A stretch of 36,903 bases of DNA, from the IMG/VR virus record IMGVR_UViG_3300018055_000003, positions 1 through 36,903 of that record. One strand, written 5' to 3'. The DNA comes from a virus. Numbering within the stretch: the first letter of the stretch is position 1; each line of letters opens with the position of its first letter. Shown one piece after another: positions 1 through 36,903 of the stretch. The position numbers were made by a program, and so were the translations under genes. The notes beneath the pieces were generated by a model. It searched no databases, was not told the origin of the DNA, and saw only the letters and a list, made by a program, of their open reading frames with translations.

Positions 1-123
1 ACGTGCACCAGGCGCTTGTAACGCGGCCCATTCCGCCGGACCTGGCGATCCCACGCCATGTTCCCGCCCGCGATCATTTCATCGAGCACGCGCTCGATCA
101 CCGGCGCGGGCCTTCTATCGAAC
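1..123. repeat. Terminal direct repeat, copy 1 (circular overlap)
   Basis: These 123 bases are identical to 36781-36903. The minus-strand gene at this point continues in frame from base 1 onto base 36780, so the two ends are the same locus of a circular or circularly permuted molecule. The length could be an assembly overlap; the sequence alone cannot show a physical terminal repeat on virion DNA. Confidence 0.95.
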
Positions 124-287
124 AAGTCCACCGCGCGATCCTCCATCACAGGGATCAGCACGAACTCCAGATCATGCGGCTCCGGGCGCTTGCGCCGCAC
201 CGACCCGGCCACCTCGATGCGCTCGCACACCGGCCCCAACCGTTCGATGAGTTTGCCCGCCAATTCCTCAGCCATCGCCAGTTTCAT
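1..287 (-). CDS. PolX-like nucleotidyltransferase, N-terminal part (continues at 36780-36432)
   Basis: This is the first part of a 211-residue protein whose gene crosses the circular join (287 nt here plus 349 nt at 36780-36432, a whole number of codons). Visible motifs are the family X nucleotidyltransferase signature GSVRR (residues 28-32) followed by HDLEFV, giving acidic residues D39 and E41 where DNA polymerase beta relatives usually have DxD. The start at 287 has a GGAGGGG ribosome binding site 6 nt upstream and overlaps the previous stop as ATGA, so it is probably translationally coupled to the nuclease-like gene. Family members add nucleotides in DNA repair; a repair or end-processing role is inferred. 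E replacing D at the second position leaves activity uncertain. Confidence 0.8.
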   Translation of the reverse strand, partial: MKLAMAEELAGKLIERLGPVCERIEVAGSVRRKRPEPHDLEFVLIPVMEDRAVDLFDRRPAPVIERVLDEMIAGGNMAWDRQVRRNGPRYKRLVH

Positions 288-829
288 GCCAACCCCTCCA
301 GCGCAGGCTGCCAGGCATTGCACCCAACCGACACAAATTCATCAATGATCTCCCATGCTTCATAAAAGCGCAACCATTGCCCGATAGTGTCACGCGGATC
401 GTGCCGAGAGATTTCGATCTTCTTTCGTCCGCGCATCTCGGCAAACGGAATCACGAACCAATGCAGCGCGCCGTCCAGGCATCCCCACACGAGCACGTCA
501 GCCCGATTGCTATGCAGATTGGCCTGATAGCACTCCCCGTTCCACGTGGCCGCCTTGACCTCGACACGCACGCCCTCGACAAGTAAATCGTACTTCGCCT
601 GGTGTGGCGTCCCGGTCACGGAATAGCCGCGCAGTTTGAGCCGTTCGCGCACGAGCTGCTCGATCTGGCGCGCCATCACCCGGCGAGGATCGAGCCGCCG
701 CTCAGCTCGACGTCCGGTCAATTCATCGGGACATTCGGGCCGTGGGCCGCCACGCCGAGAGGCCAGCCACTCGTCGTGCAAAAACTTTTCTAGTTGGGCG
801 TCGGTGATCGTTGCCATTGCCAGTTTCAT
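284..829 (-). CDS. PD-(D/E)XK nuclease-like protein
   Basis: A 181-residue protein. The central segment reads GTPHQAKYDLLV, then VRVEVKAA, then FVIPFAEM: an acidic residue followed about ten residues later by E-V-K, the core of restriction-endonuclease-like folds (Mrr or Holliday-resolvase type). The N-terminal third is charged and probably helical. It lies between a small hypothetical gene and the PolX-like gene and shares ATGA with the latter, so a joint role in DNA processing is plausible. The start at 829 has only a weak GAGAG-type site. Its first codons (MKLAMA) repeat the first codons of the PolX-like gene nearly base for base. I call the fold from motif spacing only. Confidence 0.6.
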   Translation of the reverse strand: MKLAMATITDAQLEKFLHDEWLASRRGGPRPECPDELTGRRAERRLDPRRVMARQIEQLVRERLKLRGYSVTGTPHQAKYDLLVEGVRVEVKAATWNGECYQANLHSNRADVLVWGCLDGALHWFVIPFAEMRGRKKIEISRHDPRDTIGQWLRFYEAWEIIDEFVSVGCNAWQPALEGLA

Positions 830-839
830 AGAGCAACTC

Positions 840-1166
840 TCAAAACGTGTATTCCCTGATGAGTTCCTCTGAGTAGGTCAGTTCATCGAATGGAATTTCT
901 CGTTCTTGCAGAATGCGCTTGAGAATTTCAATCTTTGCAAGAATTTCAGCTTCAGAGTTTCCCTTGTCGGCAAACTCCTTATAGATCGTGTAAAACTCTG
1001 TTTGAAGAACTCGCTCAGAAAACTCCTTCTTGCTTTGAGCGATAACGATTTCAAGAGATTGGACATGACCGCTGTAGTGAATGAACACACAATAGTTCGT
1101 GTACTGATTGACCATGTGGGCCAATGCCATCGCTCGGATAACCAAATCATCTCGTGTGGTTTTCAT
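840..1166 (-). CDS. Hypothetical protein
   Basis: A 108-residue protein (MKTTRDDLV...) with no family I recognise. The start at 1166 is preferred over 1193 because GGGGAG lies 5 nt upstream of it. The protein is mostly charged and probably helical after residue 40, with a Tyr/Asn/His-rich stretch near residues 15-35 and no membrane segment. It sits between the parB-like gene and the nuclease-like gene in one transcription unit. A dyad element of the dispersed family (1175-1204) fills the gap just upstream of its ribosome binding site. Confidence 0.65.
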   Translation of the reverse strand: MKTTRDDLVIRAMALAHMVNQYTNYCVFIHYSGHVQSLEIVIAQSKKEFSERVLQTEFYTIYKEFADKGNSEAEILAKIEILKRILQEREIPFDELTYSEELIREYTF

Positions 1167-1174
1167 AGTTCTCC

Positions 1175-1204
1175 CCGTTCTGTGAATTTCCATTACCGAT
1201 ACGG
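1175..1204. repeat. 30-bp dyad element (divergent copy)
   Basis: It matches the dispersed family at the core positions TGTGAAT and CATTACC and ends ATACGG like the copy at 24609. It lies 9 bp upstream of the start codon of the 840-1166 gene. The arms are degenerate, so this is a weaker member. Confidence 0.5.
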
Positions 1205-3028
1205 TTACTTCTTGCTCCGCTTGGATGCGACCTTTTTCACCGACTTGCCCGTGCGTCTGATTTTGCCAGGCTTCGATGCAAAGAACGCCTTTGTTTGCTC
1301 TTTGACTTGCTTTAGATCAAGTTTGTCACGGCACGCATCCGAGCACGTCACCACGCCCGCCTCGGCCTTCCAGCCTCGCTCGACGTCCTTGCCCGTGATC
1401 GTCGGCCCCGGCGTGAACACGCCGCACACGTGGCAATTCGTTTTCGTCTTGTGCACCGGCGGCTGATCCCAATCCTTGGGCAGCGCCAACCCCAGCTCCT
1501 CCGCAATCGTCTGCACTTCCTTGCACCCGCGCGTCCAGTTGAATTGTTCTTCGGCTTTGTAGCCGCTGATCCCATCGGCGAAGCGCCGCGCCAGGATAAA
1601 TTCGCGCTTCTCAAAGTCATCACCATCTCGCCTGATACAATTCATGGCGCCGACCATCTTGGCTCTCAATGGAGAAAACCACGCCTCGTACTCGGGCCAT
1701 TCGTACTGCGGGTTAGTCGTATATCGCTGGGTCAACTCGGCGCAATAGGTTGCGATGCCGCCCGTGATCGGCAAGTCCACCGCCAGCATCTCGGCATTGT
1801 GCATGATGAGCCACACCAGGTCATACCGCGCCTTGCGAATCGCCGAGCGCGCCTCGCGCCGTTCCTCGGCCTCGGCCTCCTCGCGCTCGATCCGCTTGGC
1901 GCGCGCCGCCGGCGTTTCCTCCACACCGCTGGAAACATCCGCAGCCACGCTCTTGCCGCTCGCGGATTTGTCATCATCGGACTTGTCGAACAGCTTGGGA
2001 TTCGTGCTGCCCAAAACAACGAAATAGGTTTCAAGGAGCTTGGCTTGATGGTAATCGCCATCCTTGGCATCCACCGGCAGAAGATAGAGGTCAGGTTTTT
2101 TGATGCGCTTCAAATAGCCACGCGCAGCCTGTTCGTTGCCCCACTCAATTTTGAGTGGCTTGATCGGCCCGCCCTCGGTCGCAATCGGCAGATTCAGCTT
2201 TTCGCCCAATCGCTGCAATTCATGCAGCGTCCACAACGCAGCCTTTTCCTGATAGCACGCTGGATTCATGCAGTACACAGCATGCAAAGCTTTGATGCGA
2301 TAATCGCACCCCATGCACGCCGGCAATTCGTCAGGATGCCAGTTGCCCGCCCAGAGCCTATCCTCAAGCATCCGCTGGCCATGCTCTTCAACGACATCTT
2401 GAATCTCATCCTCGAACACCTCGTCACGCGCCGACTCGGGTGCCTGGGCGACTTTATCGGCGATGGCGTTCACCTTCTCAGGATCAATCTTGGAAAATGG
2501 CACAAGCGAGCGTCCATGCCGCTCGGGCAGTAATCGCTCGTTGATCAAATTTCTTGCCAGCTCGGGCAACTCCAGCAAGCTGAGCAAGTGCGCCACCGAT
2601 GATTGCGAGACGTATCCGAACGGCGCGCCCGCCTCGAGCTGCGTCAGCCCGAAATCCGCGATCCGCTTTTGAATCGCCGACGCGACCTCGATGGCCGTCA
2701 AATTCTTGCGCTTGGCATTCTCGGCCGCGGCATAATCGCTCATTTGCCGGTCGCTCAGCTCGCGGATGATCACAGGAAATTCGGAAAAGTGCCCCACCGC
2801 GTCGCCCGTCACATTCAGGAACTTGAACGCAGCCAGCCTGCTATGGGCGAACGCGATCTGCACCCGTCCATCCAGCCGCCGTCCCAGCCCGGGCTGCAGC
2901 AGCGTGTTCGCCGCAATGTCCCGCGCCAGCGTCATCACGTGGACGTCGTCCTCTTCCAGGCGCGTCTGCCACGGGTTCGAATCAATCAGCTCCAACGGCA
3001 CCAGGTCCGGAGTATACAAGTTATCCAT
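1205..3028 (-). CDS. ParB-like domain protein with zinc clusters
   Basis: A 607-residue protein. Residues 10-110 resemble the ParB/RepB/Spo0J N-terminal domain, with the second box ENAKRKNLTAIEVA at 103-116; the first box is AHSR (61-64) rather than the GERR of CTP-hydrolysing ParB. A helix-turn-helix region follows (about 120-175, QSSVAHLLSLLELP). Two cysteine clusters follow: C238, C241, C253, C258, and C532, C535, C562, C566. The C-terminus is very basic (KSVKKVASKRSKK). GGAG lies 8 nt upstream of the start. No ParA gene is present, so this may be a DNA-binding regulator or ParB-type nuclease rather than a partition protein. ATGTCCACAGACAT lies 13 bp upstream of the start and recurs twice elsewhere, making it a candidate binding site. 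Confidence 0.8.
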   Translation of the reverse strand: MDNLYTPDLVPLELIDSNPWQTRLEEDDVHVMTLARDIAANTLLQPGLGRRLDGRVQIAFAHSRLAAFKFLNVTGDAVGHFSEFPVIIRELSDRQMSDYAAAENAKRKNLTAIEVASAIQKRIADFGLTQLEAGAPFGYVSQSSVAHLLSLLELPELARNLINERLLPERHGRSLVPFSKIDPEKVNAIADKVAQAPESARDEVFEDEIQDVVEEHGQRMLEDRLWAGNWHPDELPACMGCDYRIKALHAVYCMNPACYQEKAALWTLHELQRLGEKLNLPIATEGGPIKPLKIEWGNEQAARGYLKRIKKPDLYLLPVDAKDGDYHQAKLLETYFVVLGSTNPKLFDKSDDDKSASGKSVAADVSSGVEETPAARAKRIEREEAEAEERREARSAIRKARYDLVWLIMHNAEMLAVDLPITGGIATYCAELTQRYTTNPQYEWPEYEAWFSPLRAKMVGAMNCIRRDGDDFEKREFILARRFADGISGYKAEEQFNWTRGCKEVQTIAEELGLALPKDWDQPPVHKTKTNCHVCGVFTPGPTITGKDVERGWKAEAGVVTCSDACRDKLDLKQVKEQTKAFFASKPGKIRRTGKSVKKVASKRSKK

Positions 3029-3040
3029 CGCTATTTCTCC

Positions 3041-3054
3041 ATGTCCACAGACAT
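3041..3054. promoter_or_regulatory. ATGTCCACAGACAT palindrome, copy 1
   Basis: A 14-bp interrupted palindrome (ATGTC-CACA-GACAT) directly upstream of the ribosome binding site of the parB-like gene, overlapping the upstream gene's stop codon by one base. Exact copies lie at 8008-8021 and 32208-32221. Confidence 0.6.
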
Positions 3055-3269
3055 CATTCCGGGCGTGTCTGGGCGCCCACTTGTTCCAGAAATCTCAAAA
3101 TCGTTTGGAGCGCATCGAGCGCCCCGGCGATCCTGCGCAGCGTCTCGGTCGCGTCGAATCGCTCGCCGATGACGAGTGGCCGGAGCAATCGCACGCCGCG
3201 TTGGGCTTCTTCGGCGGCCCGATCGCGCGCCTCGGCCGCATAGTTCGGCCACTCGCGGCACTTGGTCAT
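3054..3269 (-). CDS. Small hypothetical protein
   Basis: A 71-residue protein, MTKCREWPNYAAEARD and onwards, rich in Ala, Arg and Leu and probably all helical (ERFDATETLRRIAGALDALQ). The start at 3269 follows directly on the TAG stop of the upstream membrane-protein gene, with GGGGGA about 7 nt upstream, which supports this frame over the overlapping frame at 3031-3327. Its stop abuts the palindrome upstream of the parB-like gene. Function unknown; size and position fit a small phage accessory protein. Confidence 0.6.
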   Translation of the reverse strand: MTKCREWPNYAAEARDRAAEEAQRGVRLLRPLVIGERFDATETLRRIAGALDALQTILRFLEQVGAQTRPE

Positions 3270-3572
3270 CTAAGTCCCCCGCAGCGCATCCTGGGCGCGC
3301 CGCCGCGCCTGCACGTGCCGCCACCACGAACCCACGATCATCGGCACGCCGCTAAACACAAATGCCGCCACCGTCAAGAGCGCCGCGCGCCAGTCCAGCA
3401 CGGCCACGCCGCCCAGCGTCACCAGCACACCGACCACGACCAGAAAGCTCGTGTACCCCTCGTCATAGCCCCGGTTCTCCAACCAGCCCACGGCCCAGTT
3501 GTAGAGCAGGCCAAAGACGAACAAGCCCGCCAGGACCCGAATCACGCCGGAAGCGTTCCCGATCTCGTTCAT
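3270..3572 (-). CDS. Small membrane protein, three predicted helices
   Basis: A 100-residue protein with hydrophobic segments at about 10-31, 40-61 and 63-84, and a basic C-terminal tail (RHVQARRRAQDAL) likely to be cytoplasmic. The start overlaps the stop of the upstream gene as ATGA and the stop touches the next start, so all three genes are coupled. A membrane protein inside a DNA-binding block is unusual. It could be a superinfection-exclusion or host-membrane factor, but nothing in the sequence decides this. Confidence 0.7.
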   Translation of the reverse strand: MNEIGNASGVIRVLAGLFVFGLLYNWAVGWLENRGYDEGYTSFLVVVGVLVTLGGVAVLDWRAALLTVAAFVFSGVPMIVGSWWRHVQARRRAQDALRGT

Positions 3573-3829
3573 GCCGCCACCGGTGCTACACTGTCTACGA
3601 TCGACAGAACCTTACCAAATAAATATTCATCACCCGGCTGATGCACTTCCAGCTTGTCGCCGGGCTGGGCATTCGCGAGCTGCACTCCCACCGGCGAGGC
3701 CACGCTCACCTCCTCGCCGATGGCATGCACCGTCAACACCAGGCAGCGCACCAACAGCACCCCGCCCAACTCGAATTTGATGCGCTTACCAAGATTGGCC
3801 ACAGGTTGATGCTTCATAATGTACGCCAT
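3569..3829 (-). CDS. Hypothetical beta-rich protein
   Basis: An 86-residue protein starting MAYIMKHQPVANLG. Alternating hydrophobic stretches (GGVLLVRCLVLTVHAIG, KLEVHQPGDEYLFGKVLSIVD) suggest a compact beta-barrel-like fold; the QPGD motif occurs twice. The start at 3829 is chosen because GGGGAT lies about 6 nt upstream; an internal ATG at 3817 has none. It is the first gene after the hairpin-rich gap at 3840-4084 and overlaps the membrane-protein gene by four bases. No family recognised. Confidence 0.65.
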   Translation of the reverse strand: MAYIMKHQPVANLGKRIKFELGGVLLVRCLVLTVHAIGEEVSVASPVGVQLANAQPGDKLEVHQPGDEYLFGKVLSIVDSVAPVAA

Positions 3830-3839
3830 GAGATATCCC

Positions 3840-3892
3840 CTATGCTGTAAACCGCGATTACCAATGTAGGGGCGCGGTCTCCGCGCCCCCTA
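3840..3892. repeat. Composite repeat: 30-bp dyad plus GC hairpin
   Basis: The dyad at 3840-3869 (CTATGCTGTAA ... TTACCAATGTAG) overlaps a hairpin at 3866-3892 (GTAGGGGCGCGG, loop TCT, CCGCGCCCC). The dyad lies 11 bp upstream of the start at 3829. Confidence 0.75.
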
Positions 3893-3893
3893 A

Positions 3894-4074
3894 AGGCAGC
3901 CTGGCAAGAGCTACTGCCCCGCAACTCTTCTTTTCATCGCCCCCCGATGAGCCAGGCTGCCTAATGGGGCTGGAGAGGTGTGACGCTCTCCAGCCCGCTC
4001 GTCTTCCGCCCAACTGGGCGGGGGGCCGGTATGCCCCCGGTCAGGGAAAGCACCGGCCCCACATCTCAATGTGG
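3894..4074 (-). ncRNA. Tandem hairpin array, candidate structured RNA or leader
   Basis: The 255-bp gap between the genes at 4085 and 3829 is filled with consecutive perfect inverted repeats: 3894-3905 with 3951-3962 (12 bp, with small inner hairpins CATCG/CGATG and AAGAG/CTCTT); 3967-3977 with 3986-3996 (11 bp); 4006-4011 with 4016-4021 (6 bp); 4022-4030 with 4052-4060 (9 bp); 4059-4064 with 4069-4074 (6 bp). On the minus strand several loops are G-rich. No run of T follows, so these are not ordinary terminators. The strand is assumed from the flanking operon. It could be a structured leader, a small RNA, or a packaging or replication DNA element. Confidence 0.5.
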
Positions 4075-4084
4075 TATCAAATTG

Positions 4085-4390
4085 TTAGAGACCAGTCGGC
4101 CTGTCGAACTGCTGTACCGCCGCCGTCAGCATCGCCAACTTGACCTCATTCAACACGCGCACCTGGTGCTCGATCCGACTGACGCAATGGAACACGTCAT
4201 CCCACGTTTGCGCGAACCGATAGCCACCCTCGTCGCCGACGATGAGTTGCCCCTGCCGCCGCAAATCTGAGATCGCCTCGCGCACTTGGCGATCATTTGA
4301 GTGTGTTGATTGCACCAGCTCGGCGCGTGTGACAAAGCGCGCATGCCGCTTGAGAACCGTTAGAATGTCGAGCGTGATATCGCTTCTCAT
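4085..4390 (-). CDS. Winged-helix DNA-binding protein (putative)
   Basis: A 101-residue protein. Residues 5-60 (DILTVLKRHARFVTRAELVQ, then DRQVREAISDLRRQGQ, then GYRFA) have the helix, turn, recognition helix and beta-wing order of small winged-helix proteins. The C-terminal 40 residues form an amphipathic helix (VSRIEHQVRVLNEVKLAML) that could dimerise. The start lies just after the stop of the second recombinase, so the pair is co-transcribed. It may regulate the recombinase or act as a directionality factor; both are inferred from position. Confidence 0.6.
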   Translation of the reverse strand: MRSDITLDILTVLKRHARFVTRAELVQSTHSNDRQVREAISDLRRQGQLIVGDEGGYRFAQTWDDVFHCVSRIEHQVRVLNEVKLAMLTAAVQQFDRPTGL

Positions 4391-4392
4391 GT

Positions 4393-5535
4393 CTACACCA
4401 TCTCGAAAAACTCACCCACTGTTTTCCACAGCGGGTGGCGCTCGCGGTCAATGCCCTTCAAATAGATCATGGTCGTGTTGACGTTGCTATGATGCAGCAT
4501 CTGTTGGATCTGGATCAGGTCGGCGCCCTTGTGCTTGAGAAAAAGCGCCGCCGTGTGCCGCAGCGTGTGCGTGTGGATGCGCGTCTCGTCCAGCCCGGCG
4601 CGCCGGGCAATGTGTTTGACGATCTGGTTGACGCGCGCACCGGTCAGGCAGCTCGGCCCATCCCTGGGCGGCAATGTGCGGCCGTTCTTCGCTGCCTTGC
4701 GCTCGGCCAGGCGCGTGCCCACATCCGACAAGGGCACAAAGATAATGTCATCCTTGCCCATCGTGTCCAGCCGCTTGGCCGCCTGCAGATAAACGCAGAT
4801 CGCCTTGTACGCTGCTTCGGGCAATTCGTCCACGCCCTGCTTGGCCTTGCTCTCCCACCGGTAAAACACCACCTGGCCCTTGACCTCGATCGCCCCCCAC
4901 GTCATCGTCGCGATTGCCGCCGAGCGCTGGCCCGTCGCAAAGATGGTCGAGATCAGCGCATAGTCGCGCAGGCCCGCCACGCTGGCGCGATCGCACGCCC
5001 GCAGCATCGCCATCATTTCATCCTCGGTCAAGCCGCCCGCCTTTTCGTTCTCGTAGGGATTGATCTTGGTGCGCGTGGCGGACTTGACGGGATTGCGCCC
5101 GCACAGGAACATTTCGATGCGCGGGTTGCGCGGATCGGGAAACGAGAATTTGTGACATAGGAACTCGTACAGCGAGGATAGCCCGGCCAGGCGCAGGTTG
5201 ATCGTTTGTTCGGAGAGGTCCGAGGCGCGCATCGAATTCTGCCAGCCGATCACCTGGCTGCCCATCACGCGCCACATCGGAAAGCGGTCGCCGATGAACC
5301 CGTGGAATTCATCCACCGAGCGCTGATACGCCCGGCGAGTTTGCGTGCTGATCGTGTGGCCGTGCGAGCGCCAGCCGCCCGCGATCCATTGCTCGAACGC
5401 GATCGGCCATATCTGCGCCTTGATCGCATCCTCGTCGCGGTCGTCCACGCCCAGGCCGGGCTGGAGCGGTGCGTCGGGCATCACGACCCAGGAGGGAACC
5501 AGTTCGGTTCTAGTAGCGGTTGCAGTTGCCAGCAT
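4393..5535 (-). CDS. Tyrosine recombinase (second of two)
   Basis: A 380-residue tyrosine recombinase. Residues 60-130 form the SAM-like core-binding domain; the catalytic domain carries R204 (FATGQRSA), K230, the HTLR box H323/R326, H349 and the tyrosine Y358 (NTTMIYL). All catalytic positions are present, so it should be active. The ATG at 5535 is preferred over the one at 5538 because GAGG is 6 nt upstream. It is encoded in the minus-strand early block, away from attP and opposite in direction to the attP-linked integrase, so it more likely serves dimer resolution, inversion or another exchange. No recombination-site pair was identified near it. Confidence 0.85.
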   Translation of the reverse strand: MLATATATRTELVPSWVVMPDAPLQPGLGVDDRDEDAIKAQIWPIAFEQWIAGGWRSHGHTISTQTRRAYQRSVDEFHGFIGDRFPMWRVMGSQVIGWQNSMRASDLSEQTINLRLAGLSSLYEFLCHKFSFPDPRNPRIEMFLCGRNPVKSATRTKINPYENEKAGGLTEDEMMAMLRACDRASVAGLRDYALISTIFATGQRSAAIATMTWGAIEVKGQVVFYRWESKAKQGVDELPEAAYKAICVYLQAAKRLDTMGKDDIIFVPLSDVGTRLAERKAAKNGRTLPPRDGPSCLTGARVNQIVKHIARRAGLDETRIHTHTLRHTAALFLKHKGADLIQIQQMLHHSNVNTTMIYLKGIDRERHPLWKTVGEFFEMV

Positions 5536-5543
5536 CATGCACC

Positions 5544-5864
5544 TCACGAGATGGGGCTGATCATCAGCCCCAGCCGCTTGCGGATAGCGATGAGCGCCCG
5601 CTCGCCGCGCTCCGTTTGAAAAATGTCGCACAGCACCACGTTCTTGCTCTGCACGCGCGCCGCGTTCGCCAACGCCACCAGCGCATCGAGCGCGTCCAGC
5701 CGGTTGAGGCCGCCCACCACGCACTTGTCCAGGTCAATCTCGACGATCTGCTCTTCGGTGTTGCGCCCCAGGAACGAAGCCAGGAGCGTGCGCTCATCGC
5801 CGCCATACACTTGCGACATCGCCTGTTCAATGAGCTTGCCCAAATCCACCTTGATCTTGTACAT
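5544..5864 (-). CDS. Hypothetical protein
   Basis: A 106-residue protein starting MYKIKVDLGKLIEQAM, with GGAG 6 nt upstream. It alternates helical (NRLDALDALVALANAARVQ) and strand-like (EEQIVEIDLDKCVVGG, KNVVLCDIF) segments, suggesting a small alpha/beta protein. There are no membrane segments or zinc motifs. It lies between the zinc-finger protein and the second recombinase and ends 6 bp before the latter's first possible start. Function unknown. Confidence 0.65.
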   Translation of the reverse strand: MYKIKVDLGKLIEQAMSQVYGGDERTLLASFLGRNTEEQIVEIDLDKCVVGGLNRLDALDALVALANAARVQSKNVVLCDIFQTERGERALIAIRKRLGLMISPIS

Positions 5865-5921
5865 GCGCTTCTCCTATGCACCAATTACATTTCGGGCCGA
5901 TGCGCCAGTTCCCCGAATCAA

Positions 5922-6221
5922 TCAGTCGCTTGCAGGCTGGACATCGCTCGCGCTGTGCTTTTTCGCCATGTGGATGCCAAGCCCCCTGGCCTTGAACTTG
6001 TCGCCGCATTCCGGGCAGATCAACGTCGAGGCCCGGGCCTTCGCTTTTGGGGCGGCCTTCCGATGTCCATTTCGGTGCACCAATGTCACCGGCGCCAGAT
6101 CGCCCAACGCCTCGCGCAATTGGCGCTGCAGTTCCGATGGATCCTTGAGCGCCGCTATCGCCTCATCCCGCTCGAGCAGGATGCCGACTGATACCAATTG
6201 ATTGATCGTTGTCACGTTCAT
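5922..6221 (-). CDS. C2H2-type zinc-finger protein
   Basis: A 99-residue protein starting MNVTTINQLVSVG, with GGAGGT 6 nt upstream; an upstream in-frame extension to 6431 is rejected because it crosses a hairpin-rich gap. The N-terminal half is helical (LLERDEAIAALKD, LQRQLREALGDL); a basic linker (GHRKAAPKAKA) leads to a finger with C-P-E-C and H-x4-H ligands (CPECGDKFKARGLGIHMAKKH, residues about 73-92). Probably a small nucleic-acid-binding regulator. A second zinc-ribbon pattern follows in the -1 frame just past its end. Confidence 0.7.
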   Translation of the reverse strand: MNVTTINQLVSVGILLERDEAIAALKDPSELQRQLREALGDLAPVTLVHRNGHRKAAPKAKARASTLICPECGDKFKARGLGIHMAKKHSASDVQPASD

Positions 6222-6237
6222 CGTTACCTCCGAGAGG

Positions 6238-6338
6238 CCCCTGGGCCTGGCCCCGTCAGGCCCAGGGGAAAGCCGGGAAAGGAGGAGAAACCCGGCGGAG
6301 ACCACACGTGGCCCGCGACATTTGACGTCGTGGGCCAC
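6238..6338 (-). other. Cluster of three hairpins in a gene gap
   Basis: Three consecutive inverted repeats lie between the ribbon-helix-helix gene and the zinc-finger gene: 6238-6249 with 6257-6268 (12 bp, 7-nt loop), 6272-6277 with 6291-6296 (6 bp), and 6308-6314 with 6332-6338 (7 bp, with inner GAC/GTC). No T-run follows. It resembles the larger array at 3894-4074 in style but shares no sequence that I can see. Confidence 0.45.
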
Positions 6339-6342
6339 TCCC

Positions 6343-6564
6343 TCATGCGCCGATGTTCCCAGCGGCACTTGCACCGCCGTTGGTGTCTTGCTTTTCGGCG
6401 CCGTTCGGCCAGGCGTCCGGCATGTCATCAATAAGTCTCTGGATGGCCTGGCTGAATTTCCTGATCTTGAAAGCGCGCATGTAGCGTTCGACCTTTTCGC
6501 GTTGAGAAGGGTAGAGGGTTACGGTCGTTGTCTGAACTTGCTCGGCGGGAAGAATTTGATTCAT
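6343..6564 (-). CDS. Ribbon-helix-helix-like protein (putative)
   Basis: A 73-residue protein. Residues 12-46 (TTTVTLYPSQREKVERYM, then KFSQAIQRLIDDM) fit the strand-helix-helix pattern of CopG/Arc DNA-binding proteins; the tail is low-complexity (NGGASAAGNIGA). GGTGG lies about 6 nt upstream of the start, and the upstream stop is immediately before it (TGA then ATG). It belongs to the first genes transcribed leftward from the control region at 6790-6924, where a regulatory role would fit. Confidence 0.6.
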   Translation of the reverse strand: MNQILPAEQVQTTTVTLYPSQREKVERYMRAFKIRKFSQAIQRLIDDMPDAWPNGAEKQDTNGGASAAGNIGA

Positions 6565-6789
6565 TCAATCCACCTCTGGCACGGGGAAGAAGCGACCTAC
6601 ATATCGTGAAGCGACGTGCATTGCACGTGTCTTGGCATCATATCGAATGCGCCCCACGAAATGCTTCTTGTTGCGTCGTGCGCGTTGATGTGAGCGCTTC
6701 ACAGACTCATCTCGAGCATAATCTCTTGCCCAGGAGCGCCGGCAATAGAGTTCGTCAATTTCTTTCTCTGTCAGGTCTGTTTTTGCCAT
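6565..6789 (-). CDS. Small basic hypothetical protein
   Basis: A 74-residue, strongly basic protein (SVKRSHQRARRNKKHFVGRI). AGAGGTT lies about 5 nt upstream of the start. It is the first gene of the leftward unit, divergent from the repressor, a position where phages often place an antirepressor, Cro-like or excisionase-like protein. I see no clear helix-turn-helix, so the role is open. Confidence 0.6.
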   Translation of the reverse strand: MAKTDLTEKEIDELYCRRSWARDYARDESVKRSHQRARRNKKHFVGRIRYDAKTRAMHVASRYVGRFFPVPEVD

Positions 6790-6924
6790 GTGAACCTCTG
6801 TCTGTAAATCAGGTTATCAATTCGTTCAATCTATTGATAGGGTATCATACATTTCGTGATTTGTCAATAGATTTATAATTTTCGTAAGCAAATTGATCAA
6901 AATAGGTAGTAGACTATCAAGAAC
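6790..6924. promoter_or_regulatory. Divergent control region with operator-like inverted repeat
   Basis: An AT-rich gap between the leftward gene at 6789 and the rightward repressor at 6925. AATCTATTGA (6828-6837) is repeated inverted as TCAATAGATT (6864-6873), a likely operator pair. On the minus strand TTGACA (6867-6862) is followed after 17 nt by TACCCT, a plausible leftward promoter lying between and overlapping these arms. On the plus strand TATAAT lies at 6874-6879 without a good -35 box. This fits a repressor-controlled lysis-lysogeny switch. Confidence 0.65.
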
Positions 6925-7299
6925 ATGGAATCATTTGAAAACTGGCTCAACCAACAGCTTTCACAAAGAGGGTGGTCACAAAGTGAAGCTGCTCGCCGCA
7001 GTGGCGTCTCAGCTTCGATGTTTTCTCAAGTCATCAGTGGAGTTGCAAAACCAGGCCCGGACTTTCTCGACGGCGTAGCCCGCGCCTTTGGCCTGACCCG
7101 CCGTGAGGTTTACGCCCGTGCCGGCCGGATCGAGCCGGAGCCAGACAGCGATACCCCCAGCGCTCGCGATCTGCTCACCTATTTCTCATCACTCATGCCC
7201 GACCATCAAGCGGACGTGATCGAACATGCAAAAGCTCTCTATGCGCTGGAGAAAAGCGAAAAACCGTATCGCGCTGTTACTGCTGATTCAAATACTTAG
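6925..7299 (+). CDS. XRE-family repressor-like protein
   Basis: A 124-residue protein with an N-terminal helix-turn-helix of the HTH_3/XRE type: GWSQSEAARRSGVSASMFSQ, then GVAKPGPDFLDGVARAFG, residues about 16-60. The C-terminal half (ARDLLTYFSSLMPDHQADVIEHAK) is helical and may mediate dimerisation; there is no LexA-like protease domain. It is one of the few plus-strand genes and faces the leftward early unit across an operator-bearing gap, so it is the best candidate for the lysogeny repressor. No strong ribosome binding site is visible, and the start could lie very near the transcript's 5' end. Confidence 0.8.
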   Translation: MESFENWLNQQLSQRGWSQSEAARRSGVSASMFSQVISGVAKPGPDFLDGVARAFGLTRREVYARAGRIEPEPDSDTPSARDLLTYFSSLMPDHQADVIEHAKALYALEKSEKPYRAVTADSNT

Positions 7300-7392
7300 C
7301 CCGTCAGCTCGCCTCGCCCTATGGCGCTACATGCGAGTCAGGGCATGGAGTTGCTGGGCAGGGGGATTGCCCAAGATCATAGGGGCATAGAC

Positions 7393-7845
7393 ATGAAAGG
7401 CCGTAGCCTCGCAACCATTGTCCTGATCGTTCTCGCAGCCGGCTGTGGAAACTCCAGCGCGCCAGCCGCCAGTCCCACTCAAGCGCCCGCGCCGCCGAAG
7501 GTGGCGCCAACGTCGGCCAGCTCGTCGCCCGCGACGGAAATCGCCCCACCAACCGAAACGCTCGCGCCCACGCAAACCCTCACGCCCACGGCCACCTCAA
7601 CCTACACTTTCACGCCGACGCGCTTTGCAGCGCCCACCGCGGCGAGCAACACATCCACGCCCACGATCACACGCGCTCCGGCCACGTGGACGCCCGTACC
7701 CACCCTGCGACCGCTGCCCACGGCGCCGGCGGGTGGGGGAGGGGCCTGCTGCAAACATTGTGGCACAACCAGCAAGCCCTGCGGCGACACGTGCATCTCC
7801 AACAAATTCACATGCAACACGCCGCCCGGCTGCGCATGCCCGTAG
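7393..7845 (+). CDS. Thr/Pro-rich lipoprotein with Cys-rich C-terminal domain
   Basis: A 150-residue protein. MKGRSLATIVLIVLAAGC is a lipoprotein signal peptide with lipobox LAAGC; AGGGG lies about 7 nt upstream. About 85 residues of Thr/Pro/Ala-rich stalk follow, then a compact domain with eight cysteines (CCKHC, CGDTC, FTC, GCAC). The product should be lipid-anchored outside the cell with a disulfide- or metal-bound head. It sits between repressor and integrase on the plus strand, a typical position for a lysogenic-conversion gene, so a surface role in the lysogen such as exclusion or adhesion is inferred. Its TAG stop lies inside a GTAGGGGCGCGG repeat. Confidence 0.8.
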   Translation: MKGRSLATIVLIVLAAGCGNSSAPAASPTQAPAPPKVAPTSASSSPATEIAPPTETLAPTQTLTPTATSTYTFTPTRFAAPTAASNTSTPTITRAPATWTPVPTLRPLPTAPAGGGGACCKHCGTTSKPCGDTCISNKFTCNTPPGCACP

Positions 7846-7918
7846 GGGCGCGGTCACCGCGCCCGTACACCGCGCCCGTACACCGCGCTTATTTTGTGAA
7901 GCTTGATTACAACAATAG
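7842..7918. repeat. GC hairpin repeat, 13-bp tandem and 30-bp dyad
   Basis: GTAGGGGCGCGG (7842-7853) pairs with CCGCGCCCGTAC (7857-7868); ACCGCGCCCGTAC is then repeated in tandem (7856-7868 and 7869-7881). The dyad element at 7889-7918 (TTATTTTGTGAA ... ATTACAACAATAG) follows. The lipoprotein stop codon is inside the first hairpin. Confidence 0.75.
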
Positions 7919-8007
7919 AGCGAAAGGATGAATCGAGGTGCAACCGAAGCGGGAAGAAGTGGGCAATCCGTGAACAAGTAACTCACCCGGACCGGTGAGG
8001 GGCTGAT

Positions 8008-8021
8008 ATGTCCACAGACAT
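8008..8021. promoter_or_regulatory. ATGTCCACAGACAT palindrome, copy 2
   Basis: An exact copy of the 14-bp interrupted palindrome, about 40 bp to the left of the attP core and inside the flanking 9-mer arms. Confidence 0.6.
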
Positions 8022-8073
8022 ACTCGAGTGTCCGGAGGCGGTCAACTCGCCAAGTCTCAAATGGGGTTCAAGT

Positions 8074-8107
<34 letters not shown>

Positions 8108-8113
8108 ACGACT

Positions 8114-8156
8114 GGTGAACACAAGAGATTGACCCAAGGCCGCTCTTGTGTTCACC
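8114..8156. repeat. 14-bp perfect inverted repeat beside attP
   Basis: GGTGAACACAAGAG (8114-8127) and CTCTTGTGTTCACC (8143-8156) are separated by 15 bp, just after the tRNA-derived core. No T-run follows. It could be a recombination-protein site or a leader hairpin in the integrase transcript. Confidence 0.7.
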
Positions 8157-8293
8157 GGTCGACCAAAATCCAACCTGCCCCCCAACAGGTGAGCATCCAA
8201 CTCGCCCCCGCTTCCGGTTCAAAAAAAGCCAAAAACCAATTACCTGAACGAGTTCCACATTATCAGAACAAGCGTTCTCGAACCGGAGGCCAA

Positions 8294-9223
8294 ATGAATA
8301 CCCTATCACTCTCCAGATCAATTGAAGGATTCTTTCTCGAAGCCGGCGCCCGTCGGCTCAGCCCGAACACGATCCGCTTCTACCGCGCCATCCTGGTGCG
8401 CTTCCAAAAGTTCTTTGACGCCGATCCCCTCATCGGCGCGATCACCAAGGCCGACCTGCAGCGCTTCATGATCAGCCTCGATCACCTCAGCAAAAAGACG
8501 GCGCTCGGCCATCACGCCGGGCTATCGGCGCTGTGGCGCTGGGCGCTCAGCGAGGAGCTCGTCGAGCGCAACCTGGTGCGCGAGATCCCCGCGCCGGTCC
8601 CCGAGCAGCACACCATCATTCCCTTCACGCAGGTCGAGGTCAAGGCGCTGCTGGGTGCCGTGGACAAGAGCATGCCCTATGCCAGGCTAGGCCAGCGCGA
8701 ATGCCAGCACAGCAACCCGGAGGCGCTGCGCAATCGCGTGATCATTTACTTGCTGCTCGACACCGGCATTCGCGCGTCGGAATTGTGCGGGCTGCGTGTG
8801 CGGAATCTCGATCTCAAGGCGCGGCACGTCACGGTGATGGGGAAGGGGAGTAAAGAGCGGACGATCTACTTTTCAGAGATCACGGCCAAGGTCATCTGGC
8901 GCTACCTGGCGCAGCGCTCCGATGAATCGCTCGACGCCTGGATGTTTCCCGCCTGGCATTCCACCAGCCCGCTCGACGCGCGCGATCTCTACCACGTGCT
9001 GCATCGTATCGGCCAGCGCGCCGGCGTTGCCGACGTGCACCCACATCGCTTTCGTTATACGTTCGCCATCCAGTACCTGCGCAACAAGGGCGATGTGTAC
9101 ACATTGCAGCGCATCCTGGGCCACACCACGCTCGACATGGTCCGCCGCTACCTGGCCATCGCTCAGACCGATATCGAAGCCGCCCACCGGCTCGCCTCGC
9201 CAGTGGCCAACTGGAGGCTTTAA
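8294..9223 (+). CDS. int: Phage integrase, tyrosine recombinase
   Basis: A 309-residue site-specific recombinase. The N-terminal SAM-like domain spans about 5-95; the catalytic domain has R160 (DTGIRASEL), K184/K187 (GKGSKER), H251 and R254 (HPHRFRYTF), H277 (ILGHTTL) and nucleophile Y286 (MVRRYL). The start at 8294 has GGAGG close upstream; a longer frame from 8072 would run through attP and is rejected. It should recombine attP with a host tRNA-Pro gene. Followed by a hairpin (9223-9239) that separates it from the convergent structural operon. Confidence 0.95.
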   Translation: MNTLSLSRSIEGFFLEAGARRLSPNTIRFYRAILVRFQKFFDADPLIGAITKADLQRFMISLDHLSKKTALGHHAGLSALWRWALSEELVERNLVREIPAPVPEQHTIIPFTQVEVKALLGAVDKSMPYARLGQRECQHSNPEALRNRVIIYLLLDTGIRASELCGLRVRNLDLKARHVTVMGKGSKERTIYFSEITAKVIWRYLAQRSDESLDAWMFPAWHSTSPLDARDLYHVLHRIGQRAGVADVHPHRFRYTFAIQYLRNKGDVYTLQRILGHTTLDMVRRYLAIAQTDIEAAHRLASPVANWRL

Positions 9224-9239
9224 TCCCCTTGAAGGGGAT
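9223..9239. terminator. Hairpin between convergent integrase and fibre genes
   Basis: ATCCCCTT (9223-9230), one base, AAGGGGAT (9232-9239): an 8-bp arm palindrome starting in the integrase stop codon. It lacks a strong T-run but lies exactly between convergent genes, so it may act in both directions. Confidence 0.5.
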
Positions 9240-9263
9240 AATAGCATAGGGCGAATCAACTCA

Positions 9264-9512
9264 TCAGTTGGTCGGCTTGCTATTTTTCGGCATTGCGACA
9301 GTGCGCGAAATCATGTTGCCGGGTTGCCTGATTGATACCTCGACGGCCCCCAGCTTGTCCCACGATTCAATACGCGCCGCGATCACCTCGAGCGCCAACG
9401 CGATTCGATCCAGGCTTCCAGCAATGGACACCAGCGCAACCGAATCGGTCCCGAGAGCCTTGAGCGCCTCACGATCAAGCGCCTCAAGCGCATCAGTTGC
9501 CGTGATATTCAT
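9264..9512 (-). CDS. Small hypothetical protein at the end of the structural operon
   Basis: An 82-residue protein. The first 55 residues are helical with heptad-like spacing (ALEALDREALKALG, SLDRIALALEVIAARIESWD), followed by a short polar tail. It starts 3 bp after the large fibre gene stops. Small coiled-coil proteins at the end of fibre clusters can be fibre chaperones; this is inferred from position only. No strong ribosome binding site is visible. Confidence 0.55.
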   Translation of the reverse strand: MNITATDALEALDREALKALGTDSVALVSIAGSLDRIALALEVIAARIESWDKLGAVEVSIRQPGNMISRTVAMPKNSKPTN

Positions 9513-9514
9513 TG

Positions 9515-10630
9515 CTATGTGGTTCCAATCCCATTCGCTATCGCCATCAGCCTAAGCTTGTTCGCCAGCGCCACCACCGTCGCCAAGTCGGTGCTGGCAG
9601 CGCCCAATGAGTACGCCGTCTGCGGCGTCGCGGAGTTGCATCCAAATCCTGTCGAACACCTGATATTTCCCGTCACGTCAAGCGTGTAGGTTGGCAACAT
9701 CTTAATGCCCACCGCGCCACCGAAATAATTGATGTCAGTAGTTCCTATCTGATTTACGCCATAGCCAGTCGTAACTCCAGCGACTTTTTGCGCCGCGATA
9801 TAGAAACCACCAGCCTCTGCGATGGCACCCCCAGCGGTAACGGCTGGGCTGTCGGCGCGGTAGGCATATCCGGAAGATACACTAGACGTTGCATCGACAA
9901 TCACGATCGATCGCGTTCCCGCCAACCGCGCATTTGCACCTGCGACAATCGCACCACTTACCGCACGCACGATGTTATTCAGACCATACAACTGTGACGA
10001 AAACGTATATGCTCCGCTTATGCGTCCATCGTTTGAGATGGCGGCTACAGTTTGACCGTTATCGGCAGTCATGGTCGCAGTTATGACATTGAAAAGATTA
10101 TACTGAGTCGCCACAGGGTCGGCGGCTGTCCTGACCAAAGACAGACCAACGGCTGCTGTAGGTGTGTAAGCAAGCGTTGGGCTGCCTGTCAGGCCATTCG
10201 CGGTGGTCCAATACGCAAGATAACTGCTTGCGCCAGTTCCAACCGGCACAGTTCCAGACGCATCTGGAAAAGTATATGTCCGTCCAGTTGCGCCGAAAGC
10301 CAATGTCGTCGCGCCACCTGTCATCGCGATGGCTGCATTTGGAAGAGAGAGTGATGCCGAGGTCCCTCCAAACACGATTGTTCCTGCCGACCACCCGAAC
10401 GTGGCCGCCGCCGTCGCTACCAAGATTTGACCTGCAGTCCTGCCCGCCACCGTGTGATCCGCACCATCAATCGCGTGAATGGGGACAGACGTGCCGATCC
10501 GGAGCTTTGTCTCGATCGCCTCGATTGCTGATTGAAGCTCATTCACATCGACGGCCATCACGTCGTCGATGCCGTCTGTTTTGGGAATATAGGAATCCAG
10601 GTCGCCAGGAAACACACTCGGAAAGGCCAT
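9515..10630 (-). CDS. Tail fibre-like structural protein
   Basis: A 371-residue protein. The start at 10630 (MAFPSVFPGDLDSYIPK) has GAGG 7 nt upstream; the frame is open further but without a signal. The N-terminal 50 residues include a helix (NELQSAIEAIETKLRIG) typical of a trimerising stem. The body is Gly/Ala/Thr-rich beta repeats (HTVAGRTAGQILVAT, YTFPDASGTVPVGTG), and the C-terminal helix (DLATVVALANKLRLMAIANG) is like those ending phage fibres. It lies downstream of the collar-type proteins, so it probably forms part of the host-recognition tip. Confidence 0.7.
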   Translation of the reverse strand: MAFPSVFPGDLDSYIPKTDGIDDVMAVDVNELQSAIEAIETKLRIGTSVPIHAIDGADHTVAGRTAGQILVATAAATFGWSAGTIVFGGTSASLSLPNAAIAMTGGATTLAFGATGRTYTFPDASGTVPVGTGASSYLAYWTTANGLTGSPTLAYTPTAAVGLSLVRTAADPVATQYNLFNVITATMTADNGQTVAAISNDGRISGAYTFSSQLYGLNNIVRAVSGAIVAGANARLAGTRSIVIVDATSSVSSGYAYRADSPAVTAGGAIAEAGGFYIAAQKVAGVTTGYGVNQIGTTDINYFGGAVGIKMLPTYTLDVTGNIRCSTGFGCNSATPQTAYSLGAASTDLATVVALANKLRLMAIANGIGTT

Positions 10631-10631
10631 G

Positions 10632-10823
10632 CTATGCCTCAGTCTTTGGGGTTTCAGGGACAGGCGGCTGCAACTTCTTGACGATGCTCTGCACCATGCC
10701 AATCAAGTGTGGCATGTCTTTCACCGCGATTTGCATCGGAGCATTCAAGAGAACCTCTTGGATGTAGCCCGCTTCTTCTTGAGTCAGAGTGACGCACACC
10801 AACGGTTTATCTTGTGATTCCAT
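10632..10823 (-). CDS. Small hypothetical protein in fibre cluster
   Basis: A 63-residue protein starting MESQDKPLVCVTLTQEEAG, with GGAGG 7 nt upstream of 10823. Short strand (LVCVTLT) and helices (AGYIQEVLLNAP, LIGMVQSIVKKL). It lies between a coiled-coil protein and the fibre, with closely packed boundaries on both sides. Function unknown. Confidence 0.6.
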   Translation of the reverse strand: MESQDKPLVCVTLTQEEAGYIQEVLLNAPMQIAVKDMPHLIGMVQSIVKKLQPPVPETPKTEA

Positions 10824-11079
10824 CTTTAGCCTCCAATTCAACGATGCGTGCTTCGAGTTGTGCGACCTTCTTCGCCAGGTCGCTGTTCAAAATCAAATCA
10901 TACACCATCGCCCTCACCAGCAACCCGATCGGATCAGCCTGCGGAGTCGCAAACCGCCACGCCATGTTGCCCGTCGCGTGATCCCTCGTGATGCAAACCT
11001 TGTCTTCGTCCATCGTCGCCAGGTCAACCGCATCGAGCGCGGCAAATTCAGCTTGTTTCCCGTTTCCGTTGTTGCTCAT
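10807..11079 (-). CDS. Small protein with C-terminal coiled coil
   Basis: A 90-residue protein starting MSNNGNGKQAEF; AAGGA about 6 nt upstream of 11079 decides this start over the longer frame to 11115. Residues 30-60 (HATGNMAWRFATPQADPIG) look folded, and the last 25 (LAKKVAQLEARIVELEAKDG) form a clear coiled coil. The 3' end overlaps the next gene by 17 bp. The leader belongs to the GGAAAGGAACGGATT repeat also found at 12703-12765 and inside the DnaA-domain gene. Confidence 0.6.
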   Translation of the reverse strand: MSNNGNGKQAEFAALDAVDLATMDEDKVCITRDHATGNMAWRFATPQADPIGLLVRAMVYDLILNSDLAKKVAQLEARIVELEAKDGITR

Positions 11080-11111
11080 AATCCGTTCCTTTCCTAATTC
11101 GTTGTTCTCCC

Positions 11112-11651
11112 TCAATTCTTCTTGCAGAACACGACCTCAATATAGGCAGGTGTCACCGTCGCCGTCGCCGCATTCGTCCCCAGCGCCGGATCCGCATAGT
11201 CAAATCCCGAAATCATCTGGTACACCGACCCCGCCGCCCCATTCTGCGACATCGCCGACCCCGCCGCCGTCGCCGCAGAGACAAACTTCGTCACGTCAAC
11301 GATCTGATCCTGCGCCCCCTGGTTCTGATCGTGCCTGTGATGATGCACGCCGCCCGAGTGCGTGTGACTGTGCGAGTGCGTCCCGCCGCCGCCCGTTCCG
11401 CCATAAGTTGCAGCGCCTCGCACAAACAATCCATCCAGCGCGCTCACGCGAGTCCACCCCGATGGGCAAGCCGCATCCGCCATCAAAATGATTCCCTGCG
11501 GAAGCAGCGCATACAGAGAGCCGTCCCCCGCGCCCCCGTCGTGATTGTGCGTGTTACCCAGCCACGCCATATTATCCGTGATCTGGGCATTCCACACAGC
11601 CGCCGTGATGTGCGTATTCGTCGTTTGAGTGACCGGTGTCGACCAGGCCAT
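11112..11651 (-). CDS. Tail collar-like fibre protein A
   Basis: A 179-residue protein. Residues 50-90 (LMADAACPSGWTRVSALDGL, FVRGAATYGGTGG) match the phage tail-collar signature, followed by a His-rich segment (THSHSHTHSGGVHHHRHDQ) that in related fibres binds metal in a trimer. The C-terminus ends AYIEVVFCKKN. It is a clear paralogue of the next gene, with the same N-terminus (MAW..P.T..T), collar and C-terminus, so the pair arose by tandem duplication. A receptor-binding or fibre-tip role is inferred. Confidence 0.75.
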   Translation of the reverse strand: MAWSTPVTQTTNTHITAAVWNAQITDNMAWLGNTHNHDGGAGDGSLYALLPQGIILMADAACPSGWTRVSALDGLFVRGAATYGGTGGGGTHSHSHTHSGGVHHHRHDQNQGAQDQIVDVTKFVSAATAAGSAMSQNGAAGSVYQMISGFDYADPALGTNAATATVTPAYIEVVFCKKN

Positions 11652-11654
11652 GCT

Positions 11655-12188
11655 CTAATCCTTCTTGCAGAACACGACCGAAATGTAAGCGGGCAAGCTG
11701 CTTCCCGCCGTCGCATCACTGGCCGTATCCGCCCCACCGCCCGACGCCGCGCCACTCTGCATCTGGTAGGCAGTTGCTCCACCACCACCCGTCACAGTCA
11801 TCGCCACCCCGTTCGAGCCGGTCGCCACGATCAAATTGGCGCTCGTCGTCTGATTCTGCGCCCCATAGTTCTGCCCGTGCGTGTGAGCCGCCGCCGTGTG
11901 CACGTGGCTATGCGTGTGCGTATCCGCCCCGCCCGTCCCACCGTAGGACGCCGCCCCCCGGATCATCTTGTTATCCCACGCCGAGACCCGCGTCCACCCG
12001 GTCGGGCACGCCGCGTCAAAGATGGCGATGAGTCCAGAGACCACCGCGAGCGCGCCCCCGTCGCCGGCGCCGCCGTTGTGATCGTGGCTCGTCCCCAGCC
12101 ACGTCATGTTGTTCGTGACCTGCTCGTTCCACACGGCGGCAGTTACGAGCGTCCCCGTCGATTTAGTCGCCGGCGCTGTCCATGCCAT
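11655..12188 (-). CDS. Tail collar-like fibre protein B
   Basis: A 177-residue paralogue of the 11112-11651 product: MAWTAPATKSTGTLVTAAVW, then IFDAACPTGWTRVSAWDNKM, then IRGAASYGGTGG, then THTHSHVHTAAAHTHG and AYISVVFCKKD. The ends are most alike and the middle, after the His cluster, most divergent, as expected if the exposed tip is under selection. GGAGGG lies just upstream of the start. Two similar collar proteins could build a mixed or alternative tip. Confidence 0.75.
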   Translation of the reverse strand: MAWTAPATKSTGTLVTAAVWNEQVTNNMTWLGTSHDHNGGAGDGGALAVVSGLIAIFDAACPTGWTRVSAWDNKMIRGAASYGGTGGADTHTHSHVHTAAAHTHGQNYGAQNQTTSANLIVATGSNGVAMTVTGGGGATAYQMQSGAASGGGADTASDATAGSSLPAYISVVFCKKD

Positions 12189-12189
12189 T

Positions 12190-12699
12190 CTACCCTCCCG
12201 CCGTATTGGTAATAGATGTTATCCGTAGGGGCGCGGTCCCCGCGCCCTCGCCCTCGCCCTCTGCCCCGAGTCCATGCTCGGCATTCTCCATCTCGAGATC
12301 GCTCAGCGATTCCCCCGGCGCCCAATTCCGATTTCCCATCTCGCGCCGGAGCAGCGCCGCTTCAATCGCCGCTCGATCGTCAGGGAACACAACCTGCATC
12401 ACATGTCCGCCATTCTCGTCATTCCCGCATGACAGACAATAGAAAATCGGCTCGCCCGGATCGGCCTCCTCAGCCCCGCTGCACGCCGGGCAGCGCACGA
12501 TCCAGCGGCCATGATTGATCTCAGCCTTCACAGCTCCCTGCACGGACACCTTGAAAGGCAGCCACATCGCGCCGGCCTGAGTCGCCAACCAGGCGACTAG
12601 CTTCGTGCCATTCTTGAGGGCGCCAATGGTATCGCGTGCCGTTCCTATCCTGGCGCCGCGGCCGGTCTGCGCAAAAACAATTCTATCGGTTGCGTCCAT
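12190..12699 (-). CDS. Zinc-ribbon protein in tail region
   Basis: A 169-residue protein. Residues 65-95 carry two CxxC pairs (CPACSG and CLSCGND) about 16 residues apart, a zinc ribbon, followed by HVMQVVFPDDRAAIEAALLRRE. AAGGAACGG lies just upstream of 12699. The last 25 residues (GEGEGAGTAPLRITSITNTAGG) are translated from a GTAGGGGCGCGG hairpin and a dyad element, so the repeat has extended or replaced the original C-terminus. Its role among the tail genes is unclear. Confidence 0.65.
   Translation of the reverse strand: MDATDRIVFAQTGRGARIGTARDTIGALKNGTKLVAWLATQAGAMWLPFKVSVQGAVKAEINHGRWIVRCPACSGAEEADPGEPIFYCLSCGNDENGGHVMQVVFPDDRAAIEAALLRREMGNRNWAPGESLSDLEMENAEHGLGAEGEGEGAGTAPLRITSITNTAGG
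12202..12247. repeat. Composite repeat inside the 3' end of a gene
   Basis: A dyad element (about 12202-12229, TATTGGTAAT ... GTTATCCGTAG) joined to GTAGGGGCGCGG (12225-12236) and CCGCGCCC (12240-12247). It lies inside the reading frame of the zinc-ribbon gene and 14 bp upstream of the start at 12188. Confidence 0.7.
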
Positions 12700-12702
12700 T
12701 TC

Positions 12703-12765
12703 TCCGTTCCTTTCCCAATCCCCCTACTGTGGGGGGACAATCCGTTCCTTTCCCAATCCGTTGTT
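12703..12765 (-). repeat. Leader repeat carrying a ribosome binding site, two copies
   Basis: A partial copy (12703-12720) and a full copy (12739-12765) of an element containing, on the minus strand, GGAAAGGAACGGATT. They flank a short CCCCC/GGGGG hairpin. The partial copy supplies the ribosome binding site of the zinc-ribbon gene. Other copies lie at 11080-11106 and 32871-32897. Confidence 0.6.
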
Positions 12766-12773
12766 ATCGCGTG

Positions 12774-14318
12774 TCAAAACGCCAGTCTCGTGTTCGTCCC
12801 CAGCTCGTCATACCCCGCCACCCCCAGCTGCCAATACGCCTGAAACGCCGCCGACGGCTCCAGCGTCCAGCGCGTTCTGATTGCCTGCATGGACTCCATG
12901 CTCTCATGCTCGATCTTGGCAATCCTGAACGAGTGAGAGATGCCATAATACGCCGACGTGAACGTGATCAGCGTCCCCAGGTCATACCCAAACTGCAGAG
13001 AGGGCCGATCCACGATCTCGACCACCACAGTCGGCAGCGGCGCCGTCAGCCAGCTCAACAGCCAATCGCTCAGGTCATTCGCCACCAGCGTCTGCTGCTG
13101 GAACGGCAGTTCGAGTGTCAATTGCCGCGTCCCATACAGCGCCTGGCTCGCCGAATTCTCCGAGATGCTGGCCGACACATTCAGCGATTCGAGCGCCTTG
13201 CCCCGCACTTTCAACAGCGTGACGTAACCCTCAAAGCCGCTCCCATTTGTCAGCACCAATTTGATGCTGCCAGAGAAGATGGTAGCGACCACCGTGAAAC
13301 TTCCTGTCAAATTCGTCCCGCCCCCATCCGCTTGCGTGTTCATCGTATAGTCGGTGGTCGCCACGGGTGCGGCCACGTCCTGCGCGATCGTCGCGTTATA
13401 ATTCTGATCCCTGAACGTGCCCCACAATGTCACGGCAGTGCCGGGCTGTACCGCTCGAATCTCGTCCAGCCTCCAGATCTCCCCCAGCGAAGCCAATTGT
13501 CTTGGATAGGCCCGCACACTGACTTTGTTTTTCACAGAGTCCCACGGGTTCGTCACCTCCGGCTCGTTCCCCACCTCCGCCTCGGTCAGCGCCAGCGCCG
13601 CAGCCTCGAGCAAGAGCGTGTGCCGGCTCCTGAAATAAATCTGCCCGTTTGCCTTGATGGTCGTCAAGCCCATCTCGCTCTCGGTCAGATCATGGATCGC
13701 GTCGAAGCCGCTCTGGTCGTTGATCCAACCATAGGGAATCACATCGCTACCCACATCCAGCGATTGCCCCCACGTCGCCAGCCAGCCGATGTCGTCAAGC
13801 ACATCATCAATCAGCACATCCGCCGTCGTGTTCGCTCGCAGCGCCACTGTCGAGTGTCGGTCAGACAAAATGCGCCATCCATCGCTCGCCTCGATGCGGG
13901 TCAAAGCCGTCTTGCGCCCGCCCGTGTTCGGGATCTCGTCAATCTTGCCACGGAACAAATCATACGTCCCGCCGCCCGACCCGTCTTGAACCCTCAATCG
14001 AATTTCCCGCCCAGGCTGCACATTCGGGTAAAGCGGGCTGGTCAGATACCACGGATCGTAGCGCCGGTCATAATTGTCCAGCGATAGCGAGCAGCCGCCC
14101 ACCTGCGCCCTCGCAAACCGAGACTCACCGCTGGCCGCCGACGTGAACATGCCCTCTCTACCTCGCGTGATGGAGAGTCCCTTCAGCCGGTTGTGTTCTC
14201 CGCTTCCATCAAACAATCCGTCTCCATCCCAATCCACCTCGAGCGCCCAGAGAAGATTGTCACTCACGGTAACTCCATACTTGGCGTACCCGTATTTGAA
14301 TGTGCCGTATCGCGCCAT
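12774..14318 (-). CDS. Tail hub / minor tail protein
   Basis: A 514-residue protein starting MARYGTFKYGYAKYG; 14318 is preferred since the frame above it overlaps the tape-measure gene. The N-terminal part (ALEVDWDGDGLFDGSGE, GREGMFTSAASG, LSLDNYDRRYDPW) and the segment ADVLIDDVLDDIGW are of a type found in tail-tip and hub proteins of actinobacterial and other siphoviruses. The gene lies directly after the tape measure, where distal tail and tail-associated proteins are normally encoded. I cannot tell a Dit-like from a Tal-like role. Confidence 0.65.
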   Translation of the reverse strand: MARYGTFKYGYAKYGVTVSDNLLWALEVDWDGDGLFDGSGEHNRLKGLSITRGREGMFTSAASGESRFARAQVGGCSLSLDNYDRRYDPWYLTSPLYPNVQPGREIRLRVQDGSGGGTYDLFRGKIDEIPNTGGRKTALTRIEASDGWRILSDRHSTVALRANTTADVLIDDVLDDIGWLATWGQSLDVGSDVIPYGWINDQSGFDAIHDLTESEMGLTTIKANGQIYFRSRHTLLLEAAALALTEAEVGNEPEVTNPWDSVKNKVSVRAYPRQLASLGEIWRLDEIRAVQPGTAVTLWGTFRDQNYNATIAQDVAAPVATTDYTMNTQADGGGTNLTGSFTVVATIFSGSIKLVLTNGSGFEGYVTLLKVRGKALESLNVSASISENSASQALYGTRQLTLELPFQQQTLVANDLSDWLLSWLTAPLPTVVVEIVDRPSLQFGYDLGTLITFTSAYYGISHSFRIAKIEHESMESMQAIRTRWTLEPSAAFQAYWQLGVAGYDELGTNTRLAF

Positions 14319-14319
14319 G

Positions 14320-15705
14320 TCATGCTGTCCTCGTTCGCTTGGCGCCCGCCCACCAGCCATTCAGCACCGGCGTCAATCTCGATTGGACTTCACGCTCATC
14401 GGCCAGGCTCATCATGGGAGCATAGACGAAGGTGAATCCACCCCCACCAGCGCCAGCCGGATTGATCGTCTCCCCGCCATGCGCCACGACGAGCTGAGGA
14501 GAACCCAACGCGCCAGGGACAGTCCCGCCGCCGGCAAAGCCAGGCACTTGAGCGCCTCCAAGCCCGATTCCGCCGATGCCAGGGATGCGAAACCCAACGC
14601 CCTTCGAGATTTCCTCTGGCGTCTTGCCCATCATGCCGCCGATCATCCCAATCCAGAATTGAGTCCCCATTTCCATCGCAAGCGGAAGGATTGCCTTTCC
14701 GATGTCCCCTGCCAACTTGGTCCACACCGGCCCATTGGTCAAAGCGGCCTTGATGCCGGCGAAAGCCCCTTGACCTACTGCCGCGCCCGCGGATGAAAGG
14801 GCCGCTTGCGTCTTGGGGTCATTCACCCACGTTTGAATGTTCGCCAGCACGCCGCCAATGCCCTTCGTGCTCAACGTGTTGAGCAAGCCAGCACCAGCAT
14901 CTATAGCTTTAGGTAAGGCTTCGGCCAACCAGTTTGTGATAGTGTCAATAGCTTTGACCACAATAGGATTGTCCAGCGCCTTGATGAGTCCGTCACCCAA
15001 TCGAGTCAAGCCAGGCAGCATCGCTCCGCCGATCTTCTCCTCGATGTCGCCCAATTTGTTCTTGAAGATTTCCAACCTGCCCGACGCCGTTTGCCCCGCA
15101 GCCACCGCCAGCCCACCGAACTCTGTCTGCAACTCGCCCAGGATAACTTTCTGTGCGCCAGCGACGTTGTTGACCGCCATGAAATCTTTGATCTGCTGCT
15201 CTTGCTGGTCGGTCAGTTGAACGCCAACTTTCCGCAACGCTCCTACCCCCGCGATCGGGTCATTTAGCGCCTTACCTAACTGAATCGAGGCAGTATCCAC
15301 CGAGCCAAATTTCTGCCCCATGTTGAGCATGGCCTCGGTCGCCAGAGGGAACACGTCCTTGCCGATGTTGGTAAAGGTCAGGAGCATGGACTGACCCTTG
15401 AGTATTGTGTCATCCTCGAACTTGGTCGTATTCTGAAAGCCTGTTGCGAGGGCATTCAGCGAATCAAGCGTCATACCCGACGCGCTCTTCGTCGAGAGCA
15501 AAGTTGCGGCGAGATCGGCCTGGACATCTTCAGCGTCTGCCGCTGCCTTGGTGGCCACCAAAAGGCCGCCAGCCAGGGCCGTTGCTCCTCCGAGCGCAAC
15601 GCCCAACCCAACCTTGAGCGCGCCAGCGGCGATATTGCCAATCTTAGATAATCCGCCGCTTGCCTGGTCAACCATCGTGACGATGATCTTAAGTTCTTCG
15701 CTCAC
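14320..15705 (-). CDS. Tail tape measure protein
   Basis: A 461-residue protein with a GTG start that overlaps the GT chaperone stop as GTGA. It is Ala/Gly-rich: an early hydrophobic stretch (KVGLGVALGGATALAGGLLVA), long helices (LKGQSMLLTFTNIGKDVFPL), a second hydrophobic zone near 310-350, and a Gly-rich C-terminus (GIGGIGLGGAQVPGFAGGG). Length, composition and position after the chaperone frameshift pair identify the tape measure. By the usual 0.15 nm per residue, the tail would be roughly 70 nm, short for a siphovirus. Confidence 0.85.
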   Translation of the reverse strand: MSEELKIIVTMVDQASGGLSKIGNIAAGALKVGLGVALGGATALAGGLLVATKAAADAEDVQADLAATLLSTKSASGMTLDSLNALATGFQNTTKFEDDTILKGQSMLLTFTNIGKDVFPLATEAMLNMGQKFGSVDTASIQLGKALNDPIAGVGALRKVGVQLTDQQEQQIKDFMAVNNVAGAQKVILGELQTEFGGLAVAAGQTASGRLEIFKNKLGDIEEKIGGAMLPGLTRLGDGLIKALDNPIVVKAIDTITNWLAEALPKAIDAGAGLLNTLSTKGIGGVLANIQTWVNDPKTQAALSSAGAAVGQGAFAGIKAALTNGPVWTKLAGDIGKAILPLAMEMGTQFWIGMIGGMMGKTPEEISKGVGFRIPGIGGIGLGGAQVPGFAGGGTVPGALGSPQLVVAHGGETINPAGAGGGGFTFVYAPMMSLADEREVQSRLTPVLNGWWAGAKRTRTA

Positions 15706-16174
15706 GCTCTATCCTCTTTGGATTTCGCAATCAGATTATAATACTCGGCCCACCGCACCCGCCACACGTATCGTCGAGCAGGAGAGACATTTTGCTCCCC
15801 GCGCACTTCCCACGGCGGAATATGCCATGCGCTCGACGCCTGTATCGCCCCTAACCAGGCCGGGCCTTGCCCCTGATGGTAGACGGCAGTGATCAGCTGC
15901 CGTCGCTCGGAGGGTTTACGGCTAACCCGCTCACAGCCGAAAAGAACTCCCTGGCGACATCAAAAAACTGTGGGCGCAGCAGCCTGCCAACAACCCTGAG
16001 CGCCTCAGCTTCAGCCAGGTAGGCGCCAGCCTCATTCACGATAAACTTGGCGACCACACTCCGCAGCCCCTTGATGCTGATGATGCCAGCACCCACGTTC
16101 TCCACGGCAACCATTTCGTCCACCGTCAGCAAATCCAGACGTTCTTGCGAGACGTTGAGTCGTATCTCGATCAT
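15702..16174 (-). CDS. Tail assembly chaperone GT (by -1 frameshift)
   Basis: The first 88 residues are shared with the G product. At the slippery heptamer AAACCCT (15917-15911) a -1 shift moves reading into a frame that stays open for 69 more residues, from SERRQLITAVYHQ to the end KSKEDRA, ending at 15702, for 157 residues in all. The extension alone has no start codon with a ribosome binding site, and its stop overlaps the tape-measure GTG. This is the arrangement of lambda G/GT: the T part binds the tail tube or tape measure during assembly. Inferred from sequence; frameshift efficiency is unknown. Confidence 0.85.
15893..16174 (-). CDS. Tail assembly chaperone G
   Basis: A 93-residue protein starting MIEIRLNVSQERLDLLTVDE, with AGGAGAG about 5 nt upstream of 16174. 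Mostly helical (GLRSVVAKFIVNEAGAYLAE, EALRVVGRLLRPQFFDVARE). Small size, position between the major tail protein and the tape measure, and the in-frame slippery site near its 3' end identify it as the shorter chaperone of a G/GT pair. The two products should be made in a fixed ratio. Confidence 0.85.
   Translation of the reverse strand: MIEIRLNVSQERLDLLTVDEMVAVENVGAGIISIKGLRSVVAKFIVNEAGAYLAEAEALRVVGRLLRPQFFDVAREFFSAVSGLAVNPPSDGS
15911..15917 (-). promoter_or_regulatory. -1 ribosomal slippery site AAACCCT
   Basis: In the G frame the codons are GTA AAC CCT, so the heptamer is A AAC CCT, a perfect X XXY YYZ pattern in register. The -1 frame has a TGA shortly upstream, so slippage must occur in this interval. 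Confidence 0.85.
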
Positions 16175-16182
16175 GCTCTCCT

Positions 16183-16212
16183 CTATTCATGTAATGCGAA
16201 TTCACAGAACAG
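16183..16212. repeat. 30-bp dyad element
   Basis: CTATTCATGTAAT ... ATTCACAGAACAG. It ends 9 bp upstream of the G start and abuts its ribosome binding site. It also encodes the last residues and TAG stop of the preceding gene. Confidence 0.75.
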
Positions 16213-16416
16213 CATCACGCATCCGCTCGACGTACCGCTGCACGTTGCGCCACTTGGCCGCAACACTGTCATGCTGAACGCGGCCCCGAATTTCACCCGA
16301 CCGGCGCGCCGCCTCCCCCTGGTATGAAAGCGGCCAAGCCCCGGCGTGAGGTGGACAACGCGGAACCTCGGCTCCCCTTTGTATCTTGGATCAGGCTCAA
16401 TGTCCCACTCAAACAT
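16183..16416 (-). CDS. Small tail-region protein
   Basis: A 77-residue protein starting MFEWDIEPDPRYKGEPRFR; the start overlaps the major tail protein stop as TAATG, so it is translationally coupled. Basic middle (GRFHTRGRRRAGRVKFG) and a C-terminus (LFCEFALHE) coded by a dyad element that also supplies the stop, so the original 3' end may have been replaced. It lies between the major tail protein and the chaperones. No family recognised. Confidence 0.6.
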   Translation of the reverse strand: MFEWDIEPDPRYKGEPRFRVVHLTPGLGRFHTRGRRRAGRVKFGAAFSMTVLRPSGATCSGTSSGCVMLFCEFALHE

Positions 16417-17642
16417 TAGAGAGTTGCCAGCGCATTCACGACGATGAACGTGGCGAAAGCCGCAGCCGTCGGGTCGTATTTGGATGTGAATGTGCCCGTG
16501 ACGATATCGTTGCCGTTCTGTTCGCCCAGGACAGAGAATTTCGTCCACTTGCCCGCCAAGTCCGCGATGAAGGTCTTGTAGGAATAGGTCGTGCCTGCCG
16601 TCGCCAACGCCGTTCCCTCGACCTTGAGTCTAAGCAGCCGGGCAGTCAGCGCGCGATAGAAAGCCTTCTCAGCCCGCGCCGTGCCATTGTGCTCGAACGT
16701 GATATCCAGCGTCACCCCCGGGTCGGCGCACTTGATGAAGCCGAAGCTCGACGTCCCGTCGCCCGAAGGCACTCCCATCCAACCCGTCTTGATAATCATG
16801 TCGAATCCCAGGAGCGTGTTGCTCTTGATTGTCGTCCCGACCGTTCCGCCGATGACATCCAGGTAAAGTTTCGACTTGCTGAAGTTCATCACTTCCAACG
16901 TCGGCAGCGTCAAGCCCGTCGGGCCACCAGAGAACCAATCCTGGATCGTGCACGAATTCGCTCCCTCATCTACCAACGTCTCGGTCACGACGATCTCAGC
17001 CGCCACGCCACCAGTCACTACCGTGTAGATGCCATCGTTATTGGCCGTGTCCGTCACCTTGATGGTTGTACCCGTCACGAATCCAGCCAACCCATTTGCT
17101 GCATCCGTGATTTTCTTGGTGCTTGCCACGAAAGCCATCGAAGCGGTATATTCCAAAACAGACACGCCTCGTCCCGTCACCTTGGCGGACATCTCAACAG
17201 CACCCTTGCCCTTGCCGCTAATTTTGATTTCTTCAGCGAAGCAGTAAGAGGCTTCTTCTTTCTCGTTGTTGTCGCCGCCTTCGATGGTATAGGTGCGAAT
17301 CGTGTTGGGCGACGTTGTCGGCATGGGATAGGTATAAATCTTACCCGATCCCGCGCCATCGGCCACCCCCGTACCGATCGCTTTCACACCGCACTCGAGC
17401 AGCAGAGGCAAATGCTCGAAACTGGCTGGCACAGAGTCAAGCCCCAGAGATGCGCCCAGGTAGGGAATATAATAGCGGTCAACCCCGCTCATGTACCCAA
17501 CGTCCTCCGGCGCCTCCACCGGCACGCCCAAATCCTCCAACACACCCAGGCCGCGCCAGGGAATCGTCGCCACGCCCGCCGTCCCCTGCACCGCTTCGAT
17601 GTAGAGTTGCAGTTTCCTCATCGCCTTAATCCCGTTAGCCAT
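16416..17642 (-). CDS. Major tail protein (tail tube)
   Basis: A 408-residue protein starting MANGIKAMRKLQLYIEAVQG, with GGAGG upstream of 17642. The N-terminal region (GTAGVATIPWRGLGVLEDLG) and later parts (AEEIKISGKGKGAVEMSAKV, LDITFEHNGTARAEKAFYRA) match the layout of siphoviral tube proteins. The insert TGTTIKVTDTANNDGIYTVV resembles a beta-sandwich decoration domain. It lies between the tail terminator and the chaperones as expected, and was probably made in large amounts. Confidence 0.75.
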   Translation of the reverse strand: MANGIKAMRKLQLYIEAVQGTAGVATIPWRGLGVLEDLGVPVEAPEDVGYMSGVDRYYIPYLGASLGLDSVPASFEHLPLLLECGVKAIGTGVADGAGSGKIYTYPMPTTSPNTIRTYTIEGGDNNEKEEASYCFAEEIKISGKGKGAVEMSAKVTGRGVSVLEYTASMAFVASTKKITDAANGLAGFVTGTTIKVTDTANNDGIYTVVTGGVAAEIVVTETLVDEGANSCTIQDWFSGGPTGLTLPTLEVMNFSKSKLYLDVIGGTVGTTIKSNTLLGFDMIIKTGWMGVPSGDGTSSFGFIKCADPGVTLDITFEHNGTARAEKAFYRALTARLLRLKVEGTALATAGTTYSYKTFIADLAGKWTKFSVLGEQNGNDIVTGTFTSKYDPTAAAFATFIVVNALATL

Positions 17643-17652
17643 TGGCCCTCCT

Positions 17653-17701
17653 CTATTCTGTGAACGTTGATTACCAATGTAGGGGCGCGGTCTCCGCGCC
17701 C
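17653..17701. repeat. Composite repeat: 30-bp dyad plus GC hairpin
   Basis: The dyad at 17653-17682 (CTATTCTGTGAA ... TTACCAATGTAG) overlaps the hairpin GTAGGGGCGCGG (17679-17690) / CCGCGCCC (17694-17701). It lies 11 bp upstream of the major tail protein start, next to its GGAGG. Confidence 0.75.
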
Positions 17702-17708
17702 TCCGCTT

Positions 17709-18140
17709 TTAGGCAACCACCGTCATCTGCTTCACGCCCTCAACCTTGAAAATCCACCCGAACGTATCCACGCCCGCCCAGCTCAGCGGCCCGAATGTAT
17801 ACGTGATCCGGTCAAACGTGTCAATCGTGTGATTGAATTGATCCGCATCCCGGCCCTTGAAAATCGTGTTCGGCACCGACTCGGCGAACCCCAACGCCTC
17901 GCTCACCGCCCGCGCCAGGCCCTGCGACCGCGCCACGTGCAGTTCCACCGTGATCGAATGCAAGCCCATCTTCATCCCCGCCGGGCCGCCTTCCCACGCA
18001 CCAGCGCCCGGGTGCACCGTCATAAACGGAAATGCAGCCACCTGCTCCGGTGGATCGTCCGGTGCGCTGCGCACCGTCGTCAGCGCCGCCACCAGGTCCG
18101 CCATGATCTCGTCAATCGCGCTCTGCAGAGTCACGGCCAT
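17709..18140 (-). CDS. Tail terminator / completion protein (putative)
   Basis: A 143-residue protein starting MAVTLQSAIDEIMADLVAAL, with GGAGG 7 nt upstream of 18140, which overlaps the previous stop as TGATG. A short N-terminal helix followed by strands (FPFMTVHPG, HSITVELHVARSQ, RITYTFGPLSWAG) fits small tail-completion proteins of the lambda gpU class. Position between the HK97 gp10-like protein and the major tail protein supports the call; there is no single diagnostic motif. Confidence 0.65.
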   Translation of the reverse strand: MAVTLQSAIDEIMADLVAALTTVRSAPDDPPEQVAAFPFMTVHPGAGAWEGGPAGMKMGLHSITVELHVARSQGLARAVSEALGFAESVPNTIFKGRDADQFNHTIDTFDRITYTFGPLSWAGVDTFGWIFKVEGVKQMTVVA

Positions 18141-18673
18141 CAACGCCTCCCCCATGCAGCCTGGATGTCATTGCCCAGTTGCTGCAGATAGCCCCGAATC
18201 TTGTTCAGGCTATCCTCAAACCCGCCCCGCAAAAACTTCCGAGGCTTCAATCCGCCCCGCTTCCCGATGATGCGCGCCACCTGCCATCCGCTCGCGAACC
18301 CGTGCCGGCTGGCCCATACATCCAGCGCAGCGCCGGGCGGCCAGTGCCCGCTCTTGTGGCTCACCTCGGGATCCCCCTGCCGCCCAGTGCCATACTCCAT
18401 TGCGCGCGCCTTGAACCACAGCGGCGATCCAGCGCTTGCATTGAGCATCCCGACCTTCGCCCACAGCGGCACCTCGCGCTTATCCACCTCGTACTGGATC
18501 ATGTTCACCAGGTGGCCGGTATCGTGCGCGTCTCGAGCCGCCCGCTCACGCGCCGCCGATTGCACCGCGATCCCGCTCCGCTTCCAAAAATCCTCCAGCG
18601 GCTTGCCAATGAGCTGCGGCCCCAACTTCTTCAGCAACCGCTCCAATCCCTCGATCCGAACCTGTGCCGGCAT
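18140..18673 (-). CDS. HK97 gp10-like head-tail protein
   Basis: A 177-residue protein starting MPAQVRIEGLERLLKKLGPQ. The opening helix, the segment AARERAARDAHDTGHLVNMI and the YGTG region are typical of the HK97 gp10 / phage tail-completion family. GGGGA precedes the ATG at 18673, which overlaps the upstream stop as TGATG. It lies between the head-tail adaptor and the tail terminator, the standard place for this family. Confidence 0.75.
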   Translation of the reverse strand: MPAQVRIEGLERLLKKLGPQLIGKPLEDFWKRSGIAVQSAARERAARDAHDTGHLVNMIQYEVDKREVPLWAKVGMLNASAGSPLWFKARAMEYGTGRQGDPEVSHKSGHWPPGAALDVWASRHGFASGWQVARIIGKRGGLKPRKFLRGGFEDSLNKIRGYLQQLGNDIQAAWGRR

Positions 18674-19275
18674 CACATCCCCAAAATGTCAAACTTGATG
18701 TAGGGATTCATCAAGATCGCCAGATCGGGATCGTCGCGCATCATCTGCTTCAGCACGCCCATTTCCGGTGACCCGACCACGCCAAAAATGGCATCCTTCC
18801 GCTTGAACAGCTTCTCACCCGCCAGCAAACACGCCTCGGAGATCGGCTTGGGCACCGCCGGCCACCCCCACTTGCCGATCAGCTTCACGCCCTTCGACAG
18901 TGTCGGGAACGAATACCGGCCCTGCGGCGTAACGCAGATCTTGGTATAGGGCCAACCATCCAGCGCGGCGCTGAACGGTTCCAGATCGTAATCCGTCGCC
19001 AACCAGGTAGTTTGATAGGTTCGGCTGCCGCCCGCATCCGTCGCCAGCGTCGTCACGCTCACCAGGTCCCCGGCGTAGAGCACGTCGACGAATTCGGCCG
19101 TGAAATAGCGCGTCGCATCACTCGCGTCCACGTAAAATCGCCGGCTGCACTGCATGTCAATCGCCCGGCTGATCGCCTCCACGATGCTCTCCAGCTTGGC
19201 ATCGTCATCGGAATCCTTGATGCCCAGCCGCGCCCGAATCTCAGCTAAACTCGCGTAACCATTTGTGATTGACAT
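18673..19275 (-). CDS. Head-tail connector (gp6-like adaptor)
   Basis: A 200-residue protein starting MSITNGYASLAEIRARLGIK. The N-terminal helices (DDAKLESIVEAISRAIDMQC, SRRFYV) and the later pattern (PISEACLLAGEKLFKRKDAI) match HK97 gp6-type DNA-packaging connector proteins, which dock on the portal. The frame is open to 19335, but 19275 is the natural start before the family motif. Downstream genes overlap it, so the connector set is one coupled unit. Confidence 0.75.
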   Translation of the reverse strand: MSITNGYASLAEIRARLGIKDSDDDAKLESIVEAISRAIDMQCSRRFYVDASDATRYFTAEFVDVLYAGDLVSVTTLATDAGGSRTYQTTWLATDYDLEPFSAALDGWPYTKICVTPQGRYSFPTLSKGVKLIGKWGWPAVPKPISEACLLAGEKLFKRKDAIFGVVGSPEMGVLKQMMRDDPDLAILMNPYIKFDILGM

Positions 19276-19280
19276 GGCCA

Positions 19281-20156
19281 CTATGCTCCCAATCTGAGCA
19301 GTGTCAAATTCGCGTACCGCATAACCACATTGCATGCCGAATTGAGGCTGGCCAATCCCAGGCTGATCAGGTCATTCATAGCCAATGTTAGAATTCCTGT
19401 CCCACTTACAGAATCCGGGTCGCCAGACATCACGTACCGAATCGCCGAGGTTTGGAGAGCTTCACTTCCATTGATAAGGACAGCCCCCGCAATACCATTC
19501 GACGAATCGATCTCGAAAGAGATCTGCCAATTGATCAAATATTTTCCAGCAGTTAATACCAACAATTCCTTGCTGTTTTGGAACGTCATCCCGCTGCACG
19601 CCCCAGCCGAAAAACCTCCGGCGATTTCATACATCGTATCAGCGAGCAGGATTTCGACGGCCTGCGTGACATTGTTGGCATACATTGAACCATAGACGGA
19701 GGAACCACCTCCTGCCACGTCGGCCATCGTCGCAAACGGATTGAGCGCCGTCGGGCTGGCTGCCCCGGCCAGCGCCGCACTGATATTCGTACTCAGTCCA
19801 TGCGCCGTCGCGAGAGAATTGTGCGCATCAATCAACGTCTGCAACGCAGACGTCTCAGTTTCCGGCGCAGCGTCCAGCGCCCGCAGGCCCTCGATAGAAA
19901 CGGCTCCAGCCCCCGACGGCAACGCGAAATTGAATGACGAGTTATCCGGCAGCGTGCACCGGTACCTCTGATCCAGTCCAGCCTCCAGTGTGACAGAAAA
20001 CGCCCCCAGGCTATTCGTCGTGGCCGAAACACTATAGCTCGGGAACGTATTGCTGGCATTGAACGTCGGCTCTTCCAACTCAAAAATGATCGCGCCCCCC
20101 ACCCAGGGCGTGCCATCAGATTCGAGCACCGTTCCGGTCACTGTTCGCGTCGCCAT
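19281..20156 (-). CDS. Structural fibre-like protein with jelly-roll-like C-terminus
   Basis: A 291-residue protein. Residues 1-85 (RTVTGTVLESDGTPWVGGAI, SLGAFSVTLEAG) resemble a carboxypeptidase-regulatory-like beta sandwich often used as a shaft. A helical linker (LQTLIDAHNSLATAHGLS) follows. The C-terminal 130 residues (ELLVLTAGKYLINWQISFEI, GTGILTLAMNDLISLGLASL) resemble C1q/TNF-like trimeric heads. GAGG is 7 nt upstream. It is encoded among head genes, so it may be a capsid-attached fibre rather than a tail fibre. Confidence 0.6.
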   Translation of the reverse strand: MATRTVTGTVLESDGTPWVGGAIIFELEEPTFNASNTFPSYSVSATTNSLGAFSVTLEAGLDQRYRCTLPDNSSFNFALPSGAGAVSIEGLRALDAAPETETSALQTLIDAHNSLATAHGLSTNISAALAGAASPTALNPFATMADVAGGGSSVYGSMYANNVTQAVEILLADTMYEIAGGFSAGACSGMTFQNSKELLVLTAGKYLINWQISFEIDSSNGIAGAVLINGSEALQTSAIRYVMSGDPDSVSGTGILTLAMNDLISLGLASLNSACNVVMRYANLTLLRLGA

Positions 20157-20159
20157 CGC

Positions 20160-20531
20160 TCAGCCTCGCAGATAACGAATGTGCGCCGTCACGCACGCCG
20201 TCAGCGCGTCGCTGCCAGCCACGCTGATCGTGAGCGGCTGGTTCAACGGGAACCGATCATGCGCGTTCGTGATCGCCGAGTTCGCATTGTCCACCGGCTT
20301 TTGCCTGGGCGCGTACAGCCCATCCGTCGCATTATTCGCCACCGCCAGAATGTTCCCGCCGCGCTCGGTGTACGCGAGTGTCACATCCGTCGTATTGGGC
20401 GCGCTCGCGTGGTAATCCAGGAACACATCCAGCAGGAACCCATGCAGCGCCTCCGTCTGTGCGCTCCCCACCGCGGCCGCATCGTCCCCCGTCGTCGTTA
20501 CCTTCACCTTGACCGTGCAGATTTCACTCAT
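20160..20531 (-). CDS. Structural protein, possibly capsid decoration
   Basis: A 123-residue protein starting MSEICTVKVKVTTTGDDAAA, with AGGAG about 7 nt upstream. Strand-rich segments (FLLDVFLDYHASAPNTTDVT, QPLTISVAGSDALTACVTAH) suggest a beta-sandwich. It lies between the capsid-proximal small protein and the fibre-like protein. A decoration or head-fibre base role is inferred from location only. Confidence 0.5.
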   Translation of the reverse strand: MSEICTVKVKVTTTGDDAAAVGSAQTEALHGFLLDVFLDYHASAPNTTDVTLAYTERGGNILAVANNATDGLYAPRQKPVDNANSAITNAHDRFPLNQPLTISVAGSDALTACVTAHIRYLRG

Positions 20532-20546
20532 CGCCTGCTCCTACGT

Positions 20547-20616
20547 CCCTGGGCATTCCCAGGGGCTATTCGTGTAATACCAGTTATCTGTAGGGGCGCG
20601 GTGCCCGCGCCCCTAC
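20547..20616. repeat. Hairpin, dyad element and GC hairpin in series
   Basis: CCCTGGG-CATT-CCCAGGG (20547-20564); a 28-bp variant dyad at 20566-20593 (CTATTCGTGTAAT ... GTTATCTGTAG); and a perfect 12-bp hairpin GTAGGGGCGCGG / CCGCGCCCCTAC (20590-20601 and 20605-20616). These fill the gap upstream of the gene at 20531. No T-run supports termination. Confidence 0.75.
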
Positions 20617-20620
20617 GATG

Positions 20621-20899
20621 CTATCGTCTCCTGCCCGATTTCGTCGCGCCTTCGACGACCACATGCGGCGCGCTCGGTTCGTCCAGCGCAGCTTCCCCGC
20701 GCAACACAGCCTGGCGCACCATCCGGTCCTCTGGCGGCTGCTCAATCACGCGCGTCTCAGTCACGCCCTCGACAAATTCCAGCGTGCCCGGCGAATCGCG
20801 ATTCACCCACGCGGCCACGCCCGCCGGCAGTTCGATCCAGTCGCCGCGTTTCAAATCCAACCCGATCCGCTGATAGTCTCTCGTCGCCATAAACAACAT
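20621..20899 (-). CDS. Small hypothetical head-region protein
   Basis: A 92-residue protein starting MLFMATRDYQRIGLDLKRGD; GGAGG is well placed for 20899, though MATRDY at 20890 is possible. The first 55 residues look like a small beta fold (WIELPAGVAAWVNRDSPGTL, ETRVIEQ), the rest polar ending in SGRRR. It lies between the membrane-anchored fibre-like gene and the decoration-like gene. Function unknown. Confidence 0.6.
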   Translation of the reverse strand: MLFMATRDYQRIGLDLKRGDWIELPAGVAAWVNRDSPGTLEFVEGVTETRVIEQPPEDRMVRQAVLRGEAALDEPSAPHVVVEGATKSGRRR

Positions 20900-20913
20900 A
20901 GCCCCCTCCTCAC

Positions 20914-21843
20914 TCAGTTCGTGCTAACGGGTCCGACCTGGACCCACTTCGCACCGATGCAGACCAGAGGCAACGTGTCATACTGCCCAAGCGTTTGATT
21001 TCCGGCCAGCACGCCATTCGCCGTGTCGGTGATCACCACGTCCGCGTTGATGCTATTATAGAGAATGGTCTTTTGTCCGCTCGTGCACGCGCCCATCTCA
21101 GCCCCCAGCGCTGCCGCCGGCGTCAAGGTCACCAGGGATGCCGTAGGCGTCAGAATTCCACCGTCGGTCGGCGTGATACTCGCTGAGTTGTAGATGTTGA
21201 AACCGGAAAACGTTGTAACGCCGGCAACGGCCAATGTGCCTCCGACGCTTGTATTGCCACTGGTATCGGCGACGGTGAATTTGTTAGTATCCATCGCCAA
21301 CCCGCCATTGAGCACTGTCGCGCCAGTGACCGTGAGATTCCCGCCAACAGCCACACCCGCGGTTGTTGTGGCAATGCCGACCAGGCTCGTCGCGCCAGTC
21401 ACCGTGAGATTCCCGCCAACAGCCACCCCCGCGGTTGTTGTGGCAATGCCGACCAGGCTCGTCGCGCCAGTCACCGTCAGCGTCCCCGTGATCGCCGTAT
21501 TATTCCCGATCACGCCGCCATCCACGGTCGAGCCGCTCACGGCCAGGCTGCCCGCAATGGTCGTGTCACCCGTCGCGCCATCCACAGAAAACTTTGACGT
21601 CGTCCCCTGGTTGCTGTAGACTCGAACATCGCCGCCATTCCAGATCTCGACGCAATTCCCGGTCGGCCCCACGCTGTGACACTTGATGCCGCCCGATATC
21701 AGCGCCTGCGATACCACCGATGGCGGCGCCAGCGGCGACGTCGGCGGCGCCGGGATCGGATACGTCACGCCCAGGAATCCGGCCACCAGCACCGCGATCA
21801 CCACGATGATCCACGCGATGTACTTTTTATTCGTCTCGTTCAT
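20914..21843 (-). CDS. Membrane-anchored fibre-like protein with tandem repeats
   Basis: A 309-residue protein starting MNETNKKYIAWIIVVIAVLV, with AGGAG upstream of 21843. One N-terminal transmembrane helix (about 8-28) and a Pro-rich spacer lead to a domain with IKCHSVGPTGNCVEIWNGGD and to beta-helix-like repeats (GNLTVTGATSLVGIATTTAG). Two 24-residue repeats are almost identical at the DNA level. The C-terminus has two cysteines and ends LVCIGAKWVQVGPVSTN. A transmembrane anchor is unexpected for a virion protein directly downstream of the capsid gene; it may be a host-surface protein or a fibre assembled at the membrane. Confidence 0.65.
   Translation of the reverse strand: MNETNKKYIAWIIVVIAVLVAGFLGVTYPIPAPPTSPLAPPSVVSQALISGGIKCHSVGPTGNCVEIWNGGDVRVYSNQGTTSKFSVDGATGDTTIAGSLAVSGSTVDGGVIGNNTAITGTLTVTGATSLVGIATTTAGVAVGGNLTVTGATSLVGIATTTAGVAVGGNLTVTGATVLNGGLAMDTNKFTVADTSGNTSVGGTLAVAGVTTFSGFNIYNSASITPTDGGILTPTASLVTLTPAAALGAEMGACTSGQKTILYNSINADVVITDTANGVLAGNQTLGQYDTLPLVCIGAKWVQVGPVSTN
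21317..21478 (-). repeat. 72-bp tandem repeat within a fibre-like gene
   Basis: The same sequence recurs at about 21317, 21389 and 21461, a 72-bp (24-codon) period with few differences. It encodes the repeated beta units of the membrane-anchored protein. Such repeats can expand or contract by slippage. Confidence 0.8.
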
Positions 21844-21886
21844 GTTCCTGCTCCTCATGCCGGCGAGGCGTCACCACCTCGCCGGC

Positions 21887-21916
21887 CTATTTTGTGAAGA
21901 TACATTACCAATATGG
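21887..21916. repeat. 30-bp dyad element
   Basis: CTATTTTGTGAA ... ATTACCAATATGG, between the capsid gene stop and the next start (44 bp upstream of 21843). A GCCGGCGAGG-type hairpin lies in the spacer to the start (21859-21886). Confidence 0.75.
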
Positions 21917-21927
21917 TTGGAACGCCC

Positions 21928-23472
21928 TTACAGCGTGATGTCGTAGATCGTATCTGCGCACTCCAATCCGCTCGCCGCTCCGGTCGGGCTATAACGCCCG
22001 AAACCGAAGCGCAAGCTATACGTGATCGTGCTCTGATCCAGACCCGGGTATCGCTCGAACTCGGTCTTGACGCGCCGCCGCCAACCGACCTTGAACCCGC
22101 GCCGGTTGAACACTTGCACCGTGCCATAGCTATTGCCCGTGCTCGAGTGCACGAACCCCGTGGCCAGCGATTTCTTGACCGCCATGCTGCTGATGATCGG
22201 ATGCCCGATCATGTCCCCGACCTGGCCATTCAGCAACGGCGAAGTACCGCGATATTGCCGCCATGCCTTGATCTCGTCAATCATCGCGATCGAATCACCC
22301 GTGTAGGGGTCTGCCACGAACACCAGGTCCTCGGGGGCCGTCGGGTGTCCCCAATCTTGCAGGTACGTCTCGTCCACCATGCGACCCTTGGCCGCCATCA
22401 GCGCATCCAGCGTGATCACGCCCGCCAGGTCCTTCTGATTCGCCGTGTTGTCCACCAATCCGGCGTGTCGAATCCCATCAAAGGCAAGGTAATGTTTTTC
22501 GCTTCCCGCAGGATCGCTGTCAATGTTGATGTTGTCGGGCGAAGCGCCTGTGGTCGTGTCGCCGTTGAGCACCGCGCTGTCCGCATAATGCGCCAACGAG
22601 AGCTGCGCCTGGCGCCGGTAATACGGCACGAGCGGGATGATGCTGTCTTCTTCCATCTCCCCGGAATAGATCTGGCGAATGACGAACTTGTACGCCGTCA
22701 CTGTCACGCGGTTGCTGCCCGTCTTCTTCGGCGTGTAAGCCGTTGGATCGCGCACCGTGTTCTCGGCAACGTATAACATCTCTGGCAAGTCAGCTTCCAC
22801 CGGAAGATACGCCACCGGATCCGTCATTTCGAATGAATTCAGCAACGCGAACACACGCGATTCAGTCCGCGCCGCTTCCCACAGCTCGCGCACGTACTGC
22901 GCGCCGATGAGCTGCGAGCCATAGCCGCTGTCGGCTGTGTCCATCGCGCCCGTCTGGCCGCTGTCCGAGGTGCGCATGTTGATCGCGCCCAGCGCGCGCT
23001 GGTAGGCATCCATCTGCTCGAACTGCCCGCGCCCCTGCAGCGCCGCGTCGCGCGCGCTCAGCCAAGCCTTCGGGATCTTCGGGAACATATCGTCAATCGC
23101 GCGCTTATCCCACTCGCGCACCGTCGCCTCGGGCACGTAGGTCGCCTCGGACAGTTCCGTGAACGCCTTGCGCAATTCCTCGCTTGGCCCGTTGCTTTTG
23201 CCCATGCGCGCGGCGCTCGTCAGAACGTCGTGCGCCCACTCGATGTCGGCCAGCGTCAGCCCCCATCGCGCGAATTTGCTGCCAACCAGCTTCGGATCGC
23301 CCGCCCCGCCGAAGCGGAACTTTCGGCTGCCACCCTCGGCGCCGAACAGCTTATCCAGATACGTCTGGACCAATTGATTGATGCGCGCCTCACTCGTTTG
23401 CTCTCCCATCGTCGTCAAGCGCGCCTGAATATCTCGAACCAACTCCTCGTTGGTAGGTGTTGCGTTAGCCAT
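21928..23472 (-). CDS. Major capsid protein, HK97 fold
   Basis: A 514-residue protein starting MANATPTNEELVRDIQARLT, with GGAGGGG upstream of 23472. The first 100 residues are helical, like a delta or scaffold region. The rest has the order expected of an HK97-like capsid protein: a strand-rich E-loop region (KKTGSNRVTVTAYKFVIRQI), a P-domain helix (YRRQAQLSLAHYADSAVLNG), and the A-domain segment (DLVFVADPYTGDSIAMIDEI). It directly follows the prohead protease, with an 8-bp overlap. At 514 residues it is long for the family. Confidence 0.85.
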   Translation of the reverse strand: MANATPTNEELVRDIQARLTTMGEQTSEARINQLVQTYLDKLFGAEGGSRKFRFGGAGDPKLVGSKFARWGLTLADIEWAHDVLTSAARMGKSNGPSEELRKAFTELSEATYVPEATVREWDKRAIDDMFPKIPKAWLSARDAALQGRGQFEQMDAYQRALGAINMRTSDSGQTGAMDTADSGYGSQLIGAQYVRELWEAARTESRVFALLNSFEMTDPVAYLPVEADLPEMLYVAENTVRDPTAYTPKKTGSNRVTVTAYKFVIRQIYSGEMEEDSIIPLVPYYRRQAQLSLAHYADSAVLNGDTTTGASPDNINIDSDPAGSEKHYLAFDGIRHAGLVDNTANQKDLAGVITLDALMAAKGRMVDETYLQDWGHPTAPEDLVFVADPYTGDSIAMIDEIKAWRQYRGTSPLLNGQVGDMIGHPIISSMAVKKSLATGFVHSSTGNSYGTVQVFNRRGFKVGWRRRVKTEFERYPGLDQSTITYSLRFGFGRYSPTGAASGLECADTIYDITL

Positions 23473-24598
23473 TTTGCCCCTCCCTAAAGACTCGATACAA
23501 TTCGGCCAGCAGCGCATCCCCTTCGAGGTGCGCATGCTGCTCGTTATCCTCCCCCGCGGGAGGCTCCGGTGGCGGCTCTTCTTTCGTCGCCCGCTCCAAC
23601 ACGGCCTGGATCAGCACCACCGCCTGCTCCAGGTCACCCTTATTCCGCGCGCTCAGCATCGCCCCGGCCCGCGTGCCCATGTCCGTGGCCATGAATTCGC
23701 CTTCGCCCTCCAGGAACAGCCCACGGATCTCCTCGGGCCCCAGCAAGGCCAGCTCCGCACCAGACCGAAACTCGGGCGCTTCTTTGTCGAACTGCTGATA
23801 ATGCCGCGCCAGGTGATTGTACACGCCGCGCCGATCCGCTTCGGGAATCTCGGTGCCAGCCTGGAGCAGACGTGCCATCCCGGCAGCTACCCCACGCCAG
23901 ACCACCAAACCCGCTGCTTCATGGTGCGGCAGCTTGTACGCCCGCTTCGTCGCGGGGTCCATCTCGGAATTTACCCAGGCTGCGATACGTCTCAAGGCGC
24001 TCTCCGTCGCCTCGCACTTCGCCATCTCGCCCGGCCCATCCCACGTGGCCGTCTCCGGTGCCTTGTCCGTCGTGTGCGGCGGGATCGCCCCCCGTGTCGA
24101 GGTGTTCACATCGCCCAACAGATCCTCGATCTCCCGGCCCAGGGCAGCCAGCGCACGGACCTGGTCTGCCTTGAGTGCATTCGGATCCGCCGGCACCGGC
24201 ACGCCGCTGATATCAAGCAGATCGTGCCATGTCCGCTTGCCCTCCTGGACATCCTGCCAGCCGATGCTGACCGCGTTCAAAAATCCGCGCCGGTACTTGC
24301 TCTCGACTTGGCGCGCAAACTCGTCCGCCTGGTCGAATTCCACATCCGCCAGGAGTTGGCTGCCCGTGGCCTCCACGTTCGGCACACGACCGATAGGCAA
24401 ATGTTGCCCCCAATAATCGTGCACCCACAGGAACACCGGGTTGCGCCGGAAATTATCCAATTGGAAATCGGCGGGATCGAGCGCCTTCCCATCCCGCGCC
24501 ATCCCATCCGAGCTTGCCACGAACCGGATCGGCGCGCCGGGTTGTCCGCTCTCCGCCGCCTGCCGCTCGCAATACGCGCGCAAAAATTGCATCGCCAT
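23465..24598 (-). CDS. Prohead protease with C-terminal scaffold-like region
   Basis: A 377-residue protein starting MAMQFLRAYCERQAA; GAGG is 6 nt upstream of 24598. Residues 24-125 match HK97-family prohead proteases (peptidase U35/S78): FVASSDGMARDGKALDP, then NPVFLWVHDYWGQHLPIG with candidate H60, and FLNAVSIGW with candidate S111. The remaining 250 residues are charged and helical and could act as a fused scaffold (LEQAVVLIQAVLERATKEE). It overlaps the capsid gene. The long C-terminal part is unlike the compact HK97 enzyme. Confidence 0.8.
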   Translation of the reverse strand: MAMQFLRAYCERQAAESGQPGAPIRFVASSDGMARDGKALDPADFQLDNFRRNPVFLWVHDYWGQHLPIGRVPNVEATGSQLLADVEFDQADEFARQVESKYRRGFLNAVSIGWQDVQEGKRTWHDLLDISGVPVPADPNALKADQVRALAALGREIEDLLGDVNTSTRGAIPPHTTDKAPETATWDGPGEMAKCEATESALRRIAAWVNSEMDPATKRAYKLPHHEAAGLVVWRGVAAGMARLLQAGTEIPEADRRGVYNHLARHYQQFDKEAPEFRSGAELALLGPEEIRGLFLEGEGEFMATDMGTRAGAMLSARNKGDLEQAVVLIQAVLERATKEEPPPEPPAGEDNEQHAHLEGDALLAELYRVFREGQNG

Positions 24599-24608
24599 GT
24601 TCACCTCT

Positions 24609-24638
24609 CTATTTTGCGAATCTACATTACCAATACGA
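24609..24638. repeat. 30-bp dyad element
   Basis: CTATTTTGCGAAT ... CATTACCAATACGA, filling the gap between portal stop and protease start and lying 11 bp upstream of 24598, next to its GAGAGG. Confidence 0.75.
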
Positions 24639-24643
24639 ACGCC

Positions 24644-26716
24644 CTACCGCATTCCCGCCGTCATCGAACACCTGCAATCGATGTCCTCTTCCGCCAACCC
24701 AATCTGCCCCGGCGCCGGGCCGCGCCCAGCTCCCACCTCGAAATCCTCATCCAACTTGCGCGTCTGTCCATGCGCATCCACGTGCGTCTGTCGCGTGCGA
24801 TCGTCGAGTCCGGCCAGCCACGTCTTCGTCGCCACGACGTCGCTCTGCCGCCACGCCTCCAGCGTCCCGCCGTTCGCCGCCCCGTTCACCTCCGTGCGCG
24901 CGATCGTCTCCGGCGTGCTGCGGATCCGCTCTGCCATCACATCTAGCACGCGCTGCTCGAACTGGGCAATATTCTCGCCCGTCGCGATCCCCTCCTGTAG
25001 CGACGACTTCAGTCGTTCCCACGTTGTCTCGTTCACGCGCTGCGCGAACCGCTGGGCGCGCCGCTCCAGAAACCGCGCCACCGCCGGCTGCGCCACGTCG
25101 AACGCCATCGTCAGCGCCAGGTCCTCGAGCGCCTGCTGCCCCGCATCCTCCACGATCGTCAGCAGCACCGGCCGCGCCTCTGTCCTGAATGACTTGATCC
25201 ACTGCGCCATGTCGAACGGCTCATCAGCCGCATCCTCCACCGAGCGCGCCGCCCGCTGCTTCAATCGCGCCAGCACGCTATCCTGCTGTCGGCGGAACAA
25301 GTCCACAGTCACGCGCGTCACCTGCTTCTCGTACCCAGTCGTCCGCCGCACGAACCGCGCAAAAAGCCGTTGGTGCTCGTCTGATCCGTACTCGACTACG
25401 CGCGTCTGAGCATGTGTCACGCCCGCCTGCCCGCCAGCAGGGGGTTGCTCCTGGCCAGCCTGCGCAGCAGGGGCTGCAGGCGCTGCAACCGGCGCCACCT
25501 CGCCACTATCCACCGGCAACAAATTCGCCGGCGCCCACCAGACATCCCCCCACGGCACTGGCTTCAGCCCCTGTTCATCGCGCCACTCGTTGATCACGAT
25601 CACCCCGGCGCCGATCTGCTCCTTGGCCCGCGTCCACTGCGCGCCTTCTGCCTCCTGGAGCACGCCGATCTCTGACGCATCGAACTCGGCCACGTCCGCC
25701 TGGTTCGGAAACATCGGCAGAAGCTGCTCGGTGATCTCCGTCGAGATGAACTTGCCCTGCGGCAGTACGCAATTCTCCCAGGCTGCCTTCAGCGCCGAGT
25801 TATAATTTTCGTAGGTGCGCTGGCCGCCGACCAGATCAATCGGCCAATGATACGCCCGGCAAATATCCTCCAGCGACCACTTCAGGCCGCCCAGAAACTC
25901 GGCCTCTTTCGGGTTGAACCCGACCGGCTTGACCTCGGCATCGAAGCGAAACACCGCCCATTTGTGCGACTTGTCCACGCCCTGGAAGCGGCGCTTGATT
26001 GCCTCCTCGATCGCCTTGGCCTGTTCATCCGTGAATGTCTGCCCCGCTCGCGGCGACACCATCCCGCCCATCTGGATGCCATTGTCAAACAAATTTTTGT
26101 TCGACTTCATCCCCGCGCTCGCGTAATCCGCCGCCAGCCGTGCCGCGGCCAGGGGCGACAATGGCGCATACTCGTCATTCGGATTCGGAAGCCGAATCCA
26201 TAAGACCTCAGACGGCCGGTAGGCCACCTCGCGCACGCCATTCAACGGAAGATAATAATAACCTGCGATGTATCGCTCCGGATGCGGGATCACCCGCACA
26301 CGATCCGGCCGCCCCCACCAAATCTCACTCGGCGTCTGCACCCCGCTGTCCCCGCGTTCCAGAAACCAAAACGCCTGGCCCCATAGGCACAGGCTCAGTT
26401 CCGTCATCTCGATCAGCCGGTTGAATGTCCAGAAATCGTTCACCTTCTTGAGCAGCGAATAGAGCGGCCCGCCTGTCACCTGTGACCGATCACCCCGCGC
26501 ATTCAATTTATACAGCGCCAGCGGCAGCGACGAGAGAAATTGTGCCCGCTGTGTCGCGCAGGCATACACGCCGTTGCTCGTGGCGATGTACTGGCCGTAC
26601 TCCGCGGGTGCCCACTCCTCAATCGGATGGCCCCACGCCTCGTCGGACCGCTCCACCACGAGCGGCCCCAGCACAAACGCGCGCATCGCGAACCGAATTC
26701 TATCGATGAGATTCAC
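24644..26716 (-). CDS. Portal protein fused to MuF-like head morphogenesis domain
   Basis: A 690-residue protein with a GTG start, GTGA-overlapped with the upstream gene. Residues 1-400 are an HK97-type portal (EYGQYIATSNGVYACATQRA, GLKWSLEDICRAYHWPIDLV, GGQRTYENYNSALKAAWENC). A Pro/Ala/Gln-rich linker (about 410-440) leads to a helical region and a MuF/gp7-like end: TIARTEVNGAANGGTLEAWR, KTWLAGLDDRTRQTHVDAHG, then DIDCRCSM. The last motif (D-R-T-x2-H with CRC) is characteristic of phage head morphogenesis proteins. Usually these are two genes, so this is a fusion; nothing suggests a sequencing error at the linker. Confidence 0.85.
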   Translation of the reverse strand: MNLIDRIRFAMRAFVLGPLVVERSDEAWGHPIEEWAPAEYGQYIATSNGVYACATQRAQFLSSLPLALYKLNARGDRSQVTGGPLYSLLKKVNDFWTFNRLIEMTELSLCLWGQAFWFLERGDSGVQTPSEIWWGRPDRVRVIPHPERYIAGYYYLPLNGVREVAYRPSEVLWIRLPNPNDEYAPLSPLAAARLAADYASAGMKSNKNLFDNGIQMGGMVSPRAGQTFTDEQAKAIEEAIKRRFQGVDKSHKWAVFRFDAEVKPVGFNPKEAEFLGGLKWSLEDICRAYHWPIDLVGGQRTYENYNSALKAAWENCVLPQGKFISTEITEQLLPMFPNQADVAEFDASEIGVLQEAEGAQWTRAKEQIGAGVIVINEWRDEQGLKPVPWGDVWWAPANLLPVDSGEVAPVAAPAAPAAQAGQEQPPAGGQAGVTHAQTRVVEYGSDEHQRLFARFVRRTTGYEKQVTRVTVDLFRRQQDSVLARLKQRAARSVEDAADEPFDMAQWIKSFRTEARPVLLTIVEDAGQQALEDLALTMAFDVAQPAVARFLERRAQRFAQRVNETTWERLKSSLQEGIATGENIAQFEQRVLDVMAERIRSTPETIARTEVNGAANGGTLEAWRQSDVVATKTWLAGLDDRTRQTHVDAHGQTRKLDEDFEVGAGRGPAPGQIGLAEEDIDCRCSMTAGMR

Positions 26717-26994
26717 AGCACTGGACTCCCCATCTGTGGGAAAATCACCACGCCCACCACCGACCGTTTCGGATCAGGCAATTGGTACGCCGTGTCATTG
26801 AACATTTCTCGCACCATCATCTGCCCGTCGGTCCCGTTCGCCGACAAGACCTGAACCGCCCGCCAGGTAGCCCTGGGCTGCCCGGCCAACCCAATCAGCG
26901 CCAGGACCAGGCCCCCCGCCTGCAGCGCCACGTCAATCTGGTCAATCGGCGCATCAACCCGCTCGCACTCCACACTCTGTCGTTGTGGCCCCAT
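26713..26994 (-). CDS. Small protein upstream of portal
   Basis: A 93-residue protein starting MGPQRQSVECERVDAPIDQI; AGGAG about 7 nt upstream of 26994 decides this start over the longer frame. It has one hydrophobic stretch (VALQAGGLVLALIGLAGQ) and a C-terminal strand-rich half (RSVVGVVIFPQMGSPVL). It couples to the portal gene by GTGA overlap. No family recognised; probably a minor head or portal-associated protein. Confidence 0.6.
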   Translation of the reverse strand: MGPQRQSVECERVDAPIDQIDVALQAGGLVLALIGLAGQPRATWRAVQVLSANGTDGQMMVREMFNDTAYQLPDPKRSVVGVVIFPQMGSPVL

Positions 26995-27004
26995 CGGATC
27001 TCCT

Positions 27005-27034
27005 CTATTCATGTAATGCGCGTTCACCAAATAG
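27005..27034. repeat. 30-bp dyad element, left flank of plus-strand cassette
   Basis: CTATTCATGTAAT ... GTTCACCAAATAG, 11 bp upstream of the start at 26994 and next to its AGGAG. With the copy at 27888-27917 it brackets the two plus-strand genes. Confidence 0.8.
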
Positions 27035-27104
27035 ACTGAATCAGCTACGAGAATCGCTCGCAAACATTGCAGAAAACGAGTTCCCCAATTTCAATTTTTG
27101 CCTC

Positions 27105-27133
27105 TTGACAAATCGCGCTATATAGCGTATAAT
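27105..27133 (+). promoter_or_regulatory. Consensus sigma70-type promoter with palindromic spacer
   Basis: TTGACA (27105-27110), 17-bp spacer, TATAAT (27128-27133): both boxes perfect. The spacer contains the 12-bp palindrome CGCTATATAGCG (27116-27127), placed where a bound repressor would block polymerase. It drives the two plus-strand genes that follow. Confidence 0.9.
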
Positions 27134-27164
27134 CCTAATCAGGAAATCAAGAAAGGACAAAAAA

Positions 27165-27407
27165 ATGAACGAGCAAGAAACCCACGACTACCTGAAAAAG
27201 AATGGAATCCGCTCTCAAGATATCAATCGCGGACATGGGGGGATTATCGTGACGGTATGGTTTGTTGGCCGAAACCGAACCCCGGAAGCCGTGCGAAACA
27301 CTCTCGCAAGCGAGGGATTCAAGGATGGCGGCGGAATCCCTGGAACGATGGAAAATTGGCAGAAGACTTTCACGATGCCATCTGCCCAAGAAATGATGAA
27401 TTGGTAG
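27165..27407 (+). CDS. Cassette gene 1, hypothetical protein
   Basis: An 80-residue protein starting MNEQETHDYLKKNGIRSQDI, with AAAGGA upstream. N-terminal helix, a strand (GGIIVTVWFVGRNR), a helix (PEAVRNTLASEGFKD) and a polar tail (WQKTFTMPSAQEMMNW), suggesting a small alpha/beta fold. First gene of a two-gene plus-strand cassette, 9 bp before the second. Its own strong promoter means it can be expressed in the lysogen. A toxin-antitoxin-like or exclusion role is possible but not shown by any motif. Confidence 0.75.
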   Translation: MNEQETHDYLKKNGIRSQDINRGHGGIIVTVWFVGRNRTPEAVRNTLASEGFKDGGGIPGTMENWQKTFTMPSAQEMMNW

Positions 27408-27416
27408 GAGATCAAA

Positions 27417-27839
27417 ATGGATATCATTGGAAGCAAGAAATTTGAATCTATCGAGAAAGCCTGGCAAGCCGCCAGTGGCCCCAACACACCTGAAGCATGG
27501 GCCGAAATGCTCAAGTCGCTTGGCGTCGCTCCCGAAGATGTTTGCCGTTCCACCTACATTTACGTATCGAGTGAGCGCGAAATCATCGCCTGCAACAAGC
27601 GCAGCCATCAAAGCGATCCTGCCGATGAGGAGCGCAAAATCGGCTATTTATCGGCCTACACCATAAATCTCAATGGAATAAAAAAGGCAATGGGCGGCGA
27701 GCCGATCAACGCGCCCGGAACGCGCCCAGACACATCGCTCTATCTTGGCGATGAGCGCCGCGCATGGCTCAAAGAGCATGGAGGAATCCAGCCAACGGTC
27801 CAAGCCATGATTGATCGCGCCATGAAGCGCAATCCGTAG
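27417..27839 (+). CDS. Cassette gene 2, hypothetical protein
   Basis: A 140-residue protein starting MDIIGSKKFESIEKAWQAAS, with AGGAG upstream. Helices around 8-40 (PEAWAEMLKSLGVAPEDVC), strands (RSTYIYVSSEREIIACNK) and a C-terminal helix (IQPTVQAMIDRAMKRNP). No recognised domain. Co-transcribed with gene 1 and followed by a strong terminator, so the cassette is an autonomous unit inserted against the direction of the late operon. Confidence 0.75.
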   Translation: MDIIGSKKFESIEKAWQAASGPNTPEAWAEMLKSLGVAPEDVCRSTYIYVSSEREIIACNKRSHQSDPADEERKIGYLSAYTINLNGIKKAMGGEPINAPGTRPDTSLYLGDERRAWLKEHGGIQPTVQAMIDRAMKRNP

Positions 27840-27865
27840 CTGATTCAGTTGTCAAAGTTCCAATG

Positions 27866-27895
27866 GGCCGCCAACAGGGCGGCCTTTCTATTTTT
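27866..27895 (+). terminator. Intrinsic terminator of the plus-strand cassette
   Basis: GGCCGCC (27866-27872), loop AACAG, GGCGGCC (27878-27884), then TTTCTATTTTT. A strong rho-independent terminator whose T-run merges into the dyad element at 27888. Confidence 0.9.
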
Positions 27896-27917
27896 GTAAT
27901 TACACTTCACAAAACGG
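27888..27917. repeat. 30-bp dyad element, right flank of plus-strand cassette
   Basis: CTATTTTTGTAAT ... CTTCACAAAACGG, between the cassette terminator and the terL stop. It is in the same orientation as the copy at 27005-27034. Confidence 0.75.
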
Positions 27918-27920
27918 GCG

Positions 27921-29444
27921 CTAGTAGATTAACTTCCCATCCAGCACATTCACCAGCTTATTAAACGCACCGGATGATCCATCCCCCTGATCACGAAATG
28001 CCCCGTTCGGAATCGCCGTGATCTCGTCAAGCCACGGGCCATTCCATAGGCCACGCACCAATTTCACATTCCCCGCCTCAGCCTGCGCCGCGAGCGGCTC
28101 CATTCGCACATCCTTGTTGCCGGTGGGTCGTTCGGCATGAACACTAAAACCGGCCAGATTGCGCGTCGTGGACTCGGCAGACTCTTTGCCACCGCTGCCA
28201 GGCTCCTGCTCATGCCAGATCTCCACGTGCCCACGCTGCTGATCCAATTGCGCCGTCTGCTTGATCGTCGTTTCACGCTCCAGCGCCGACCATTGCCCGC
28301 GCACCACGTCCTCGATGAAATACTGGCCGCCCGCCGCCGCCATCAACACGCCCGCTGTAAACGCACCGCCGCCCGCTGTGCCCGCCTTATCCCAATAACG
28401 CACCCGGCGCGCAACGGTGGGCGCAACGTTCACAATCTCAAACCAGCTGCGCTTGAACCGATTCCCCTCCGGTGCCCTGGGCGATCCCTGATACTCGGCG
28501 TTCCACACCAGGCTCCCCACGTCGCGCTTGAGAGAAGCGAGCGCATCAATGCTGAATCGCTTTGGCGCCAGCGGCTCGCCGGGCGCGCGCCCGAGCAGAT
28601 CAGGCTGGCCGGTCGGCAACCCCAAGCGCCGGTCGTTTTCGTCGCGCTCCTCTTGCGTCTCGGCCAGCGCCGGCAGCCGCAAAATCGTCCACTCGTCGCC
28701 CCGCTCGCCGATCAGCCGCCCCGCCAGATCGTCCTCGTGCCAGCGTGTCATGATCAAGATGATCACACCCGCTTCCAAGATGCGCGTGCGAAACGTCGAC
28801 TTGTACCAATCCCACACACGATCTCGATACGTCTGGCTCTGAGCTTGCTCCCAATTCTCGAACGGATCGTCAATGATGCCGAGCATGGCGCCGTGCCCCG
28901 TGATCGGCCCGCCCACGCCGGCCGCCAACATGCCACCGCGCCGGCCGGCGATGCTCCACTCGTTCACCGCGCGCGAATCGCGCGGCGTACCCACATCAGG
29001 AAAGAGGCGCTGGTACTCATCGCTCTCGACCAGGTTGCGCGCCTGGCGCGATTTCGACCCTGCCAGGTCCGCCCCATAGCTGGTCAAAATGATCGGATCG
29101 TCGGGATGACGCCCCAGCCAATATGCCGGCAATCGCACGCTCACCAGTTCGCTCTTGCCGTGCTGAGGCGGCGCGAAAATCATCACGCGCCGCAGCTCGC
29201 GAGCAGCGACCCGGTCGAGCGTCGCTCCCATCAGCTCATGCACCGGCTCCGGTACATATTGGGGGAATGTGAACTCAACAAAATTGAGTAGGTTCGCCCT
29301 GGCCTTGCGCCTACGAAGAAGTTCCTGAGCTGCTGCTTGGGCGGTAATCGATGGACTTGTTCCGCTTTCGACAGTTACAGGAATTACAGAGCGGCTGGAT
29401 GTTAGAGATGCTGTTAGTGCCACCAAGAGAAAGGGGGATAACAT
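27921..29444 (-). CDS. terL: Terminase large subunit (start uncertain)
   Basis: The packaging ATPase-nuclease. Recognisable sequence begins near ELLRRRKARANLLNFVEFTF; Walker A is MIFAPPQHGKSEL, Walker B about MLGIIDDPFENW, and the nuclease domain has VRYWDKAGTAGGG and HEQEPGSGGKESAE. Upstream of the recognisable part the frame overlaps the 3' end of an HNH gene. The ATG at 29444 is a nominal start (507 residues) and GTG at 29423 an alternative; neither has a ribosome binding site. The open frame runs to 29879 but is out of family there. The HNH insertion may have displaced the original first codons. Confidence 0.85.
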   Translation of the reverse strand: MLSPFLLVALTASLTSSRSVIPVTVESGTSPSITAQAAAQELLRRRKARANLLNFVEFTFPQYVPEPVHELMGATLDRVAARELRRVMIFAPPQHGKSELVSVRLPAYWLGRHPDDPIILTSYGADLAGSKSRQARNLVESDEYQRLFPDVGTPRDSRAVNEWSIAGRRGGMLAAGVGGPITGHGAMLGIIDDPFENWEQAQSQTYRDRVWDWYKSTFRTRILEAGVIILIMTRWHEDDLAGRLIGERGDEWTILRLPALAETQEERDENDRRLGLPTGQPDLLGRAPGEPLAPKRFSIDALASLKRDVGSLVWNAEYQGSPRAPEGNRFKRSWFEIVNVAPTVARRVRYWDKAGTAGGGAFTAGVLMAAAGGQYFIEDVVRGQWSALERETTIKQTAQLDQQRGHVEIWHEQEPGSGGKESAESTTRNLAGFSVHAERPTGNKDVRMEPLAAQAEAGNVKLVRGLWNGPWLDEITAIPNGAFRDQGDGSSGAFNKLVNVLDGKLIY

Positions 29445-29922
29445 GATCTGGGGACAAATTGGCTTCTTTGCCGCAACAAACACAACGGTTACCGTACTTG
29501 CAGCACAGTTCGTGCCATTCAGCAGCAGTGAAATGAGGGCCAGCGTTAAGCTCACGAGCCCGACGACGATGCCGCGCCGCAGCGAACACTTCTTTGCCAT
29601 GTTCTGTGGATCGATACCAGCGTGCATATTCGCGCTCGCGCTGGACAATAAGCGAGTTCTGCCGACGCTTTGCCATCGTCTTTCGGTTGGCATCCCGCTG
29701 ATATTTAACAGCATCCGGCATAGCACGGCTCGCAACAACGTCAGGGCGACGCATGTATTCGCGTGCTGCGTTCCGATTGCGAACGACTTGCTTCGGAGCC
29801 TGCCGATATTTCCGTATACACTGCTTGCAATAGTGCTGATAGCCATCACGACTCTTGATACTCTTGTGAAATTCACCAAGAGACTTGGTCTGTCTACATC
29901 TACTGCATGTCTTGGTATCCAT
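29311..29922 (-). CDS. HNH endonuclease, free-standing
   Basis: A 203-residue protein. The N-terminal zinc cluster (CSRCRQTKSLGEFHKSI, then HYCKQC) and a basic helical middle lead to an HNH domain: CVCCGKEANLSPDHVIPLSL, GGTNSISNIQPLCNSCN, with D-H, N and paired CxxC. Such proteins often home next to terminase genes and can assist packaging cleavage. It lies between terS and terL and overlaps the terL 5' region in another frame. No ribosome binding site precedes the ATG; a promoter with TATAAT 7 nt upstream suggests a leaderless transcript. The signature is of recent insertion. Confidence 0.85.
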   Translation of the reverse strand: MDTKTCSRCRQTKSLGEFHKSIKSRDGYQHYCKQCIRKYRQAPKQVVRNRNAAREYMRRPDVVASRAMPDAVKYQRDANRKTMAKRRQNSLIVQREREYARWYRSTEHGKEVFAAARHRRRARELNAGPHFTAAEWHELCCKYGNRCVCCGKEANLSPDHVIPLSLGGTNSISNIQPLCNSCNCRKRNKSIDYRPSSSSGTSS

Positions 29923-29929
29923 GCAACAG

Positions 29930-29958
29930 ATTATACAATGTTAGTTTGGTAAAGTCAA
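29930..29958 (-). promoter_or_regulatory. Promoter for the HNH gene (near-leaderless)
   Basis: Minus strand: TTGACT (29958-29953, overlapping the terS stop), 17-bp spacer, TATAAT (29935-29930). The expected transcription start, about 7 nt on, coincides with the HNH start codon at 29922. Confidence 0.75.
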
Positions 29959-30524
29959 GCCTGCTCGTCCTGGCTTCCTGCGGCGATGGCAGCGAGTTCA
30001 TCATCGCTCAGCTCGTCGGCCCGCTTGACCTCAATCGGGCCGTCCCCAGCTCCCACCAGGTGCAGCGTGTGCTCATCGCGCGTGATACTGACAATGTCAT
30101 AGTAAAGTTTATAGTGCCCCGCGCTGGCCTCGCCGCCCTCCAACTGTTGAATGAGCGCCATGTCCACATCGGGCCCGAATTCATCCATGCGCCGGATGCG
30201 CGCCTGGCGTCCCATGTCGCGCAGGCTGATGGGGGGCTCGCCATACTCTTGATTCTCCCATTTGTCGAGCGTCTCGCGTGAAACGCCCAACCAATCCGCC
30301 AGCGCCGAGAGTGTCCCCAGGTTTCCCGCCTTGCGCGCGTCCTTGGGCAACGACCACCAGGCCGGGATAAACGCCTTGTCTTTTGGCACGCCGCAGGCGA
30401 CAAAGTACCGCAGCCTATCCCGCCATTCCACGGGCGCTGATTTGAGCCACTCGTCGAGTTCGGTGAGAGTTTTGCGTTCGAGCAGCTTGCCGGTTTCATC
30501 AAAGAGTTTCCCTTGCCGTGTCAT
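29955..30524 (-). CDS. terS: Terminase small subunit (putative)
   Basis: A 189-residue protein. Residues 68-95 (LSALADWLGVSRETLDKWEN) form a helix-turn-helix as in small terminases, and the central part (SLRDMGRQARIRRMDEFGPD) is helical for oligomerisation. The acidic C-terminus (RADELSDDELAAIAAGSQDE) is typical for contact with the large subunit. It lies immediately before terL apart from the HNH insertion. The start at 30524 has only a weak purine-rich site. Confidence 0.75.
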   Translation of the reverse strand: MTRQGKLFDETGKLLERKTLTELDEWLKSAPVEWRDRLRYFVACGVPKDKAFIPAWWSLPKDARKAGNLGTLSALADWLGVSRETLDKWENQEYGEPPISLRDMGRQARIRRMDEFGPDVDMALIQQLEGGEASAGHYKLYYDIVSITRDEHTLHLVGAGDGPIEVKRADELSDDELAAIAAGSQDEQA

Positions 30525-30539
30525 CTCACATCATTCAGG

Positions 30540-30584
30540 GGAGCGGTCTACGCCTAAAGGCGCTTTGTCACATCTGACCGCTCC
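30540..30584 (-). other. Leader hairpin upstream of terS
   Basis: GGAGCGGTC (30540-30548) and GACCGCTCC (30576-30584) form a 9-bp stem, with a GCCT/AGGC inner hairpin, in the 97-bp gap before terS. No T-run follows on the minus strand. Confidence 0.5.
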
Positions 30585-30602
30585 ATTCAAAAATTAGTCG
30601 CC

Positions 30603-30632
30603 CTATTGTTGTAATCGCCCTTCACGGAATAG
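30603..30632. repeat. 30-bp dyad element overlapping a stop codon
   Basis: CTATTGTTGTAAT ... CTTCACGGAATAG, a well-matched copy. The stop codon of the 30622-31035 gene lies inside it. Confidence 0.8.
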
Positions 30633-31035
30633 AGGGCGTCTGTGCTTGCGCGTTATCCTTCCGGTCGCTTTGCAACTTCAATTCCTCGAACCCGTATTTC
30701 AACGTCAGATCGTCGGCCAAACGCGAGAATAGGCGCATCAACCCATCCGCCATCTGAATCAACGTGGTGAGTGTGACATACGAGATCACGCGCAGGATCG
30801 TGAATACCAAAACCACGAATCCGATAAACACATAATCGCGCCAGTCAGAAATCCCGCTCAGCACGATCGTTGCGATCAGGCCAAGCGCGCTGAGCAACAT
30901 CGCGATGAGCCACACATCCATCGATTGCTTGAGTTGCCGGCGCATCCTGGAAATGTACTCCTCAAATTCTCCCAGGTCTCGATTGATCCGTCCGTGTGAA
31001 TACGCAACTCGCTCTTCAGGCGTCATATGTTCCAT
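30622..31035 (-). CDS. Two-helix membrane protein in lysis-type cluster
   Basis: A 137-residue protein starting MEHMTPEERVAYSHGR, with GGAGGT 8 nt upstream. A charged N-terminal helix, two membrane segments (about 40-62 and 67-89) and a C-terminal amphipathic helix (LFSRLADDLTLKYGFEELKL). Its stop lies within a dyad element. Position after the holin-like and Rz-like genes suggests a lysis or second-holin role; this is not certain. Confidence 0.65.
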   Translation of the reverse strand: MEHMTPEERVAYSHGRINRDLGEFEEYISRMRRQLKQSMDVWLIAMLLSALGLIATIVLSGISDWRDYVFIGFVVLVFTILRVISYVTLTTLIQMADGLMRLFSRLADDLTLKYGFEELKLQSDRKDNAQAQTPSIP

Positions 31036-31040
31036 TTATC

Positions 31041-31574
31041 TCACCTCCGGCCCAAGCTCGCAATGCGCTCCAACACTGCCTTGTCAATGTTCGGCTTTCC
31101 GCCCAATTGCTCAACCTGCTCCAATAGCGATTGGATGATGAGCACCAGTTCCTCGATCTGCTGTTGGTGCTCACGCCGCGCCTCGCCCATCAATGTGCCC
31201 ACTTTGATCAGATCAGTTCTGAACTCCATCGCGCGCTTTTCTGCGTCCGCCGCCCGCGATTCCGATTGAGCCAGCCTCGCCTCAGCCTTCGTCAGCCGTG
31301 CCTGTACGTCCTCCCCAACTTTTTCGGCTGTTCTCGCGCGCACCTCTGCATTCCCCAAATCGAGTTTGAGCTTGACAATCTCAAAGTGCAACGCTTCGGC
31401 CAGCGCCTGGGCTCCCTCCGCGATGCTCTTCGTCGCCTCGTGCTGCGCCCGGTCCGCGTTCGCCTGTGCAACATCCATCTCTGCCGGCATCTTGCGCCAG
31501 GCGATCAACGCTAAGATCATCGCCGGAACTCCGGCGATGATCGCGATAAGCAGATCCCGTGCCAGTTGCGTCAT
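31041..31574 (-). CDS. Rz-like (i-spanin-like) coiled-coil protein
   Basis: A 177-residue protein: one N-terminal membrane helix (LLIAIIAGVPAMILALIAW, 8-26), then a long coiled coil (about 35-160; AQALAEALHFEIVKLKLDLG, RLAQSESRAADAEKRAMEFR). The start overlaps the holin-like stop as ATGA. The architecture is that of an inner-membrane spanin or a tethered coiled-coil protein. Chloroflexota often lack a classical outer membrane, so a spanin function would be surprising if that host assignment is right; alternatives are open. Confidence 0.55.
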   Translation of the reverse strand: MTQLARDLLIAIIAGVPAMILALIAWRKMPAEMDVAQANADRAQHEATKSIAEGAQALAEALHFEIVKLKLDLGNAEVRARTAEKVGEDVQARLTKAEARLAQSESRAADAEKRAMEFRTDLIKVGTLMGEARREHQQQIEELVLIIQSLLEQVEQLGGKPNIDKAVLERIASLGRR

Positions 31575-31930
31575 GCGCGCTTGACCACCAGGCGCTGGAT
31601 CGAATCAGGCAGCGGCAAGCCCAGCTTGGTCCATGAATCGAGCAGATCGCCGGTCAGCGTCGCCTCGATGGCGGCCCAGGTGATCGGCGCCAGAAAGCCC
31701 AGCCCAGCCGCGTCCCCGGCCAGCTTGATCGCATAATACACGCCGACGTAAGGCGCCAGCTTGCGAATCAAAAACTCGCCGACGCGGCCCAGTTCGAACG
31801 TGTTCGACTTGAGCGCGGCAGCGAGCGCGACCACGACATTGATGAGAGTGTGGCAAACGATGATCTTGACCCCATCGTATGCCCAGGCATTCAGCAGAAT
31901 CGAGCGGAGAGTTTCCAACCAATCGGCCAC
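31571..31930 (-). CDS. Holin-like membrane protein
   Basis: A 119-residue protein with a GTG start preceded by GGAGGT. Hydrophobic segments at about 20-40, 58-72 and 76-93 and a basic end (VVKRA) resemble the LL-H type phage holin family. First gene after the promoter-terminator pair at 31945-32034 and overlapped with the Rz-like gene. No endolysin was recognised beside it, so the lysis role rests on topology and position. Confidence 0.6.
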   Translation of the reverse strand: MADWLETLRSILLNAWAYDGVKIIVCHTLINVVVALAAALKSNTFELGRVGEFLIRKLAPYVGVYYAIKLAGDAAGLGFLAPITWAAIEATLTGDLLDSWTKLGLPLPDSIQRLVVKRA

Positions 31931-31944
31931 GTGTCACCTCCAAC

Positions 31945-31978
31945 AAAAAAGGCGCACCTCCCACACGGGAGGTGCGCC
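31945..31978 (-). terminator. Intrinsic terminator in the leader of the late operon
   Basis: Minus strand: GGCGCACCTCCC, loop GTGT, GGGAGGTGCGCC (31978-31951), then TTTTTT (31950-31945). A 12-bp perfect stem with a T-run, only about 20-50 nt after the promoter at 32034-32006 and just upstream of the holin-like start. Confidence 0.9.
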
Positions 31979-32005
31979 AAGGATCAACACATGGCACGTG
32001 ATTAG

Positions 32006-32034
32006 AGGATAGCACGCTTTTTCTGGTCTGTCAA
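32006..32034 (-). promoter_or_regulatory. Late-operon promoter candidate
   Basis: Minus strand: TTGACA (32034-32029), 17-bp spacer, TATCCT (32011-32006). Directly upstream lies a dyad element (32036-32065) that could bind a regulator next to the -35 box. Confidence 0.75.
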
Positions 32035-32035
32035 G

Positions 32036-32065
32036 CTATTTTGATAATGTGCATTCATGAAACAG
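32036..32065. repeat. 30-bp dyad element abutting the late promoter
   Basis: CTATTTTGATAAT ... CATTCATGAAACAG, one base from the -35 box. This copy is adjacent to a promoter rather than a ribosome binding site. Confidence 0.7.
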
Positions 32066-32207
32066 ACGCGATGTCCTAACTTCTTCAAGGTGGATACACT
32101 TTCTTTCTCTTCATTTGTTTCTTAATTCTTTTATTGTACCCCTACACGTGTGCGTTTACACCAGTAGACCGGTGCGTTTGCACCAGTAGCCCGGTGCAGC
32201 CGCGCGC

Positions 32208-32221
32208 ATGTCCACAGACAT
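32208..32221. promoter_or_regulatory. ATGTCCACAGACAT palindrome, copy 3
   Basis: The third exact copy of the 14-bp interrupted palindrome, between the iteron groups. Confidence 0.6.
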
Positions 32222-32268
32222 ACAGGTGCATTCGCGCGCGCTTGCACCGGTGCGCCTGGCACAAAGAG

Positions 32269-32298
32269 AGCCGGTCAGCGAAAATCGCGTGACCGGCT
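32269..32298 (-). terminator. Hairpin after the DnaA-domain gene
   Basis: AGCCGGTCA (32269-32277) and TGACCGGCT (32290-32298) with inner GCGA/TCGC, about 13 bp in all. On the minus strand it is followed by CTCTTTG, a weak T-run. It may terminate the initiator transcript or be part of the origin. Confidence 0.4.
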
Positions 32299-32350
32299 GA
32301 AAAAGTTACTGGTGTGTTTGCTGTGCGAATGCACCAGTAAAAACGTATTA

Positions 32351-33217
32351 TTACGTTCTTACTGGTGCGTTTACATCAGTAAACCATTCTCTAGCATCGA
32401 ATCCATGCGCCTCAAGCCAGCGATCATGCCGCACCTGGAGCACGTCGGCGAGCTGCTTGACCTGTGCCGGGCACAGCAGCGGCAGCCGCGTACGCACGGC
32501 CACCACATAAATCACGTGCGGCTCGACCCCCTGCCGCCGGACCTGGCCGACCTCATGCGCGACAAGCCGGTCAAACCCGCCGCCATGATGGTGCAACTGG
32601 CCATCCCCATTCGAGCGATTGACGCCCGCAACGGCCTGCTTGCCACAGCCGATCTGACCGGCCAAGCTCGGCGCCGTCCAGCGCTGGTCCGGAGTCCACT
32701 CGGATTTCTCTTTGCGATGATCGCCCTCGCGGATGATCTCCCAAATCGCCCACGCCACACGGCCCAATAACGGCCGCCAGAAACTCGACTCATACGACGT
32801 GACCGGATACCATCCGATCTCCTTCATATCAGGCATTGCCGGCAGGACGAATGGCCGTGGCGCTGCTGACAATCCGTTCCTTTCTTCATCCGTTGTTTCC
32901 ATTGTGGTAATGGGACTTGTCGAAACAGAAGCCACCAGGTCGCCCCCGCTCGCGTGTTCCTGGACGACAAATCGCACAGCCACCGAGCGCCCGACGATCC
33001 TATCTAGCGTCCGCAGCACCATCGTCTGCAAGCGGTTCTCCAGCCAATCCTTGGCATAGAGATTGTGCACGCCCACCGTGAACATTCCATCCTCGTATGC
33101 CACCAGGCTCGAGCGCGCCAGCCAGGTATTATACGTCGCGCCCGTCAACTGCAACTGCAACTCGCCGAGCGCAGCCTGCCAGATCTGATCAGGTGGTAGA
33201 GGCTTTGAATCAGGCAT
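32351..33217 (-). CDS. DnaA N-terminal domain protein, putative replication initiator
   Basis: A 288-residue protein starting MPDSKPLPPDQIWQAALGEL. Residues 11-85 match DnaA domain I (IWQAALGELQLQLTGATYNT, then WLARSSLVAYEDGMFTVGV, then YAKDWLENRL), used by DnaA to bind itself and helicase loaders. The AAA+ and DNA-binding domains of DnaA are absent; a linker and a different 160-residue region follow (RPLLGRVAWAIWEIIREGDH, QVKQLADVLQVRHDRWLEAH). This gene overlaps the iteron repeats, so it is likely the phage initiator or helicase-recruiting protein. The linker contains a copy of the GGAAAGGAACGGATT-type repeat (in changed form). Confidence 0.75.
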   Translation of the reverse strand: MPDSKPLPPDQIWQAALGELQLQLTGATYNTWLARSSLVAYEDGMFTVGVHNLYAKDWLENRLQTMVLRTLDRIVGRSVAVRFVVQEHASGGDLVASVSTSPITTMETTDEERNGLSAAPRPFVLPAMPDMKEIGWYPVTSYESSFWRPLLGRVAWAIWEIIREGDHRKEKSEWTPDQRWTAPSLAGQIGCGKQAVAGVNRSNGDGQLHHHGGGFDRLVAHEVGQVRRQGVEPHVIYVVAVRTRLPLLCPAQVKQLADVLQVRHDRWLEAHGFDAREWFTDVNAPVRT

Positions 33218-33235
33218 ATTTGTCCGGTTTGTCAA

Positions 33236-33374
33236 TCATAATATTTAAGAAGAGCTAGTGCTAACATGATGAAATTGCTGGCGGTGCGGTCGGCGCTTAA
33301 TGCGTCACGTCTACGCGAAATAAAATAGCAGGTTTACCCCCCTGCCCCGGACTTTATCCCTGTCTGTCTGTCGT
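33236..33374. other. Gene gap with short tandem repeat
   Basis: This 139-bp gap between the initiator-like gene and the large membrane protein contains TGTCTGTCTGTC-type tandem repeats near 33361-33382 and an AT-rich stretch near 33236-33250. A minus-strand promoter is likely here, but I cannot place good -35 and -10 boxes. Confidence 0.4.
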
Positions 33375-34562
33375 CTATCTGTCAACCCCTTCACTAGCCA
33401 CGACACCAGACACGTCGTTGGCCGGTGGGGGGATAGGGACGTTCGATTGGGCATCCTCCAGTGGATGCTTCCCGTTCCCGCTCGGCGCACTCACCGTCAA
33501 TTCCGGATCCCCCTCCTCAGCCGTAATATCACCCATCAACAGGCTCGTCGCATCCCGCACCGAATCCGCCACGAACACGGTGCGCGCCTTGTCCATCGGA
33601 ACGTTCACCACCCCAATCTCAGCCAGATAATGAACGATCGAGCGCCAGCGCTCCTCGCTCAGCCCGTTCGGCCGGGTGCGCTTGTCCCGCTTCCACTGGC
33701 GATACGCCGCGCCTGCCCCGCCTCGAATCCCGACCTGGATAAAATTCATCAGGTCCTGCACGGACAAATATTCGCCGGTAGGGGACAGAACGTATCGAGC
33801 GCCATTCTCGCGCTCCACCACGTGCGGCTTGTCCATCGCCGGCCACGTCAGCCCCGTCCGCTCGGACGTCCAAGTCTTTGGCACCGCGTCCGCACGTCGG
33901 ACATTCCCATTGATCGTGATCGGTCGCACAACCTCACCCACGTAATCTGGCACATTGGGCTCTTCAGTGAGTTGTGACGCCAACTCGTCATTCTTCGTCC
34001 ACGGCCATACCGGTTTGAAATACTCCGAAAGTGCATTTCGGCTGATTCCAATATCGCTGATCTCCGCCGCCATACGCCACGTCAAAAATGTGCGCGGGAC
34101 GATGAACGGAATAGCAAAATACCCGGTCAATACCAGCGCCAGCACCATCAACGCCGTGCGCTGGCTCATCGCGTCCAGGATGCGCGTCCACGTAAAAAAC
34201 AACACCACCGACGCCACGATCAACATCATGATCGGAACGCCCACCTCGACCTTGCTATCCCCCCGCTGCATCGCCGCCCGCTCACGCAGCTTGATCCACG
34301 CCAGGCAACCCAACCCCAGCGCCAACTCTCCGCACGCCGCGATCACGATGACGCCAAACGCCAGATACGCAACCAGTACCACCAACGCCACAGCCAGCTC
34401 GATCACGAACAGCGCCTTGGTGAAAATCCATGCCTGCTTTTCAACCAGGGCTGATTCGCTCTCCGATGTAATTTGCCGCTCGATGTACTCCCCGGGTTGG
34501 CGCCCGAATCCACCCAGGTCACCGCCATTCTCGTTTCCGTTTCCCCGCGCTTTTGCTTTCAT
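33375..34562 (-). CDS. Membrane protein with cytoplasmic C-terminal domain
   Basis: A 395-residue protein. Predicted membrane helices at about 44-62, 64-82, 106-124 and 136-154; the C-terminal 240 residues are soluble. Within them, FIQVGIRGGAGAAYRQWKRD and GLSEERWRSIVHYLAEIGVV resemble a helix-turn-helix of winged type, and the last 60 residues are disordered (SGNGKHPLEDAQSNVPIPP). ATGA overlap with the upstream gene. A membrane-bound, possibly DNA-binding protein beside the origin could anchor replication or partition at the membrane; this is inference. Confidence 0.65.
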   Translation of the reverse strand: MKAKARGNGNENGGDLGGFGRQPGEYIERQITSESESALVEKQAWIFTKALFVIELAVALVVLVAYLAFGVIVIAACGELALGLGCLAWIKLRERAAMQRGDSKVEVGVPIMMLIVASVVLFFTWTRILDAMSQRTALMVLALVLTGYFAIPFIVPRTFLTWRMAAEISDIGISRNALSEYFKPVWPWTKNDELASQLTEEPNVPDYVGEVVRPITINGNVRRADAVPKTWTSERTGLTWPAMDKPHVVERENGARYVLSPTGEYLSVQDLMNFIQVGIRGGAGAAYRQWKRDKRTRPNGLSEERWRSIVHYLAEIGVVNVPMDKARTVFVADSVRDATSLLMGDITAEEGDPELTVSAPSGNGKHPLEDAQSNVPIPPPANDVSGVVASEGVDR

Positions 34563-35089
34563 CGCGTTCCCCCATCCCTGAAATAATACCGATCACGCTG
34601 GCGTCTCGATTGCCAGATTTCAGCGAACACCCATATCCCACCCGCAACGTAAATCATCACCACGATAATGATCGCCATGTCAATCACAAACGAACCGGTT
34701 GACAGTCCATGACGAGAAAATTCTGCCTGAGCATATTCCACCGTCGCCGTCACACGCGTGTCGTTGGCCGTCCGCGTCCCCAGCGCCTCGTTGCCAATGA
34801 CTTGCCGTGTCACCCACAGGGGCAACGCGGTCGAGGTTGCCATCGCCCGCAGGCTCACCTCTGTTGAAGTCGCCATGCTTCGCACGCCAACTTCGGCGGA
34901 CGTTGCGGCCGCCTCAACATTGGCAGCCAGGACCATCGCCGTGCCCTTTGCCAAATCCTCCGGGCGAGCCACCAGGACACCACCATCTGTCACCGTAGCC
35001 GACACACCCATGCCCGCAAGAATCGCAATAAGCGCGCTCGCCATGATCATCAGCAAAATCAATAAACCAGCCACGCCTTGTCCACGCAT
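34559..35089 (-). CDS. Two-helix membrane protein with Ala/Thr/Ser-rich centre
   Basis: A 176-residue protein: membrane segments at about 5-27 and 134-159 flank an exposed middle with repeated SMATSTEVSLRAMATSTALP-type sequence. The C-terminus is basic (QSRRQRDRYYFRDGGTR). Coupled to its neighbours on both sides. Composition of the middle is typical of helical periplasmic or surface segments. No family recognised. Confidence 0.65.
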   Translation of the reverse strand: MRGQGVAGLLILLMIMASALIAILAGMGVSATVTDGGVLVARPEDLAKGTAMVLAANVEAAATSAEVGVRSMATSTEVSLRAMATSTALPLWVTRQVIGNEALGTRTANDTRVTATVEYAQAEFSRHGLSTGSFVIDMAIIIVVMIYVAGGIWVFAEIWQSRRQRDRYYFRDGGTR

Positions 35090-35092
35090 ACG

Positions 35093-35299
35093 TCACCACA
35101 ATTTGGGAAACAAGTTGATCCACGGCGCCGCTTGGCTGACTTTGAGCGCACCCACCATGCCATACATGTATGCCCCGCCTGCGACCGCCGCGATCACCAC
35201 TACCAACAGCGCCCACCGGCCAACCGGCGCGCGCACTAGCCTGCCAGCGACAACGCCCACCGAAAACGCGATCACCGTCGCCGTCATTATTTCAATCAT
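35093..35299 (-). CDS. Small two-helix membrane protein
   Basis: A 68-residue protein starting MIEIMTATVIAFSVGVV, with GGAGG 8 nt upstream of 35299. Membrane segments at about 4-22 and 29-49, with a short C-terminal tail (APWINLFPKLW). It lies in a run of four membrane-protein genes. A variant dyad element precedes its ribosome binding site. Function unknown. Confidence 0.65.
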   Translation of the reverse strand: MIEIMTATVIAFSVGVVAGRLVRAPVGRWALLVVVIAAVAGGAYMYGMVGALKVSQAAPWINLFPKLW

Positions 35300-35315
35300 T
35301 CCACCGCCTCCCCTG

Positions 35316-35343
35316 CTTCAGATAACTCTGATTACCACTACAC
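35316..35343. repeat. Variant 28-bp dyad element
   Basis: CTTCAGATAACT ... GATTACCACTACAC, closest to the copies at 12202 and 20566. It lies 17 bp upstream of the start at 35299. Confidence 0.5.
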
Positions 35344-35344
35344 T

Positions 35345-35521
35345 TTATTTGAGCAATTCAGCGCCGTTACCACCACCTACGTAAGAACACACAACACAGG
35401 CGAACATCAAAATCAATACCACCAACAAATTCTTGGCGGTCACGCGATTGAGCAACATATCCGCGTTGCTCAACGCGCCTCCTCCTAAAATGATAAGAGC
35501 GATAATGACAATGGCAGGCAT
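35345..35521 (-). CDS. Small two-helix membrane protein
   Basis: A 58-residue protein starting MPAIVIIALIILGGGALSN, ending GGGNGAELLK, with segments at about 1-17 and 31-49. An upstream GTG at 35530 is possible, but the ATG at 35521 has GAGGG just before it. Two cysteines lie in the second helix (FACVVCSYV). First of the four membrane-protein genes. Could be a small holin-like or pore-forming protein; unproven. Confidence 0.6.
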   Translation of the reverse strand: MPAIVIIALIILGGGALSNADMLLNRVTAKNLLVVLILMFACVVCSYVGGGNGAELLK

Positions 35522-35651
35522 GACCCTCACCTCAATTGAAATTTTAGAACCCAGCCCGCGCCATCATGATTCCGGCATTCGCTGCGCGAAGCGTCAGCGC
35601 TTTAGCCGGGCTGATTGCGCACGGTCGTCCGTGTTGCAAGCTCGATCAACT

Positions 35652-35876
35652 TCACCGCATCCCCTCGGCCCGGTCGCGCGGGGCGCGGGCTGGAATTCCC
35701 GCCTCTGCCAACAGTCGCACTCGCAGCGCCTTGCCGCCGCTGCGCGCGACAAAACTCTCGACGCATGCACAAGCAAAATCAGAATGCGTCAACACGACAT
35801 CCCCATCGTTCGCCTGGTCAACCAGCTTCGGCACATACCGCGCCCAATTCCGCCTGGGCAAAAACCACATCGCCAT
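35652..35876 (-). CDS. Small hypothetical protein
   Basis: A 74-residue protein starting MAMWFLPRRNWARYVPKLVD, with AGAGG about 5 nt upstream of 35876. N-terminal amphipathic segment, then DVVLTHSDFACACVESFVAR and a basic C-terminus. The initiation region closely resembles that of the prohead protease gene (24590-24610), including ATGGCGATG. It overlaps the upstream zinc-ribbon gene's stop. Function unknown. The 130 bp below it (35522-35651) hold a hairpin-like CGCTGCGC/GCGTCAGCG region and no gene that I can support. Confidence 0.5.
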   Translation of the reverse strand: MAMWFLPRRNWARYVPKLVDQANDGDVVLTHSDFACACVESFVARSGGKALRVRLLAEAGIPARAPRDRAEGMR

Positions 35877-35878
35877 GC

Positions 35879-36325
35879 TCACCTCTCCAACTTCCCGCGC
35901 TTGCTCCTATTGATACATCGCCTGCAGCGCCGTGTCTGTTCACGCGTCGCATTATAAAATCGGCCGCACTTGACACACTGCACCCATGCCCTCACCATCC
36001 ACCGCCGCACGCCCACCGTGATCTCGACGCGATACTCGCGCGACTCGGGCCGGTGAAAGTCACGCCGCAGCTCGTCAGTCAGAACCTTGCTCGTGTGATC
36101 CTCGATCGCGCGGATCTGGCGCGGATCAATCTCGCGGCGCCCCTGAACAAAATTGTTCACCTGCCCCCGGCTGATGTGGCGCGCATGAATCGCGCTCGGT
36201 TCCGGGATCAGCACACACGCCTGCGCGTGTGACAGGTCCATGTAAATCAGCCAATCGCCGATTCCGCGCAATTTGCGCAACTCGGCCACACGGTCATGCG
36301 TCTCGTAAATCGAATAGAGGGTCAT
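35879..36325 (-). CDS. Zinc-ribbon protein, possible regulator
   Basis: A 148-residue protein starting MTLYSIYETHDRVAELRKLR. A helix-rich N-terminal half includes AIHARHISRGQVNNFVQGRR, resembling a helix-turn-helix, and the C-terminal part has a zinc ribbon with CVKCGRFYNA and RRCRRC. Both features suggest nucleic-acid binding. The start at 36325 has only a distant GAGAG. It is the first gene after the 106-bp gap that follows the PolX-like gene. Confidence 0.6.
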   Translation of the reverse strand: MTLYSIYETHDRVAELRKLRGIGDWLIYMDLSHAQACVLIPEPSAIHARHISRGQVNNFVQGRREIDPRQIRAIEDHTSKVLTDELRRDFHRPESREYRVEITVGVRRWMVRAWVQCVKCGRFYNATREQTRRCRRCINRSKRGKLER

Positions 36326-36431
36326 TTATACCGGGTCTCTCTACAGCCTGCATACAACTGCATTCAAATTGATACAGGTCGTCATGCCTGGCTACCACAC
36401 AATCACACAACAATGCGCCGCGTTCTCAAAT

Positions 36432-36903
36432 TCACCATCTCTCGTTCAAATCGGCGAGCCGCATCTCCTCAGCCAGGTCCACCGCGCCCGCGCGCCGCTT
36501 TTTCAAAAACTCCAGCAACCGCTCATTCGTTCGCATCTCGGGCCACCAGCACGGTACCCCAATCTCGGCAAAGAATTGCTCCTCGGTCGGCGTCTCGAGC
36601 CGCTGCCCGCGCCGCCACAAAAAGCCGTCCTTCATGGCCATGTCCAGCGGCATCGCCCCACTCCACGAAATGCGCGTCACCAGCGTCCGATTGAAATCCC
36701 CCGGCCCGGTGCGCACCGCCAGGTGCACGCCCCAGTTATCCGCATGAGCAAAGTACAACTCGACCACCGCCGCCGTGGCCACGTGCACCAGGCGCTTGTA
36801 ACGCGGCCCATTCCGCCGGACCTGGCGATCCCACGCCATGTTCCCGCCCGCGATCATTTCATCGAGCACGCGCTCGATCACCGGCGCGGGCCTTCTATCG
36901 AAC
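36432..36903 (-). CDS. PolX-like nucleotidyltransferase, C-terminal part (starts at 287)
   Basis: The continuation of the gene that starts at 287. Residues about 63-211 include VVELYFAHADNWGVHLAVRT and GPGDFNRTLV, the segment after the catalytic carboxylates in DNA polymerase beta-like enzymes: the third acidic position is E103 rather than Asp. EEQFFAEIGVPCWWPEMRTN resembles the thumb-end motif of PolX (LGLPY-x-P-x-x-R). Bases 36781-36903 duplicate 1-123, so only 36432-36780 are new sequence. The enzyme is small, lacking the 8-kDa lyase and PHP domains. Confidence 0.8.
   Translation of the reverse strand, partial: FDRRPAPVIERVLDEMIAGGNMAWDRQVRRNGPRYKRLVHVATAAVVELYFAHADNWGVHLAVRTGPGDFNRTLVTRISWSGAMPLDMAMKDGFLWRRGQRLETPTEEQFFAEIGVPCWWPEMRTNERLLEFLKKRRAGAVDLAEEMRLADLNERW
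36781..36903. repeat. Terminal direct repeat, copy 2 (circular overlap)
   Basis: Identical to 1-123; see the first entry for interpretation. Confidence 0.95.

Follow-up and report, generated by a model that had tools for sequence, protein, structure and literature searches.

Between terL and the portal region of the window, as we call the whole 36,903-nt stretch of viral DNA analyzed here, lies a compact cassette at positions 27005-27917 (Table 1). As the earlier note had described, two genes on the plus strand run against the late operon, with a promoter, a terminator, and a 30-bp dyad on each side in the same orientation; all of these were found again. The promoter matches the sigma-70 consensus TTGACA-17-TATAAT at 12 of 12 positions, while the terminator stem is followed by TTTCTATTTTT. 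By number alone, neither element stands out: a sigma-70 scan of the window at a 9/12 threshold found 1 site (1.4 expected, and thus not rarer than chance), and a terminator scan found 3 (3.3 expected). The promoter therefore owes its weight to being a perfect match and to recurring in each of the ten related cassettes described below, and a hairpin with a T-tail lies at the same place in most relatives of the cassette. Thus, as read from the DNA, the cassette appears to have its own promoter and terminator. Its GC content is 50%, compared to 61% in the flanks. We found in addition a perfect 15-bp inverted repeat (IR), ACTGAATCAGCTACG, which had been overlooked before and which frames the cassette genes. 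Within the window, no other such pair has a spacing of 100-1500 bp (mean of 0.1 and maximum of 2 in Markov simulations).

Table 1. Positions of the cassette, its neighbors, and related features in the window.
Feature	Position	Strand	Remark
Portal gene	24644-26716	-	
g95	26713-26996	-	94-aa gene
Left flanking dyad CTATTTGGTGAACGCGCATTACATGAATAG	27005..27034	-	gene-boundary element, shortly ahead of the g95 ribosome-binding site
5' IR ACTGAATCAGCTACG	27035..27049	+	core GAATCAGCTACGA conserved in related cassettes
5' adaptor spacer, IR to -35	27050..27104	+	55 bp; ~79% identical to both G012 cassettes
Promoter TTGACA-17-TATAAT	27105-27133	+	
Operator palindrome CGCTATATAGCG	27116..27127		putative; in promoter spacer; core retained in G005, whose last gene is of the same type
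ORF1 (P0001)	27165-27407	+	80 aa; cargo without family match
ORF2 (P0002)	27417-27839	+	140 aa; last gene of cassette
3' IR CGTAGCTGATTCAGT	27835..27849	-	holds ORF2 TAG stop codon, 27837-27839
3' adaptor TGTCAAAGTTCCA	27850..27862	+	13-bp linker, conserved outside IR
Intrinsic terminator	27865..27895	+	stem 27865-27885; 8-bp stem with 7 G-C pairs, 5-nt loop, T-rich tail
Right flanking dyad	27888..27917	-	directly after terL stop codon
terL	27921-29879	-	Pfam Terminase_6N/6C, PHROG 38
Dispersed 30-bp dyad YTATTYTGTGAAnnnnnATTACnnnAATAG	1175, 3840, 7889, 16183, 17653, 20566, 21887, 24609, 27005, 27888, 30603, 32036		
Tyrosine integrase gene	4393-5724	-	
Tyrosine integrase gene	8072-9223	+	

The window is a 36.9-kb virus contig assembled as a circle on account of a 123-bp end repeat; the end repeat of its relatives measures 127 bp and is probably an assembly overlap. 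Because it encodes terL, a portal with a Mu F-like domain, head genes, two tyrosine integrases, an HTH regulator, and a ParB-like protein, we regard it as a temperate tailed phage. Its portal shares less than 60% identity with the nearest named phages (22-29% among the matches listed). In the class to which an Anaerolineae MAG belongs, one genome has a 48% match to the portal (E 1e-195), and tRNA-like sequences in genomes of this class match the tRNA-like attachment fragment from another cassette-bearing phage, G012, at up to 94%. These matches, looked for in that one class, suggest that the host may belong to the Anaerolineae.

Scanning of IMG/VR viral contigs for the IR, and then for the IR plus a -35 box, returned ten cassettes in nine phages including the window, the others being G005, G006, G011, G012 (two cassettes in tandem, a and b), G013, G014, G015, and G016, as well as a fragment almost identical to the window phage. 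The G016 cassette is cut by the contig end, which leaves nine complete ones. Other IR hits were set aside as lacking a partner IR or lying within coding sequence, and the additional promoter-IR matches L204-L206 were rejected since they have no partner IR and a coding context. A looser IR/promoter scan of viral contigs added no cassette, and two pattern scans of cellular genome contigs, as well as a scan of 396 genomes of the class containing G017, revealed no paired IR.

All cassettes follow a common order, in which a dyad and the 5' IR are followed by 38-56 bp, a TTGACA box with a palindrome in the promoter spacer, differing small genes, and a last gene, which usually encodes a DNA-binding protein; the stop codon of this gene falls within the 3' IR, and a terminator and a dyad come after it. 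The motif TTGACA-17/18-TAnnnT was found inside the 5' IR in 10/10 cassettes, at spacings of 55, 52, 38, 56, 54, 44, 50, 43, 55, and 38 bp. An open reading frame stops within the 3' IR in all nine complete cassettes; the G006 case is doubtful, as the reading frame there has only 52 aa and lies beside an excisionase-like gene that stops earlier. The stop is usually NCG-TAG, which gives the protein Ser or Pro as its last residue. Next to the 3' IR comes the linker TKTCAAAGTTCCA, in this or a variant form, usually succeeded by a hairpin and T-tail, while in G012a a tRNA-like fragment intervenes ahead of the hairpins. This fragment, which resembles a T-loop and an anticodon loop (L141 5028-5092), is located between the two tandem cassettes near the integrase and is probably the phage attachment site. 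Allowing one mismatch, the 12-mer GAATCAGCTACG occurs in each complete phage solely as an inward pair at the cassette ends; G012 has one perfect pair as well as a second 5' IR, the 3' partner of which lacks 1 nt. The 12-mer was never found in G001, a relative of the window phage. Judged by these sequences, it is the 15-bp IR, and not the dyad, that is common to all cassettes.

Such a distribution might also be expected if the IRs were regulatory sites of an ordinary moron, serving as activator sites, silencers, or loop anchors and having no role in mobility, because the 5' IR precedes every -35 box at the distances given above and the IR pair is found nowhere else in each phage. However, the spacing to the promoter is without helical phasing, and the other copy is found right where the operon ends, at the stop codon, and coincides with the break points of core exchange described below. 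We thus consider a purely regulatory function unlikely. The more specific idea of a fixed activator site at the 5' IR was dropped because of the unphased spacing.

The cassettes occupy different sites. In the window, the insert lies between terL and g95, while those of G005 and G015 are placed between a tail-region gene and a glycosyltransferase, that of G013 beside the major capsid gene, that of G014 among neck/adaptor genes, and those of G012 beside the integrase; the majority oppose the adjoining late genes. Empty counterparts are known for three of these sites. The comparison with relatives that the earlier note had proposed showed that the insert is absent at the window site in L010, L011, and L020, where the gap between terL and g95/portal amounts to 68, 94, and 3 nt, respectively. 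Likewise, the G014 site is empty in the window phage (G000) and G001, and the G011 site in G006, L006, and L015. G001 is 84% identical to the window over g95 and the portal and also has no insert, but since its terL is non-homologous, it does not offer a clean empty site, and L010, L011, and L020 are better ones. The replaced terL block, which corresponds to window positions 26995-30030 in phages otherwise ~84% identical, has one of its edges at the dyad beside the cassette.

Pairwise comparisons of the cassettes revealed a mosaic structure. The window and G012b share positions -21..78 and 801..883 but not the core; the outer 101 bp are 79% identical, and the 83 bp comprising IR, terminator, and dyad are 89% identical. 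Between the window and G005 the relation is reversed, as the operator/start region and the end of the last gene (82..135 and 680..828) are shared, while the outer parts are not. G005 and G015 are related phages that carry the cassette at the same site, with flanks 84% and 78% identical and with different cargo; their cores have zero DNA similarity between the 3' IR and the -35 box, and the alignment breaks off within the 3' IR at one side and in the -35 region at the other. G013 and G016 have a common left flank and differing promoter palindromes. Thus, the joints cluster at TTGACA and at the 3' IR.

The dyads provide a record of where cassettes came from. A matrix of the window-type dyad (score >13) has 18 matches in the window, counting both strands and weak copies, and 17 in G001; in the unrelated G012 it has exactly 2, and both flank cassette b. 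Similarly, the G005-type dyad is present 16 times in G005, 14 times in G015, and once in G014, at the G014 cassette. These phage-specific counts indicate that the cassettes brought boundary tags of the donor lineage along. The proposal that the locus is a moron-type insert acquired between dyads is thus strongly supported, given its absence at the window site in relatives and the recurrence of the dyad-bracketed unit in G012. The different cargo in different phages and the GC contrast noted above are also what is expected of a moron acquired horizontally.

From the alignments we read a common architecture, presence and absence of the insert, different sites, swapped cores, and transfer from dyad to dyad. 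The cassette is likely to be a modular, self-regulated moron, an exchangeable insert of temperate phages in or beside the late gene cluster. Its 5' adaptor would consist of the dyad, the 15-bp IR, and ~40-55 bp up to the -35 box; the exchangeable core would comprise the operator in the -35/-10 spacer, at least one small cargo gene, and the last gene, usually coding for a DNA-binding protein; and the 3' adaptor would be made of the IR that supplies the stop codon, the 13-bp linker, the terminator, and the dyad. Host sigma-70 RNA polymerase would transcribe the cassette, presumably in the lysogen, independently of the phage late genes, with expression kept low by binding of the last-gene protein to the spacer palindrome, while the terminator would shield the opposing late operon from cassette transcription. 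The entire dyad-to-dyad unit would move between phages, and crossovers in its short, conserved ends, at the 3' IR on one side and in the -35 region on the other, would exchange the cores. As the mechanism of joining and the enzyme involved, we infer that phage or host homologous or annealing recombination is most likely. A point against this explanation is the length of the repeat, as 15 bp is little for ordinary homologous recombination. Alternatively, the IR pair and the adaptors might form a new phage-borne mobile gene-cassette system, in which a dedicated recombination activity acts on the IRs and loads one or another autoregulated operon into a standard socket, specific to a group of temperate phages. 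Such a socket would have a role comparable to that of integron cassettes, which it would fill without attC sites, and we regard its existence as rather unlikely.

Another possibility is site-specific recombination, in which a phage tyrosine recombinase integrates or exchanges cassettes at the IRs, or at the IR plus the dyad. The window carries two tyrosine integrase genes with relatives in G001, G005, G006, G012, G014, and G015, and break points indeed fall at the 3' IR. However, the integrases are equally present in G001, which is without the IR, whereas G013 has a cassette but yielded no homologue of either one. Moreover, on the 5' side cores are swapped at the -35 box and not at the IR, and all cassettes have one orientation, so that inversion is not seen. 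Site-specific recombination of this kind thus seems quite unlikely. An invertible segment was likewise rejected, given the identical orientation of all cassettes relative to terminator and dyads.

The 15-bp IRs could instead be the ends of a non-autonomous transposon mobilized by a transposase in trans. Passenger genes located between short IRs, with no transposase gene within the cassettes, at differing sites and in differing genomes, are reminiscent of the mobile insertion cassettes (MICs) MIC231 and mic-qnrD, which likewise carry passenger gene(s) and their own promoter (PMC3913671). In contrast to these, the nine complete cassettes, judged by eye, have no target-site duplication beside the IRs, and the conserved linker and terminator, and sometimes the dyad, extend beyond the 3' IR, which is therefore not the terminus. 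The cassette thus fails two defining features of MICs, terminal IRs and target-site duplication. In addition, cores are exchanged inside fixed ends, and no insertion sequence with such ends was found. A transposon origin is therefore very unlikely, and we retain the exchangeable moron as the preferred explanation.

The dyads themselves are not specific to the cassette. The pattern TATTNNTGTAATNNNNNTTCAC has 9 matches in the window compared to 0.27 expected, and a weight matrix yielded about a dozen strong matches; almost all of these lie between genes, in many cases 5-35 bp ahead of a start codon. Other versions of the dyad occur in relatives, such as the G005/G015 type AGTATCAGTAATnnnnnTTATTC with 14-16 copies. 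A role as late-gene regulatory sites is possible. In their dispersal, phage specificity, and location upstream and near start codons, they resemble the start-associated sequences and extended SAS of cluster K mycobacteriophages (PMC3203893), although the sequences are unrelated and the window dyad also brackets a mobile insert. The suggestion that the insertion had duplicated the dyad found no support, as the two flanking copies are only ~67% identical and thus look like two different gene-boundary elements rather than a fresh duplication. Dyads as general joints of module shuffling were also discarded, because only 3 of 32 edges of homology blocks between G000 and G001 fall at dyads (P = 0.19, no enrichment). 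Five hairpins of the form GTAGGGGCGCGG(N)CCGCGCCC were found at window positions 3850-3888, 7826-7864, 12209-12247, 17663-17701, and 20574-20612, and several of them adjoin a dyad.

The palindrome in the promoter spacer, which is present in each cassette, is grouped by the type of the last gene. We found CGCTATATAGC with the P0002 type (window and G005), GTGATACAATGT with NikA-like ribbon-helix-helix proteins (G012a, G013, and G015), TGTATATACATT with the G011/G014 type, and AACCCAACCGGTTGGGTT in G012b, with a near copy in the cut-off G016. The NikA-like domain was detected by Pfam in the last genes of G012a and G013 (E 4e-9 and 2e-8) and was also recognized in the G015 homologue. The natural reading of this covariation between palindrome and regulator would be autorepression. 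The C-terminal 41 aa of P0002 are 80% identical in G005, and an AlphaFold model of the C-terminal piece has two helices (pLDDT 70). Based on the residue pattern and these two predicted helices, P0002 may be a ribbon-helix-helix-like DNA-binding autorepressor, which is an unproven guess. P0002 matched no Pfam, PHROG, or NCBIfam family, and its profile comparison with the NikA-like group failed. A structure search, which had been suggested earlier as a check, gave no PDB match with the low-confidence P0002 model and thus no relative of known structure. P0002 was not found in named phages and plasmids, nor was the NikA-like regulator found in phages, and a distant-relative protein search with the C-terminal domain of P0002 returned just the two loci already known.

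ORF1 and ORF2 could act against competing phages as a defense, exclusion, or toxin-antitoxin cassette, a function compatible with that of an exchangeable moron and suggested, as far as defense and exclusion are concerned, by the earlier note. Inserts of this kind, which are autonomous, antisense, and low in GC and bring exchangeable cargo into late operons, would resemble the sites where phages keep such genes, and a tightly repressed promoter would suit them. However, neither P0001 nor P0002 has a match in PADLOC, Pfam, PHROGs, or NCBIfam, and we consider this function possible but doubtful.

By the definition in the available text of PMC2629481, the cassette is a moron. Like the morons of lambdoid and P22-like phages covered there, it is an insert between operon genes that would be expressed independently, with cargo that varies by phage. 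The closest working analogue is the ant moron of P22 (immunity I region) with its repressors Arc and Mnt; according to the same text, it too lies in the late operon and includes small repressors (PMC2629481). The cassette family differs in its defined 15-bp IRs, in the 5' and 3' adaptors common across phages and sites, and in its core swaps; no such ends are described for P22-type morons in that text (PMC2629481). The source also suggests that successful moron insertion may be extremely rare (PMC2629481), and the cassette family bears on the question of how phage genomes acquire morons. With its defined ends, empty sites, swapped cores, and donor-revealing dyad tags, acquisition becomes traceable and testable. 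A limited literature search found no description of shared IR ends combined with universal adaptors and core exchange, and the novelty of IR ends with core exchange is thus provisional. In T4-type phages, the mobile piece itself is reportedly a promoter/stem-loop element, whereas the family described here occurs in temperate phages and comprises a whole, presumably autoregulated operon whose ends are IRs. As far as its title conveys, the report on mobile regulatory cassettes of T4-type phages (Arbiol et al. 2010, cited in PMC3797505) concerns small regulatory elements that mediate module shuffling. The combination of IR and promoter spacing also offers a handle for searching uncultured phages for small accessory genes, among which there may be genes for exclusion or defense.

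Several further features were observed elsewhere in the window. A DnaA N-terminal-domain protein and the ParB-like protein (32351-33235 and 1205-3028) are conserved in G001, G005, G006, and G015. In G001 (L130, 2342-2718), the homologue of the integrase at 4393-5724 is split between alignment residues 65 and 63 by ~375 bp, which is an insertion or gene remodeling. A late gene contains a 72-bp tandem repeat (21317-21486), with copies 1-2 being 97% alike and a third partly matching. Finally, two adjacent paralogous genes carry a 134-bp direct repeat (11521-11654 and 12058-12191) that is 72% identical at a spacing of 537 bp.
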